Made by a program: the position numbers and the translations under genes. Shown piece after piece: positions 1-64,000 of a stretch of DNA of 64,000 nucleotides. How positions within the stretch are numbered: position 1 is the stretch's first letter; every line of letters begins with the position of its first letter. This DNA is from an uncultured Pelagibacteraceae bacterium (lineage in GTDB: Bacteria; Pseudomonadota; Alphaproteobacteria; Pelagibacterales; Pelagibacteraceae): the NCBI GenBank assembly GCA_902617895.1, contig CACMYJ010000002.1:1-64000 (forward strand), in the 5' to 3' direction. Under the pieces are notes generated by a model. That model searched no databases. It saw only the letters and a program-made list of their open reading frames with translations, and had not been told where the DNA came from.

Positions 1-116
1 TGACTAAAACTAGGAAAAATAATTATAATAAATAAAAAATATCTAAAAACTTTAAAAAACACCCAAAAACAATCCTGCTAATTTAATTATTACTAAAGCT
101 TCCATTCCTACAAACA

Positions 117-692
117 TCAACTTTCCTTAATTTTATTTTTTTCGTTACAACGCCTATAGAATTCCTTAAAATTTTCAGAGAAATAATCTAATTTCCAGTT
201 ATTTTTTCTAATATCGAAATAATTTTTAACCTCAAAATTTAAGCCATCGTTTAATGAAATTTCATATATCTCATTTTCCTCAATGAAACCTGATAATTTT
301 TGAGCATATTCTTTTGAATTGTATGAACCTAACTTAAATACTACCCAATGAGCTCTATGATCTAATATTTTTTCTATATGAGTTACTTCAGCGAAAAAAT
401 CGAAGTCGTTGATTTTTATTGGAATATTTTGATTTTCAAATTGGTAGATATTAGCATCACCTTTTGTCGTTAAAAAAGTAAATAAATGATAAACAGTATC
501 ACAATCTTTATAATTCAAAGACAAAACAATCCTATCTCCATGTATAAATTCACCATTCTTAGACATGTAAATAAAATCTTTATCTTTTTCAATTATAGCC
601 CACCCATCATCCTGAGCTCTAGCATGAGGGTGGACTATCAAAAGGATAACAAACGTTACTAAATGAAGAAAAAAGAATAATGATAATCTCAC
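117..692 (-). CDS. Hypothetical secreted protein
   Basis: 191-aa ORF with N-terminal hydrophobic signal-like segment ending HARAQ; no recognised domain. Confidence 0.6.
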   Translation of the reverse strand: MRLSLFFFLHLVTFVILLIVHPHARAQDDGWAIIEKDKDFIYMSKNGEFIHGDRIVLSLNYKDCDTVYHLFTFLTTKGDANIYQFENQNIPIKINDFDFFAEVTHIEKILDHRAHWVVFKLGSYNSKEYAQKLSGFIEENEIYEISLNDGLNFEVKNYFDIRKNNWKLDYFSENFKEFYRRCNEKNKIKES

Positions 693-721
693 GATTCTTT
701 ATTTAAAAAAAATATTTGTTG

Positions 722-925
722 TTATTTAGTTTCAAATTTGTCTTTTCTATGAATAAGATTTTTTATTTTTTTGTGCTGATAAAAAATAATCAAAAATAAC
801 AAAATGACAAAAAAAGGATAACCAATTATAAATATTAAAATATTAATCCATTCATAGGTAGTACCAAATATTTCTGCTAACTTTGAGAGAAAATCTACAC
901 ACCAATAAAAAATATAATTTGCCAA
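722..925 (-). CDS. Small hypothetical membrane protein
   Basis: 67-aa ORF with one strong hydrophobic helix (INILIFIIGYPFFVILLFLIIFY). Confidence 0.4.
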   Translation of the reverse strand: MANYIFYWCVDFLSKLAEIFGTTYEWINILIFIIGYPFFVILLFLIIFYQHKKIKNLIHRKDKFETK

Positions 926-932
926 AATATCT

Positions 933-1238
933 CTAATTTAATTTTAGATTTTGAATTATAAAAAAAACTCTTTTTAAAATACTTTTGTTAGATTTTTTTT
1001 TTATAAATCTACTTAATTTATCACTTATATTTTGATCCTTTTTGATAATACATAAAATTTGATTTCTAGTTGATTGAAACTTCGATAATTCAAATAAAAC
1101 AAAGAAATCAAATTTATTCTTTGCATAAGTAAGTAATAAAGGAGCTGCAAGTCTAACAGGGTCTGAATATAGCCTTAATTCTTTGGATATTTTTGCTGAT
1201 ATTTCATGAATTTCCTCATTTTTCATAAAATGTAACAC
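933..1238 (-). CDS. Hypothetical protein
   Basis: 101-aa ORF; likely start at the internal Met (MKNEEIHEIS). Confidence 0.45.
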   Translation of the reverse strand: MLHFMKNEEIHEISAKISKELRLYSDPVRLAAPLLLTYAKNKFDFFVLFELSKFQSTRNQILCIIKKDQNISDKLSRFIKKKSNKSILKRVFFIIQNLKLN

Positions 1239-1335
1239 AACACACTATATTGGTTTTATTAGGTCTTAAAATTGTTCAAAATTTGATTTCAAGATTTAAT
1301 TACAATCATTCATAATTTTGTTATCCTACTTATTT

Positions 1336-1683
1336 ATGCCAACTGAAAATAATAAAATAATTCTAAGGTTGCTCTTACTAATGGCATTTGCAGATAAAGT
1401 TTTCATGGAAGAGGAAAAAGAATTAATTATAGATATTTCAAAAAAATTGCAAATTCCTGATGATATTAGAAAACAAATAGTTAATGAGATTGAAAAAACT
1501 GAAAATATTACAGAACAGTGCAGAATAACTGCACAACAAATTGAAAGTCAGGATGATAGGAACAAAACAATTAAATTATTAAGTGAATTAATGGCAACAG
1601 ATAAAATAATTCATAAGAAAGAATTATTTGCTATTCAAATTATTGCTGAAGAATGGGGAAAATTTTTACCTAAAGAAGAATAG
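1336..1683 (+). CDS. TerB-like helical protein
   Basis: Pattern LLLMAFADKVFMEEEKELIIDISKKL...LLSELMATDKIIHKKELFAIQIIAEEWG resembles TerB-type repeats; ATG at 1336 preferred over the 1318 start; stop lies 1 nt before the next gene's ATG (1685). Confidence 0.6.
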   Translation: MPTENNKIILRLLLLMAFADKVFMEEEKELIIDISKKLQIPDDIRKQIVNEIEKTENITEQCRITAQQIESQDDRNKTIKLLSELMATDKIIHKKELFAIQIIAEEWGKFLPKEE

Positions 1684-1684
1684 T

Positions 1685-2872
1685 ATGAAATATACCGCGA
1701 TATTGGAAAAATTAAGATCTCATGGATATACACTTCCTCAATCTTTAGCTGAACTTGCTGATAATAGTATTACTCATAATGCTAAAAATATATGGGTTTA
1801 TATGTTTTGGAGTGATGATACTGGAAAAAACTCTTTCATTATGGTTGTTGATGACGGAGACGGCATGAATGAAGATGAATTAATAAATAGAGCCTTAACA
1901 TTCCCAGATCAAGAAAATATTGATAAAGGAGAAAATAACCACTCGGTTTATGGAGCAGGATTAAAAACTGGTTCATTCAATCATTGTAGATCTATCACCT
2001 TAATTACTAAAAAAAATAAGTTATTAAAAAAGACTTTAAATTTTAAGGACGGCATTACCAGCAATATGCCTAATTGCATTAATCATAGATTTATAAAGAC
2101 ACACTTAGAAAGATTTGAAAAACAAAAAAGTGGAACAATTGTTTTATGGACTGATTTAGATAGAATTACTCAACTTCGAGCAGTGGATAGAGGCCCTAAT
2201 TTTTATGATGACTGTGATAAATCAAAGAAACATTTTAAATTAGTTTATCATAAATATTTATTAGAAAATAAAGTAAATTTATATTTTAATGGAACTGAAG
2301 AAATAAATAGAACTAAAGCATTTGACCCTTTCTATAAGAATAACTTACAAACAATAAAATTAGAAAATTCTGAAATAAGTTTTTTAAAAGGTGGTTCTAC
2401 TATCTTGAAACCATATATAATTCCAATAGACACAGGTAAAGAAAATTTAGGTAAGAGCAAAAATGATCTTCAAGGTCTGTACTTTTTAAGAAATAATAGA
2501 GTGATTGATTATGGTGGTTGGTTTGATCTTGGGGAAAAGAATGCAGATAGAATGTGGGCTTCAAATGAAAGATACAATAGACTTAGAGTAGAGGTTACAA
2601 TACCAATTGAAACTAGCAAAGATTGGATAACAACCGATAAGACCAAAGTAATTATCCCAGGGTATGCTGAAAATAAAATTCGAAAATCTTTAATAAAAAT
2701 TAGAAAAGATTATTTAGAAAAAATAGGCCAAATAAGAGAAGATCAAGAAAATGAGCCTGTCAATGAAACATTGAAAAAGAAAAATGAACTAATTAGAATG
2801 CTTAGAAATTCAGTGCTAAATGATGATGAATTACTTAAAATTGAAAAATCAATTAAGGAATTAAATGAGTGA
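1685..2872 (+). CDS. GHKL (MutL/MORC-like) ATPase, HATPase_c_3 type
   Basis: N-box ELADNSITHNA, G1 DDGDGM, G2 GAGLKTGS; ATG at 1685 chosen over the 1628 extension that overlaps the upstream gene. Confidence 0.85.
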   Translation: MKYTAILEKLRSHGYTLPQSLAELADNSITHNAKNIWVYMFWSDDTGKNSFIMVVDDGDGMNEDELINRALTFPDQENIDKGENNHSVYGAGLKTGSFNHCRSITLITKKNKLLKKTLNFKDGITSNMPNCINHRFIKTHLERFEKQKSGTIVLWTDLDRITQLRAVDRGPNFYDDCDKSKKHFKLVYHKYLLENKVNLYFNGTEEINRTKAFDPFYKNNLQTIKLENSEISFLKGGSTILKPYIIPIDTGKENLGKSKNDLQGLYFLRNNRVIDYGGWFDLGEKNADRMWASNERYNRLRVEVTIPIETSKDWITTDKTKVIIPGYAENKIRKSLIKIRKDYLEKIGQIREDQENEPVNETLKKKNELIRMLRNSVLNDDELLKIEKSIKELNE

Positions 2873-5800
2873 GGATGTAAATAATTTAAAACAATTACTT
2901 AATGCTTATAAATTAACATTTGCCTCTAAAAAAGGATTTTCTAATCCTTCAGCTTGGTATCCTCGAACTGCAAAAGAAATTGATAATTTGCTAAAATCTT
3001 TCATCAAAGATTTTTCTGACTCTAAAAAATTTGAAAAAGAATTAAAAGACTTTTTGGAATCTTCATTTGCTCAAGTCATCGAAAATGATCTTACCCTGAT
3101 AGCTAAAAGAGGAGATCATAAAGATTGGCTTACAGAGGAAAGAAAAGTTTGGAAAAATGCAAATAGTACAAACTCGCAGTTTGCATTTTATAAAAGCAAG
3201 GCTGCAATACATCTTGGCAATGGTTTTGATGAAATGGATAAATCAACTGATGAAATTTTATCTTTGTTAGAAGATCCAAAAAGATCTTCAAAATGGATGA
3301 CAAGAGGTATGGTTGTTGGAGACGTTCAGTCTGGAAAAACATCTCATTATAATGGCCTGATTAATAAAGCTGTGGATAGCGGATATAAATTGATAATAGT
3401 TTTAAGTGGAATATTTAACTCCCTAAGAGCACAAACCCAAAAAAGAATTGAACAAAATACAATACATAGAGGCCAGCCTGGAGAATTAAATAAGATATTC
3501 TTTGCTACTGGTACACCTGAATATAAATGGCCTGATGGTGTTAGAAAGGTTTTCAAAGAAAACGATTTTAATACAACCGTAGCATCTGCAATATCCATAA
3601 CCAACAAAGACCCTTTAGTAATGGTTGTTAAAAAAAATGTTTCTATTCTCTCTAGTATTTTAATTTGGTTAAACAAGCAGGGATTAGAAACAAAAGATGA
3701 AGAATGGAAATGGAATGAAGCAAAATGGAGAAATGATGCTATAAGAAATTTACTACCAAAACATCCTCTCTCATGTGACCAACCCATGCTACTGATCGAT
3801 GATGAGTGTGATAGTGCATCAATTGATATTTCTAAACGTTCAAACAAAGGTCCGCAAGATCTTTGGGATGAAGAGCAGCAACATTTATTTCAACAAACTG
3901 ATCCATCTAAAACAAATCAATTAATCAGAAGAATATTAAAATGTTTTAACAAAAGTGCTTATATTGGTTATACCGCAACCCCTCTAGCCAATGTGTTTAT
4001 TAATTATTCATCTCAAAAAAAAGATGAGGGATTAGATATTTTTCCTAACGATTTTATTAAACTCCTAGGAAGGAGAGACGATTATGTTAGTCCTGACAAA
4101 ATATTTGGAATTGCAGATAAGAATATTGATCCAGATGAAGAAATTGTGAGTTTATCAGAAAAAATTGATCCTGAAGACTCCCCACAAGTAAGATGGGTAT
4201 ATGATTATAGGGATGATTTTGATGACCCTATATTTATTAAAGAAGATGGTTCAATTGATCATGACGAGAGAGACAAAAAATATAGAGACGAAGCTAAAGA
4301 TAAGAATGATGTTAAGGGATGGCTCCCACTTTTCCATAGCATTGGACATCAATGCTTGTATAAAGGTGAATTTGAAATACCTAAATCTCTAAAAGAGGCT
4401 ATTAACAGTTTTTTAATAATAATTGCTGTAAGAGATATAAGAAAAAATATTATTCCTCATAATTCAATGCTTATTCACACTAGTAGATTTACGAGTGTTC
4501 AACAAACTATAATTGTCCAGATTAAGAATTACATAGATCATCTAAAAAAAAATTTAGCTTATGGACAAGATGAAAAAGTTAAAGAAAGTATTAAAAATGA
4601 ATTTATAAAAATTTGGAATGAAGATATAAAAAAAAACTTTAATAACCAAAAATTCCCAGCCTCAAAAAAAATAAAATTTGATCCAGTTTGGAATAAGATA
4701 GCTGAAACCATAGTCTCAGAAACTAATCCTATTGGTATCGTTCAAATAAATAGTTTATCAGATGATGTACTTGACTATGATAATCATAAAAAAGGGTGGA
4801 ATGTTATAGTAGTTGGTGGTGCAGCTATATCAAGAGGAATTACCTTAGAGGGTTTAACAGTAAGTTACTTTACAAGAATTGCCAAAATACCGACTCTAGA
4901 TACTCTTGTTCAAATGGGAAGATGGTTTGGCTACAGGAAGGGATATGAGGATTTATTTAGAGTTTATGTGCCTAAAATCCTTCATATTTTATTCAGACAA
5001 TTTTCATTCACAATAGAAAGAGCAAGAGAAAAATTTGGAGATCTCTCTGAGCAAGGAAGAAGACCCGCAGATTACGCCTTTGAAGTCCCATGCTTTAATG
5101 GTTGGAATTTAACTGCAAAAGCAAAGTCTAAAGATATGTCAACTATTCAAGAGCCTTACTCATACATAACATCAATTAGCAGAACTCCAGTATTGTATTT
5201 TAAAGATAAAGAGAGATTACATAATATTGAGTTAACAAGAAAACTAATTGAAGGTTTAAGTGACAACTATGAAACTGAAAAAGAGATAAATAAAAGATTA
5301 ACAAATGATAAAATTTGGAGCCCCGTTCCGTTTGATGATCAAAAAATTGATAATAACTTATCTCATGAGGAAATTAGAAATGAAATTTTTAAAAAAGGCC
5401 ATAAACAAGTAAAATTTAATTCTGCTTATCTTTGGAGAAACGTGAATATAGAACAAATCACAAAATATTTGTATAATTATAAAATTCCGCCACAAACAGA
5501 ATGGACAAGTAAAATAATTGCGCAACAAATTAGAGCGTTAAAAGAATTTAAAAAATTAGAAAGCTGGAATTTAGCTATATTCTCAGTAAAAAGTAGTGAA
5601 AAATATTCTAACATTAAATTCAAAAAGGATAAAATTGACATAACACTTCAACAAAGATCAGTTTATAATAACCCTCATCCAAACTTTTTTTCTATTAAAA
5701 CATTATCTGATCCTAATGCAGAATTTATAGACATGAGTGCTGATGAATATAACGAAGGTATTTATAGTTGGCTAAATCTTTATAAAAAATCTAACAAATG

Positions 5801-6092
5801 CGTGATCTTCAGAAGGAAAATTAATTATATGCCAGCGGAATTTAAAACTAAGATAAGACAAAAAAGAAAATCAGGTTTGATTGTTATTTATCCTTGGTCA
5901 ACGGAGTTTAAAGAGAATTTAAACCCAGAAAAAGATATATATATGGGCTGGCAGGTTGTTATACCTCCAACAAGAAGAGAAGGAGATGAGGAAAAAAATG
6001 AACTTATGTATGATCAGGCATGCAATCAGGCTGCTAGAGAGGCAAGACAAGAAAAAATTAAAGATCTTTTTGATCCAGATCTTTACCAATAA
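2865..6092 (+). CDS. Z1-domain SF2 helicase-like ATPase
   Basis: Walker A GDVQSGKTSH, Walker B LLIDDECDSASID, motif III-like GYTATPLANVFI, motif VI-like DTLVQMGRWFGYRKGYEDLFRVY; 8-bp overlap with upstream gene. Confidence 0.88.
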   Translation: MSEDVNNLKQLLNAYKLTFASKKGFSNPSAWYPRTAKEIDNLLKSFIKDFSDSKKFEKELKDFLESSFAQVIENDLTLIAKRGDHKDWLTEERKVWKNANSTNSQFAFYKSKAAIHLGNGFDEMDKSTDEILSLLEDPKRSSKWMTRGMVVGDVQSGKTSHYNGLINKAVDSGYKLIIVLSGIFNSLRAQTQKRIEQNTIHRGQPGELNKIFFATGTPEYKWPDGVRKVFKENDFNTTVASAISITNKDPLVMVVKKNVSILSSILIWLNKQGLETKDEEWKWNEAKWRNDAIRNLLPKHPLSCDQPMLLIDDECDSASIDISKRSNKGPQDLWDEEQQHLFQQTDPSKTNQLIRRILKCFNKSAYIGYTATPLANVFINYSSQKKDEGLDIFPNDFIKLLGRRDDYVSPDKIFGIADKNIDPDEEIVSLSEKIDPEDSPQVRWVYDYRDDFDDPIFIKEDGSIDHDERDKKYRDEAKDKNDVKGWLPLFHSIGHQCLYKGEFEIPKSLKEAINSFLIIIAVRDIRKNIIPHNSMLIHTSRFTSVQQTIIVQIKNYIDHLKKNLAYGQDEKVKESIKNEFIKIWNEDIKKNFNNQKFPASKKIKFDPVWNKIAETIVSETNPIGIVQINSLSDDVLDYDNHKKGWNVIVVGGAAISRGITLEGLTVSYFTRIAKIPTLDTLVQMGRWFGYRKGYEDLFRVYVPKILHILFRQFSFTIERAREKFGDLSEQGRRPADYAFEVPCFNGWNLTAKAKSKDMSTIQEPYSYITSISRTPVLYFKDKERLHNIELTRKLIEGLSDNYETEKEINKRLTNDKIWSPVPFDDQKIDNNLSHEEIRNEIFKKGHKQVKFNSAYLWRNVNIEQITKYLYNYKIPPQTEWTSKIIAQQIRALKEFKKLESWNLAIFSVKSSEKYSNIKFKKDKIDITLQQRSVYNNPHPNFFSIKTLSDPNAEFIDMSADEYNEGIYSWLNLYKKSNKCVIFRRKINYMPAEFKTKIRQKRKSGLIVIYPWSTEFKENLNPEKDIYMGWQVVIPPTRREGDEEKNELMYDQACNQAAREARQEKIKDLFDPDLYQ

Positions 6093-6097
6093 TATTG

Positions 6098-7084
6098 ATG
6101 GATATAGCTAAATTTCAGAGCAAACTAAATAAGGCTTGGAAAGAAATATTAGATAAAAAAAAAACCGATAGTAAGTATGAGAAAGGAGCTCAAGTTAAAG
6201 CTCATGATGATTACTGGCTTACTTTAAATAAAAATAATTTACCAGGAATTATCATTAAGGGAGATAATCAGAAAATTAATTTAAATAAATTTCCTAAAGC
6301 GAAAGGTTGGAGTTTTTATTTTACAAATAGTGAAATAAAAATGAACGTTAATGAGGAAAAATATAATGATTTTTTTATTAAATTAATAAATTTGATTCTA
6401 ACTAAAATTTACTTAGAAAAATTAAGTGGGGAAAAAAGTATAAATTGTTTTTTAAAAAATCTGATTTTTGCCAAAGATTTTTTTGAGGAAGAGAATGTAC
6501 CAAGAAAGCTTTCTACTGAAGAACAAATAGGGTTATTTGGTGAAATTCAAACTTTATCACAAATAATCAGTAAAAAACTAAACAATAATGAATTATCCCT
6601 TGCTTCTTGGACAGGCCCATCTAGGAAACACGATTTTACTTTTTCAAAAATACTCATTGAGGTAAAAACAACTAGCTCGGAAACACAAAAAATACATACC
6701 TCAAGTACAAATCAAATTGCTCCTGTATATGATAAAAATCTAAAATTAATTTTTATTCAAATTATCAAAAATAATAATGGTTTGTCTTTGAATGAAGTTA
6801 TCGAGGATTATTCTAAGTTGTTAAAAGACGAGTCTGAGATACTTTATAATGATTTTATTTTAAAGTTAACCCAGTGCAGATATCTTGATATTCATAAAAA
6901 CGAATACAAACAAAAATATATAATTGATAAATTTAATTTTTTTAATATTAATGAGAAATTTCCATATATTAAAGAATACGTAGTTCCTGAGGAATTATCT
7001 GATTTATCCATAACTTATAAGATTGATCTTGATAAATGTGAAGAATTTAGAATAATTGAAGATGAACTTTTTAAAGATTTATGA
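6098..7084 (+). CDS. PD-(D/E)XK motif protein (DUF4420-like nuclease)
   Basis: EEQIGLFGEIQTL...SWTGPSRKHDFTFSKILIEVKTTSS gives E...D...EVK catalytic pattern; located between Z1 and AIPR genes. Confidence 0.8.
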   Translation: MDIAKFQSKLNKAWKEILDKKKTDSKYEKGAQVKAHDDYWLTLNKNNLPGIIIKGDNQKINLNKFPKAKGWSFYFTNSEIKMNVNEEKYNDFFIKLINLILTKIYLEKLSGEKSINCFLKNLIFAKDFFEEENVPRKLSTEEQIGLFGEIQTLSQIISKKLNNNELSLASWTGPSRKHDFTFSKILIEVKTTSSETQKIHTSSTNQIAPVYDKNLKLIFIQIIKNNNGLSLNEVIEDYSKLLKDESEILYNDFILKLTQCRYLDIHKNEYKQKYIIDKFNFFNINEKFPYIKEYVVPEELSDLSITYKIDLDKCEEFRIIEDELFKDL

Positions 7085-9135
7085 AATCTGATTTAAAACA
7101 AAACCTAAAAGATGCATTTGTTAAAAATTTCTTTCAAAGAGTTAAAAATGAAGTAGAGGATAGTGATGATCAACCAGCATCAGTATTAACGAAAATATAT
7201 ACAGATATTTTATATGATAATGGAACAATATCTGATTATGAACTTTTATATTTTGAAAAAGAACTTTCAAATAAGACAAATATTAAAATAAATGGTTACT
7301 CTTTTAGTGAAGAAGATTTACGTTTAGATCTTTTTGTAACTCATTATGATCCTTCAGATCAACTTCAAGAAATTAAATTCAGTCAAATTTCAGAATTAAT
7401 TGAAAGTGCAAAAAACTTTTATACACATTCAACAAAAAAACTTTATCAAAATATAAACAAAAAAGAAGATGCTTTTGATATTGCTAAGAATATTTATAAA
7501 TATGCCAAAGAAATAACAACTATTAGAATTTTTGTTTTAACAAATTCTCTTTGTGAAAAAAATCCTACTATTGAGCGAGAGGGTAAGATAGAATTTCAGA
7601 GCTTTCTTTTAGACACAAGAAGAATTTATAGCTCAAGTTTAGGCGGTCCCGATGCCACTAATATAATAATTGATTTTACTAAGTTTAAAGAAAAAGTAAG
7701 ATGTATGTTGGCTCATAAAACGTCAGATAAAATAAGCAGTTATATGGCTTTTATACCTGGAGAAGTACTTTTCAACATATATAGGTTATTTGGTCAAAGA
7801 TTGTTGAACCTTAATGTTAGATCTTTTTTACAATTAGGAACAAAAATAAATAAAGGTATTAAAGAAACATTAATTAATGAACCAGAGAGATTTTTTTCAT
7901 ATAATAATGGAATTGTAGTTGTTGTAGATAATATTGATGTTGGACAAGATAAAGATGGGCTTTATTTGAAGTCGGCATCAGGCTTTCAAATTGTAAATGG
8001 AGGTCAAACAACAGCAACTTTATTCAGAACAAAAAAACAAGATAATAAAATCAGATACGACAATGTTGTAGTACCTGCAAAAATAACTTTAGTTAAAAAA
8101 GAAAGTTTAAGCGAAGTTGTTCCAAAAATTTCTGAATTTGCGAATACTCAAAATATTGTTAAAAAGGCAGACTTTTCTTCAAGACACCCTTTCCACATAA
8201 ATATTAAAAATCTTTCTAATAAAATTAGAACTGCAGAGGGACAACAGTGGTTTTATGAGAGAATGCGCGGTGAGTATCAGATGCAAAAAATGAAACAGAA
8301 AGATCTTGGAAAAAATAAAAAATCTAAAATACTTGAAGTTTCACCATCAAATATGAAAATGACAAAAGAAGATTTGGGAAAATTCATTAATTGTTGGCAC
8401 TATTTAGACCCACATATTGCTTGTACAGGTGCGCAAAAAAGCTTTGTCACTTTTATGAATTTATTAAATGACAAAAAATTTCATGAAAAAATAGATGATG
8501 ATTTTTTCATAAAATATTGTGCAATTGCAATTTTATTTAATAAAACATCCAAAATTATCAAAGATAACGAAGCAATTGGAGGATATAGATCGCAAGTATT
8601 AAATTATACGATTTCATTAATATCATATCACACTAGTAGAAAGATTAATTTTAATTTAATATGGGCTGACCAAGATATCTCTCATCAATTAAGAAACATT
8701 ATTAATAAATTAAGTTTTAAGATTTATGAAACAATTCAAAAAACTGCTAGTGGAAAAAATATATCTGAATGGTGTAAACAAGAAGAGTGTTGGCAAGATT
8801 TAACAGATAGAGATAAATTATTTACTTTTACTGATACGCCACCTGAATTTACAAATCTTAAAAAAGTTGCAGGAAAACCAATTAAAGTTGCTAAAGAAAT
8901 ATTTTCTCCAGAAGATATGGATAATATTAAAAAATGCAAAAGTTTGACTACCAAGCAGTGGTCTGAAATGATTGCTTGGGCTAATGAGACTGACGAATTT
9001 CACTATATCCAACTTCAAATAGCCACAAGTTTATGGTTTATGTCTTTAACTAACTGGAAAAGACAACCGTCGCCAAAGCAGGCAAAAAGTGCGATTAAAA
9101 TGATTGAAAAAGCTGAAGATGCTGAAATAATTTAA
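7081..9135 (+). CDS. AIPR family (abortive-infection phage resistance, AbiR-like) protein
   Basis: FFSYNNGIVVVVDNI...GFQIVNGGQTTATLF and FANTQNIVKKADFSSRHPFH are AIPR hallmarks; 4-bp ATGA overlap with upstream gene. Confidence 0.85.
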   Translation: MKSDLKQNLKDAFVKNFFQRVKNEVEDSDDQPASVLTKIYTDILYDNGTISDYELLYFEKELSNKTNIKINGYSFSEEDLRLDLFVTHYDPSDQLQEIKFSQISELIESAKNFYTHSTKKLYQNINKKEDAFDIAKNIYKYAKEITTIRIFVLTNSLCEKNPTIEREGKIEFQSFLLDTRRIYSSSLGGPDATNIIIDFTKFKEKVRCMLAHKTSDKISSYMAFIPGEVLFNIYRLFGQRLLNLNVRSFLQLGTKINKGIKETLINEPERFFSYNNGIVVVVDNIDVGQDKDGLYLKSASGFQIVNGGQTTATLFRTKKQDNKIRYDNVVVPAKITLVKKESLSEVVPKISEFANTQNIVKKADFSSRHPFHINIKNLSNKIRTAEGQQWFYERMRGEYQMQKMKQKDLGKNKKSKILEVSPSNMKMTKEDLGKFINCWHYLDPHIACTGAQKSFVTFMNLLNDKKFHEKIDDDFFIKYCAIAILFNKTSKIIKDNEAIGGYRSQVLNYTISLISYHTSRKINFNLIWADQDISHQLRNIINKLSFKIYETIQKTASGKNISEWCKQEECWQDLTDRDKLFTFTDTPPEFTNLKKVAGKPIKVAKEIFSPEDMDNIKKCKSLTTKQWSEMIAWANETDEFHYIQLQIATSLWFMSLTNWKRQPSPKQAKSAIKMIEKAEDAEII

Positions 9136-10145
9136 CTAACATTAGAAAGTTTTAAATTCTCTGATTTTATTAAATACTTTAAAACTTCGATACAAATTTT
9201 TTCAACTACATTAATAGGAACGGCATTTCCTGCTTGTTTATAAGCTTGTAAATCTGAAACTTTGAACTTAAAACTTTCAGGAAACCCTTGAAGTCTAAAT
9301 ACTTCTCGTGGTGTAAGTCTTCTTGGATTTTTATTTTCACCTCTAAATATTAAACACTCACCTCCATCTTTATAATATCTTGAAGATATTGTTCTAGTAC
9401 TCTTTTCATTAGGGTTTGTTAATCGATAGCCAAATCCTTTACCATTTTTTTTATTTCTTTCTTTTCTAATTTGGTGACTTTTCCATAATTTATCTGAGAT
9501 AATATATTTTTTTTCAACTTTACTGTCTAAAAAATCTTTCACTTTGACTTTTTTTAAAGATGGTTTGGGATATTTAAATTCACCTTTATGATTTAAGAAG
9601 CCAACTATATAAATTCTCCTCCTACGTTGTGCTAAACCAAAATCTTGAGCATCTAGTACTTTGGGGTCTGGCACATAATAGTGTTTTCTTAATTTAGTTA
9701 AAATTATAGATAAAACTTTGCCATTATCATAATTTTCTAAATGTTGAACATTTTCTAAAATAAAAGTTTTTGGTTTTTTTATTTTAAGAATTTCATAAAT
9801 ATTAAAAAATAAATCTCCTTGGTCTTTGTCTTCAAAACCATGCGCTCTTTTTAAATAATTTCTATTAGATATACCTGCTCTCGAAAAAGGTTGGCACGGA
9901 AATCCAGCTAACAATATATCGTGGTTGGGGACTCTATTTTCTATCTCATATTTTTTTACTGATTTGATATCTTCTATCAGATGTGTATTAGGGAAATTTC
10001 TTGAATATGTTTGTTGGCTATATTCATCTATTTCTGAATACATTTTGCAATCATCATGTAATCCAAGTTTTTTTGTAGCTTTTGTAAGTGCTATTCTCAT
10101 ACCCCCAACTCCAGCGAATAAGTCTAAAGATTTTATAATTTTCAT
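9132..10145 (-). CDS. dcm: DNA (cytosine-5-)-methyltransferase
   Basis: Motif I SLDLFAGVGGMRIAL, motif IV GFPCQPFSRAG, motif VI ENVQHL, motif VIII QRRRRIYIVGF, motif X QAGNAVPINVV. Confidence 0.93.
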   Translation of the reverse strand: MKIIKSLDLFAGVGGMRIALTKATKKLGLHDDCKMYSEIDEYSQQTYSRNFPNTHLIEDIKSVKKYEIENRVPNHDILLAGFPCQPFSRAGISNRNYLKRAHGFEDKDQGDLFFNIYEILKIKKPKTFILENVQHLENYDNGKVLSIILTKLRKHYYVPDPKVLDAQDFGLAQRRRRIYIVGFLNHKGEFKYPKPSLKKVKVKDFLDSKVEKKYIISDKLWKSHQIRKERNKKNGKGFGYRLTNPNEKSTRTISSRYYKDGGECLIFRGENKNPRRLTPREVFRLQGFPESFKFKVSDLQAYKQAGNAVPINVVEKICIEVLKYLIKSENLKLSNVS

Positions 10146-10341
10146 ATTTGATTTGCTTATCCTTATATCATATATTTACTCAGTCTTGATTTAGAAATTA
10201 ACTCTACTTGCTGGGACTTTAAAAACAACGCTAAAGGAGAAAACATGGCAATAATCAAAATAAAACCATTAAGTAAAAATGATCCAATTTTTACTAAAAA
10301 GTTCATGACTTTCTCTAAATTTAAAAACAAAAGGAGAGATA

Positions 10342-10516
10342 ATGAAATTAATAATTCAGAAAATCAGAGACTTTTTATTACAAAAAAAAAAGGAAAGGTA
10401 AACAGCTTATATTCTTTGAAAAAATAGGTGATAAAAATACTTCACGAGATGAAATGCTAAAGAACCTAATAGAAGCACTTGAAAAAAATGGTTTTAAAAT
10501 AAAAAATAAAAAGTAA
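10342..10516 (+). pseudogene. Possible small CDS split by a frameshift at an A10 run
   Basis: SD-like AAGGAG then ATG at 10342 (MKLIIQKIRDFLLQKK...); the frame breaks at A10 (10382-10391) and continues as ...GKQLIFFEKIGDKNTSRDEMLKNLIEALEKNGFKIKNKK*. Confidence 0.4.
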
Positions 10517-10562
10517 TAAAATATTGATTAAGAATATGAGTAAATTGGTATAAAGGTAAAGT

Positions 10563-10668
10563 TTCAAGGATAGTATAGGATAATATAGGATTTAGTGAGA
10601 GCAGAGCCCTGAAAATTCAAGGATAGTATAGGGTGATATAGGATTTAGTGAGAGCAGAGCCTTGAAAA
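10563..10668. repeat. Two tandem copies of a 53-bp direct repeat
   Basis: Copy 1 10563-10615 and copy 2 10616-10668 differ at about 3 positions; unit has near-inverted ends TTCAAGG...CCTTGAA. Confidence 0.9.
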
Positions 10669-10765
10669 AAAGAAATGAAAAATCTAAAAGTTAATAAATT
10701 TTTTATTTTATATTGAATAAATTGAATATTTTAATATATAATATTTTTAGGTAATTTTATTGAAT

Positions 10766-10820
10766 AGGATACTACTTATACACAAAATTATCTGACTTTT
10801 TTGTGCATAAGCAGTATCCT
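10766..10820. repeat. Long inverted repeat / hairpin: 22-bp arms, 11-nt loop
   Basis: AGGATACTACTTATACACAAAA ... TTTTGTGCATAAGCAGTATCCT, 20/22 paired. Confidence 0.85.
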
Positions 10821-11032
10821 TAAGCAATGTTAAATTTCCTACCTAGGGGGAGAACTGAGGATGTGTCCAATAAAAAGTGTTCTCTTGAAAACTTAGAAGG
10901 AACTTCAAAGCTAACGCTCTAAATTTACCATTAATAACAATTAATTGAACGAGGGTTCAAAATGGTAAGAAATGAAAAAAGTCAGAAACATTTTATTTAT
11001 CTTTGATGAACTTTTAGTTCAGAAAGGTAAAT

Positions 11033-11239
11033 ATGACAGACATCACAAAGTATAAATCATTGGCAATTGACCATGATTGTTTTAAAAAAATTGAGTATTT
11101 AACAACAACGTTGGCCCCAGGTTTAACATTATCAAGAGCTCAAGTTATAAGAGTTTTGGTAAATGAAAAATATGCTTATGAGGCAATTGATGAATTAGAT
11201 CAATTTTCAATTGATGATCATAAGAGAAAGGATAACTAA
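11033..11239 (+). CDS. Small protein, possibly ribbon-helix-helix-like
   Basis: 68-aa ORF preceded by GAAAGGTAAAT; LTLSRAQVIRVLVNEKY resembles RHH segments. Confidence 0.5.
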   Translation: MTDITKYKSLAIDHDCFKKIEYLTTTLAPGLTLSRAQVIRVLVNEKYAYEAIDELDQFSIDDHKRKDN

Positions 11240-11397
11240 TGGATATTATTCACGAGATAAGAGTTGAGGAGGTTAGGGATATTGAAGAAGGTAAGCATTT
11301 TTATAGAGTTTACATGGAAATAAATGAAACTATTAAAATAATTGGAACTTCTAAAACAAAACCTCAATTAGTTAGATATGTATCGGAGGTGTATTAA
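11239..11397 (+). CDS. Small hypothetical protein (52 aa), not in the ORF track
   Basis: MDIIHEIRVEEVRDIEEGKHFYRVYMEINETIKIIGTSKTKPQLVRYVSEVY*; TAATG junctions with both neighbours. Confidence 0.6.
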   Translation: MDIIHEIRVEEVRDIEEGKHFYRVYMEINETIKIIGTSKTKPQLVRYVSEVY

Positions 11398-12107
11398 TGT
11401 CAGTAGAATATTCCTTTTCACCTTCAGAGCTTGATTACAAAGCAAAAAAATGTCCACGATGCTTTTATATTCATAAACATAATAAAATAAATCCAGGTGA
11501 TCGTCCTCCACCAGTATTTTCAAGCTTTGATGCAGTGCAAAAACCTTACTTCAAAACCACTAATACCAAAACCTGGTGTGATGATCTTCCTGATGGTGAA
11601 ATTATGGATAACAAAGAACTTCCAGGTAAAATTGTTTCAGATGGGTTAGTGGATAATAAAAAACGTAAATTTAAATTAGCAGGTAATCCAGATATCGTAA
11701 TTAAATTTAAAGATGGTAATTTTGGAATTGTTGATTTTAAAACTACAATAATCTCTTTAGATAAAGCAGAGAATTACAGATATCAACTTGAAGCTTATGC
11801 GCAAATATTTTCAAGTCCAGGGTCAACCAAAACTGCCCCAACTCCAAAACTAAATCCAATTACACACATGGGAATTTTACAATTTTATCCTGAAGAAATA
11901 ACTGGTCATACAGATCATAATTGTGATTTTAAAATGAAAACTTTCTATTCGTCATTAAAAAGAGATGTAAAAGGTTTTTATGATTACATCACAAGATTAA
12001 TAGATTTGCTTGAATTATCAAAAGTTCCTGAATTCAGTGATGATTGTAACTTTTGTAATTTTACACAAAAACAAATTAATTTATTGGAGAACGAAAATGA
12101 AAAATAA
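11397..12107 (+). CDS. Cas4/RecB-like PD-(D/E)XK nuclease, phage type
   Basis: GNPDIVIKFKDGNFGIVDFKTT...YRYQLEAYA; N-terminal KKCPRCFY and C-terminal CNFC cysteines suggest an Fe-S Cas4-like fold. Confidence 0.78.
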   Translation: MSVEYSFSPSELDYKAKKCPRCFYIHKHNKINPGDRPPPVFSSFDAVQKPYFKTTNTKTWCDDLPDGEIMDNKELPGKIVSDGLVDNKKRKFKLAGNPDIVIKFKDGNFGIVDFKTTIISLDKAENYRYQLEAYAQIFSSPGSTKTAPTPKLNPITHMGILQFYPEEITGHTDHNCDFKMKTFYSSLKRDVKGFYDYITRLIDLLELSKVPEFSDDCNFCNFTQKQINLLENENEK

Positions 12108-12375
12108 TTTAGATGAAATTATAAAAGAAAGATTAGAAAATAGAAAACAATGGAGAAATTATCTTGGATGGTCTTTAACACATAGGTATTTAGCATCTAA
12201 TGCCAAAAGGCTATATTATAAAGATAAACCATTATTAAATTTAATATTGAAATTGTATTTTCTACCTTACAACACAATGAAGTATTTTTTTTATGTGTGT
12301 GACCGTCATAAGTTTGATATGATTGAAACTGAAATTCGTATGCTTAAAGGTGATAAACATGACGAAAAAAAGTAA
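12097..12375 (+). CDS. Small hypothetical protein
   Basis: ATG at 12097 (MKNNLDEIIKERLENRKQWRNYLGWS...), overlaps upstream gene; shorter than the track ORF starting at 12010. Confidence 0.45.
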   Translation: MKNNLDEIIKERLENRKQWRNYLGWSLTHRYLASNAKRLYYKDKPLLNLILKLYFLPYNTMKYFFYVCDRHKFDMIETEIRMLKGDKHDEKK

Positions 12376-12745
12376 TGACTTCAATCGTAATCCGAATGGG
12401 TCTAATCAGTGGGAAACTAGATCTAATGAGGAAATACAAATAATAATAAATAGACATCCTAAAAACTGGACTAAAAAAGACTTTAGGGGTGAGGGTAAGA
12501 ACAACCAAAAAAAGATACTAACTCGCAAAGAAACTGAGAGAGCTGGGCTTGTATTTGGAAATAAGGGCGGAGTAAAACAATATCTAAATGGAAAACTGAA
12601 GTGTTCTATGTGTGGTTTTTTTAAAAATTTGGATGAATTTCCAGATGATAAATACGGATCATCAAATGGTAAAAGAAGTAATTGCTCAAGCTGTGATATT
12701 ATCAGAAATCAAAAGTACAGGGAAAGTGTTAAAGAAATATCATGA
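12359..12745 (+). CDS. Zinc-ribbon protein (phage/HNH-associated type)
   Basis: CSMCGFFKNLDEFPDDKYGSSNGKRSNCSSCDIIRNQKYRE: two CxxC knuckles. Confidence 0.5.
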   Translation: MTKKSNDFNRNPNGSNQWETRSNEEIQIIINRHPKNWTKKDFRGEGKNNQKKILTRKETERAGLVFGNKGGVKQYLNGKLKCSMCGFFKNLDEFPDDKYGSSNGKRSNCSSCDIIRNQKYRESVKEIS

Positions 12746-13314
12746 AATTTAGAGAATATTTGGATAATCAAATTCAAAAAGGAAAAATTGAGTGGGAAAG
12801 TAGAAGTGAACTTATCAGAGCATCTGGTAGCAAAGCAAACGGAAATACAAATAAAATTTTAAAACAATATGAGAATAAATTTAAATTTGGGTCAGTCACT
12901 GAGATAAAGAACAAAGAAATTAATAAATACTTCAAAGCACAGCCAAAGAATAGTTTTATAAGTGTAGAAGGCGCAGTAAAAATTATTAATAAAAATTTAC
13001 CTATAAAAGCTAAAATTAGCGAAACTATAATTTATAATAGACTTAGTGACCCAAAGTTTAATATAAATAATCTAAAAGGGCAGACACTTAATAATCAGAT
13101 ATCAAAGACAGCACAATATGATGTTAAAGTTTCAGATGCTTATAAACAGAAGTTAAAAGCAATCAGAAAACCTGGTATATACTTATATTTAGAGACAACA
13201 CAAAGCGGCAATACAACCTTAAGATTAAAAACTAATGACGAATATGGAAATCTAGATAAGTCATTTCCTCCCAATGAAGATAGTATTAATATTATTAAAA
13301 ATTTAGTAAATTAA
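12742..13314 (+). CDS. Hypothetical protein
   Basis: 190-aa ORF, ATGA overlap with upstream gene. Confidence 0.55.
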   Translation: MKFREYLDNQIQKGKIEWESRSELIRASGSKANGNTNKILKQYENKFKFGSVTEIKNKEINKYFKAQPKNSFISVEGAVKIINKNLPIKAKISETIIYNRLSDPKFNINNLKGQTLNNQISKTAQYDVKVSDAYKQKLKAIRKPGIYLYLETTQSGNTTLRLKTNDEYGNLDKSFPPNEDSINIIKNLVN

Positions 13315-13318
13315 ATTC

Positions 13319-13387
13319 ATGAAGTATATTTTATTAGGTGCTGCTATAGCTTTTGCAATGTATCTTGGTGACAAATACATTCTTTAA
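13319..13387 (+). CDS. Very small hydrophobic peptide (22 aa)
   Basis: MKYILLGAAIAFAMYLGDKYIL*; only 4 nt after previous stop. Confidence 0.25.
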   Translation: MKYILLGAAIAFAMYLGDKYIL

Positions 13388-13441
13388 GATACGTCAATTT
13401 TATACATAAATAATTTAATTAATTAATATATATTTGTGTTT

Positions 13442-13618
13442 ATGAAGGGATTATTAATATTAGCAGTATTATTGTTAACATTGAGTTGCACAACAAGTAA
13501 AGAATTAGGTGAAAAAAATGTTAAATTTCAAAAAGTTGTATCAAAATGTTTATTTGATGGTTTTGAACGTGATACATTTAAATACAAAACTTGTGTAAAA
13601 GAAAACATGCCTAAATAA
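13442..13618 (+). CDS. Small putative lipoprotein
   Basis: MKGLLILAVLLLTLSCTTSKE: lipobox-like LTLSC. Confidence 0.5.
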   Translation: MKGLLILAVLLLTLSCTTSKELGEKNVKFQKVVSKCLFDGFERDTFKYKTCVKENMPK

Positions 13619-13619
13619 T

Positions 13620-14063
13620 ATGAGCGCAGAAGTATTAAATTTTAATTGGAAATGTAAACATACATGGAGAAGAAGTGCCAAGAATACAGCATGGTGCTTA
13701 TTAGGTTGTGCCATTGGGGATTTTGGAACTATACTATTTTTTCAATTAACTAAAATTCCATTCCCAGTTTTAAGTATTATGATTTTAGCTATTATTAATG
13801 GTTTAATAACAAGTGTAATTTTAGAGACATTTATTTTAATGAAACAAAGCTTTACTTTTCAAAAAGCTTTGAAGACTGCAATGGGCATGAGCTTTATTTC
13901 TATGATTAGTATGGAAGTCGCTATGAATATCACAGATTATGTATTAACAGGCGGTGCAATGCTTACTTGGTGGGTAGTGCCAATAATGTTAGCGGTTGGA
14001 TTTGTTACTCCTTGGCCTTATAACTATTGGAGGCTTAAAAAGCATAATCAGGCCTGTCATTAA
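13620..14063 (+). CDS. DUF4396-like membrane protein
   Basis: HTWRRSAKNTAWCLLGCAIGDFGTILFFQ... with several TM helices. Confidence 0.65.
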   Translation: MSAEVLNFNWKCKHTWRRSAKNTAWCLLGCAIGDFGTILFFQLTKIPFPVLSIMILAIINGLITSVILETFILMKQSFTFQKALKTAMGMSFISMISMEVAMNITDYVLTGGAMLTWWVVPIMLAVGFVTPWPYNYWRLKKHNQACH

Positions 14064-14090
14064 ATCAAATTAATTAACCAAAGGACTAAA

Positions 14091-14276
14091 ATGAGAATTT
14101 TAAAAGAATTAGAAGATGCAAAATTAGTGATTGTTGATTTAGAAGTAAGGTTAGGTGAAGAGGTAAGAAGTGCGCCAACCTTATGTGCAAAATATAAAGG
14201 TAAAATAATACCTCTTAATACTGCACATGATGGAAGACCGATATTAATGAAAGAAGAAAATTCTATAGAAAACTAA
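14091..14276 (+). CDS. Small hypothetical protein
   Basis: 61-aa ORF with AAAGGA upstream of ATG. Confidence 0.4.
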   Translation: MRILKELEDAKLVIVDLEVRLGEEVRSAPTLCAKYKGKIIPLNTAHDGRPILMKEENSIEN

Positions 14277-14279
14277 ATT

Positions 14280-14669
14280 ATGATTGAGCAGATTAGTATT
14301 TATTTAACAGCAATGATTTTAGGAATCATGTTATTCTTTTCTTTTGTCATTGCACCAGTAGTATTTACTACTTTAGATGAGGATAATGCTAGAAAGTTTA
14401 TAAGAAGAATATTTCCTTTTTATTATAATGTAAATTTAGGAATTAGTTTAATTGTTCTAATAACTTTTTTATTCTTAAGTAAATTAGGAATAGATTTTTA
14501 CCTAATTTTAGTAATCACACTTTTATTTGCTACCTCAAATTACTTATTAATGCCTTTGATTAATAAATTTAGAGATGAAAAGCAGGATAAAAAATTTAAA
14601 TATTCGCACTTTTTATCTGTCTTGATTAATTTTATTCAAATGTTATTTTTAGTAGTTTTGCTAATATAA
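14280..14669 (+). CDS. DUF4149-like membrane protein
   Basis: Four TM helices; FFSFVIAPVVFTTLDEDNARKFIRRIFPFYY pattern. Confidence 0.65.
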   Translation: MIEQISIYLTAMILGIMLFFSFVIAPVVFTTLDEDNARKFIRRIFPFYYNVNLGISLIVLITFLFLSKLGIDFYLILVITLLFATSNYLLMPLINKFRDEKQDKKFKYSHFLSVLINFIQMLFLVVLLI

Positions 14670-14746
14670 ATATTATCATAAACACTCATGAAAATAACTC
14701 ATCCTCTCGTGCTGAAATTGGTAGACACAAAGGATTTAAAATACTT
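14665..14746 (+). pseudogene. Degenerate duplicate of tRNA-Leu upstream region plus 5' half
   Basis: tataaatattatcataaacactcatgaaa...cctctcgtgctgaaattggtagacacaaaggatttaaaatac aligns to 22408-22489 with few mismatches, then similarity ends. Confidence 0.85.
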
Positions 14747-14763
14747 TTTTAGAAAAAGTTAAC

Positions 14764-15651
14764 TTATTTATCTTTCACGGAAATTAATTCTGGATACTTA
14801 TCAAATAAAATTTCAGCAGGTCTCTCCCCAGACCTTAATGGATCAATCAGCATTACTTGGCTAGGCATAATATTAGTTAAATTGCAATCTGTACCAAAAA
14901 GTTCAAAATAATTAAGTATATCTGAATACCATCTCACTTCAGCTTCCTTTGGTGATGTAACTTCAAATGCAACCCTATTTTTACCAAAGTGTTCGAGCAC
15001 TCGAGTTAATACATCTGAATTACTATCATGAAGTTCAATTTCTTCATGATCAATAAGCATTGAAAATGCTCCATATTCAAAAAAAGGTTCTGCGCTTTCA
15101 ACAATTTGTTTTAATGTTGCAGGAGTATTTTTTTTTGTTTTATCCCATCCACTTTCTGGATGATGTTCATAAATTATATTCATTCCATTTTTAATCGCAT
15201 GATTGCACCAAGCTTTAATTTGATTTTCAGGGATGTCTCCAAATGTATTCATGAATTCCATTGCAGAAAATCCTAAATCTGCCGCAACATCAATTGCTTC
15301 ATTTACTTTTCCCTTTTTAAAAGCTTTTATAAAATAACCATGATCCAAGTAAGGCTCAATCGAGTGTTTTTTGTAAAGATCATTTTTACGTTCTAACCAT
15401 TCCTTTGGATGTCCCAGAACTTGCATTGTTGCAATTTTAACATGGTCAATCCTGTTACCAGCAACCTCTAGAAAGTCTTCTAATTCACGAAGTCCCATTC
15501 TTTCGTGGTACCAAGGACCTTCATCAAAACCCACATCTTTCAACCATAGTTGTGATTTAGTTCTGGGCTTGGGTTCTATAGCATTTAAATCAAATACTTT
15601 TGATATCGAATTTTTTGTTTTATGCATGTTTTTTGCTTTTATATTAGTCAA
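14764..15651 (-). CDS. Phosphosulfolactate synthase (ComA)-like TIM-barrel protein
   Basis: GLRELEDFLEVAGNRIDHVKIATMQVL..., FEVTSPKEAEVRWYSDILNYFELFGTDCNLTNIMPSQVMLIDPLRSGERP resembles ComA family ends. Confidence 0.6.
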   Translation of the reverse strand: MTNIKAKNMHKTKNSISKVFDLNAIEPKPRTKSQLWLKDVGFDEGPWYHERMGLRELEDFLEVAGNRIDHVKIATMQVLGHPKEWLERKNDLYKKHSIEPYLDHGYFIKAFKKGKVNEAIDVAADLGFSAMEFMNTFGDIPENQIKAWCNHAIKNGMNIIYEHHPESGWDKTKKNTPATLKQIVESAEPFFEYGAFSMLIDHEEIELHDSNSDVLTRVLEHFGKNRVAFEVTSPKEAEVRWYSDILNYFELFGTDCNLTNIMPSQVMLIDPLRSGERPAEILFDKYPELISVKDK

Positions 15652-15778
15652 ATAGATAAATTTCTAACTAAATTAGACATTTTTACAGTTCTTGAGGATG
15701 AAAAAAAATATAATTAGTTGAAAGACCCATAATGAACACGTTATACTATGTGTATCAATATTCTCAAGGGGGGAAATT

Positions 15779-16852
15779 ATGCGTAAAATTCTAATATTAA
15801 TATTAATGTCGTTATTCTCGTTTGTATCCATTGGAAATGCAGATGTGAATTTCGCTGGCAAAACAGTTACATGGGTTGTGCCATTTAAAGAAGGTGGTGG
15901 TACGAGTAGATTTGCAAGATTTATTCAACCTTTCTTAAAAAAATATTTACCTGGAAATCCTGATGTCCAAATCATGCACATACCAGGAGGTGGAGCTATT
16001 AAAGGTTCAAATTACTTTGAAAAAAATGCTAAAGCAGATGGAACTTTTATTTTTGGATGCTCAACTTCAGTAATAGTCAATGTTGCTACTGGAAATCCAC
16101 TTGTTAAATATAATCTTAGTGAATATCGACCAGTAGTTTTGTTACCACAAAATACTCATTGGTTCACACGTTCAGATTTAGCTGAGCCTCACGATCTATC
16201 AAAAATTAAAGAAAGAAAATTGGTTCTCTACGCATTGAAAACTCCAGCATCTGCAGATTTATTCCACATATGGATTTATGAGAAACTTGGCATCAAAGGA
16301 GCTAAACCTATACCTGGTCTTTCATCTTCAGGAGGTTATCAAGCATTCTTAAGAGGTGAAATTCATCTAAGTTCACATGGTGCAGCGAATTATGTAAAAA
16401 AAGTTAAGCCTGAAATAGAAAAAGGAAAAGTTGTAGATTTAATGACATTAGGAATTATTGGAGCTGACGGTTCAGTTTCTAGAAATCCTTTGGCACCAAA
16501 TGCACCTACATTTCCTGAAATGTATGAGAAGGTAAATGGTAAAAAACTTGAGGGTGATGATTTAGAAGCGTACTATGCAATAGGTGCTGCATGGTCTCAA
16601 GCATCTAAAGCAATGATGCTTCCAGCAGGTGCATCCGATGAAATAGTAAAAGCATACAGAGATGCAGCTATAAAAATGACAAATGACCCAGAGTTTAAGG
16701 CTAAAGCTGTAAAAGCTCTTGGACCATTTCCATTAATCATAGGAGAAGAAGCAGGTGAAATTATTAAAAAGGCTGCAGTATTTTCAGATACTACTAAAAA
16801 GCAATTAAATGCAGCTCTAAAGAAACATAAATTCACATATAGAGTTCAATAG
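15779..16852 (+). CDS. tctC: Tripartite tricarboxylate transporter substrate-binding protein (TctC/Bug family)
   Basis: Signal peptide; TVTWVVPFKEGGGTSRFARFIQPFLKKYLPGNPDVQIMHIPGGGAIKGSNYF. Confidence 0.85.
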   Translation: MRKILILILMSLFSFVSIGNADVNFAGKTVTWVVPFKEGGGTSRFARFIQPFLKKYLPGNPDVQIMHIPGGGAIKGSNYFEKNAKADGTFIFGCSTSVIVNVATGNPLVKYNLSEYRPVVLLPQNTHWFTRSDLAEPHDLSKIKERKLVLYALKTPASADLFHIWIYEKLGIKGAKPIPGLSSSGGYQAFLRGEIHLSSHGAANYVKKVKPEIEKGKVVDLMTLGIIGADGSVSRNPLAPNAPTFPEMYEKVNGKKLEGDDLEAYYAIGAAWSQASKAMMLPAGASDEIVKAYRDAAIKMTNDPEFKAKAVKALGPFPLIIGEEAGEIIKKAAVFSDTTKKQLNAALKKHKFTYRVQ

Positions 16853-16868
16853 AACAAATAAAAAAAGT

Positions 16869-16898
16869 GCTGCTAGCTATTAGCTAGCAGCTTTTTTT
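16869..16898 (+). terminator. Strong intrinsic terminator / attenuator between tctC and tctA
   Basis: GCTGCTAGC TATTA GCTAGCAGC followed by T7; next gene's ATG at 16899. Confidence 0.9.
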
Positions 16899-18884
16899 AT
16901 GGAACAATTATTAGCTGCACTTTTTCAACTTTTTGAGCCTACTCATTTAGCATTTCTATTTGCAGGTACTTTACTTGGTTTAATTGTTGGTATTCTACCA
17001 GGTATGGGTGGAACATCAGGTTTAGCTCTTGTTTTACCTTTTGTTTTTACAATGGAACCATCACATGCTCTTGCAATGATGATTGGAGTTTTAGCTCCTA
17101 CGACAACTTCTGATACTTTTCCTGCTGTGCTTATGGGAGTACCTGGTACTGCAGGATCTCAAGCAACAGTAATGGATGGTTTTCCACTTTCCAAAAAAGG
17201 CATGGCTGCAAGAGCGTTAAGTGCTGCCTTTAGTGCTTCATTGCTTGGAGGTATCTTTGGAGCTTTTATATTATCTATATCTATTTATTACGCCATCCCA
17301 ATAATAATGGCTTTTGGATTTGGAGAACAGTTCCTTTTAGTAGTTCTTGCTTTATTAATGGTGGGAGCTCTTACAGGTGACAATTTATTTAAAGGTATTG
17401 CATCATGTTTTTTAGGATTAATTATTGGATCAATTGGAACAGCCCCAATTACAGGAGATCCAAGATACACATTTAATACATTATATCTTTTAGAAGGTGT
17501 TCCTCTCGTTGTTGTTGGACTAGGATTGTTTGCAATTCCAGAAATAGTTGGCCTACTTGATTCAAAAGGCTCAATTGCAAAATCACTTAATACCAAAAAA
17601 GGGTGGTTCACAGGCTTAAAAGATGTAGTAAAAAATTGGTTTTTAGTTTTAAGATGTTCTACTCTTGGTTGTCTAGTTGGAGCTTTACCCGGTTTAGGAG
17701 GAACAGTCGTTGACTGGATTGCATATAGTCACTTAAAACAAACGACAAAAGATACTTCTCAATTTGGTAAAGGTGATATCCGAGGCGTTATAGCACCTGA
17801 GTCTGCTAATAATGCTAAAGAGGGTGGAGCATTAATTCCAACATTAATATTTGGAATACCTGGATCTGGTAATAAAGTTTTATTACTTGGAGGTTTTGTT
17901 CTAATAGGAATTGAACCTGGTTTAGATATGGTAACAACAAACCTTGATCTTACCTATCTAATGATTTGGTCATTAGCTATTGCAAATATTTTAGGTGCTG
18001 GGATTTGTATGGGTTTTTCATCCCAAATTTCAAAATTCACTCTAGTTCCATATTACATACTTGCACCTGTCATGGTTTGTTTAATATTTTTTGCAACATT
18101 TAATATTAATAGAGACTGGTATGATTTTATTGGATTATTGTCATTTGGTATAATTGGTATTACTTTTAAAAACTTTGGTTGGTCAAGACCTGCACTTTTG
18201 ATAGGATTCTTTTTATCAAGCAAAGTTGAACTCTTAAGCTATCAAACTCAAGCAGTATATGGTTTAAGTTTTTTATCCCGTCCAGTTTCAATAATTCTTA
18301 TAATTTTGTGTCTTGCTACTATCGTTCTTTTGACAAAACAAAAGTTTGATAGCAATTATAGATCTGATCTTATTAAAGGTAAGCTTACTCAAATTTATTA
18401 TATAGTCATATTACTCTGTCTACCTCTATCTATGATTTGGTTTACTAGTAGTTTAGATTATCGTGCTAACTTGTTTCCAATAAGTCTAAGTGTAATAGCT
18501 TTATCACTCTTAGTTTTTATACTTATTATAAAAATTGCTGACTTAAAAAATTTATCATTTTTAAATAATACATTTATGAGATTTGCTCGATCAAATATTT
18601 TTGAAATAAGTGGTAACTTTAATAATCAACTTTTTTATTATTTTAGTTTTATTGGTTTCCTATTAATGAATTTTATATTTGGTTTTCCAATTGCTGCAGC
18701 ACTTTTTATTAATATATTTATATTATTTCATAATAGAAAAGCTTATGTGTCATCAATTTGTATTTCTGCTGTATTGATGGTAATACTCTGGTCGTTATCA
18801 TCCTTGCTAACTTTACAGTTTCCAAATGGTTTGATAGGATTATTAATTGACTTACCTTGGTGGCTAGGTGGGCAATTGAATTAA
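16899..18884 (+). CDS. tctA: TctA permease with C-terminal TctB-like domain (fusion)
   Basis: LLGLIVGILPGMGGTSGLALVLPF and LVGALPGLGGTVVDWIAY duplicated TctA motifs; about 150-aa extra C-terminal 4-TM segment. Confidence 0.87.
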   Translation: MEQLLAALFQLFEPTHLAFLFAGTLLGLIVGILPGMGGTSGLALVLPFVFTMEPSHALAMMIGVLAPTTTSDTFPAVLMGVPGTAGSQATVMDGFPLSKKGMAARALSAAFSASLLGGIFGAFILSISIYYAIPIIMAFGFGEQFLLVVLALLMVGALTGDNLFKGIASCFLGLIIGSIGTAPITGDPRYTFNTLYLLEGVPLVVVGLGLFAIPEIVGLLDSKGSIAKSLNTKKGWFTGLKDVVKNWFLVLRCSTLGCLVGALPGLGGTVVDWIAYSHLKQTTKDTSQFGKGDIRGVIAPESANNAKEGGALIPTLIFGIPGSGNKVLLLGGFVLIGIEPGLDMVTTNLDLTYLMIWSLAIANILGAGICMGFSSQISKFTLVPYYILAPVMVCLIFFATFNINRDWYDFIGLLSFGIIGITFKNFGWSRPALLIGFFLSSKVELLSYQTQAVYGLSFLSRPVSIILIILCLATIVLLTKQKFDSNYRSDLIKGKLTQIYYIVILLCLPLSMIWFTSSLDYRANLFPISLSVIALSLLVFILIIKIADLKNLSFLNNTFMRFARSNIFEISGNFNNQLFYYFSFIGFLLMNFIFGFPIAAALFINIFILFHNRKAYVSSICISAVLMVILWSLSSLLTLQFPNGLIGLLIDLPWWLGGQLN

Positions 18885-18900
18885 ATAAATAGAATTTATA

Positions 18901-19695
18901 ATGACCGATGTAACATTTCCTAAATTGCCTTTTATAAAAAGAAAGGAAAAACCTCGTGAGACAGGCATAAATTATGTTAGGGCACCTGTGATGGTGGGAA
19001 ACTGTATAGATGATTACCTTGAAGCATATGCAAACCTTGTTGATATCTTTAAGATTTCTGGAAAACAAGGTGCAATGATGAGCAAAAAATCACTTTTGAG
19101 ATTTATCGAAACCTGCAAAAAGCATAGTGTTCAAGTTGCATTAGGAAATCCAATTATGGATGTTGCAATGTCCGGTGGCAAGGAAGTGGTAGATGATTAT
19201 CTAGATACTGTTGTTAATCTTGGTATTGATATAATTGAAATTTCAAGAATAGCTCGTTCTTTAGATGATGATGAGATGTGTAGACTGATTGAGAATGCAA
19301 CAGGGAAAGGGATAAAAGTTATTAATGAGGTTGGTGTTGCCTTTGCACATTCCAAGGTTATCGAGGAAGAAATTTTTGTTGAACGAATTAAAATGCAATC
19401 TAAAAGATTTATTGAGGCTGGTTCCTGGAAAATATTACTAGAATCTGAGGGTTTAACAGAAAATCTTGACAAGAAAGATTACAGATGGAATGTAGTTGAT
19501 AAAATTATTAGTCCATTAGAATTGAATCAGTTTATGGTTGAAGCTGATGATCAGGACGTATTATCTAAATATATAGAAATCTATGGACCGGGTATAAATA
19601 TGATGGTTGATCATAGTAGAGTTCTCAAAATGGAAGATGCTCGAATTGGATATGGACCATCTCAATCCTTATGGGGTAAAGTAGTAAAATATTAG
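18901..19695 (+). CDS. Phosphosulfolactate synthase (ComA)-like protein
   Basis: KISGKQGAMMSKKSLLRFIETCKKHSVQVALGNPIMDVAMSGGKEVVDDYLDTVVNLGIDIIEISRIARSL...GKGIKVINEVG matches ComA family pattern. Confidence 0.7.
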   Translation: MTDVTFPKLPFIKRKEKPRETGINYVRAPVMVGNCIDDYLEAYANLVDIFKISGKQGAMMSKKSLLRFIETCKKHSVQVALGNPIMDVAMSGGKEVVDDYLDTVVNLGIDIIEISRIARSLDDDEMCRLIENATGKGIKVINEVGVAFAHSKVIEEEIFVERIKMQSKRFIEAGSWKILLESEGLTENLDKKDYRWNVVDKIISPLELNQFMVEADDQDVLSKYIEIYGPGINMMVDHSRVLKMEDARIGYGPSQSLWGKVVKY

Positions 19696-19764
19696 ATTAA
19701 AAGTTTTAAAAGTTAAAATATAATAAAGATTATTTTTAAGATACATTTACTTAAAAAATAGCTA

Positions 19765-20637
19765 ATGAAAAATGAATTTATTCATAAAAAAATAAATGGA
19801 AATTTTTTAGTTGTTGGAACAGCTAATAATTGTGAAAAACTTTTAAAAAAAAGTATATCAAATATAAAACTATCAATAGGAAAAGTTAAGAAAATCCATT
19901 TTTTAATAATAGAGTCTGACAGTCAAGATAATACAGTTAATTTATTAGATGAATTAACCAAAGATTTTGAAAATTTTAGATTTATCTCATTAGGAACTCA
20001 GCTTGAAAATTATCCAGTTAAATCAGATAGAATAGCATATGCTAGGAATGTATATGTCAGAGAAATAAATGAAAATAAGATATATAAAGATATAAATTAT
20101 ATTGTTGTAGCTGACTTGGATGAAATAAATCATTACTTGAATGATAAATCATTTAATAGTTGTTGGGATCGAGACGATTGGGATATGTGTAGTGCCAATC
20201 AGGTAGGCCCTTATTATGACATGTATGCATTAAGACATCCTGAATGGATGCCTTACGATTATAAAATTAAACATGAAAATTTAAAAAGACAATATCCAAA
20301 TTATAAAAATCATTTAAATGATATTCTTTATTCGAAAATTAAGACAATTTCCAAAGATAATGAATGGATAAGTGTCGAGTCTTCTTTTGGAGGATTGGCA
20401 ATATACAAAAAAGATTGTTTTAATTTTAATAAATATATTGGGATAAATGAAAATGGTGATGAAATCTGTGAACACGTAGAATTTAACCTAAATTTAAAAA
20501 AAAAAGGTAAAAATCTTTTTATAAATCCAAAATTAATAAATTCTATTTTTACTGAACATACTAAGCCGCCATCATTTTGGAAAATTTTAAGAAGAAAACT
20601 GAATTTTATTAAATTAATCAAAAAAAAAATTTTATGA
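19765..20637 (+). CDS. Glycosyltransferase
   Basis: FLIIESDSQDNTVNLLDELTKDF...IVVADLDEINHYL: GT-A-like with DxD-type motif. Confidence 0.65.
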   Translation: MKNEFIHKKINGNFLVVGTANNCEKLLKKSISNIKLSIGKVKKIHFLIIESDSQDNTVNLLDELTKDFENFRFISLGTQLENYPVKSDRIAYARNVYVREINENKIYKDINYIVVADLDEINHYLNDKSFNSCWDRDDWDMCSANQVGPYYDMYALRHPEWMPYDYKIKHENLKRQYPNYKNHLNDILYSKIKTISKDNEWISVESSFGGLAIYKKDCFNFNKYIGINENGDEICEHVEFNLNLKKKGKNLFINPKLINSIFTEHTKPPSFWKILRRKLNFIKLIKKKIL

Positions 20638-21374
20638 AAAATTTTTGTATTTCAATGACATCAATACCACCGAGATTTTCAAGTTTACAAAAAACACTCT
20701 ATTCCATTCAAAATCAAACTATTAAACCTAATAAAATTTTTTTGAATATACCAAAAAACTATCAACGATTTAAAACAATAGATTATGACTTCAAAAAATT
20801 ATCTGATGAATTTAAAAATTTATCAATAAATAGATGTAATGATTTTGGTCCAGGAACTAAATTATTAGGATCATTAAAAAATATTTTAAATTATGATTTT
20901 GTTATTCTGTTAGATGATGATCATATTTATAGAAAAGAAATGCTAGAAATCTTTTATGAACAGGCTAAAAAAAATCCAGATAATTCTTATAGTTTTTGCG
21001 TATATGATATTCTGGATTGTAAAATAGGACAAGGAGCAGATGGTTTCTTAATTAACACTATGTTTTTAAAAAAGGTAAATTATTTTTTTGAAAAATATGT
21101 TAAAGATAATAGAAAATTATTTTTAAATGATGATTTATGGCTTTCAATTTATTTATACAAGATTTTAAAAATTGATATAATTTCTGTATTTCATCTATTA
21201 AAACAGCCTTTTTTATTTAAGCACAAGTCTATTTACACCAAACACACAACAGCAGGAGCAATAATAGAAACTTACTCTTCCAATAGAAAATTAGCCAGAG
21301 ATCTAAAATATAAAGAAAATTGTTCTGAATATTTATATCTAAAAAAAATAACTAATAATTTTTCTAATATTTAA
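20634..21374 (+). CDS. Glycosyltransferase
   Basis: MTSIPPRFSSLQKTLYSIQNQTIKPNKIFLNIP...FVILLDDDHIYRKEM. Confidence 0.65.
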   Translation: MKNFCISMTSIPPRFSSLQKTLYSIQNQTIKPNKIFLNIPKNYQRFKTIDYDFKKLSDEFKNLSINRCNDFGPGTKLLGSLKNILNYDFVILLDDDHIYRKEMLEIFYEQAKKNPDNSYSFCVYDILDCKIGQGADGFLINTMFLKKVNYFFEKYVKDNRKLFLNDDLWLSIYLYKILKIDIISVFHLLKQPFLFKHKSIYTKHTTAGAIIETYSSNRKLARDLKYKENCSEYLYLKKITNNFSNI

Positions 21375-21387
21375 TTTAAAAATTATC

Positions 21388-22134
21388 ATGAAGGAACTTA
21401 TAAAATTTATAGATAGGAACATACTTTTTAATATTTTATCTTATTTTTACAAAAAAATTCTATTTTATAAGTCCAAAAAATTCTTAAATTATTATCCTAA
21501 TTATTTTATTCATTCAAACCAGTCTCTAAAGAATCCTATTGATGTATTATGTGAGAAATATGGATCTGATAAAGGAGGATTAAAATATAAATTGAATGGA
21601 AGAAAAAATCATTTTTACTCCTCTTACTATTATGAATTATTTAAAGATAAAAAAGAAAAAATTAAATTAATTTTTGAATGTGGAATAGGAACTACTGATG
21701 AAAATATTCAAGCAAATATGACAAAATATGGAAAGCCAGGTGCTTCTTTGAGAGTATTTAGAGATTACTTTTTAAATGCAAAAATATATGGTGCAGATAT
21801 TGATAAAAATATCTTATTTACTTCTGATAGAATTTTTACTTATTATGTTGATCAGTTAGATAAGGCATCAATCTTATCAATGTGGGATAACATTAAAAAA
21901 GATTGTTTTGATATAATAATTGATGATGGAATGCATGATTTTGAAGCATCATTTAATTTATTTAAATTTTCATTTTCAAAACTTAGAAAAGGTGGAATTT
22001 ATATAATTGAAGATGTAAATGTTTCGTATTTAGTTCAGTTAGCAAAAAAATTAAATAAATTTAACCCTAAAATAATCTCCTCATCCAAAAAAAATAATAT
22101 TGATGATTATTTATTCGTAATAGAAAAATTTTAA
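21388..22134 (+). CDS. Class I SAM-dependent methyltransferase
   Basis: LIFECGIGTTDENIQ...IYGADIDKNILF...FDIIIDDGMHDFEASFNLF...LRKGGIYIIEDV. Confidence 0.7.
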   Translation: MKELIKFIDRNILFNILSYFYKKILFYKSKKFLNYYPNYFIHSNQSLKNPIDVLCEKYGSDKGGLKYKLNGRKNHFYSSYYYELFKDKKEKIKLIFECGIGTTDENIQANMTKYGKPGASLRVFRDYFLNAKIYGADIDKNILFTSDRIFTYYVDQLDKASILSMWDNIKKDCFDIIIDDGMHDFEASFNLFKFSFSKLRKGGIYIIEDVNVSYLVQLAKKLNKFNPKIISSSKKNNIDDYLFVIEKF

Positions 22135-22163
22135 ATTTAATTATTCAAAGTAAACATCAAAAG

Positions 22164-22378
22164 ATAATGGAGATATAAATAGGACAACGGAAAATATTCA
22201 ACCTACTGGAGCACATTGGATAGTTGGACTTAATATTTCAGGTAAATCAATATTTGCAATTAGTTCTGATCAACCTCATGGAAATGAAAAAGATACAATT
22301 GGTTTATCTTTTAAACTAGATGGTTTACACGCATTTGATTTAAATGATCTCAAACTAGAAGCCAGAGAGATAAAATAA
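22164..22378 (+). pseudogene. Remnant of ABC transporter ATP-binding protein C-terminus (TOBE domain)
   Basis: Open frame DNGDINRTTENIQPTGAHWIVGLNISGKSIFAISSDQPHGNEKDTIGLSFKLDGLHAFDLNDLKLEAREIK*, no start or ATPase domain. Confidence 0.65.
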
Positions 22379-22445
22379 AAAAAATTTACTTATTCCTCTT
22401 GTTCAATTATAAATATTAGCATAAATACTCATGAAATTCATTAAT

Positions 22446-22531
22446 GCCCTCGTGGTGAAATTGGTAGACACAAAGGACTTAAAATCCTTGCCATTTATGG
22501 AGTGCCAGTTCGAGTCTGGCCGAGGGCACCA
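22446..22531 (+). tRNA. tRNA-Leu(TAA)
   Basis: GCCCTCG...CGAGGGC acceptor stem, long variable arm, anticodon TAA in GGACTTAAAATCC, T-loop GTTCGAGTC, encoded CCA. Confidence 0.95.
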
Positions 22532-22534
22532 AAA

Positions 22535-23305
22535 ATGTTAAAGCCACATATTCTTTTTGATAAAACAAATACATCAAAAAAAATCAAAAATTTTCTAGAT
22601 CATAAAATTAAAAATATATCTTTAGGAAAATGTAATTTAATAATTGTTGTTGGAGGTGATGGTTTTATGCTTTCAGCACTTAAAAAATATAATAAGTATA
22701 AAAAGCCATTTTATGGAATCAATGCTGGTAGCTATGGTTTTTTGATGAATAAGTTTTCTTCAAAAAATACTATTAAAAATCTACCTAAAGCAAAATCAGT
22801 TACAATTTCACCTTTAGAAATGATTGTTAAAAATAAATTTAATAAAAGTAAAAAATCTATTGCTATAAATGAAGTTTCAATTTTAAGACAAAGTAGACAA
22901 ACTGCATCTTTAGAAATTTCGAGTGGATCACAGAAAATTATAAAAAAATTGGTTTCTGATGGAATATTAGTTTCAACACCTGCGGGTAGTACTGCATACA
23001 ATATGTCAGTATATGGACCAATATTAAATTTAGACTCTAATAAATTATCAATTAGGCCTATAAGTGCTTTTAGACCAAGAAGATGGAAAGGTAGAGTGGT
23101 TGCTGACAAATCTAAAATAATAATCAAAAACCTAGATATTAATAAAAGGCCAATTAGTGCGGTCGCGGACAATTATGAAGTAAGAAATGCAAAAATTATT
23201 TCTATTAAAATAAACAAAAAAATTAAGTTTAATCTTCTTTACGACACAAATAGAAGTCTTCAAAAAAAAATTAAAATAGAACAAATCAGAAAAGAAACTT
23301 ATTAA
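22535..23305 (+). CDS. nadK: NAD kinase
   Basis: IIVVGGDGFMLSAL, GINAGSYGFLMN, VSTPAGSTAYNMSVYGP; start at 22535 because the 22502 extension lies in the tRNA. Confidence 0.92.
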   Translation: MLKPHILFDKTNTSKKIKNFLDHKIKNISLGKCNLIIVVGGDGFMLSALKKYNKYKKPFYGINAGSYGFLMNKFSSKNTIKNLPKAKSVTISPLEMIVKNKFNKSKKSIAINEVSILRQSRQTASLEISSGSQKIIKKLVSDGILVSTPAGSTAYNMSVYGPILNLDSNKLSIRPISAFRPRRWKGRVVADKSKIIIKNLDINKRPISAVADNYEVRNAKIISIKINKKIKFNLLYDTNRSLQKKIKIEQIRKETY

Positions 23306-24450
23306 TGAGTAACAAAAATTTTGGGTTTGGAACTCAAATTAGAAAATCGCCATATTTTGACTCTACAGTTAAATGGGGAGCAACAGGTTTTTCTGTATAT
23401 AATCATATGTATATACCTCGCGATTTCGGTGATCCAGAACAGAACTTTTGGAACTTAATACAAAAAGCTATACTTTGCGATGTTGCAGTTGAAAGACAAG
23501 TTGAAATAACTGGACCAGATGCTTACAAATTTATTCAACTATTAACACCAAGAGATTTATCAAAATTATCCATTGGTCAATGTAAATATGTTTTAATTAC
23601 AAATACTGATGGTGGCGTATTAAATGATCCCATTCTTTTAAGATTGGGAGAAAATCACTTTTGGTTATCTTTAGGAGATAGTGATATTTTATTATGGGCT
23701 CAAGGTGTAGCTATTAACTCAGGATTAGATGTAAAAATAACAGAGCCAGATGTTTCTCCATTGCAATTACAAGGACCAAAGTCTGCTGAAATAATGATTA
23801 AATTATTTGGAGAAAGTATAAAAGATTTAAAATATTATTGGTTTAAAGAATTAGAATTAGATGGAATTCCATTAATTGTATCAAGAACTGGCTGGTCAAG
23901 TGAATTTGGTTATGAATTATTTTTAAGAGATGGTTCAAAAGGAAATGAACTCTATGAAAAAATTATGTTAGCTGGAGAAAAACTTGGACTTAAACCAGGT
24001 CACACTTCTTCTATTAGAAGAATAGAAGCTGCAATGCTTTCTTATCATGCAGATGCTGATATCCATACAAATCCATATGAATTAGGTTTGGATCGTTTAG
24101 TCAACTTAAATGGTGATATAGATTTTATAGGGAAAAAAGCACTTAAAAAAATTAAAGCAGAAGGGGTTAAAAGATTACAAATTGGTTTACATATTAAATG
24201 TGAAAAGTTAAGTGGACCAAATACTACATTTTGGCCCTTAAAGTTTGACAGTAAAATTATAGGAAAAGTAACCTCAGCAGTATATTCACCTCGTTTAAAA
24301 AAAAATATAGCATTAGCTATGGTAGATATTAATTATTCTGTAATTGGAATGGAGATAGACGTTTTAATAGAAGATAAAAATTTTAAGTGTGAGGTTATTG
24401 AGAAACCTTTCTTTGATCCAAAAAAAAAGATAACTTCAAAATACTTATAA
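23305..24450 (+). CDS. GcvT/DmdA-like aminomethyltransferase-fold protein
   Basis: VAVERQVEITGPDAYKFIQLLTPRDLSKL...; GcvT fold; VERQVEI..PDA and length similar to SAR11 DMSP demethylase-type proteins. Confidence 0.75.
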   Translation: MSNKNFGFGTQIRKSPYFDSTVKWGATGFSVYNHMYIPRDFGDPEQNFWNLIQKAILCDVAVERQVEITGPDAYKFIQLLTPRDLSKLSIGQCKYVLITNTDGGVLNDPILLRLGENHFWLSLGDSDILLWAQGVAINSGLDVKITEPDVSPLQLQGPKSAEIMIKLFGESIKDLKYYWFKELELDGIPLIVSRTGWSSEFGYELFLRDGSKGNELYEKIMLAGEKLGLKPGHTSSIRRIEAAMLSYHADADIHTNPYELGLDRLVNLNGDIDFIGKKALKKIKAEGVKRLQIGLHIKCEKLSGPNTTFWPLKFDSKIIGKVTSAVYSPRLKKNIALAMVDINYSVIGMEIDVLIEDKNFKCEVIEKPFFDPKKKITSKYL

Positions 24451-24460
24451 ATTTTATTAT

Positions 24461-24506
24461 TGGTGCCTCCACACTGGTTCGAACTTCCAACCTATTAATT
24501 ACAAAC
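24461..24506 (-). pseudogene. Degenerate 3'-half tRNA-Thr-like remnant
   Basis: tggtgcctccacactggttcgaacttccaacctattaattacaaa matches the intact tRNA-Thr 3' half at about 37/46 positions. Confidence 0.65.
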
Positions 24507-24554
24507 ATAAAGAAGTAATTATTTTTAATTTGTATAAACAAAGATCGTTAATTT

Positions 24555-25139
24555 TCATTTAATACCTTTCTTACAAGAAGCTATAAAGATACCGTTATGC
24601 CAATCACTATACTGTCTATTTAAAAATCTTGGAGATTTATTATTAATATTTGTAAATACCTCTATTTTAGAAATTATTTTAATTTGATTATCCCTAAGTG
24701 CATTTTCTGTGCCATTTCTTATCTCTAACCAATTCCAGTCGTCTACAATAAAAATAAATTCCTCTTTAAGTGCCGATTTAACTATATGAATGGCATCATA
24801 ATGATTTTTCTGTGAATGGGGACCATCATAAAAATAAACATCGAATTTACCTAATTTACTAAAATCTGTTTTATAAAAATCTAAATCAATTAATTCAAAT
24901 TTAGACTGGGATGAATTTTTACATGCTCTTTTTACATTTGCTAATAATTTAAATTTCATACCTCTAAATTGAGAGAAGTTATCTATACATTTAGCGCTTA
25001 GATAATTATTGTATAAGGCAGAACATAACGTCGATCCTCTCCAAGACCCAATTTCTAAATAATTAAGAGTATTACTTTTATTGTCATCAAAAATGAAATT
25101 AAGGAATGATCTAAATTTAATTCCCGACATTCCATCCAT
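24555..25139 (-). CDS. Class I SAM-dependent methyltransferase
   Basis: LNYLEIGSWRGSTLCSAL...FDVYFYDGPHSQKNHYDAI...FIFIVDDWNW. Confidence 0.65.
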   Translation of the reverse strand: MDGMSGIKFRSFLNFIFDDNKSNTLNYLEIGSWRGSTLCSALYNNYLSAKCIDNFSQFRGMKFKLLANVKRACKNSSQSKFELIDLDFYKTDFSKLGKFDVYFYDGPHSQKNHYDAIHIVKSALKEEFIFIVDDWNWLEIRNGTENALRDNQIKIISKIEVFTNINNKSPRFLNRQYSDWHNGIFIASCKKGIK

Positions 25140-25337
25140 CTGTAATATCCAATTAGGTAGATTGGTTTTACCTTATAGTGCTTTTAAAAATGAATTGTTT
25201 ATCTTGTCAAAATATTTATCACTTTTCTCAAGTTTAAAAATAATATTAGTTGTTCCTAAATTTAGTTTTAATAAAAAAAATAATATAAATTTCTTTATTA
25301 TTTCTCTGATAATTAAAATTATATTATTCATTAAAGC

Positions 25338-25383
25338 GGTGCCCCCGCACGGATTCGAACCGCGGACCTATTGATTACAAATC
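25338..25383 (-). pseudogene. Perfect 46-bp duplicate of the tRNA-Thr 3' half (att-like)
   Basis: ggtgcccccgcacggattcgaaccgcggacctattgattacaaatc identical to 26979-27024. Confidence 0.93.
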
Positions 25384-25477
25384 GAGAGTCTTAATTTAAA
25401 AAGATAAATAGTATCAACGTTAATTGAAAGTTTATTCAAATATGTACACACTATTAACACAGTGATAAAGTTTATTT

Positions 25478-26041
25478 ATGGAATTTAGGAAGTTAATTAA
25501 TACTTTAAAATTTTCTTATAAATTTAAAGAAGATTTGCCTAAAAAATTTATTGATTTAGTTTTTATTCAATCTAATGGAGCTACAGAAATTTTAGTTGAT
25601 ACTATAAGACAATCCGTTGATAACCCACCTGAAATTGAAATAACAAAAAATACAACACTAGAAGTTTCAATTGCAATTATTGGTGTATCGATTGCCCTTA
25701 TGAATAGTGGTCGTTCAGGATTTGTTACAGCCAGTCAAGGAAAGAAAATTGAAAAAATTTGCAGAGAGTATTTAAAAAAGGATTTTGGATATAAATCTAA
25801 AAAAAATAATTTAATTAACGAAAAATTAGATGAATATATAGAAGCTTACAATAAATCTTGGTCTCAAAAAACTAATCCTTTTAATGCGCCAGCAGGAATA
25901 TTAATCTTAGAAATACTAGGTGAAAAAAATATCCATATTGCTATGGGACCAGATGGGAATCTGTCATATCTAACTCATCAAATGGTTATGGATCAATTAA
26001 TGCTTATGATGATAGAACCTAATAAAATTTGGAAATTATAA
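25478..26041 (+). CDS. Hypothetical protein (cargo of candidate element)
   Basis: 187-aa ORF, no recognised domain. Confidence 0.6.
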   Translation: MEFRKLINTLKFSYKFKEDLPKKFIDLVFIQSNGATEILVDTIRQSVDNPPEIEITKNTTLEVSIAIIGVSIALMNSGRSGFVTASQGKKIEKICREYLKKDFGYKSKKNNLINEKLDEYIEAYNKSWSQKTNPFNAPAGILILEILGEKNIHIAMGPDGNLSYLTHQMVMDQLMLMMIEPNKIWKL

Positions 26042-26093
26042 TTAAAAAAATGAAAAAACTTTTAGGGATTGTGGTTCTAGGTTAAAATTAATT

Positions 26094-26408
26094 ATGGGTT
26101 TGTTTGATTTTTTTTATGGAAAATCTTTAGACAAAGAAGTCAATAAGATGATGAGCCAATGTGATGGTTTTTTGCATTATGCTATAGCGTTATCAGAAGG
26201 AGCAAAAAAAGAACTTCTTCCATCTTTACAAGACAAAAGAGAGGCCCTAGATGAAATTATGATGGTGTACAAATCAAAAAAAGGAAAATTAGATGGTCAA
26301 TCTTTTCTAGCTTTAAAAGAGTTAAAAAAACAGTGTACAAAAATGTATAATGATCATTTTAATTATATGGGCAAATCATTTGATGAAGAATATGATAGGC
26401 CCATCTAA
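26094..26408 (+). CDS. Hypothetical protein (cargo of candidate element)
   Basis: 104-aa ORF. Confidence 0.5.
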   Translation: MGLFDFFYGKSLDKEVNKMMSQCDGFLHYAIALSEGAKKELLPSLQDKREALDEIMMVYKSKKGKLDGQSFLALKELKKQCTKMYNDHFNYMGKSFDEEYDRPI

Positions 26409-26483
26409 ATCCTGCCACTTTTAATCTATATACTTATAATTGTTAAAGTTCTTTAACGTATAAACTTCAGCAACACACAAACT

Positions 26484-26858
26484 ATGAAACAACTAGAATT
26501 AGATTTTAATTCAATAAATCTTTCTGATCATTATGAAGCTTATCGAGTTATCGATGAGGGGAAAAATCAAATTTGTAGTTGGTCTGATTCATTAAGTGAT
26601 GATGGAAAAAAGATAAGTTATGATGAGTATACTTATAACACCACTCAATGTATGGACTTCGAAAATTGGATTCATATTGATAAAAACGGTTTAGGCAAAT
26701 CTGCATTTAAATGGTTTTGTATGTACCTAAAAAGTATAAATGGACGTGCAGACAGATTAGAGAAGCTTAAAAGAGTTTTAGATGATATGAACATACCTTT
26801 TGAAGAAGGAGACTGGCAAACGATTGATAGAGATTGTGAAAGAAATAGGTTAAATTAA
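26484..26858 (+). CDS. Hypothetical protein (cargo of candidate element)
   Basis: 124-aa ORF. Confidence 0.55.
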   Translation: MKQLELDFNSINLSDHYEAYRVIDEGKNQICSWSDSLSDDGKKISYDEYTYNTTQCMDFENWIHIDKNGLGKSAFKWFCMYLKSINGRADRLEKLKRVLDDMNIPFEEGDWQTIDRDCERNRLN

Positions 26859-26977
26859 AATTTTAAACGACTACTTGACTGAAACACACTCTTAACACAC
26901 TCCTAACACAGTGAATGTGTTTTAACGGATAAGATTAAACTTTTGCAAAAATAATTAACGTTGATTTTATTGAGTGA

Positions 26978-27053
26978 TGGTGCCCCCGCACGGATTCGAA
27001 CCGCGGACCTATTGATTACAAATCAATTGCTCTACCAACTGAGCTACAAGGGC
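26978..27053 (-). tRNA. tRNA-Thr(TGT)
   Basis: Reverse complement GCCCTTGTAGCTCAGTTGGTAGAGCAATTGATTTGTAATCAATAGGTCCGCGGTTCGAATCCGTGCGGGGGCACCA folds as cloverleaf. Confidence 0.95.
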
Positions 27054-27094
27054 ATGAGAGGTTTTTTAATAGTATTTAATATATTATCAAGAAA

Positions 27095-27832
27095 TTATTT
27101 TTGTTGATTTATATGATGAAAAACTATTGCTGCACTATTAGATATATTTAAACTTTCAACATTTTTGTTAATTTTAATCTTTACTAAAAAATCTGTGTAT
27201 TTTTCTGTGTGTTTATTCAAACCATGTCCTTCAGAACCAAAAAGTAAAACATTATTTCCATCCCACTTGATATCAGTAAAATTTTTGTCACTATTTGCTG
27301 TAAAGCCATAAACCCAAAAATTTTTATCTCTTAAATATTTTAAAGTAGTATTTATATTCGACACTTGAAAAATATTTAAGAACTCAACACAGCCACTTGC
27401 AGATTTATACAATAATTTACTTTCACTTGGAAAATGTCTCTCTTTCACAATAAGTCCATCAATGTTAAATGAAGTTGCACTTCTAATTAACGAGCCAATA
27501 TTTCTGGGATCTGTTACCTCATCCAAACAAACAAAAGTTAAATTATTTTTGTCTCTAATAAACTCTTTTAGTTCTGGATTTTCTAAATGTTCTATTTCAG
27601 CAACATAACCTTGATGTAATATGTCTTCACTTCTGCAGTATTTATCCAATTCTTTTTTAGTTTTAAAAAAAACTTTTATATCTTTTAATAAATTTTTATG
27701 AGGGTTTTGTTTGTGAATATTTTTTTTACTTTCCTCTGTTAAAAATATTTTAATTATTCTTCTTTTTGGGTTTCTCAATGCTTCAATAACTGCATGACGT
27801 CCAGCGATAAAAAAGGATGATTTTTGAGTCAT
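27095..27832 (-). CDS. rlmB: 23S rRNA 2'-O-methyltransferase, TrmH/RlmB family
   Basis: GRHAVIEALRNPKR, LDEVTDPRNIGSLIRSA, LLFGSEGHGL, VESLNISNSAAIVFH SPOUT motifs. Confidence 0.88.
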   Translation of the reverse strand: MTQKSSFFIAGRHAVIEALRNPKRRIIKIFLTEESKKNIHKQNPHKNLLKDIKVFFKTKKELDKYCRSEDILHQGYVAEIEHLENPELKEFIRDKNNLTFVCLDEVTDPRNIGSLIRSATSFNIDGLIVKERHFPSESKLLYKSASGCVEFLNIFQVSNINTTLKYLRDKNFWVYGFTANSDKNFTDIKWDGNNVLLFGSEGHGLNKHTEKYTDFLVKIKINKNVESLNISNSAAIVFHHINQQK

Positions 27833-27963
27833 ATTTTATGGATTTACAGGCTTTTTACACTATTTTTCATGAAATTCACGTATTGCATTTGTACAATAAA
27901 AATATATAAAACGCATGTTGTTTAAAGCTTTATTGAACAAGGGGACGCTTCCCCTGCTATTAG

Positions 27964-28049
<86 letters not shown>

Positions 28050-28091
28050 TTCAATAATATTTAAATAACTTTGGAGTGCACACTTGGGTAT

Positions 28092-28165
28092 GCGGGTGTA
28101 GTTCAGTGGTAGAACACTAGCCTTCCAAGCTGGTTGCGTGAGTTCGATTCTCATCACCCGCTCCA
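28092..28165 (+). tRNA. tRNA-Gly(TCC)
   Basis: GCGGGTG...CACCCGCTCCA, anticodon TCC. Confidence 0.95.
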
Positions 28166-28206
28166 AAAATTAAAAAAAATAAATAATAAAGTGAGGAAAA
28201 AAAGTA

Positions 28207-29397
28207 ATGTCGAAGGAAAAATTTGTAAGAAATAAACCGCATTGTAATATAGGAACAATCGGACATGTTGATCATGGTAAAACAACTCTAACTGCTGCTA
28301 TAACAAAGGTTCTATCAGAAGGTGGTGGAGCAAACTTTGTTGCATATGATCAGATAGATAAAGCACCAGAAGAAAAAGAGAGAGGTATAACTATTTCTAC
28401 TGCTCACGTTGAGTATGAAACAGAAAAAAGACATTATGCACACGTAGATTGTCCAGGACATGCTGACTATGTAAAAAATATGATTACAGGAGCTGCTCAA
28501 ATGGATGGAGCAATTTTAGTCGTAAACGCAGCTGATGGTCCTATGCCTCAAACAAGAGAACATATACTTCTAGCTCGTCAAGTTGGTGTTCCAGCAATAG
28601 TTGTTTATTTAAACAAAGTTGACCAGGTTGATGACAAAGAGATGATAGATTTAGTAGAAGAGGAAATAAAAGACTTATTAACTTCTTATAAATTTCCCGG
28701 TGATAAAACACCAATAGTCAAAGGTTCAGCTTTAGCTGCAGTAGAAGGTAGAGATGATGAAATAGGAAAAAATTCAATCATGGATTTAATGAAAGCAGTA
28801 GATGAATTTATCCCACAACCTGATAGACCAAAGGATAAAGATTTCCTTATGCCGGTCGAAGATGTGTTTTCAATTTCAGGTAGAGGTACAGTTGTAACTG
28901 GTAGAGTTGAATCAGGAGTAATTAAAACTGGTGAAGAAATTGAAATTGTAGGAATCAGAGAAACAAAGAAATCTGTATGTACAGGTGTTGAAATGTTTAG
29001 AAAATTACTAGATTCAGGTGAAGCGGGAGACAATATTGGTGCTCTATTAAGAGGTGTTGAAAGAACTGATGTTGAAAGAGGTCAAGTTTTGTGTAAACCA
29101 GGATCTATCAAACCACATACTAAATTTGAGGCACAAGCATATGTATTAAAAAAAGAAGAGGGAGGAAGACATACGCCTTTTTTCACTAAATACAGACCAC
29201 AATTTTATTTTAGAACAACTGATGTGACTGGTGAAGTTGAGTTACCATCTGGAACTGAAATGGTAATGCCGGGTGATGATGCAAAATTTACAGTAAAACT
29301 AATTACACCGATTGCAATGGATGAAAAACTGAATTTTGCAATAAGAGAAGGTGGTAGAACAGTAGGAGCTGGAGTAGTAACTAAAATTATTGAGTAA
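28207..29397 (+). CDS. tuf: Elongation factor Tu
   Basis: [44 protein letters not shown]. Confidence 0.99.
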
Positions 29398-29406
29398 AAA
29401 CCCAAT

Positions 29407-29482
29407 AGGAGTGTAGCTCAATTGGTAGAGCGCCGGTCTCCAAAACCGGAGGTTGGGGGTTCGATTCCCTTCGCTCCTGCCA
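29407..29482 (+). tRNA. tRNA-Trp(CCA)
   Basis: AGGAGTG...CGCTCCTGCCA, anticodon CCA. Confidence 0.95.
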
Positions 29483-29500
29483 ATTTGATTTAATAATATT

Positions 29501-29692
29501 ATGATAAACCCTTTAAAATTTATTCAAGAAGTTAAACAGGAGGCATTCAAAGTTAGTTGGCCCACTGCGAAGGAAACTATTCAAGGAGCATTAATGGTTT
29601 TTGCAATGGCTGTTTTAGCTTCAATTTTTTTTTTATTGTTAGATCAGATTTTAAAGTTTTTTTTAGAAATAATACTTAGGGTAAGCATCTAA
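29501..29692 (+). CDS. secE: Preprotein translocase SecE
   Basis: FIQEVKQEAFKVSWPTAKET plus single TM; between tRNA-Trp and nusG. Confidence 0.95.
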   Translation: MINPLKFIQEVKQEAFKVSWPTAKETIQGALMVFAMAVLASIFFLLLDQILKFFLEIILRVSI

Positions 29693-30222
29693 TGAAAAAT
29701 TGGTATATTGTCCAATCTCACTCAAGTTTTGAAAATAAAGTGGCTCAATTAATTAAAGAAGAAGCAGAAAAGGCTAAGGTATCCGATAGGATTGAGGAAA
29801 TAATTGTTCCTACTCACGATATAACAGAAGTGAAAAGAGGAAAAAGAGTTCAAAGAAAAAAAAAATACTTTCCTGGGTATGTTCTTATCAAAAGTGAAAT
29901 GGATAATAATATTTACCACATGATAAAAAATCTGAAAAAAGTAAGTGGTTTTCTTGGTTCAAAAGGAACACCAATACCAGTTTCAGATAAAGAAATCGAA
30001 AAAATTCTAGGTCAAATTAAAGATGGTGTAGCACAACCAAAATCAGGAGTTGAGTATAGTGTTGGGGAAAAAGTTCAGGTTATAGATGGGCCGTTTGCAT
30101 CATTTAGTGGCTTGGTTGAGGATATAGACGAAGAAAAGTTAAGACTTAAAGTTTCAGTTTCTATTTTCGGAAGACCTACTCCAGTAGATTTAGAATATAA
30201 CCAAGTAGAAAAGGAAAGTTAA
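29692..30222 (+). CDS. nusG: Transcription antitermination protein NusG
   Basis: [26 protein letters not shown] region. Confidence 0.97.
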
Positions 30223-30650
30223 TGGCAAAAAAAGAAATTAGTGGATACGTAAAATTACAAATCAAAGGTGGCCAGGCTAATCCTGCACCTCCTGTCGGAC
30301 CTGCTCTTGGTCAAAGAGGGATTAATATAATGGAATTTTGTAAAGCATTTAATGATAAAACTAAATCATTTGCAGGCAAACCAGTTCCAGTAATTATAAC
30401 TGTCTATAAGGACAAAAAATTTGATTTTGTTATTAAATCTCCACCAGCTTCACATTTTATTAAAGAAGCAATGAAGTTGAAAAGTGGTTCTAAAGAACCC
30501 GGTAGAGATATCATTGGAAGTATAACAAAACAACAGCTTAAAGATATAGCAGAAAAAAAAATGAAAGATCTAAACGCTCATGATTTAGATGAAGCAGCAA
30601 AAATAATAGCTGGGTCAGCTAGATCTATGGGTATAGAGGTTAAAGAATAA
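30222..30650 (+). CDS. rplK: 50S ribosomal protein L11
   Basis: [34 protein letters not shown]. Confidence 0.99.
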
Positions 30651-31339
30651 TGAGTTCTAAAAGATATAGAAAACTTCCAGAAAACACAAAAGAATTACCC
30701 GCAGAAAAAATACATAGTATTTTAAACTTAATTAAATCAAACTGTACAACAAAATTTGATGAGTCTGTGGATTTAAGTTTTAGAATAAACAATAAGCAAA
30801 AAAAAAATGAGATTAACCTTAGAACTGTTGTAAATTTACCTGGCGGAACTGGTAAGTCAATTAAAGTAGCTGTGGTTTGTGAAGAAAGCAAATTAAATGA
30901 GGCAAAAGAAGCAAATGCTGATGTGGTCGGAAGTGATGATTTAGTTGAAAAAATTAAAAATAACAATTTAAATTTTGAAAAACTTATTTGTACCCCATCA
31001 ATGATGATCAAACTTTCTAAATTAGGAAAAATTTTAGGACCAAAGGGGTTAATGCCAAATCCGAAATTAGGAACTGTAACTAACGATATAAAAAAAGCCG
31101 TAACTGAGGCCAAAGCAGGACAAGTCGAAATTAGAAACGATAAAGATGGCAATATAGGTGTAAGTATTGGAAAGAAATCTTTTGATGATGAAAAACTTGT
31201 TAACAATTATAATGCTGTAATAGATTCATTAGAAAAAGAAAAAGCAAACCTAACTATAAAAGGAGATCTAATAAAGCAAGTATTTATCACATCAAGTATG
31301 GGGGTATCATACAAGCTTAAATTAGATAAGAGTTTATAA
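30650..31339 (+). CDS. rplA: 50S ribosomal protein L1
   Basis: L1 family signature LGPKGLMPNPKLGTVT. Confidence 0.98.
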   Translation: MSSKRYRKLPENTKELPAEKIHSILNLIKSNCTTKFDESVDLSFRINNKQKKNEINLRTVVNLPGGTGKSIKVAVVCEESKLNEAKEANADVVGSDDLVEKIKNNNLNFEKLICTPSMMIKLSKLGKILGPKGLMPNPKLGTVTNDIKKAVTEAKAGQVEIRNDKDGNIGVSIGKKSFDDEKLVNNYNAVIDSLEKEKANLTIKGDLIKQVFITSSMGVSYKLKLDKSL

Positions 31340-31341
31340 TT

Positions 31342-31851
31342 ATGATGAATAAAGAGCAAAAAAAACAGTATATTAATGAGATGTCATCTCAATTTAATTC
31401 GACAGAAGCAGTGATAGTAACACATTATCAAGGTTTAACAGTTTCACAATTGGATGATCTTAGAGGTAGAATGCGTGAGCATGGAATTAAATTTAAGATT
31501 ACAAATAATAGAATTACCAAACTAGCTATAGAAAAAACAAAATGTAAAGACTTGTCAAATTTGTTTACAGGACCTACTGCCGTAGCTTTATCAGAAGATG
31601 CAATAACATCTGCTAAAATTTTAACTAAATTTTCGAAAGAAAATGAAAATTTAAAAATTTTAGGTGGAATCATGGGTACTGATATATTAGACCTTGCAGG
31701 AGTAAAAAATGTCGCTACTTTACCTTCATTAGAAGAGGCGAGAGGTAAAATAGTAGGTATTTTAAGGTCTCCTGCACAAAAAATAGCAAGTATTTTACTT
31801 GCACCGGCGTCAAAAATCGCTATTTTAGCGCTCGAAAAATCAAAAAAATAA
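31342..31851 (+). CDS. rplJ: 50S ribosomal protein L10
   Basis: Order and L10 family sequence. Confidence 0.97.
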   Translation: MMNKEQKKQYINEMSSQFNSTEAVIVTHYQGLTVSQLDDLRGRMREHGIKFKITNNRITKLAIEKTKCKDLSNLFTGPTAVALSEDAITSAKILTKFSKENENLKILGGIMGTDILDLAGVKNVATLPSLEEARGKIVGILRSPAQKIASILLAPASKIAILALEKSKK

Positions 31852-31875
31852 CCAGGGACAAAAAAAATTAATATT

Positions 31876-32247
31876 ATGGCTGATTTAAATAAAATTATAG
31901 AGGATTTATCAAGCTTGACTGTTGTTGAGGCAGCTGAGCTTTCAAAACAACTTGAGGAAAAATGGGGAGTTACAGCTGCTGCGGCAGTTGCAGCTGCACC
32001 AGCAGCAGGTGGCGCAGAGGCTCCAGCTGAAGAAAAAGATGATTTCACAATTATGTTAACAGCAGCTGGTGATAAAAAAATAAATGTAATCAAAGAAGTT
32101 AGAGCTGTAACTGAACTTGGATTAAAAGAGGCTAAAGATTTAGTAGAAGGAGCACCAAAGGAAGTTAAATCTGGTGTTAATAAAAAAGAAGCAGAAGAAA
32201 TTAAAGCTAAATTGGAAGCAGCAGGCGCAAAAGTAGAACTTAAGTAA
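31876..32247 (+). CDS. rplL: 50S ribosomal protein L7/L12
   Basis: Ala-rich hinge; [27 protein letters not shown]. Confidence 0.98.
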
Positions 32248-32302
32248 ATAAATTAGGAAGAATTACATTGCTGAAATCACAAATCAGTGATGAATATTAT
32301 AT

Positions 32303-35300
32303 ATGCAGTTATCTTTTACTAAGAAAAAAAATATAAGAAAAAGTTTTGGTAAATTAAAAGAGAGTTTATCAATACCAAATCTTATAGAGGTACAGAAAAA
32401 TTCTTATAAAGAACTTACAGAATTTAAGCATGATGTAGAAGCACATTTAATCAAAGGATTTCATAGAGTCTTTAAAAGTATTTTTCCAATTGAAGATTTA
32501 AACGATAAAGCAACACTCGAATATGTTTCATATAGATTAGAAAAACCAAAATTTGATGTGGAAGAATGTATTACTCGAGGTCTAACATATTCTGCAGCTC
32601 TAAAATGCACATTAAGACTTGTTGTCTATGAAATTGACCAAGAAAATAATACAAAAGATATTTTGTCAGCTAAAGAGCAAGAAGTATATATGGGAGAAGT
32701 TCCAATGATGACAAATAGTGGAACATTCATAACAAATGGTGTTCAAAGAGTTGTGGTCAATCAAATGCATAGAAGTCCTGGCGTTTTTTTTGATCATGAC
32801 AAAGGTAAATCCCACGCCAGTGGAAAACTTTTATTTAACTGTAGAGTTATCCCTAATAGAGGCTCATGGTTAGATTTTGAATATGATGTTAAAGATTTTT
32901 TATATTTTAGAATAGATAGAAAAAAGAAAATATTTGTAACTACTTTATTACAAGCTCTAGGCTATTCTAAATCAGATATTGTGAATGAATTCTATGAAAA
33001 GGAGAACTTAGTTTTTGATGAAAAATCACATAAATGGAAGACAAAATTCGACCCTGAAAACTACAGAGCAAAAAACTACTCTGAAGAAGTTATTGACGCC
33101 AAAACTAATAAAATTGTAGTGAAATCTGGTGATCAAATAAACTTTTTAACAGCAACAAAACTTGTCAATGATGGTTTAAAAGAAATCCTAATATCTAACT
33201 CATCGTTGTATGGTAAATTTTTGCACAAAAATATTGTTGTTGGTGAAGATACTTTTAAAATTGGTACAGAATTAAATGAGACAATAATTCAAAAATTGAT
33301 AGATCATAAAGTAAATAATTTAGAGATTTCTAAAACGAACCCGATATCTAAAGGACCTTACTTATTAAATACATTATTGAACGATAAAAATGAAAATAAA
33401 AATGACGCTATCACAGAAATTTATAAGATTTTAAGACCTGGTGAGCCCCCAACCATTGAGATTGCAGCTCAAATTTTTAATAATCTTTTTTTTAGTTCTG
33501 ATAGATATGACTTATCTGATGTTGGAAGAGTAAAAATGAATTCAAGGTTAGATTTAAATTGTTCTGATAAAATTACTATCTTAAGAAATGACGATATTTT
33601 AGCGATTATAAAAAAAATGTTAGATTTAAGAGATGGCAAAGATGAAGTTGACGATATTGATCATCTTGGAAATCGAAGAGTACGTTCTGTAGGTGAATTA
33701 GTTGAAAATCAAGCTAGAATTGGCGTTTACAGAATGGAAAGAGCAATAAAAGAAAAAATGACTACATTGGACGTCGAATCCGCAATGCCACAAGACCTGA
33801 TCAATGCCAAGCCATTAACGATTTCTTTGAAAGATTTTTTTGCTACATCCCAACTTTCACAATTTATGGATCAAACAAATCCATTGTCAGAAATCACTCA
33901 TAAAAGAAGAGTATCCGCACTAGGTCCAGGGGGACTTACTAGGGAACGAGCTGGATTTGAAGTTAGAGATGTACATCCTACTCACTATGGACGTATATGT
34001 CCTATAGAGACTCCAGAGGGTCCAAACATTGGCTTGATAAATAGCTTATCAACTTATTCAAAGATCAATAAATATGGATTTATAGAAAGCCCTTATAAAA
34101 AAGTTCAAAATGGTATTGTTCAAGATAAGATCGAGTATCTTTCTGCAATGGAAGAAACCAAATATACAATTGCTCAAGCTAATTCAGTAATAGATAAAGA
34201 CGGAAAATTTGTTGAGGAACTTATATCTAGTAGAGCAAATCTAGATTTTATTTTATCTAAACCAGAAAATATAGATTACATAGACGTTTCACCAAAGCAG
34301 CTTGTTTCGGTGGCAGCATCGTTAATTCCCTTTTTAGAAAATGATGACGCTAACAGAGCTTTAATGGGGTCAAATATGATGAGACAGGCAGTTCCTCTTT
34401 TAAAGCCTGAAGCTCCTCTAGTCGGGACAGGAATTGAAAGCGACGTTGCTTTAGACTCAGGTGTAACTATAGTTGCAAAAAGAGATGGTATTGTTGATAA
34501 AATTGATGGAAAAAGAGTAGTTATAAAAGCATCAAATGAAAAAGATTATTCACAATCAGGTGTTGATATTTATAATTTGCAAAAATTTAAGAGATCAAAT
34601 CAAAACACATGTATAAATCAAAAACCTTTGGTTAGAGTTGGAGATAAGGTCAGGTCAGGTGATATAATAGCTGATGGTCCTTCAACCAAAACTGGTGAAC
34701 TAGCGCTTGGAAAAAATGTTACTGTAGCTTTTATGCCGTGGCAAGGTTACAACTTTGAGGATTCTATTTTAATATCTGAAAGATGTGTAACAGATGATGT
34801 TTTCACTTCTATTCATATAGAAGAATATGAGATAATGGCAAGAGATACAAAACTTGGTGAAGAAGATATTACAAGAGATATTCCAAATATTAATGAAGAA
34901 GCTTTAAAAAATCTTGATGAATCTGGAATAGTTTATATTGGAGCAGAGGTGAAACCTGGAGATATATTGGTTGGTAAAGTTACTCCTAAAGGAGACTCAG
35001 CATCTGGTCCAGAAGAAAAATTATTGAGATCTATTTTTGGGGAAAAAGCAATCGATGTGACAGACACTTCGTTAAAAATGCCAAGTGGTAGTGGTGGAAT
35101 AGTTGTTGATGTTAGAGTCTTTAATAGACACGGTATTGAAAAAGATGAACGATCAATAACCATTGAAAGGGCTGAAATTGAAAGTGTTCAACAAGATAAA
35201 AATGTTGAGGAAGAGATACTTGCAAGAAGCATAAAACAAAGAGCATCTTCAATTCTTACAAATACTAAATTATCGAAAAAAATTAAAAATTATGAAGCTG

Positions 35301-36385
35301 GCATTTCATTAGATGAAAAAATAATATTTGAAATCCCGTTATCTGAATTATTTAAAATAATTGTAGATGATAAATCAAAAAATGAATCTTTATTACAATT
35401 AAGGTCACAATATGAAAATGCTAAAAATGATATTCAAGAAAGATTTGAAGATAAAGTTCTTAAAATTAGACAGGGTGATGATTTATTGCCTAGCGTAATG
35501 AAAATGGTTAAAGTTTTTGTAGCAATTAAAAGAAGGCTGAGACCAGGTGATAAAATGTCAGGTAGGCATGGCAATAAAGGTGTTGTCAGTAAAATAGTAC
35601 CAGTTGAAGATATGCCTTATAGAGAAAATGGTAAACCAGTTGACATAGTATTAAATCCATTAGGTGTACCAAGTAGAATGAACGTGGGTCAAATTCTTGA
35701 AACTCATCTTGGATGGTCATGTAAAGAATTAGGTGAACAGCTAACAGACTTAATTAATGAAAATCAAAAAAAAATTGAAAAAGAAGATAAAATAACTAAA
35801 TTTTTGAAATCTGTTTATGGAGATGAAATCTATAAAAATAATATAGACAAATTATCAGATACAGAATTTAAAGATTTATGTGAAAATATTCAGAATGGTA
35901 TTCCAATTTCCACACCAGTTTTTGATGGTGCTAAAGAAAATGATGTTACAAAAATGCTGGATCTTGCAAAATTACCAAACTCTGGACAAACATTTCTGTG
36001 GGATGGAAGAACAGGAGAAAAATTTGATAGACCAGTCACAGTTGGAATAATTTATATGCTTAAACTACATCATCTTGTAGAAGACAAAATACATGCCAGA
36101 TCAACTGGACCATACAGCTTAGTAACTCAACAACCATTAGGAGGAAAGGCTCAACTTGGGGGGCAAAGGTTTGGAGAGATGGAAGTATGGGCATTAGAAG
36201 CATATGGTGCATCATATACGCTTCAAGAAATTTTAACTGTTAAATCAGATGACGTTGCTGGTAGAGTTAAAGTTTATGAAACCATTGTTAAAGGTGAAGA
36301 AAATTTTGAGTCAGGAATACCTGAATCATTTAACGTTTTAGTAAAAGAAATTAAATCACTAGCATTAAATGTGGAGTTAAATTAA
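32303..36385 (+). CDS. rpoB: RNA polymerase beta subunit
   Basis: [45 protein letters not shown]. Confidence 0.99.
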
Positions 36386-36389
36386 AATT

Positions 36390-39300
36390 ATGAGTAAAGA
36401 ATTATCAGATCTTTTTAAATCTTCTGAAATATCAGAAGCTCAAAATTTCAATAGTATTAAAATTACATTAGCAAGTCCCGAGAAAATAAAATCGTGGACT
36501 TTTGGTGAAATCAAAAAACCTGAAACAATAAATTACAGAACATTTAGACCTGAGAAGGACGGCCTTTTTTGCGCAAGAATATTTGGACCTATTAAAGATT
36601 ATGAGTGTCTTTGCGGTAAGTATAAGAGAATGAAGTTTAGAGGAATTATTTGTGAAAAGTGTGGAGTTGAGGTTACAAAATCAAACGTACGTAGAGAAAG
36701 AATGGGTCATATAAACTTAGCAACTCCTGTAGCTCATATTTGGTTTCTTAAATCATTACCAAGCAGAATTTCATTAGTTGTTGACATGAAACTTAAAGAG
36801 GTTGAAAGAGTTCTGTATTTTGAAAATTTTATTGTTATAGAACCAGGTTTAACAGGCTTAAAAAAAAATCAATTGTTAGGTGAAGAGGAATTAATAAAAT
36901 ATCAAGATGATTATGGAGAGGAAGCTTTCACTGCTGGAATTGGTGCTGAGGCAATCTTAGAAATTTTAAAATCAATTAATTTAGAGGAAGAAAGAGAAAC
37001 ATTAATTAAAAGTATTAAGGAAACAAAATCTAAAGTATCTGAAGAACGATCGATAAAAAGACTAAAATTAATAGAGTCTTTTATTGAAACAGGAAATAAA
37101 CCTGAGTGGATGATACTAACGACGGTTCCAGTTATTCCACCTGAACTAAGACCCCTTGTTCCATTAGACGGCGGACGTTTCGCAACATCAGATTTAAACG
37201 ATTTATATAGAAGAGTTATAAATAGAAATAACAGACTAAAAAGATTAATGGACTTAAAAGCTCCAGATATAATTGTAAGAAACGAAAAGAGAATGCTACA
37301 AGAATCTGTAGATGCCTTGTTTGATAATGGTAGAAGAGGAAGAGTAATAACAGGTACTGGAAAAAGACCATTAAAATCTCTTGCAGAAATGTTGAAAGGA
37401 AAACAAGGTAGATTTAGACAAAATCTTCTAGGTAAAAGAGTAGATTACTCTGGTAGATCAGTAATTGTTGTTGGACCAGATTTAAAATTACATGAGTGCG
37501 GACTACCTAAGAAAATGGCATTAGAATTATTTAAACCATTTTTATATGCTAGATTAAATAAATTGGGTTTAGCCTCAACTATAAAACAAGCAAAGAAATT
37601 AGTAGAAAAGGAGAGAAATGAAGTTTGGGATGCTTTAGAACTTATAGTTAGAGAACATCCGGTTATTTTAAATAGAGCACCAACACTTCATAGATTAGGT
37701 GTTCAAGCTTTCGAACCAAAGCTTATTGAAGGTAATGCAATAGAACTTCATCCATTAACTTGCGCTGCTTTTAATGCAGATTTTGATGGTGATCAAATGG
37801 CAGTTCACGTACCACTAAGTTTAGAGGCACAATTAGAGGCAAGAGTATTAATGATGTCAACAAATAATATTTTAAGCCCGTCTAATGGAAAACCTATAAT
37901 CGTACCTAGTCAAGACATGATTTTAGGGATTTATTATTTATCACAACCACCGGTGCAAACAGAGAGAGTTGATGGATATTTTGTAAATACTTCCGAGATA
38001 GAACATGCATTAGAAACAGGGCAAATTAAAGTACATTCAAGGATAGTTTCTAGATTTGAAACTGTAGATGAAAAAGGAAACACTAAGTTTGAAAAACATA
38101 TAAGTACGGCAGGAAGATTTTTATTGTCAAATATAATTCCAAAAAATGTAAATAATAAATTTTCTTTGATCGATAGGTTATTACCGAAAAAAATTGTTTC
38201 TGAAGTAATTGATCATGTTTTTAGATTTTCAGGTCAAAAAAGTACTGTAATATTTTGTGACAAATTAAAAGATATTGGATTTAAACATGCCTTTAAAGCT
38301 GGAATATCATTTGGAAAAGATGATCTTTTAATTCCAGATAATAAAGAACAATTAATTGATGAAACTAAAAAACTTATTGCTGACTATGAAGGACAATATG
38401 CAGAGGGCCTTATAACTAGAGGTGAAAAGTATAACAAAGTTATTGACGCCTGGTCTAAATGTACAGATAGAGTTGCATCAGAAATGATGAAAAGAATTTC
38501 TGCTACAGAAGTCACAGATGATGGATTAAAAATTAATTCAGTATTTATGATGGCAGATAGTGGTGCTAGAGGATCTGCAGCACAAATGAAACAATTAGCA
38601 GGAATGAGAGGTTTAATAGCCAAACCATCAGGTGAAATTATTGAGACTCCTATAACATCTAATTTTAAAGAAGGTCTTACAGCTTTAGAATATTTTAATT
38701 CAACTCATGGAGCAAGGAAGGGTTTAGCAGATACTGCACTAAAAACAGCAAGCTCAGGATATTTGACTAGAAGATTGTGTGATGTTGCCCAGGATTTAAC
38801 AATTACTAAACCTAAATGTGATATGAAGTGTGGTTCAATAAAACTTACAGAAGTTCTAGAGGGTGGTAATATTATGGTAAGTCTATCTGAAAGAGCTTTA
38901 GGAAGAGTAGCTGCAAAAGAAATAAAAAATCCATTAACAGGTGATGTTTTAATAAAAAAGGATGAAATGATTGATGAAGCTGGATGTGAGAAAATTGATG
39001 CAGCTGGAGTTAAAAGTATAAATGTATATTCAGTAATGACATGTGGCGCAAAAGAAGGTGTGTGTGCAACTTCATATGGAAGAGATTTATCTAGAGGAAA
39101 AATGGTGCATGTAGGAGAAGCTATTGGAATGATATCTGCACAATCAATTGGAGAACCAGGAACTCAATTAACTATGAGAACTTTTCACGTTGGTGGTACA
39201 GCATCAGTAAAGCAAGAATCTCAAATTGTGTCAAATTCCGAGGGTACTCTTAAAATTGTTAACACTAACTTAATTAAAGATTCTAAAAATAATCAAATTG

Positions 39301-40556
39301 TAATGGGTAGAAATACCGAGATATCAATTGAGGATGACAATGGATTGCAAGTTGCATCATATAAAGTTCCTTATGGATCTAAATTATTTTTTGAAAACCA
39401 GCAAAAAGTTAAAAAAGGTGCAAAGATTTGTGAGTGGGATCCATACACAACACCAGTGATTGCTGAAAAAGATGGTATTGTAAATTATGTTGATTTAATT
39501 GATGGTGTTTCAATCGCAGAAACTGTGGATGATGCTACTGGAATATCTACAAAAGCAGTTGTTGATTGGAAAACTCAATCAAAAAATACTGATTTGAAAC
39601 CAAGAATTACTCTTAGAGATTCAAAAGGAAATGTAATTAAAAAAGCAGATGATAACGAGGCAAGATACTATCTTGTACCAGACTCAATTTTATCAGTTAA
39701 AGATGGTGCTAAAATTTCTGCTGGTGATGTAATTGCTAGATTACCTAAAGAAACAACGAAAACTAAAGATATTACTGGGGGTCTACCGAGAGTTGCAGAA
39801 TTATTTGAGGCAAGAAAAGCTAAAGATAGCGCAATCATTGCCGAAAACGATGGGAGTGTAATTTTTGGAAAAGAAGTGAGAGGGAAACAAAGAGTAACAA
39901 TTGAAGCAGAAAATGGTGATACATCAAGTTATTTAATTCCAAAAGGTAAACATATTAATTTTAACCAAGGTGAAAAAATTAAAAAAGGTGAATACTTGCT
40001 AGACGGTCAACCTTTACCTCATGATATTTTAAGAATATTAGGAATAGAAGAGTTAACTGAATACTTTGTAAACCAAGTTCAAGATGTTTACAGATTACAA
40101 GGTGTTATAATTAATGACAAACATATTGAAACCATACTTAGACAAATGCTCAAAAAAATAGAAGTTAAAGAAACTGGTGATAGTAAATTATTACCTGGTG
40201 AAATAGTTGATAGAATAAAATTTGAAAGTATGAATGAGGAATTAGTAGCCGAAGGGAAAAAACCTGCTGTAGGTGAAAGAGTTTTAATGGGAATAACTAA
40301 AGCATCACTACAAACTGAGTCATTTATATCTGCTGCGTCATTTCAAGAAACCACTAGAGTTCTCACAGATGCAGCCATTAAAGGTAAAGTTGATAAGCTA
40401 ACTGGTTTAAAAGAAAACGTTATTGTCGGAAGACTTGTTCCTGCTGGAACTGGATCGATAAAGAATTCTTGGAACAAAAAAGCTATTGATGATGATCAAA
40501 AATTCTTATCTGAACAGGAGAGTTCTGAAGCTTCTGAAGCTCAAATAAACCAATAA
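36390..40556 (+). CDS. rpoC: RNA polymerase beta' subunit
   Basis: [16 protein letters not shown]. Confidence 0.99.
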
Positions 40557-40585
40557 ATACAGTTAGTTTTAAGCTTTTATTTAGT

Positions 40586-40613
40586 TTGACAAATCAAATT
40601 TCTAATGTATTTT
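40586..40613 (+). promoter_or_regulatory. Candidate sigma70-type promoter upstream of rpsL
   Basis: TTGACA, 16-nt spacer, TATTTT in the 161-nt rpoC-rpsL gap. Confidence 0.4.
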
Positions 40614-40717
40614 GGCGATGTTTTTGGTTGGAATGTAGTGACTAGATCACTAAACGCTGCCACAAATAACACGCCAGTTATTTTCATCAAAAATATAAAA
40701 TATTAAAAAATTAAATT

Positions 40718-41089
40718 ATGCCAACTATTAATCAACTAGTTAGAAAAAGTCGAGATAAACAGGTAACTAGAAATAAAGTTCCAGCTTTACAAAAACAACC
40801 TTTGAAAAGAGGTGTATGCGTTAAGGTTTACACTACAACTCCAAAGAAACCTAACTCAGCATTAAGAAAAGTAGCACGTGTAAGATTGTCTAATGGTTTT
40901 GAAGTAACAGCATATATTCCAGGAGAAGGTCATAATTTACAAGAACATTCAGTGGTTTTAATCAGAGGTGGAAGAGTTAAAGATTTACCAGGTGTGCGAT
41001 ATCATATTTTAAGAGGGAACTTAGATACACAAGGTGTAGCAAATAGAAAACAAAGACGTTCATTATATGGAACAAAAAAGGGTAAATAA
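40718..41089 (+). CDS. rpsL: 30S ribosomal protein S12
   Basis: [11 protein letters not shown]...[18 protein letters not shown]. Confidence 0.99.
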
Positions 41090-41091
41090 GA

Positions 41092-41562
41092 ATGTCTAGA
41101 AAACGTAAAGCTCCAAAAAAAATACCTGTGATTGACCCAAAATATAAATCAACAATAATTCCAAAATTAATCAACTCTATAATGTATGATGGTAAAAAAA
41201 CCATTGCAGAAAAAATAATTTATGATGCGATAGAAAAAATTAAAAGCAAATCAAAAGATGAGCCTTTAAATGTTTTTAATGATGCAATTAATAATATTAG
41301 ACCAACTGTTGAGGTTAGATCAAGAAGAGTTGGTGGTGCTACTTACCAAGTCCCTGTGGAAGTTAAATCTAAAAGATCTCAAGCTCTAGCATTAAGATGG
41401 TTAGTTGACGCTTCGAGAAAAAGAAAAGACAAAAAAATGTCAGATAAGATATTTAATGAAATATATGATGCTTATCAAAATAGAGGATCTGCAATTAAAA
41501 AAAAGGAAGATACACATAAAATGGCAGAGTCAAATAAGGCTTTTGCACACTTTAGATGGTAA
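41092..41562 (+). CDS. rpsG: 30S ribosomal protein S7
   Basis: Family sequence and order. Confidence 0.98.
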   Translation: MSRKRKAPKKIPVIDPKYKSTIIPKLINSIMYDGKKTIAEKIIYDAIEKIKSKSKDEPLNVFNDAINNIRPTVEVRSRRVGGATYQVPVEVKSKRSQALALRWLVDASRKRKDKKMSDKIFNEIYDAYQNRGSAIKKKEDTHKMAESNKAFAHFRW

Positions 41563-41568
41563 ATAAAT

Positions 41569-43644
41569 ATGTCTAGAACTCATACATTAGATAAATATAG
41601 AAATATTGGTATCATGGCTCACATAGATGCAGGTAAAACTACAACTACAGAAAGAATTTTATACTACACAGGAAAAAGTCATAAAATTGGTGAAGTTCAT
41701 GATGGTGCAGCAACTATGGACTGGATGGAACAAGAGCAAGAGAGAGGTATAACAATTACTTCAGCTGCAACCACATGTTTCTGGAATGACCACAGGATAA
41801 ACATAATAGATACACCTGGACATGTTGATTTTACTATTGAGGTAGAAAGATCTTTAAAAGTTTTAGATGGAGCCGTAGCTGTTTTTGATGGGGTGGCTGG
41901 TGTTGAGCCTCAATCCGAAACTGTTTGGAGGCAAGCTGACAAATACAAAGTTCCAAGAATCTGTTTTGTAAATAAACTTGATAGAACTGGTGCAGATTTT
42001 TTTAGATGTGTTAGTATGATAAAAGACAGATTAGGTGCAAAACCACTCGTTATGCAGGTTCCGATTGGAATTGAAGCTTCCCTTCAAGGCGTTGTAGATC
42101 TTATAAAGATGAAAGCTATTGTTTGGAAAAATGAAGATTTAGGTGCTGCATGGGAATTAAAAGAAATCCCCGAAGATTTAAAAGATATATCAAATAAGTA
42201 TCGCCAAGAATTAGTTGAGACTGCAGTAGAACAAGATGAAAAACTTATGGAGGATTATCTTGGTGGTAAAGAAATTTCTGAGGAAGATTTAATCAAGTGC
42301 ATTAGAAAAGGCTGTTTAGGATTTGACTTTGTACCAGTTTTAACAGGCTCTGCTTTTAAAAATAAAGGTGTTCAACCATTATTAGATGCTGTTGTTGATT
42401 ATTTACCAAGTCCAAATGATATTGGTTCAATAAAAGGAACAAAACCTGGATCAGAAGATGAAATAGAAATGAAATTTGATGATAATGCTCCTTTTTCAGC
42501 ATTAGCATTCAAAGTAGCAAATGATCCATTTGTTGGAAGTTTGACATTCATACGTATTTATTCAGGAACAGTTAAATCAGGTACTGGAATTTATAATACC
42601 TCAAAAGATAAAGAAGAAAGAGTTGGTAGAATGTTATTAATGCATGCTAATTCAAGAGAGGATATTAAAGAGGCAAACGCCGGAGATATTGTTGCCTTAG
42701 CAGGGTTAAAAAACACAATTACTGGCCATACATTATCAGACAAAGAAACTCCTGTATTGCTCGAACCTATGGAGTTTCCTGATCCTGTGATAGAGATTGC
42801 AGTAGAGCCTAAAACAAAAGCAGACCAAGAAAAAATGGGTGAAGCACTTGGAAGATTAGCAAAAGAAGATCCTTCATTTAGAGTTACATCTGACGAAGAG
42901 TCAGGACAGACAATTATAAAAGGAATGGGTGAACTTCATTTAGACATAATTGTAGACAGAATGAAAAGAGAATTTAAAGTTGAGGCAAATGTTGGAGCAC
43001 CTCAAGTTGCTTATAGAGAAACAATACTTTCTCCAGCAGAAAATGACTATACACACAAAAAACAAAGTGGAGGAGCAGGTCAATTTGCGAGAGTGAAACT
43101 AACTGTTGAACCATTAGAGCCTGGAAAAGGAAGAGAAATAGAGAGTAAAATTAAGGGTGGAGCAATACCAAAAGAATTTATTCCAGGTGTTGAAAAAGGT
43201 GTTGAAACTGTTGCAGACGGAGGAATATTAGCTGGATTTCCACTTATAGACTACAAAGTAACAATCGTTGATGGATTACACCATGATGTAGACTCGAGTG
43301 TATTGGCTTTTGAATTAGCATCAAGACAATGTTTTAAAGAGGCATGTACTAAAGCAACTTTAAAATTATTAGAACCTATTATGAGAGTTGAAGTGGTAAC
43401 ACCAGAAGATTATATGGGAGACGTTATTGGTGATTTAAATAGTAGAAGAGGTCAAATAAGCACTCAAGAACAGAGGGGTAATGCAACGGTCATAACTGCA
43501 ATGGTGCCTTTAGCTAATATGTTTGGATACATAAATAATCTAAGATCTATGTCACAAGGAAGAGCCCAATACTCAATGTTTTTTGATCATTATGATAAAG
43601 TTCCTCAAAATGTGCAGGACGAAGTAACAAAAAAGACAGGTTAA
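41569..43644 (+). CDS. fusA: Elongation factor G
   Basis: [32 protein letters not shown]. Confidence 0.99.
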
Positions 43645-43646
43645 TT

Positions 43647-43955
43647 ATGGATAAACAAAATATTAGAATAAAACTAAGAGCTTATGATAATAAAGTACTA
43701 GATCAATCTACTGAAGAAATAGTAAATACAGTAAAAAGGACAGGTGCAAATATCAAAGGTCCAATACCTCTACCAACAAAAAAAGAGAGGTATACAGTTC
43801 TAAAATCTCCACACATAGATAAAAAAAGTAGAGAACAATTTGAAACTAGAACCCATAAGAGATTAATTGATATAATAGAACCTACACCAGCAACTGTTGA
43901 GGCATTAATGAAATTAGATTTAGCATCAGGTGTAGATGTGGAGATTAAGATTTAA
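43647..43955 (+). CDS. rpsJ: 30S ribosomal protein S10
   Basis: Family sequence and order. Confidence 0.98.
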
Positions 43956-44662
43956 TGAGTGAAATTGGATTAATAGGAAAGAAAATTGGAATGACTAGGG
44001 AGTTTTTTAAAACAGGTCAGTCTGTTCCAGTTACAGTATTAAAAATTGAAAAAGGTAGAGTTATTCAATTAATAGACAAAGAAAAAAGAGGATATAATGC
44101 CATACAGCTGGGATTTGGAGGTATAAAAAACTCAAAACTATCTAAATCTATGAAAGGATATTTTTCAAAAAAAAATACCGAAGCAAAAAAAATTTTAAAA
44201 GAATTTAAAGTAAAAGACCTGGAACAGTATAAAGAAGGTAATGAATTTGGAATTGAAATTTTTAAAGATATTAAATTTTTAGATGTTAGATCAAAGACTA
44301 TCGGTAAAGGATTTGCTGGTGCAATGAAAAGACACAATTTCGGAGGTTTAAGAGCTTCACACGGTGTTTCGATATCTCATAGAGCTCACGGATCAACTGG
44401 ACAGAATCAAGATCCTGGAAAAGTATTTAAAGGAAAAAAAATGGCTGGTCATATGGGAAACAAGTTAAGAACAATGCAAAATCTTGAAATCATTAAAACA
44501 GATATATCTAATGAATTAATTTATATTAAAGGATCAATTCCAGGATCAAAGAATTCTGAGGTGTTAATTAAAAAAGCAGTTAAGAATTTAAAGAAATTGA
44601 CTATGAGTGAAAAAATAGAAATTTTAGAAAAATCAAAAAAAGCAAAAGATAAGAAAAAATAA
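43955..44662 (+). CDS. rplC: 50S ribosomal protein L3
   Basis: GLIGKKIGMTREF, HRAHGSTGQNQDPGKVFKGKKMAGHMG. Confidence 0.98.
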   Translation: MSEIGLIGKKIGMTREFFKTGQSVPVTVLKIEKGRVIQLIDKEKRGYNAIQLGFGGIKNSKLSKSMKGYFSKKNTEAKKILKEFKVKDLEQYKEGNEFGIEIFKDIKFLDVRSKTIGKGFAGAMKRHNFGGLRASHGVSISHRAHGSTGQNQDPGKVFKGKKMAGHMGNKLRTMQNLEIIKTDISNELIYIKGSIPGSKNSEVLIKKAVKNLKKLTMSEKIEILEKSKKAKDKKK

Positions 44663-44665
44663 TTT

Positions 44666-45286
44666 ATGAAAGTTGAAAAACAAAACATAGAAGGTAAAAA
44701 AAATACAATTGATGTATCAGATAAATTAGTTGGTGCAAAAATAAACATCAAGCTAGTGAGCAATGTTTTGTATAAAACTAATGCCAATTACAAGGGCAGA
44801 AAAGCTAAAACAAAACAAAAGAATGAAATTGTTGGATCAACATCTAAAATATATGCCCAAAAAGGTACAGGTAATGCAAGACACGCGAGTAAAAAAGCAC
44901 CTATTTTTGTAGGAGGTGGTGTAGCACATGGTCCTAAAGGCCAAACAAAATATAAAAAAAGAAAACTTAACAAAAGTGAAAAAAAATTAAGTATAGCGTC
45001 GTTAATAACGCAAAAGAAACAATTAAATGATTTAATAATTTTAGATGATTTTGCTAATGAAATTTTGAAAACTAAAGAAATGAACAATATATTAATTAAA
45101 TTTGAAGCAAAAAATTCAATAATAATTGCAGATAAAAAATCAAAAAGCAATATATCTAGATCTTTGAACAACATACCTAACGTTAAAATTACAGATATTA
45201 ATCATTTTAGTGCATATGATTTAGCTAAATACAAAAAAATCATTTTTACTGAAACTTCTATAAAAGAACTGGAGAGCAAATACTAA
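44666..45286 (+). CDS. rplD: 50S ribosomal protein L4
   Basis: STSKIYAQKGTGNARHASKKAPIFVGGGVAHGP. Confidence 0.97.
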   Translation: MKVEKQNIEGKKNTIDVSDKLVGAKINIKLVSNVLYKTNANYKGRKAKTKQKNEIVGSTSKIYAQKGTGNARHASKKAPIFVGGGVAHGPKGQTKYKKRKLNKSEKKLSIASLITQKKQLNDLIILDDFANEILKTKEMNNILIKFEAKNSIIIADKKSKSNISRSLNNIPNVKITDINHFSAYDLAKYKKIIFTETSIKELESKY

Positions 45287-45288
45287 TC

Positions 45289-45582
45289 ATGGAAAAGCTA
45301 CATTTATATGATAAAGTAATATCCCCATTGGTTACTGAGAAATCAACTAACATTTCTGAGCAAAATAAAATTATTTTTAAAGTACATCCAAAAGCTAACA
45401 AAAAAAATCTAAAAACAAATATAGAAAAAATTTTCAAAGTGAATGTAACAAAAGTAAATATTATTAATAAAAAAACTAGAATCAAAATTACAAGAGGAAA
45501 GAAGGTTAGAGTCAAAGGCTTTAAAAAAGCAATCATAACATTAAAAAAAGGTCAAAACATTGATCTAACAACTGGAATTTAA
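45289..45582 (+). CDS. rplW: 50S ribosomal protein L23
   Basis: Order and SPLVTEKST. Confidence 0.97.
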   Translation: MEKLHLYDKVISPLVTEKSTNISEQNKIIFKVHPKANKKNLKTNIEKIFKVNVTKVNIINKKTRIKITRGKKVRVKGFKKAIITLKKGQNIDLTTGI

Positions 45583-45583
45583 A

Positions 45584-46417
45584 ATGGCATTAAAAACATT
45601 CAAACCTTATACAAAATCTACCAGAGGTACAATTTTAGTCAGTAGGGAAGGTTTATGGAAGGGAAAACCATACAAAAATTTAACATCACCAAATAACTCC
45701 TCAAAAGGAAGAAATAATTATGGAAGAATAACATCAAGAAATCATGGTGGAGGCCATAAACACAAATATAGAAAAATAGATTTTTACAGAAAAAAGACAA
45801 ACATCAGTGCTGTAGTTGAAAGAATTGAATATGATCCAAACAGATCTTGTCACATCATGCTTGTAAAATTCGATGATGGAGAAAGATTTTATTATTTAGC
45901 TCCTAAGAATATTAAAATTGGAGATAAAGTTGAAAATGGATCAAACGTTGAAATAAAATTAGGTAACTGCTTACCCTTAAAAGAAATACCTGTCGGAATA
46001 GATATCCATAATGTGGAAATCAACCCAGGTGGAGGAGGGAAAATCGCAAGATCAGCTGGAACCTCAGTTTCTATCTCTGGAATTGATGGAAATTATTCCA
46101 TAGTTAAAATGATTTCAGGAGAAGTGAGAAAAATAAATTCTAACTCAATGGCAACCATTGGAGTTTTGTCTAACCCTGACCAGAAAAATATTAAAATAGG
46201 TAAAGCTGGAAGATCTAGATGGTTAGGCATCAGACCTCACACAAGAGGTGTTGTGAAAAATCCAGTCGATCATCCACATGGTGGTGGAGAAGGAAAATCA
46301 GCAGGTGGAAGACATCCTGTTTCACCCACAGGTCAATCTGCTAAAGGTTTGAAAACTAGAGATAATAAAAGAACAGATAAATTTATAATAAGAAGAAGAA
46401 AAAAGAAGAGAGCATAA
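45584..46417 (+). CDS. rplB: 50S ribosomal protein L2
   Basis: ALKTFKPYTKSTRG; VDHPHGGGEGKSAGGRHPVSPTG. Confidence 0.99.
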   Translation: MALKTFKPYTKSTRGTILVSREGLWKGKPYKNLTSPNNSSKGRNNYGRITSRNHGGGHKHKYRKIDFYRKKTNISAVVERIEYDPNRSCHIMLVKFDDGERFYYLAPKNIKIGDKVENGSNVEIKLGNCLPLKEIPVGIDIHNVEINPGGGGKIARSAGTSVSISGIDGNYSIVKMISGEVRKINSNSMATIGVLSNPDQKNIKIGKAGRSRWLGIRPHTRGVVKNPVDHPHGGGEGKSAGGRHPVSPTGQSAKGLKTRDNKRTDKFIIRRRKKKRA

Positions 46418-46420
46418 ATT

Positions 46421-46717
46421 ATGGCAAGATCAGTATGGAAAGGCCCGTTTGTAGAGGATAGTTTGTTAAAAAAAGTTGAAAAACTAAAGAATGAAACGAT
46501 TAAAAAACCTATTAAAACATGGTCAAGGAAATCAACAATACTTCCTGACTTTATTGGTGTTAGTTTTTTAATATATAATGGGAAAAAATTTATACCGATT
46601 ACAATATCTGAGGATATGGTTGGACATAAACTTGGAGAATTTGCGCCTACAAGGCAATTTTTTGGCCATACGCCTGCAGATAAAAAAGCTAAAGTTGAGG
46701 GTGGAGTAAAAAAATAA
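46421..46717 (+). CDS. rpsS: 30S ribosomal protein S19
   Basis: [24 protein letters not shown]. Confidence 0.98.
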
Positions 46718-47112
46718 TGTCAAAATTACAAAAAAAAATAGATACAAAAATAGTCAAATCAATAAATAAAAACGTAAGATCAAGTACCAAAAAATTAAAT
46801 CCAATACTTAAATCAATAGTTGGTAAAAAAGTTGATGTTGCTTTAAGAGATTTATCATTTTCAGATAAAAGAATTTCAAAAGATATCAAGAAAACAATTT
46901 CATCTGCAGTAGCAAATGCAGAAAATAATTATCAATATGATATTGATAAACTCATTGTAAAAGAGGCTTATTGTGGAAAACAAGTTGTAATGAAAAGATT
47001 TAGAGCTAGAGCCAAAGGTAGGGCTGCAGAAATTATGAAGCCTTATTCCAATTTAACAATAATTTTAACAGAAAGAATCAAACAAACGGAGAGTCATGGG
47101 ACAAAAAGTTAA
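46717..47112 (+). CDS. rplV: 50S ribosomal protein L22
   Basis: Order; [24 protein letters not shown]. Confidence 0.96.
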
Positions 47113-47755
47113 TCCGGTAGGTTTGAGATTAGGTATTAACAGGGGGTGGGACTCTGTCTGGTATGCTAAGAAAAAAGATTTCGGTAATAATTTAATAGAG
47201 GATTATAAAATAAGAGACTACATAAAAAAAAATGTCACAAATTCAGGAGTATCGAAAGTAATGATAGAGAGAACTACCAAAAAATGCTTTGTAACAATCT
47301 ACACTTCTAGACCTGGTTTTGTAATAGGTAAAAAAGGGACTGATATCGAAAAAATTAAAGGCAGTTTATCAAGGTTAACAACAAATGAAGTTGTGCTAAA
47401 CATAAAAGAAGTAAAAAAACCTGAGACAAACAGCTACCTTGTTGCAGAAAATATAGCTCAACAATTAGTCAAAAGAGTTTCATATAGAAGAGCAATGAAA
47501 AGAGCGATGCAATCAGCTTTAAGATTAGGTGCTAAAGGCATAAAAGTCTCAATTAGTGGAAGATTAGGTGGTAATGAAATTGCAAGAACTGAGTGGTTAA
47601 GAGAAGGTAGCATACCATCACATACATTGAGAGCCGATATAGATTATTCTGAAGCGGAGGCATTAACTACTTATGGGATAATAGGCATTAAAATATGGAT
47701 ATATAAAGGTGAAATTTTTACTAAAGAATTTAGCCAAGAAAGGAATAAGGCATAA
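47096..47755 (+). CDS. rpsC: 30S ribosomal protein S3
   Basis: [23 protein letters not shown]. Confidence 0.98.
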
Positions 47756-47757
47756 AA

Positions 47758-48165
47758 ATGCTACAACCAACAAGAACTAAATTTAGAAAAGCACATAAAG
47801 GTAGAATACATGGCAATGCATCCAGATGTAATTCAATGAACTATGGTTCTTTTGGTTTGAAGGCAATACAGCCAGAAAGGGTTATCTCAAGACAGATAGA
47901 AGCAGCAAGAGTAGCTTTAACAAGACATATGAAAAGGCAAGGAAGAGTATGGACAAGAATGTTCCCTAATATACCGGTTTCCAAAAAACCTACTGAAGTG
48001 AGAATGGGAAAAGGAAAAGGTTCACCTGAGTTTTGGGCATGTAGAGTCAAACCAGGCAGGATATTATTCGAGGTTGATGGTGTATCTGAACAAATTGCAA
48101 AAGAAGCTCTATACAAAGCATCTGCCAAACTTCCAATTAAATGTAAATTTATAAAGAGAATATAA
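47758..48165 (+). CDS. rplP: 50S ribosomal protein L16
   Basis: [19 protein letters not shown]. Confidence 0.98.
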
Positions 48166-48166
48166 T

Positions 48167-48355
48167 ATGAAAAAAAAAGAGTTAAAAAAATTAACTGATA
48201 AACAAAAAATAGATAATTTACTAAAATTAAAAAAAGATCTTTTTAATTTTAGGTTTCAAAAAGTAAATGGACAAGTAAAAAGTCCATCAAAAATTTCTGA
48301 AACAAAGAAAAATATTGCTCGATTAAAAACGATGATAGGGGTTAAAAATGCCTAA
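48167..48355 (+). CDS. rpmC: 50S ribosomal protein L29
   Basis: Order and size. Confidence 0.94.
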
Positions 48356-48584
48356 AAAAATATTAAGTGGATTTGTTGTTAGTGATAAACCAAATAAAAC
48401 AATAACTGTATTAGTTGAAAGAAAATATCAACATCCTGTTTTGAAAAAAGTTATGAAAGCAAGAAAAAAATATAATGCTCATGATGAAGAAAATAAATTC
48501 AAGATAGGAGATAAGGTATCAATTAGGGAAAGTAGACCTTATTCTAAAAATAAAAAATTTGAAGTAATAGGAATTAGTAAATGA
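48348..48584 (+). CDS. rpsQ: 30S ribosomal protein S17
   Basis: [27 protein letters not shown]. Confidence 0.97.
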
Positions 48585-48949
48585 TACAAGTTCAAACTGA
48601 ATTGATGGTAGCAGACAATACTGGTGCAAAAAAAATTGAATGCATAAAAGTATTAGGTGGATCAAAAAGGAGATATGCTAGTATTGGAGATATAATAGTA
48701 GTTGCAGTTAAGGAAGCTATTCCAAAAGGTAAAGTTAAAAAGGGTTCTGTACATAAAGCAGTTGTAGTTAGAGTGAAAAAAGGAATACATAGAAATGATG
48801 GTTCAAAAGTAAGATTTGATAACAATGCAGCTGTATTAACTGATGATAAAGGTGAACCAATTGGAACAAGAATTTTCGGACCTGTAACAAGAGAGTTAAG
48901 AAATAGAGGGCAGATGAAAATTATATCTTTAGCGCCAGAGGTACTATGA
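48581..48949 (+). CDS. rplN: 50S ribosomal protein L14
   Basis: [33 protein letters not shown]. Confidence 0.99.
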
Positions 48950-49188
48950 TGATTAAAAAGGGATTAAAAGTGAGAATTTTAACAGGGAAAGACAAAAAAA
49001 AAGAAGGCGAAATAATAGAAATTGACAGAAAAAATCATAGAGCAAAAGTAAAAGGGATAAATATTATAAAAAAACATGTTAAAACAACAAAGGAAAAAAA
49101 GGGTGGAATAGTTTCAAAAGAAAACTTTATACATCTTTCAAATTTAAAAAATTTAGAAACAAAAAAACAAAAGGAAGTTAAAAAATAA
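48946..49188 (+). CDS. rplX: 50S ribosomal protein L24
   Basis: KOW motif [15 protein letters not shown]. Confidence 0.95.
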
Positions 49189-49742
49189 TGCAACCAAGGC
49201 TTAAAAACATAATTATAAATGAAATTGATCCAGATTTAAAAAAAATGTTTGGATATAAAAATTTATACATGGGACCAAGAATACAAAAAATAGTTCTAAA
49301 TATGGGCTTAGGATTAGATGGAAACGATGCAAAAATTGTAAGTTCATGCCAAGATGATCTTGCAAGTATAACAGGTCAAAAACCAGTTATTACAAAATTT
49401 AGAAAATCAATAGCAAACTTTAAAACAAGAAAAAATACTAATTCAGGTTTGAAAGTAACATTAAGAAAGAATAAAATGTATGAGTTTTTGGATAGACTTA
49501 TAAATATAGCGTTGCCACGAATTAAAGATTTTAGGGGTCTGAATTTAAATGGATTTGATAAATTTGGAAATTATACATTTGGAATTAAAGAACAAATTGT
49601 ATTTCCAGAAGTCAACTTTGATAAAGTTGACAAAATAAGAGGTCTAGACATTACAATTGTTATTAAAACTAGTAGCAAAAAACATAGCTTTGAACTTTTA
49701 AAAAAACTAAATTTTCCTTTCAAAGAAAACAGGAGTAACTAA
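49188..49742 (+). CDS. rplE: 50S ribosomal protein L5
   Basis: Family sequence and order. Confidence 0.98.
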
Positions 49743-50047
49743 TGGCAAAAATAAGCGCAATAAATAAAAATAATAAAAGAATTAAACTATCAGACAAACT
49801 TTATAAAAAAAGGCTGAGTTTAAAAAAAATAATCATGGATAAAAAATTGACATTAGAGGAAAGATTTAAAGCTCAACAAAAACTATCAAAATTACCTCGA
49901 AATTCTGCGAAAGTAAGAGTAAGAAACAGATGTCAAATAACCGGTAGACCACATGGAGTTTATCGAAAACTAAAAATATCAAGAATTGCTTTAAGACAGT
50001 TAGGACTTGAGGGCAAGATTCCTGGTATGGTTAAATCAAGTTGGTAG
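49742..50047 (+). CDS. rpsN: 30S ribosomal protein S14
   Basis: [25 protein letters not shown]. Confidence 0.98.
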
Positions 50048-50057
50048 AAAGGATATT

Positions 50058-50456
50058 ATGAGTTTAAGTGATCCAATAGGAGATATGTTAGCAAGATTAA
50101 AGAATTCACAAAAAAGGAACCATAAAAAAGTCGAACTTCCATCATCGAAGTTTAAAATGAAAATTGCTGAAATTTTAAAATCAGAGGGATATATTATAGA
50201 CTATGAAGTAAAATCTGAGCAGAATAATAAATCAAATTTAAAGATAAGTTTGAAATATAGTTCAGGCAATCCGGTTATTAGTTCAATAGAAAGAGTATCA
50301 AAACCAGGTAGAAGAATTTTTTCCAGCGCAGAAAGTCTTCCAAAAGTAAACAATGGTTTAGGTATAGCTATCATATCAACGCCAAAAGGAGTTATGACTG
50401 ATATTGATGCTAGAAAACAAAGAGTAGGTGGAGAAATAATTTGTAAGGTGTTTTAA
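50058..50456 (+). CDS. rpsH: 30S ribosomal protein S8
   Basis: MSLSDPIGDMLARLKNSQ; internal ATG at 50058 preferred over the 50007 start overlapping rpsN. Confidence 0.97.
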   Translation: MSLSDPIGDMLARLKNSQKRNHKKVELPSSKFKMKIAEILKSEGYIIDYEVKSEQNNKSNLKISLKYSSGNPVISSIERVSKPGRRIFSSAESLPKVNNGLGIAIISTPKGVMTDIDARKQRVGGEIICKVF

Positions 50457-50995
50457 TGTCTAAAATTGGTAAAATAAATATTTCAATCCCAGAAAAAGTA
50501 AAAGTTATTTTAAGTGACAATATGATCAATATTGAGGGACCTTTAGGTAAAAAATCTTTAAGTATAGATTTGGATATTTTTGATCTAAATATAAATGAGG
50601 GTAAAGAGGTTATGATTAAACCAAAGAAAAATAATCAAGATACTAAAAGATTATGGGGCATGAATAGAAGTTTAATTAATAACGCTATAATTGGAGCAAG
50701 CAAAGGTTATGAAAAAAAACTAGAATTAACAGGTGTTGGTTATAGAGCTGCTTTAAAAGGAAACATATTAAATCTTCAATTAGGATTTAGCCACGATATT
50801 AACTTTAGTATACCAGATGGAGTAAAAATTCAGGTAGAAAAACAGAATTTTTTGAAAATAACAGGAACAGACAAGCAGCAAGTTGGAATGGTAGCTGCTA
50901 AAATAAAAAGTTTAAGGCCACCAGAACCTTACAAAGGGAAAGGTATAAAGGAACAAGGTCAATATATATTAAGAAAAGAGGGTAAAAAGAAATAA
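50456..50995 (+). CDS. rplF: 50S ribosomal protein L6
   Basis: Family sequence; PEPYKGKGI. Confidence 0.98.
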
Positions 50996-51348
50996 TGAAA
51001 CTATCAAAAATCCAAAGAAAAAAATACAGAGTTAGAAATAAAATTAAAAAGTTCTCTTCTAGGGAGCGATATAGATTAAGTGTAAATAGATCAACAAAAA
51101 ATATAAGTGTTCAAATAATTGATGATGAGAAAAAAGTAACATTAGTATCTGCATCTTCAAATACAAAAGAAATAAAATCACAAAAAAAGGATAAAAAAGA
51201 ACTATCTAAAATTGTAGCTGAGCAATTAGCTCAAAAAGCAAAAAATATAAAAATTACAAAAGTTTATTTCGATAGAGGGATTTACAAATATCATGGCAGA
51301 GTGAAGTTGCTAGCTGATGAACTTAGAAAAAATGGAATGGAATTTTAA
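50995..51348 (+). CDS. rplR: 50S ribosomal protein L18
   Basis: Family sequence and order. Confidence 0.97.
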
Positions 51349-51351
51349 ATT

Positions 51352-51852
51352 ATGGAAAAAAATATTGAATTTGTTGAAAAATTAGTTCACATAAATAGAA
51401 TTACCAAAGTTGTAAAAGGAGGAAGAAGATTTGGGTTTTCAGCTTTAGTAGTAGTTGGAAATCAAAATGGTAAAATTGGTGTGGCACATGCAAAAGCTAA
51501 GCAAGTGCCAGATGCAATTAAAAAAGCTAATGAGCTTGCAAGAAGAAATCTTGTTCAAATTCCTTTAAGAGAAGGCAGAACTATACATCATGACATATTT
51601 GGAAAAGATGGTGCTGGTAAAATAAAATTAAGAGCTGCACCAAAAGGAACTGGAATAATTGCTGGTGGAGCAGTCAGGGCAGTATGTGAAGTTTTGGGAA
51701 TAAAAGATATTGTTGCAAAATCTCTTGGTACGGCAAATCCCCATAATGTAATAAGGGCTTGCATGAAAGCACTCTCTAATCAAAATTCGCCAAAAAATAT
51801 TTCATTGATAAGAAATAAAAAAATTTCAGAAATTATAGAAAAAAGAGGATAA
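51352..51852 (+). CDS. rpsE: 30S ribosomal protein S5
   Basis: [31 protein letters not shown]. Confidence 0.98.
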
Positions 51853-52310
51853 TGAATATTTTAAACACTACTGCTAAGATTATAGTCTCTAAAAAAAGGG
51901 TTGGAAGAGGTATTGGATCTGGTAAAGGAAAAACTTCAGGAAGAGGAATTAAAGGGCAAAAATCAAGATCTGGTGTTGCAATAAAAAGCTTTGAAGGCGG
52001 TCAAATGCCACTTTATAGAAGATTACCAAAAAGAGGTTTCAACTCAATAAATAAAAGTAAAATCGCAAAAATTAATTTAGACCAACTCCAAACCTTTGTT
52101 GATAAAAAAAGAATTAATCCAGATAGTTTTATTAATCTAGAAACTTTAAAACAGTGTAAAATTATTAACAAAACATATTCGAAATTTAAAATTCTTGCCA
52201 ATGGAAACCTAAATACAAAAATTGAAATAGAAGCTGATTTTTCATCAATTACTGCTAAAGAAAAAATTGAAAAGCTTGGTGGTGTGTTAAAAATAAAAAA
52301 TCAGAAATAA
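51852..52310 (+). CDS. rplO: 50S ribosomal protein L15
   Basis: KKRVGRGIGSGKGKTSGRGIKGQKSRSG. Confidence 0.98.
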   Translation: MNILNTTAKIIVSKKRVGRGIGSGKGKTSGRGIKGQKSRSGVAIKSFEGGQMPLYRRLPKRGFNSINKSKIAKINLDQLQTFVDKKRINPDSFINLETLKQCKIINKTYSKFKILANGNLNTKIEIEADFSSITAKEKIEKLGGVLKIKNQK

Positions 52311-52313
52311 AGA

Positions 52314-53594
52314 ATGAGCGAGTCATCACAAACTAATGATTTAAGAAATCGTATCTTATTTACAATTTTTATTCTTGCAATTTATAGACTTGGAACTTTT
52401 GTTCCGTTGCCTGGCATTGACCCAGAACAACTACAAGTAATGATGGACAGTAATCAAAAGGGATTACTTGGAATGTTTAATGTTTTTGCTGGTGGTGCAG
52501 TAAGTAGAATGGCTATATTCGCACTTGGAATAATGCCTTACATCTCATCAGCCATAATAGTTCAACTACTCAGTGGTGTGACAGACTATTTCAAGAATCT
52601 AAAAGCCCAAGGTGAAATTGGTAGGCAAAAATTATCTCAAATAACAAGATACGGGACGGTTATATTAGCCACAGTTCAGGGTTATGGTTTAGCCGTTGGA
52701 TTAGAGTCTTCAGCTGATTTAGTCATTAATCCAGGTATATTTTTCAAAATTTCAACCGTCACTACAATAGTTGCAGGAACAATATTTCTAATGTGGTTAG
52801 GAGAACAAATCACACAAAGAGGAATCGGCAATGGTATTTCTCTAATAATATTTTCTGGGATAGTTGCGGAAATTCCAAGAGCTTTGGTCACTACCTTTGA
52901 GCTAGGTAGAACAGGTGCTATTTCTACTTTAATGATAATATTTATTTTTGTCTTATTAGTTCTAACAATTTTATTTATAGTATTTATGGAGAGAGCTTTA
53001 AGGAAAATACTAATTAACTATCCAAAAAGACAAATGGGAAATAAAATGTATGGTGGTGAGTCATCGCATTTACCTCTTAAAATAAATTCAGCAGGTGTGA
53101 TACCTGCTATTTTTGCTTCTGCATTATTATTGTTACCTGTAACATTTTCAAATTTTAATGTTTCACAAAATGAAACCTTTTTAGATATATCTTCTTATTT
53201 TTCTCAGGGCCAACCACTATATATGATTTTATATGCATCAGGTATTATCTTTTTTACATTTTTCTATACTTCAATAACTTTTAATCCAAATGAAACTGCA
53301 GAAAATTTGAGAAAATATGGAGGTTTCATACCAGGTATTAGACCTGGTGAGAGTACAGCTTTGTATATAGATACAATTTTGACAAGATTGACAACTATCG
53401 GTGCATTATACTTAACCCTTGTTTGTTTAATGCCAGAATTTTTAATTGCCAATTATCCGATACCTTTTTATTTGGGAGGTGCATCAGTTTTGATTGTAGT
53501 AGTTGTTGCTATCGATACAGTCACTCAAGTTCAAACAAGATTAATGAGCTCCCAATATGAACAACTAATAAAGAAAACTAAATTTGGAAGATAG
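52314..53594 (+). CDS. secY: Preprotein translocase SecY
   Basis: RLGTFVPLPGIDPEQL...multi-TM. Confidence 0.98.
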   Translation: MSESSQTNDLRNRILFTIFILAIYRLGTFVPLPGIDPEQLQVMMDSNQKGLLGMFNVFAGGAVSRMAIFALGIMPYISSAIIVQLLSGVTDYFKNLKAQGEIGRQKLSQITRYGTVILATVQGYGLAVGLESSADLVINPGIFFKISTVTTIVAGTIFLMWLGEQITQRGIGNGISLIIFSGIVAEIPRALVTTFELGRTGAISTLMIIFIFVLLVLTILFIVFMERALRKILINYPKRQMGNKMYGGESSHLPLKINSAGVIPAIFASALLLLPVTFSNFNVSQNETFLDISSYFSQGQPLYMILYASGIIFFTFFYTSITFNPNETAENLRKYGGFIPGIRPGESTALYIDTILTRLTTIGALYLTLVCLMPEFLIANYPIPFYLGGASVLIVVVVAIDTVTQVQTRLMSSQYEQLIKKTKFGR

Positions 53595-53599
53595 TCTGA

Positions 53600-54163
53600 G
53601 TGAATGTTATAATATTTGGACCACCAGGAGCAGGCAAAGGTACTCAGGCTCATAACATTGTTAAAAAATTTAATCTTTATCAGATATCAACTGGAGATCT
53701 TTTAAGAAATGAAGTTAAAAATCAAACAACTATTGGTAAAGATATTGAAAATATAATTTCAAAAGGTGATTTTGCTACTGACGAAATAGTAAACGAACTC
53801 ATAAAAAATGAGATTTTTAACCCAAAAAATAAGAATAAATTAATATTTGATGGATATCCTAGATCATTAAGTCAGGCAAAAAACTTAGATTCCTTATTAA
53901 ACAAATCAAATCAAAAAATTGACTTTATATTTTTTTTGAATGTTAAAAAAAATACAATAATAAACAGAATTGAAAAAAGGAAGCTACTAGAGAAAAGAAC
54001 TGATGATAATTTAACCACTATTCTTAAGAGGTATGACACTTATATGGAAACAACAAAACCAGTATTAGACTTCTATTCAAAAAAAGCAAATTTTTATGAG
54101 ATTGATGGTGATGCTAAAATTGATGAAATATCGAGAAAAATTGAGCAAATACTATCCGTTTAA
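53600..54163 (+). CDS. adk: Adenylate kinase
   Basis: IIFGPPGAGKGTQA; FDGYPRSLSQA. Confidence 0.97.
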   Translation: MNVIIFGPPGAGKGTQAHNIVKKFNLYQISTGDLLRNEVKNQTTIGKDIENIISKGDFATDEIVNELIKNEIFNPKNKNKLIFDGYPRSLSQAKNLDSLLNKSNQKIDFIFFLNVKKNTIINRIEKRKLLEKRTDDNLTTILKRYDTYMETTKPVLDFYSKKANFYEIDGDAKIDEISRKIEQILSV

Positions 54164-54221
54164 GACATTGACTTTAAAACAACTTCTTATATAAAAGGCT
54201 AAATTTTTTTATCTCAATATT

Positions 54222-54605
54222 ATGGCTCGTATAGCAGGTGTAAATATTCCACAAAATAAATTAGTTAGAATTGGTCTTACGTATATTTACGGTATTGGTG
54301 AAAAAAATTCTAAAGAAATTTGTAAATCTCTTGAAATACCAAATACCAAAAGAGTCAATGAATTAACAGACGATGAAATTTTAAAAATAAGAGAATTTAT
54401 TGATCAAAAATTTTCTGTGGAGGGAGATCTTAGAAGAGAAACTTCATTAAACATAAAAAGATTGATAGATTTAGCATCTTATCGTGGATCAAGGCATAGA
54501 AAAAAGTTACCAGTGCGGGGACAAAGAACAAGATGTAATGCAAGAACAAGAAAAGGTAAAGCAATTGCAATAGCTGGAAAAAAATTAACACCTCTTAAAA
54601 AATAA
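54222..54605 (+). CDS. rpsM: 30S ribosomal protein S13
   Basis: [27 protein letters not shown]. Confidence 0.98.
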
Positions 54606-54607
54606 TT

Positions 54608-55051
54608 ATGAGCAAAGATAATTTAGAAAATAAAGATCAAGCTAAAGAGAGCTTAACTAAATCAAAAAAAAGCTCCTATTCTAAAAAAAAAAAGAATAAG
54701 AAAAATATATTAAATGGCATAGCTTACGTCCAATCAACATTTAATAATACCATTGTAACTATTGCTGATACAAATGGAAATGTAATCTCTTGGGCCTCAG
54801 CAGGTCAAAAAGGTTTTAAAGGATCAAGAAAATCAACACCTTATGCAGCTCAGGTTGCAGCAGACGCAGCTGGAGCAAAAGCATTAGAAGTTGGAATGAA
54901 AATTCTATCTGTTGAAGTAAAAGGACCTGGCTCTGGAAGAGAAACAGCCTTAAGAGCTTTGCAAGCTAGAGGATTTAAAATAATTTCAATTAAAGATACA
55001 ACGCCAATGCCACATAACGGATCAAGACCACCAAAAAAAAGGAGAGTATAA
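54608..55051 (+). CDS. rpsK: 30S ribosomal protein S11
   Basis: [40 protein letters not shown]. Confidence 0.98.
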
Positions 55052-56080
55052 ATGGAAACTTCTGAAGTTAATACTAAAAATTGGAAATCGCTTATTAAAC
55101 CGCCTAAATTAGATATTAATTTAAGTGATGACAAATCTTATGCCAAAATAATAGCTGAGCCTTTGGAAAAGGGCTATGGTCTCACATTAGGAAATTCATT
55201 GAGAAGAATTCTTTTATCCTCAATAAGAGGAACAGCAGTAACCGCTATTCAAATAGATGGTGTTTTACATGAATTTACTTCTATAAAGGGTGTTAGGGAA
55301 GATGTTACAGATATTGTTTTAAATGTAAAATCTCTAGCGTTAAAAAGTGAATCAGATACTAGTAGCAAATTAGTTTTGGATGCTAAAGGCCCAGGTGAAA
55401 TAAAGGCTGCCGATATTACCACAGCAGGAAATATTGAGATTTTAAATCCAGATTTAGTGATTTGTAATTTAGATGAAAATACGAATTTTCATATGGAAAT
55501 GACAGTAAGCAGTGGAAAAGGATATGTCTCCGCTGAAATGAATAAACCGGAGGAGCCACCACTTGGACTTATTGCAATAGATTCATTATTTAGTCCAGTA
55601 AAAAAGGTTTCATATTCAATTAGTACAGCTAGAGAGGGTAAAGCTCTTGATTATGATAAATTGACAATGGAAGTTGAAACCAATGGATCAATTTCGGCTG
55701 AGGATGCTGTAGCTTACTCTGCGAGAATTTTTCAAGATCAACTTGGTATGTTTGTTAATTTTGATGAACCGCAAGAAGTTATTGTTAGAGAACAGCCTAC
55801 AGAACCTGAATTCAATAAAAATTTATTAAGAAAAGTTGATGAATTAGAACTATCAGTTAGATCTATGAATTGTCTTAAAAATGACAATATAATTTATATT
55901 GGTGATTTGGTTCAAAAATCTGAAGGAGAAATGTTGAGAACACCAAATTTTGGAAGAAAGTCTTTAAATGAAATTAAAGAGGTATTAACTGGTATGTCAC
56001 TTTATTTAGGGATGGAGATACCAAACTGGCCTCCAGACAATATTGCTGAATTATCAAAAAAACTTGAGGAGTCTATTTAA
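55052..56080 (+). CDS. rpoA: RNA polymerase alpha subunit
   Basis: [23 protein letters not shown]. Confidence 0.99.
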
Positions 56081-56529
56081 TGAGACATAAAATGGGCTAT
56101 AAAAAGCTCAATAGAACTTCTGAACATAGAAAAGCATTAATAAAGAATATGCTGAATTCTCTCGTAAAGTATGAACAGATTACTACTACACTTCCAAAGG
56201 CAAAAGTTTTAAAACCACAAGCTGATAAATTAATTACCTTAGGCAAAAAAGATTCTCTTCAAAATACTAGAACCTTGATTTCTAAGCTTCAAGATGAGGC
56301 ATCAGCAAGCAAAATTAAAAAAACCTTATCAAAAAGATATGAAAATAGAAAAGGTGGATATACAAGAATAATTAAGGCTGGCTTTAGATATGGGGACAAT
56401 GCTCCTATGGCAGTAATAGAATTTGTAGAACGTGATATAGAAGCAAAAAAAATAGATAGAAAGAAAACAGAAAAATCAGTAGTAACTGATAAAAAAGCTG
56501 AAACACCTAAAGAAAATCCTTCTAAATAA
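56080..56529 (+). CDS. rplQ: 50S ribosomal protein L17
   Basis: [20 protein letters not shown]. Confidence 0.98.
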   Translation: MRHKMGYKKLNRTSEHRKALIKNMLNSLVKYEQITTTLPKAKVLKPQADKLITLGKKDSLQNTRTLISKLQDEASASKIKKTLSKRYENRKGGYTRIIKAGFRYGDNAPMAVIEFVERDIEAKKIDRKKTEKSVVTDKKAETPKENPSK

Positions 56530-56537
56530 CTTTTTCT

Positions 56538-57443
56538 ATGAAAAAAACTATCAACGTAGATAATACGTATGCTGGTATGCGTATTGACAGATTCCTTCGA
56601 AAACATTTTGAAACGATACCTCAAAGTTTAATTGAAAAAAATCTACGGAGTGGCAAAATTAAACTTAATAAAAAAAAAATTAAAAGCTCTACAAAACTTC
56701 AATTTAATGATTTGATCGAACTTCACAACATTCAGATTAAAAAAGAAATTATAACAAATAAGGTAAAATTTAAACCTTCAGATACAATAATTAAGGAAAA
56801 CGAGGATTTCATTATTGAAAATAATGATGACTTTATTGTTATCAATAAGCAAGCAGGTATATCTGTTCAAGGTGGAACAAAATCCAAAAAAAATCTCATA
56901 GATATTTTTTCTAACAGTGATATTTTTACAGACGATAAACCATATTCAGTACATAGATTAGATAAAGATACTTCTGGAGTTTTCCTAATAGCAAAAAATC
57001 GACAAACTGCACAGCTATTAACAACACTTTTTAGATTAAGAAAAGTTTATAAGACTTATTTAGCAATATGTCATGGTGAAATCACTATTAAAGACAAAGG
57101 TTTAATTAAAAATAATCTTATAAGATTTGACGAAACCAAAAAGATAGTCGAGAATGCAGAAACCTATTATGAAATTTTAGATAAAAATAATAATTCTACC
57201 TTTGTTCAACTTAAACCGATTACAGGAAGAAAACACCAGTTAAGAAAGCAGTTATTTGACTTAGGTCACTCAATTATAGGAGACAAAAAATATAATTCCT
57301 ACAAAATACAAAAAAATAATAAAAATCTTATGCTTCATTCTTATGAAATTAAATTTAAAATGAATGAAAAAAAATATACATTTAGAGCTACACCACCTGA
57401 GTATTTTAGAAATATGCTTAAAGCAAAACGACTTAATTTCTAA
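56538..57443 (+). CDS. RluA-family pseudouridine synthase
   Basis: S4-like N-terminus; [32 protein letters not shown]. Confidence 0.92.
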
Positions 57444-58065
57444 TCTCTTTCAAAAATTTTTCAATTAATATTTGTGATATATTATTATATTTTTGCTTTT
57501 TAATTTTAATAAGATTTGTAATTTCTTTATCTTTAATTCCACAAGGAATTATTTTTGTATAAGCGTCTAAATTATTAGAAATATTTAACGCAAAACCATG
57601 ATAAGCGATCCATTTCTTAACTCTAATACCTATTGCTGCTACTTTTTGAATTTTAATACTATTAACTTTTTTGCTTTTATGCCAAATACCAACATTCTTT
57701 CTATCTGCAAAAACTTTAATTTTAAATTCTTTTAATGTACCAATTATAGTATTTTCTATCGCAGAAATAAGTTTTCTAATATTTTTTCCTCTTTTGTTTA
57801 GATCAATTACAAAATAAAAAACTAACTGACCAGGGCCATGATATGTTATTTTTCCACCCCTCTTTGTTTTGATTAATTTTATTGATTTATCTAATATTTC
57901 GTTATTTTTATAACTTGTTCCAGCCGTATAAACTTCTTTATGTTCTAAAATCCATATAAGTTCATTGTTTTTTTTGGAGTGAATTTCGTTCAGTCTTTTT
58001 TCCAATAGTTCAATAGCGTTTTCATATTTTATAGGTTTTATTGACTTTTTGATCTCTATTATCAT
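57433..58065 (-). CDS. lipB: Octanoyltransferase
   Basis: [43 protein letters not shown]. Confidence 0.95.
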
Positions 58066-58125
58066 TATAAAATTGTAATATAAATATTTTGTATTAATAG
58101 TGCCAACTAAATTATAGATAAATTT

Positions 58126-59499
58126 ATGACTTTAGTAAAAAAAATAAAAGATAAAAAAGTTAACTTTGAATTTAATAAAGAATTTATTAAAGTTGTAACT
58201 GACAAGATTTCCTCAAATGATGCAGAATTTATCACTAATTCTTTTAATGATATGCACCCTGCTGATGCAGCTGATATTATTGAACATTTAAATGAAAATA
58301 ATAGAGAAAGTTTAATTAAATTAAATAATTTTAAAGTTGATCCTGAAGTGTTTGTTGAACTCAACGAGTCAATACAATCTGAATTAATTACATATTTATC
58401 ATCAGAATCTATTGTTAATATATTAAAAAACCTAGAGTCTGATGATGCAATTAAAATTTTAGAAAATGTTGATGAAAAAGATAAAAATACTATTTTAGGT
58501 TCTCTTCCACCAAAAGACCGGTTCGCTTTATTAGAAAGTTTAAGCTACCCAGAGGATTCAGCTGCACGAATAATGCAAAGAGAATTTACTGCCATCCCTA
58601 GCAATTGGTCAGTTGGTCAGACAATAGACTATTTAAGAGAAAATAAAGATTTACCAGAGGAGTTTCTTGAAATTTTTATAGTAGATGAAAACTTCAAACC
58701 AATTGGAACTGTACCTTCCTCAAAAGTACTACGAACTCCAAGAGAAGCAAAAATGATGTCAATAATGTCAGAGTCCCAGCTTCTAATACCTGTAGATATG
58801 GATAAAGAAGAAGTTGGAAATCTATTTGAAAATTATAATTTAAGCTCAGCTGCAGTCACTGATAAAAATGATAAATTGGTGGGCATGATAGCTTATGATG
58901 ATGTGCTAACTGTACTTAAAGAAGAAGCTGAGGAAGATGCATTAAGACTTGCCGGAGTAGGAGATGAAGAAATAACAGATGGTGTAATTACAAAAACAAA
59001 GCGAAGATTTAATTGGCTTTTATTAAATTTATTTACAGCATTCTTAGCCACTTATTGTATTAGTTTATTTGGTGCCACTATTGAGCAAATGGTTGTTTTG
59101 GCTTTTTTGATGCCTATTGTTGCATCGATGGGTGGTAACGCAGGTATGCAAACATTAGCCGTAACTGTAAGATCTTTAGCTACACAAGACTTAACAAAAA
59201 ATAATTTTACCAATAATATAATAAAAGAATTTAACATAGGTGTTTTAAATGGAATTATCTTTGCAATTATAAGTTCTGTAATTGTTTTTTTTTGGTTTAA
59301 TGACATTCAACTTGCATTAATAATATCAATATCAATGGTTTTAACAATGATAGTTGCAGGGCTCTTTGGAATTTTAATACCTGTAACTCTAAAAAAAATG
59401 AATATAGATCCAGCTATTTCATCAAGTGTTTTTGTTACTACAATAACTGATGTTATAGGTTTTGTTTCCTTCTTAGGGGTGGGTGCATATTTTTTATAA
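58126..59499 (+). CDS. mgtE: Magnesium transporter MgtE
   Basis: MgtE N-domain, CBS pair, C-terminal TM with [24 protein letters not shown]. Confidence 0.95.
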
Positions 59500-60312
59500 C
59501 TAATAATTATCAATTAATCTAATATTGTCTATTTCATAAGCCACAAAAAGCCTATATTTATTCTTGAAATTGTTAAGCTTTAAATTTTTTTCATCTCTAA
59601 ATTCTAAGTAATCTATTTTAATTTTGTATTTGTTTTCTAATTCTTTTTTGTAATTAGGTAAGTTTAAAGCTAACTTAGAAGCTTGTGATTTTGATCTATA
59701 CTTAATTTTTTTTAAAAATGATGCAATTTCTGAAGCTTTTTTAAAGGATCTCTTATTTAATAATTTATTTCGAGTTGATAACGCAATTTTGTTATTTATT
59801 CTAATAGTTGGGCATGAATTAATACGTAACTTAAATTTTTTTGATAGGAATTTTTTTATTAGATATAACTGCTGATAATCTTTTTCACCCATATACAAAT
59901 CTTTTGATTTTATAATGGTCAGCAATCTATTCATAACATTTAGAACACCCTCAAAATGACCAACTCTAAATTTCGCACACAAAATCTTGTCTTTTTTTTT
60001 TAAATTAAATTTCTTAGCTTTGAATTTGTAAATATCTTTAGCATTAGGTGTGAATAAATATTCTACATTTAATTTTTTTAATATTGCAATATCACTCTGA
60101 ATATTTCTTGGATATTTCTTAAAATCATCTTTTTTATTGAATTGAGTAGGATTTACAAAAATACTTACAATAGTTATTCTTTTTTTATTTTGTGAGGCTT
60201 TTATTAAGGATTTGTGACCCTCATGTATTCCACCCATAGTAGGTACAAATCCAATATTTTTATAGTTTTTAATCTCTTTATTTAAATCAAAAATGCTTGT
60301 AATTATTTTCAT
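59500..60312 (-). CDS. panC: Pantothenate synthetase
   Basis: GFVPTMGGIHEGHKSLI; VSIFVNPTQFNKKDDF; YMGEKDYQQL. Confidence 0.95.
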   Translation of the reverse strand: MKIITSIFDLNKEIKNYKNIGFVPTMGGIHEGHKSLIKASQNKKRITIVSIFVNPTQFNKKDDFKKYPRNIQSDIAILKKLNVEYLFTPNAKDIYKFKAKKFNLKKKDKILCAKFRVGHFEGVLNVMNRLLTIIKSKDLYMGEKDYQQLYLIKKFLSKKFKLRINSCPTIRINNKIALSTRNKLLNKRSFKKASEIASFLKKIKYRSKSQASKLALNLPNYKKELENKYKIKIDYLEFRDEKNLKLNNFKNKYRLFVAYEIDNIRLIDNY

Positions 60313-60346
60313 TTTTTTAATATATGTTTATAAATAAATTATCTTT

Positions 60347-61162
60347 ATGATTAAACAAGCCATTATTCCACTAGCTGGATTAGGAACAAGACTTTTGCCT
60401 TTGACCAGTGTCTTTGCTAAAGAGTTACTACCTATAAATGGCAAGCCTGGAATTGAATATATTCTTGATGAGTGCATAAATGCTGGAATTACAGAAATAA
60501 TTTTCATTATTTCCAAAAAAAAAGAAATGATAAAAAAATATTTTTATAATGATAATTTTTATAAATCATTAATTAAAAAGAAAAAAGATCCAAGAATAAT
60601 TAAAGAATATAAAAAAATTTTAAAGTATAAAAAAAAAATCAAATTTGTTTATCAAAATAAACCCTTAGGAACTGGTGATGCTGTCTTTAAAACTAAAAAA
60701 TTTATTAAAAATAAATATTTTTTAATGCTCCTTCCAGATGACTTAATTATTAAAAGGAATTGCTCAAAAGATATGATCAAAATACATAAAAAATATAAAG
60801 CTTCTGTAATGGCCAGTATGACAGTCAGCAAAAATAATGTAAATCGTTGGGGAATATATTCTTCATCCAAAAAACTTAATAATCAGAATTTTATAATTTC
60901 AAATGTTATAGAAAAACCAAGTACTAAAGAAGCCCCATCTAACAACGCTGTAATTGGAAGATATATACTGAGCAAGGATATATTTAAAATTCTTAAAAAA
61001 CAAAAAAAGGGCAAAGGTGGTGAGATTCATATTACTGACTCAATTAAAACAATGATTGATAATAAATCATTATTCATTGGTCATAAATTTTCAGGAAAAT
61101 ATTTAGATTGTGGTTCTATGAGAGGTTATATTAATTCAACGTTAGAAATTGCAAAATTATGA
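60347..61162 (+). CDS. galU: UTP-glucose-1-phosphate uridylyltransferase
   Basis: IIPLAGLGTRLLPLTSVFAKELLPI; MLLPDDLI. Confidence 0.93.
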   Translation: MIKQAIIPLAGLGTRLLPLTSVFAKELLPINGKPGIEYILDECINAGITEIIFIISKKKEMIKKYFYNDNFYKSLIKKKKDPRIIKEYKKILKYKKKIKFVYQNKPLGTGDAVFKTKKFIKNKYFLMLLPDDLIIKRNCSKDMIKIHKKYKASVMASMTVSKNNVNRWGIYSSSKKLNNQNFIISNVIEKPSTKEAPSNNAVIGRYILSKDIFKILKKQKKGKGGEIHITDSIKTMIDNKSLFIGHKFSGKYLDCGSMRGYINSTLEIAKL

Positions 61163-62454
61163 AAATTTGTATGATTGGATCAGGTTATGTAGGGTTAGTC
61201 AGTGGTGCATGTTTTGCTGAACTTGGTAACAATGTCACTTGTGTAGACAGCAACTTAAATAAAATAACTAATCTAAAGAAGGGAATAATTCCAATTTACG
61301 AGCCAGGGTTAGAGGAATTAATTATGAGAAATTTAAAGCAAAAAAGGCTTCAATTTTCATCAAATATATCAGAGTCTATTAAAAAAGGTGATCTTATATT
61401 TATATGTGTTGGCACACCAACTAAAACAAAATCTAACGAAGCAGATTTAAAATATGTATTTCAAGTTTTAAAAGATATAAAAAAGAATTTAAACAAATAT
61501 AAAATTATTGTTACAAAATCAACCGTTCCAGTAACCACAGGAGATAAAATTCAAAAACTATTAACAACTAAAAGTAATAAAAAATTATTTGATGTTGTTT
61601 CAAATCCAGAATTTTTGAGAGAAGGTGAGGCTATCAGAGATTTTATGTTTCCTGATCGAGTAGTAGTTGGAACAAATAGTAAAAAGGCTAATAATATTTT
61701 AAAAAATTTATATTCTCCAATTGTTAAAAAAAAAAGCAGATATTTCAATACATCAAGACGTGCTGCCGAAGTTATAAAATATGCATCTAATGCATTCCTG
61801 GCAACAAAAATTACATTTATTAATGAAATTTCAAATTTATGTGAAAAACTTAACGTCGATGTAACTGATGTTTCGGTTGGAATTGGAGCTGATGAGAGAA
61901 TTGGAGGAAGGTTTTTAAGAGCTGGACCAGGTTATGGTGGTTCTTGTTTTCCAAAAGATACACGTGCTTTAATTTCTACTTCAAAAAAATTTAAAACTAA
62001 TCTATCTATAGTTAAATCAACAATTAACGCTAATGACAATAGGTACAAATATTTATTAGCCAAAATTAGAGAAATATTGAATAATAATCTAAAAAGTAAG
62101 AAAATCACTTTTTTAGGCGTTACTTTTAAGGCTGGTACTGACGATATGAGAGACTCAGCATCTCTAAAATTAATTCCATATTTGATCAAAAAAGGATCCA
62201 AAGTTTCATATTATGAACCTACTGGAATTAAAAATGATTTTGATAAAAAAAAAGTAAACTATTTTAATAATATTAAAGATGCATGTAAAAATAGTGATCT
62301 TCTGATTATACATACAGAGTGGAATGAGTTTAAGCAGTTAAACTTTAAAAAGTTGAATAACAAAAAGAAATTTAAGATTTATGATTTAAGAAATTTATAT
62401 TCACCCTCAAAAATGAAAAGTAAAAATATCGAATATTATAGTATAGGTAGATAA
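61159..62454 (+). CDS. ugd: UDP-glucose 6-dehydrogenase
   Basis: KICMIGSGYVGLVSGACFAELG; GPGYGGSCFPKDTRAL. Confidence 0.95.
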   Translation: MKICMIGSGYVGLVSGACFAELGNNVTCVDSNLNKITNLKKGIIPIYEPGLEELIMRNLKQKRLQFSSNISESIKKGDLIFICVGTPTKTKSNEADLKYVFQVLKDIKKNLNKYKIIVTKSTVPVTTGDKIQKLLTTKSNKKLFDVVSNPEFLREGEAIRDFMFPDRVVVGTNSKKANNILKNLYSPIVKKKSRYFNTSRRAAEVIKYASNAFLATKITFINEISNLCEKLNVDVTDVSVGIGADERIGGRFLRAGPGYGGSCFPKDTRALISTSKKFKTNLSIVKSTINANDNRYKYLLAKIREILNNNLKSKKITFLGVTFKAGTDDMRDSASLKLIPYLIKKGSKVSYYEPTGIKNDFDKKKVNYFNNIKDACKNSDLLIIHTEWNEFKQLNFKKLNNKKKFKIYDLRNLYSPSKMKSKNIEYYSIGR

Positions 62455-62457
62455 CTA

Positions 62458-62916
62458 TTAAATCTCGAATATTGCGTCAACTTCAACCGCTACACCTAAA
62501 GGCAAACTATTAGTACTTACAGCAGCACGTGTATGTGTAAACTTATCCCCAAAGAGATCTTTAATTAAATCTGATGCACCATTTATTACTTTTGGTTGTT
62601 CAATAAAATCATCTGTAGAATTAACAAAACCTGTTAATTTGACACATGATTTAATTTTTGATAAATCGTCTGAACAGGCCTTTTTAGCTTGAGCAATTAT
62701 ATTTAATGCGCATCTTTGTGCAGCTTTGTAAGCCTCTTCTGTATTAAAATCTTTTCCAACTTTCCCTTTAATTAATTTTCCATTTACATCGATTGATATT
62801 TGTCCTGAAATATAAAGTAAATTGCCAGAAATTTTTGTGGCAACATATGAACCAACTGGGTCAGTTGCTTTAGGTAAAACTAAACCCATTTCTTTTAATT
62901 TTGCATCAATAGACAT
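62458..62916 (-). CDS. RidA family (YjgF-like) protein
   Basis: KATDPVGSYVATKISGNLLYISGQIS; THTRAAVSTNSLPLGVAVEVDAIFEI. Confidence 0.88.
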   Translation of the reverse strand: MSIDAKLKEMGLVLPKATDPVGSYVATKISGNLLYISGQISIDVNGKLIKGKVGKDFNTEEAYKAAQRCALNIIAQAKKACSDDLSKIKSCVKLTGFVNSTDDFIEQPKVINGASDLIKDLFGDKFTHTRAAVSTNSLPLGVAVEVDAIFEI

Positions 62917-64000
62917 TATTTACCTTTCTTTTTCTTTTTATTCTTATCGTACTCTTTTCTTTTCTCAATTAAAATAAGAGCTTCTTCCATTGTTAATTCA
63001 ATTGGGTCTTTTTCCTCAGGTATAGTAGCGTTTAATGACTTGTATTTAATATAAGGCCCATATTGACCTTTCATAATTCTTACTGGTTTTTTATCCTCAG
63101 GATGTTCACCGAGATCTTTAATCAAAGATGATGAAATTCTTCCAGGTTTTGCCTCAGCTATTAGAGTTACGGCTCTATTAAGACCAATGCTAAATATTTC
63201 TTCAACATTCTCTAAACGTGCAGATTTATTTTCACACTTTAAATAAGGCCCAAAACGACCAATATTTACAGTAATATCTTTATCATTTTCTGGATTTTTA
63301 CCTAAACTTATTGGAAGTGAACATAAATACTTAGCTCTATCTAAATCTATACTTTTAATATCAATTCCCTTGGGGATAGATACATTTTTCATATTATTAT
63401 CTTCTTTTTTTATTTTTTTCTTTTTCTTTTTTTCTTCTTCAACATTATCAATTTCTTTTTCATATTGTAGATAGGGACCAAATCTTCCATTTTTTAAATA
63501 TATGTCTTTACCTATATCATTTTGACCAATTAATTTTGGTTCAGCCAAAGTTAATTGTTGAGCTGCTTTTGACTTTGAAAGAGGTCGTGTAAATTTACAA
63601 TCTGGATAATTTGAACATCCAATAAAAGCACCACCACGAAAACTATTTTTTAAACTTAATTGACCACTTTCACATAATTTGCATTTTCTGTTAATTTTTC
63701 CATCTTTATCGACCTCAAATATTAATGAGCCTAAACTCTCATTAAGCATATCTAAGACTTCTCTAGTACGTTTTTCTTTAACTTCTGATACATTCAAATT
63801 AAAATCTCTCCAAAATTCCTCCAAGACTTTAATCCAATTTTCTTTGCCAGCTGTAATATCGTCTAATTGATCTTCCAATTTTGCGGTAAAATCATAATCA
63901 ACATATTTTGAAAATAATTTTTCAAGAAAAGCAGAGAGTAACTTACCTCTATCTGTTGGAAAAAATCTTTTGTTATCTATATCCGCATAACCTCTATTTG
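62916..64000 (-). CDS. topA: DNA topoisomerase I (3' part; truncated by window edge)
   Basis: Frame open to window edge (...YVDYDFTAKLEDQLDDITAGKENW); CxxC zinc domain CKLCESGQLSLKNSFRGGAFIGCSNYPDCKFTRPL and repeated GRFGPYLK C-terminal motifs. Confidence 0.93.
   Translation of the reverse strand, partial: NRGYADIDNKRFFPTDRGKLLSAFLEKLFSKYVDYDFTAKLEDQLDDITAGKENWIKVLEEFWRDFNLNVSEVKEKRTREVLDMLNESLGSLIFEVDKDGKINRKCKLCESGQLSLKNSFRGGAFIGCSNYPDCKFTRPLSKSKAAQQLTLAEPKLIGQNDIGKDIYLKNGRFGPYLQYEKEIDNVEEEKKKKKKIKKEDNNMKNVSIPKGIDIKSIDLDRAKYLCSLPISLGKNPENDKDITVNIGRFGPYLKCENKSARLENVEEIFSIGLNRAVTLIAEAKPGRISSSLIKDLGEHPEDKKPVRIMKGQYGPYIKYKSLNATIPEEKDPIELTMEEALILIEKRKEYDKNKKKKKGK

Follow-up and report, generated by a model that had tools for sequence, protein, structure and literature searches.

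Genes and features of the locus

The window, a stretch of 64,000 nucleotides, begins at the first base of its contig (CACMYJ010000002.1) in an uncultured Pelagibacteraceae genome of 1.17 Mb, 22 contigs and 84% completeness. ORF calls place one tight operon on the forward strand (1336-9135) and a convergent Dcm-type gene on the reverse strand, together a six-gene cassette at 1336-10145 (Table 1) that agrees with the five co-directional genes and convergent C5-methyltransferase described in a first-pass annotation of this DNA. The spacing of the TerB, GHKL, Z1, DUF4420 and AIPR genes is that of one operon, with gaps of 1 bp (TerB/GHKL) and 2 bp (Z1/DUF4420) and overlaps of 8 bp (GHKL/Z1) and 4 bp (DUF4420/AIPR); the AIPR and Dcm genes overlap tail-to-tail by 4 bp. 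Promoter and terminator scans were no better than shuffles or were uninformative.

In a profile search of the cassette proteins, all six families score over the Pfam curated cut-offs, which bears out the GHKL ATPase, Z1, PD-(D/E)XK, AIPR and C5-Dcm families of the first-pass annotation and identifies the first gene, which it had missed, as TerB. By sequence inspection, the catalytic motifs are intact in the GHKL, Z1, DUF4420 and Dcm proteins. The GHKL protein is of the MORC/MutL type, with an ELADN N box, DDGDGM (G1) and GAGLK (G2), and its closest PDB sequences are MORC ATPases, albeit as weak matches. Z1 keeps Walker A (GDVQSGKT), DDECD and QMGRWFGY, and the Dcm protein carries PCQPFS. PDB sequence searches with AIPR, Z1 and DUF4420 returned nothing useful.

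Table 1. Features of the cassette and its surroundings (window positions unless a locus handle precedes them)
Feature	Position	Strand	Evidence or remark
Probable TerB-fold protein, 115 aa, heads operon	1336-1683	+	Pfam TerB 26.5 bits against a cut-off of 24.4 (8e-6)
GHKL (MORC/MutL-type) ATPase, MzaB-like, 395 aa	1685-2872	+	HATPase_c_3 1.4e-20; NCBIfam MzaB 4e-35, under its cut-off
Z1 SF2-type helicase/translocase, MzaC-like, 1075 aa	2865-6092	+	PF10593 4e-61; MzaC 8e-140, under its cut-off
DUF4420 PD-(D/E)XK nuclease, MzaD-like, 329 aa	6095-7084	+	PF14390 3e-42; MzaD 2e-27, under its cut-off
AIPR protein, MzaE-like, 684 aa	7081-9135	+	PF10592 4e-76, AIPR_N 4e-31; MzaE 2e-109, under its cut-off
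Dcm-type cytosine-C5 DNA methyltransferase, 337 aa	9132-10145	-	PF00145 (DNA_methylase) 5e-82; PRK10458 Dcm 3e-68
Exchangeable segment: Z1 and most of DUF4420	2872-7000	+	Swapped as a block in AG-461-A11 (L035)
Small divergent gene up2, 101 aa	933-1238	-	Possibly part of the mobile unit
Signal-peptide family member	117-692	-	
Other members of that family	L040:9687-10247; L038:3561-4118; L029:1964-2527; L026:453-1103 and 11768-12304		
Cas4-like cluster	11397-13314; L038:14165-16070; L037:15727-19276		First gene of the L038 cluster 83% identical
Third Z1 type	L029:8006-10513; L030:7733-10270; L031:7356-9899		

Relation to Mza and other predicted systems

Mza (MzaABCDE) is a validated anti-phage system, as cited in PMC9523054. 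Homologues of MzaB, MzaC, MzaD and MzaE lie in the same operon order in the window (GHKL-Z1-DUF4420-AIPR; E 2e-27 to 8e-140), but all four score below the NCBIfam equivalog cut-offs (121 of 850, 467 of 1500, 96 of 420 and 367 of 1050 bits, respectively). The same profile library gave no match to MzaA, the sigma-factor/ankyrin protein, among the ten window genes between 117 and 13314. The window cassette instead has TerB first and a convergent Dcm gene, and its AIPR protein is 684 aa long as against 588-606 aa in four MzaA-carrying loci. Because the core scores fall far under the cut-offs and MzaA is absent, the SAR11 cassette is, judging from its proteins' sequences, a relative of Mza and not Mza itself. 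MzaA does occur in four of the relatives that we retrieved (L085, L087-L089), one of which has an MzaC with a score of 1003 bits, and this links this kind of cassette to Mza.

A putative 'Type II' system with Z1, a DUF4420-type nuclease, a C5-methyltransferase and AIPR, MORC-associated, has been proposed as defense and is likened by its authors to Mza, at ~20% identity (PMC9523054). Compared by description, its gene set is the same as that of the window cassette; the sections of that paper available to us mention neither TerB nor block exchange. The first-pass annotation had overlooked both this earlier proposal of a near-identical gene set and the closeness to Mza. That annotation did name the right precedent: Iyer et al. 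(2008; PMC2292703) predicted MORC/paraMORC-Z1 neighborhoods from context and, as in the window, these combine a GHKL ATPase with an SF2 helicase, a restriction-endonuclease (RE)-fold nuclease, AIPR and Dcm. TerB is not mentioned in the portions of that paper accessible to us, and Candidatus Pelagibacter is among the species in its Fig. 2 legend, so the presence of this kind in SAR11 is probably not new. That listing and the eight SAR11 carriers described below also weaken the earlier view that such a system is unexpected there.

Among the best 16 AIPR loci elsewhere in Pseudomonadota, the GHKL-Z1-DUF4420-AIPR order is complete in 12 and partial in one, and three further complete loci come from Coriobacteriia, Myxococcales and Bacteroidales; none carries TerB. 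The methyltransferases of these relatives are mostly longer (~500-600 aa) than the 337 aa of the window copy. The gene linkage thus recurs across genomes, in eight from SAR11 and at 15 complete loci elsewhere. The homology to MzaB-E, the shared order and the MzaA of some relatives make the SAR11 cassette, the 'Type II' set and Mza in the strict sense look like offshoots of a single kind. Relative to the literature examined, as far as its text was accessible, the TerB lead gene and the Z1-DUF4420 block exchange appear new, and that literature offered no mechanism for Mza-like systems.

With its families, Mza homology and gene order in agreement, the cassette is almost certainly an anti-phage defense of the MutL/MORC-Z1-AIPR (Mza) kind, in line with the defense role that the first-pass annotation had proposed, and from these we infer the activity of the window copy.

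Distribution and mobility in SAR11

AIPR proteins 50-98% identical to that of the window occur in Pelagibacteraceae single-cell genomes, which confirms the SAR11-like source initially proposed. Of 297 genomes of the family, 4 have an AIPR protein and 12 a Z1 protein above the Pfam cut-off (for Z1, 13 at E 0.001), a rarity that marks the cassette as an accessory trait. The GHKL-Z1-DUF4420-AIPR operon and convergent Dcm gene are present in eight SAR11 genomes, seven with TerB in front; AG-390-C22 (L041) is without TerB and without the last ~50 residues of GHKL.

The same d5/d6 flank (window 13620-14669) is found in the window and in AG-461-A11 (L035), and also in L037, where it adjoins the TerB end of the cassette. 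Other copies, placed by gene similarity or inspection, sit near his genes (L036 and L038), gltX (L041), a NAD-kinase-like gene (L040) and, in reverse orientation, an rRNA-methylase-like gene and tuf (L039/L024). In the window, tuf starts at 28207, 18 kb downstream of the cassette, so that 'next to the translation core', as first described, is true only loosely. This spread over several loci and both orientations fits horizontal mobility of the cassette in SAR11. No integrase was identified at the SAR11 cassette loci; no relatives turned up when genome contigs were scanned with a single protein or in two scans of viral contigs, and phage and plasmid records yielded only distant AIPR (6 and 22 records).

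The backbone genes (TerB, GHKL, AIPR and Dcm) are under purifying selection (dN/dS 0.07-0.12). Streamlined SAR11 genomes maintain a large and functional-looking mobile defense cassette (dN/dS about 0.1).

Block exchange of Z1 and DUF4420

The window and AG-461-A11 share the locus, and their TerB, GHKL and AIPR proteins are 97-98% identical and their Dcm proteins 93%, whereas identity is 48% for Z1 and 42% for DUF4420. At the DNA level, identity is 94-100% over TerB and GHKL, drops to ~60% near 2870, at the GHKL/Z1 border, remains at that level over Z1 and most of DUF4420, and recovers to 92-99% near 7000, just ahead of the stop codon of DUF4420. Synonymous divergence (dS) between the two is 0.16 for TerB, 0.11 for GHKL, 0.11 for AIPR and 0.28 for Dcm, as against 1.45 for Z1 and 1.50 for DUF4420; in the flanks it is 0.65 for d5, 0.58 for d6 and 0.10 for up2. 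It follows that the backbone was shared between the lineages more recently than the d5/d6 flank, and that the history of the Z1-DUF4420 block is a different and older one.

Z1 and DUF4420 divide the eight cassettes alike, into an alpha type (window, L036 and L039) and a beta type (L035, L037, L038 and L040), with L041 apart from both; alpha and beta are 48-50% identical in Z1 and 41-45% in DUF4420. TerB, GHKL, AIPR and Dcm group differently. In AU tests on all eight, with p-values that are descriptive because the groups were named after the identities had been seen, a beta clade was rejected for GHKL (6e-5), AIPR (2e-59) and Dcm (7e-4), and a grouping of the window with L035 was rejected for Z1 (5e-27) and DUF4420 (5e-4).

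The sharpest exchange pair consists of two assemblies, and a chimera in either would mimic an exchange. Although the relevant genomes are mostly single-cell assemblies, we find it barely credible that the exchanged block is an assembly artifact of single-cell amplification: the breakpoints lie in homologous sequence and coincide, or nearly so, with gene borders; the beta module occurs in three single cells besides L035, thus in four independent cells; and chimerism is rare in such data (PMC11247762). When L035 was removed as a check on mis-assembly, the incongruence of AIPR survived (beta clade rejected at 8e-6), whereas GHKL (0.29) and Dcm (0.06) no longer rejected the beta clade; the case for block exchange leans most on the L035 pair and on AIPR.

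These comparisons indicate that Z1 and DUF4420 are exchanged as one block between otherwise near-identical cassettes. Both types keep the motor and nuclease motifs (in DUF4420, the GLFGE, HDF and E-x-K residues), and the two proteins would behave as one functional pair. The exchange site suggests where the cassette varies in its contest with phages.

Mobility and block exchange also bear on whether this could be a recruited DNA-repair or chromosome-maintenance operon and not defense at all. Such an operon would account for the MutL/MORC-type ATPase, TerB proteins are tied to stress responses, and Vsr-like genes adjoin related operons at two loci (L078 by profile, L079 by similarity). We nevertheless judge it very improbable, as the cassette is rare, patchy, mobile and block-exchanging, unlike repair genes, and is homologous to the validated Mza system.

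TerB, AIPR and the methyltransferase

TerB heads seven of the eight SAR11 cassettes (54-97% identical) and none of the 15 complete cassettes elsewhere, and three cassette copies exceed the Pfam TerB cut-off. The AF2 model has a pLDDT of 79.5, and its top PDB matches are chains of 2h5n, which we take to be a TerB-like structure, at Foldseek probabilities of 0.94-0.96 and an E value of 0.6. The first gene thus belongs to the TerB family by profile, with moderate support for the fold because of that E value. AG-390-C22 (L041:4705-5742 and 3183-4718) lacks TerB as well as the C-terminal tail of GHKL, and a DUF2779 protein lies in front. This joint absence hints that the tail may be where TerB binds.

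AIPR gave an AF2 model with a pLDDT of 83 and a pTM of 0.44. We do not claim it as a nuclease, because its fold matches (PD-(D/E)XK and ParB-like) are weak, cover part of the chain and have E values of 0.35 or worse, and because its N-terminal domain lacks conserved E-x-K residues. An abortive-infection reading would make AIPR the toxic effector and the other genes its sensor and switch, with a methyltransferase that is only loosely linked. The family is annotated as phage abortive infection, and AIPR is strongly conserved over the SAR11 copies, both module types included; yet no catalytic site is recognized in AIPR, and nuclease and helicase are always linked, so we regard this reading as somewhat unlikely.

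The Dcm protein aligns over its whole length, including the recognition-domain region, with PDB 3me5/3lx6, which are annotated only as cytosine-specific methyltransferase, and the NCBIfam E. coli-type Dcm model matches as well (3e-68). A TIS[SA]RYxKDGxExL motif is common to all eight SAR11 Dcm copies. On the basis of this alignment, model match and shared motif, we predict a CCWGG-like target for all eight. The window holds 65 CCWGG sites against 34.7 expected, so that there is no depletion and no avoidance signal.

A proposed mechanism

Our best explanation of the cassette as a whole, which we think likely, is that SAR11 carries a Mza-like anti-phage system of several genes that moves horizontally and works much as proposed here. 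The proposal takes gene content, motifs, conserved order, mobility, block exchange and purifying selection as direct results, and adds by interpretation the anti-phage activity of the window copy, the methylation target, the clamp and TerB roles, which protein cuts and what is sensed. The Dcm-type enzyme would C5-methylate the host genome at the predicted CCWGG-like sites. The MORC/MutL-like GHKL ATPase, together with AIPR, would form an ATP-gated DNA clamp and switch, and TerB might serve as a small regulator of the ATPase, a role that is a guess. Invading DNA would trigger the GHKL switch, upon which the Z1 translocase and its partner nuclease DUF4420 would attack that DNA. Z1 and DUF4420 would be a matched pair that diversifies by block exchange into a stable backbone.

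The block exchange argues against the simplest account of self-marking. As in restriction-modification systems, the methyltransferase is linked to a helicase and a nuclease; unlike in those systems, the effector pair is exchanged independently of the methyltransferase. A classical system, in which the Dcm-like enzyme protects CCWGG-like sites, Z1 and DUF4420 cut the same sites when unmethylated, and GHKL and AIPR are accessory, would explain why a methyltransferase adjoins all eight SAR11 cassettes and nearly all relatives. Adjacency to the operon is no proof of restriction, and swapping a site-specific Z1-DUF4420 should uncouple cutting from protection, yet this pair diverges strongly between the window and L035 whereas their methyltransferases have stayed alike, down to the same recognition-domain motif. 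We therefore rate classical restriction-modification as distinctly unlikely, and the first-pass proposal that the methylase marks self for a Z1-nuclease effector is put in doubt by the swap.

Since the swap leaves the Dcm-like methyltransferase behind, Z1-DUF4420 is probably not the seat of sequence-specific self/non-self recognition; exchange of a site-recognizing pair should expose the host. We infer that self recognition lies in the backbone or in a non-sequence signal, with Z1-DUF4420 as an attack or phage-range cartridge. Z1-DUF4420-Dcm operons without GHKL and AIPR, which also speak for restriction-modification, are found in three other SAR11 genomes (L026:5436-11667, L027:6899-11849 and L028:7087-12024), and these trios make a restriction-type origin of the pair plausible. 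The L026 operon has two adjacent Dcm-like genes.

Quite possibly, though we hold this tentatively, the SAR11 cassette is a distinct Mza-like subtype in which TerB replaces the sigma-like MzaA as first gene and homologous recombination swaps Z1-DUF4420 cartridges into an otherwise constant chassis of GHKL, AIPR, Dcm and TerB. The module for attack or recognition would then diversify against phage, with the self-marking part left fixed. The cassette adds TerB to the parts list of Mza-like systems. Among the six proteins, the natural swap separates a constant chassis from the exchangeable Z1-DUF4420 pair, and the part that determines phage range and the part that recognizes self can thereby be sought by direct test.

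Neighboring genes

The small gene up2 possibly belongs to the mobile unit: a 65% identical copy adjoins the cassette at another locus in AG-390-C19, and its dS between window and L035 resembles that of the cassette backbone and not that of the d5/d6 flank. Small proteins with an apparent signal peptide and no Pfam match recur beside SAR11 cassettes and other Z1 loci (Table 1), and similar-looking secreted proteins beside the cassettes of L036, L039 and L041 are only 15-22% identical to that family. Between the cassette and the translation operons, the window holds accessory genes at 14764-19695 (sugar isomerase-like, TctC/TctA-type uptake and aldolase-like). The first of these, the sugar-isomerase-like gene at 14764-15651, was ruled out as an empty-site marker, as among 118 family genomes it matches only its own. 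The surroundings of the cassette are thus variable as well.

Another recurrent neighbor of SAR11 cassettes is a cluster that comprises a Cas4/exonuclease-like PD-(D/E)XK protein, a protein weakly matching endonuclease VII, and two unknowns; it is perhaps a second, separate defense or phage-derived unit. Finally, three genomes of the window's genus have a third, more distant Z1 type (~835-847 aa), accompanied by one or two Dcm-like genes.
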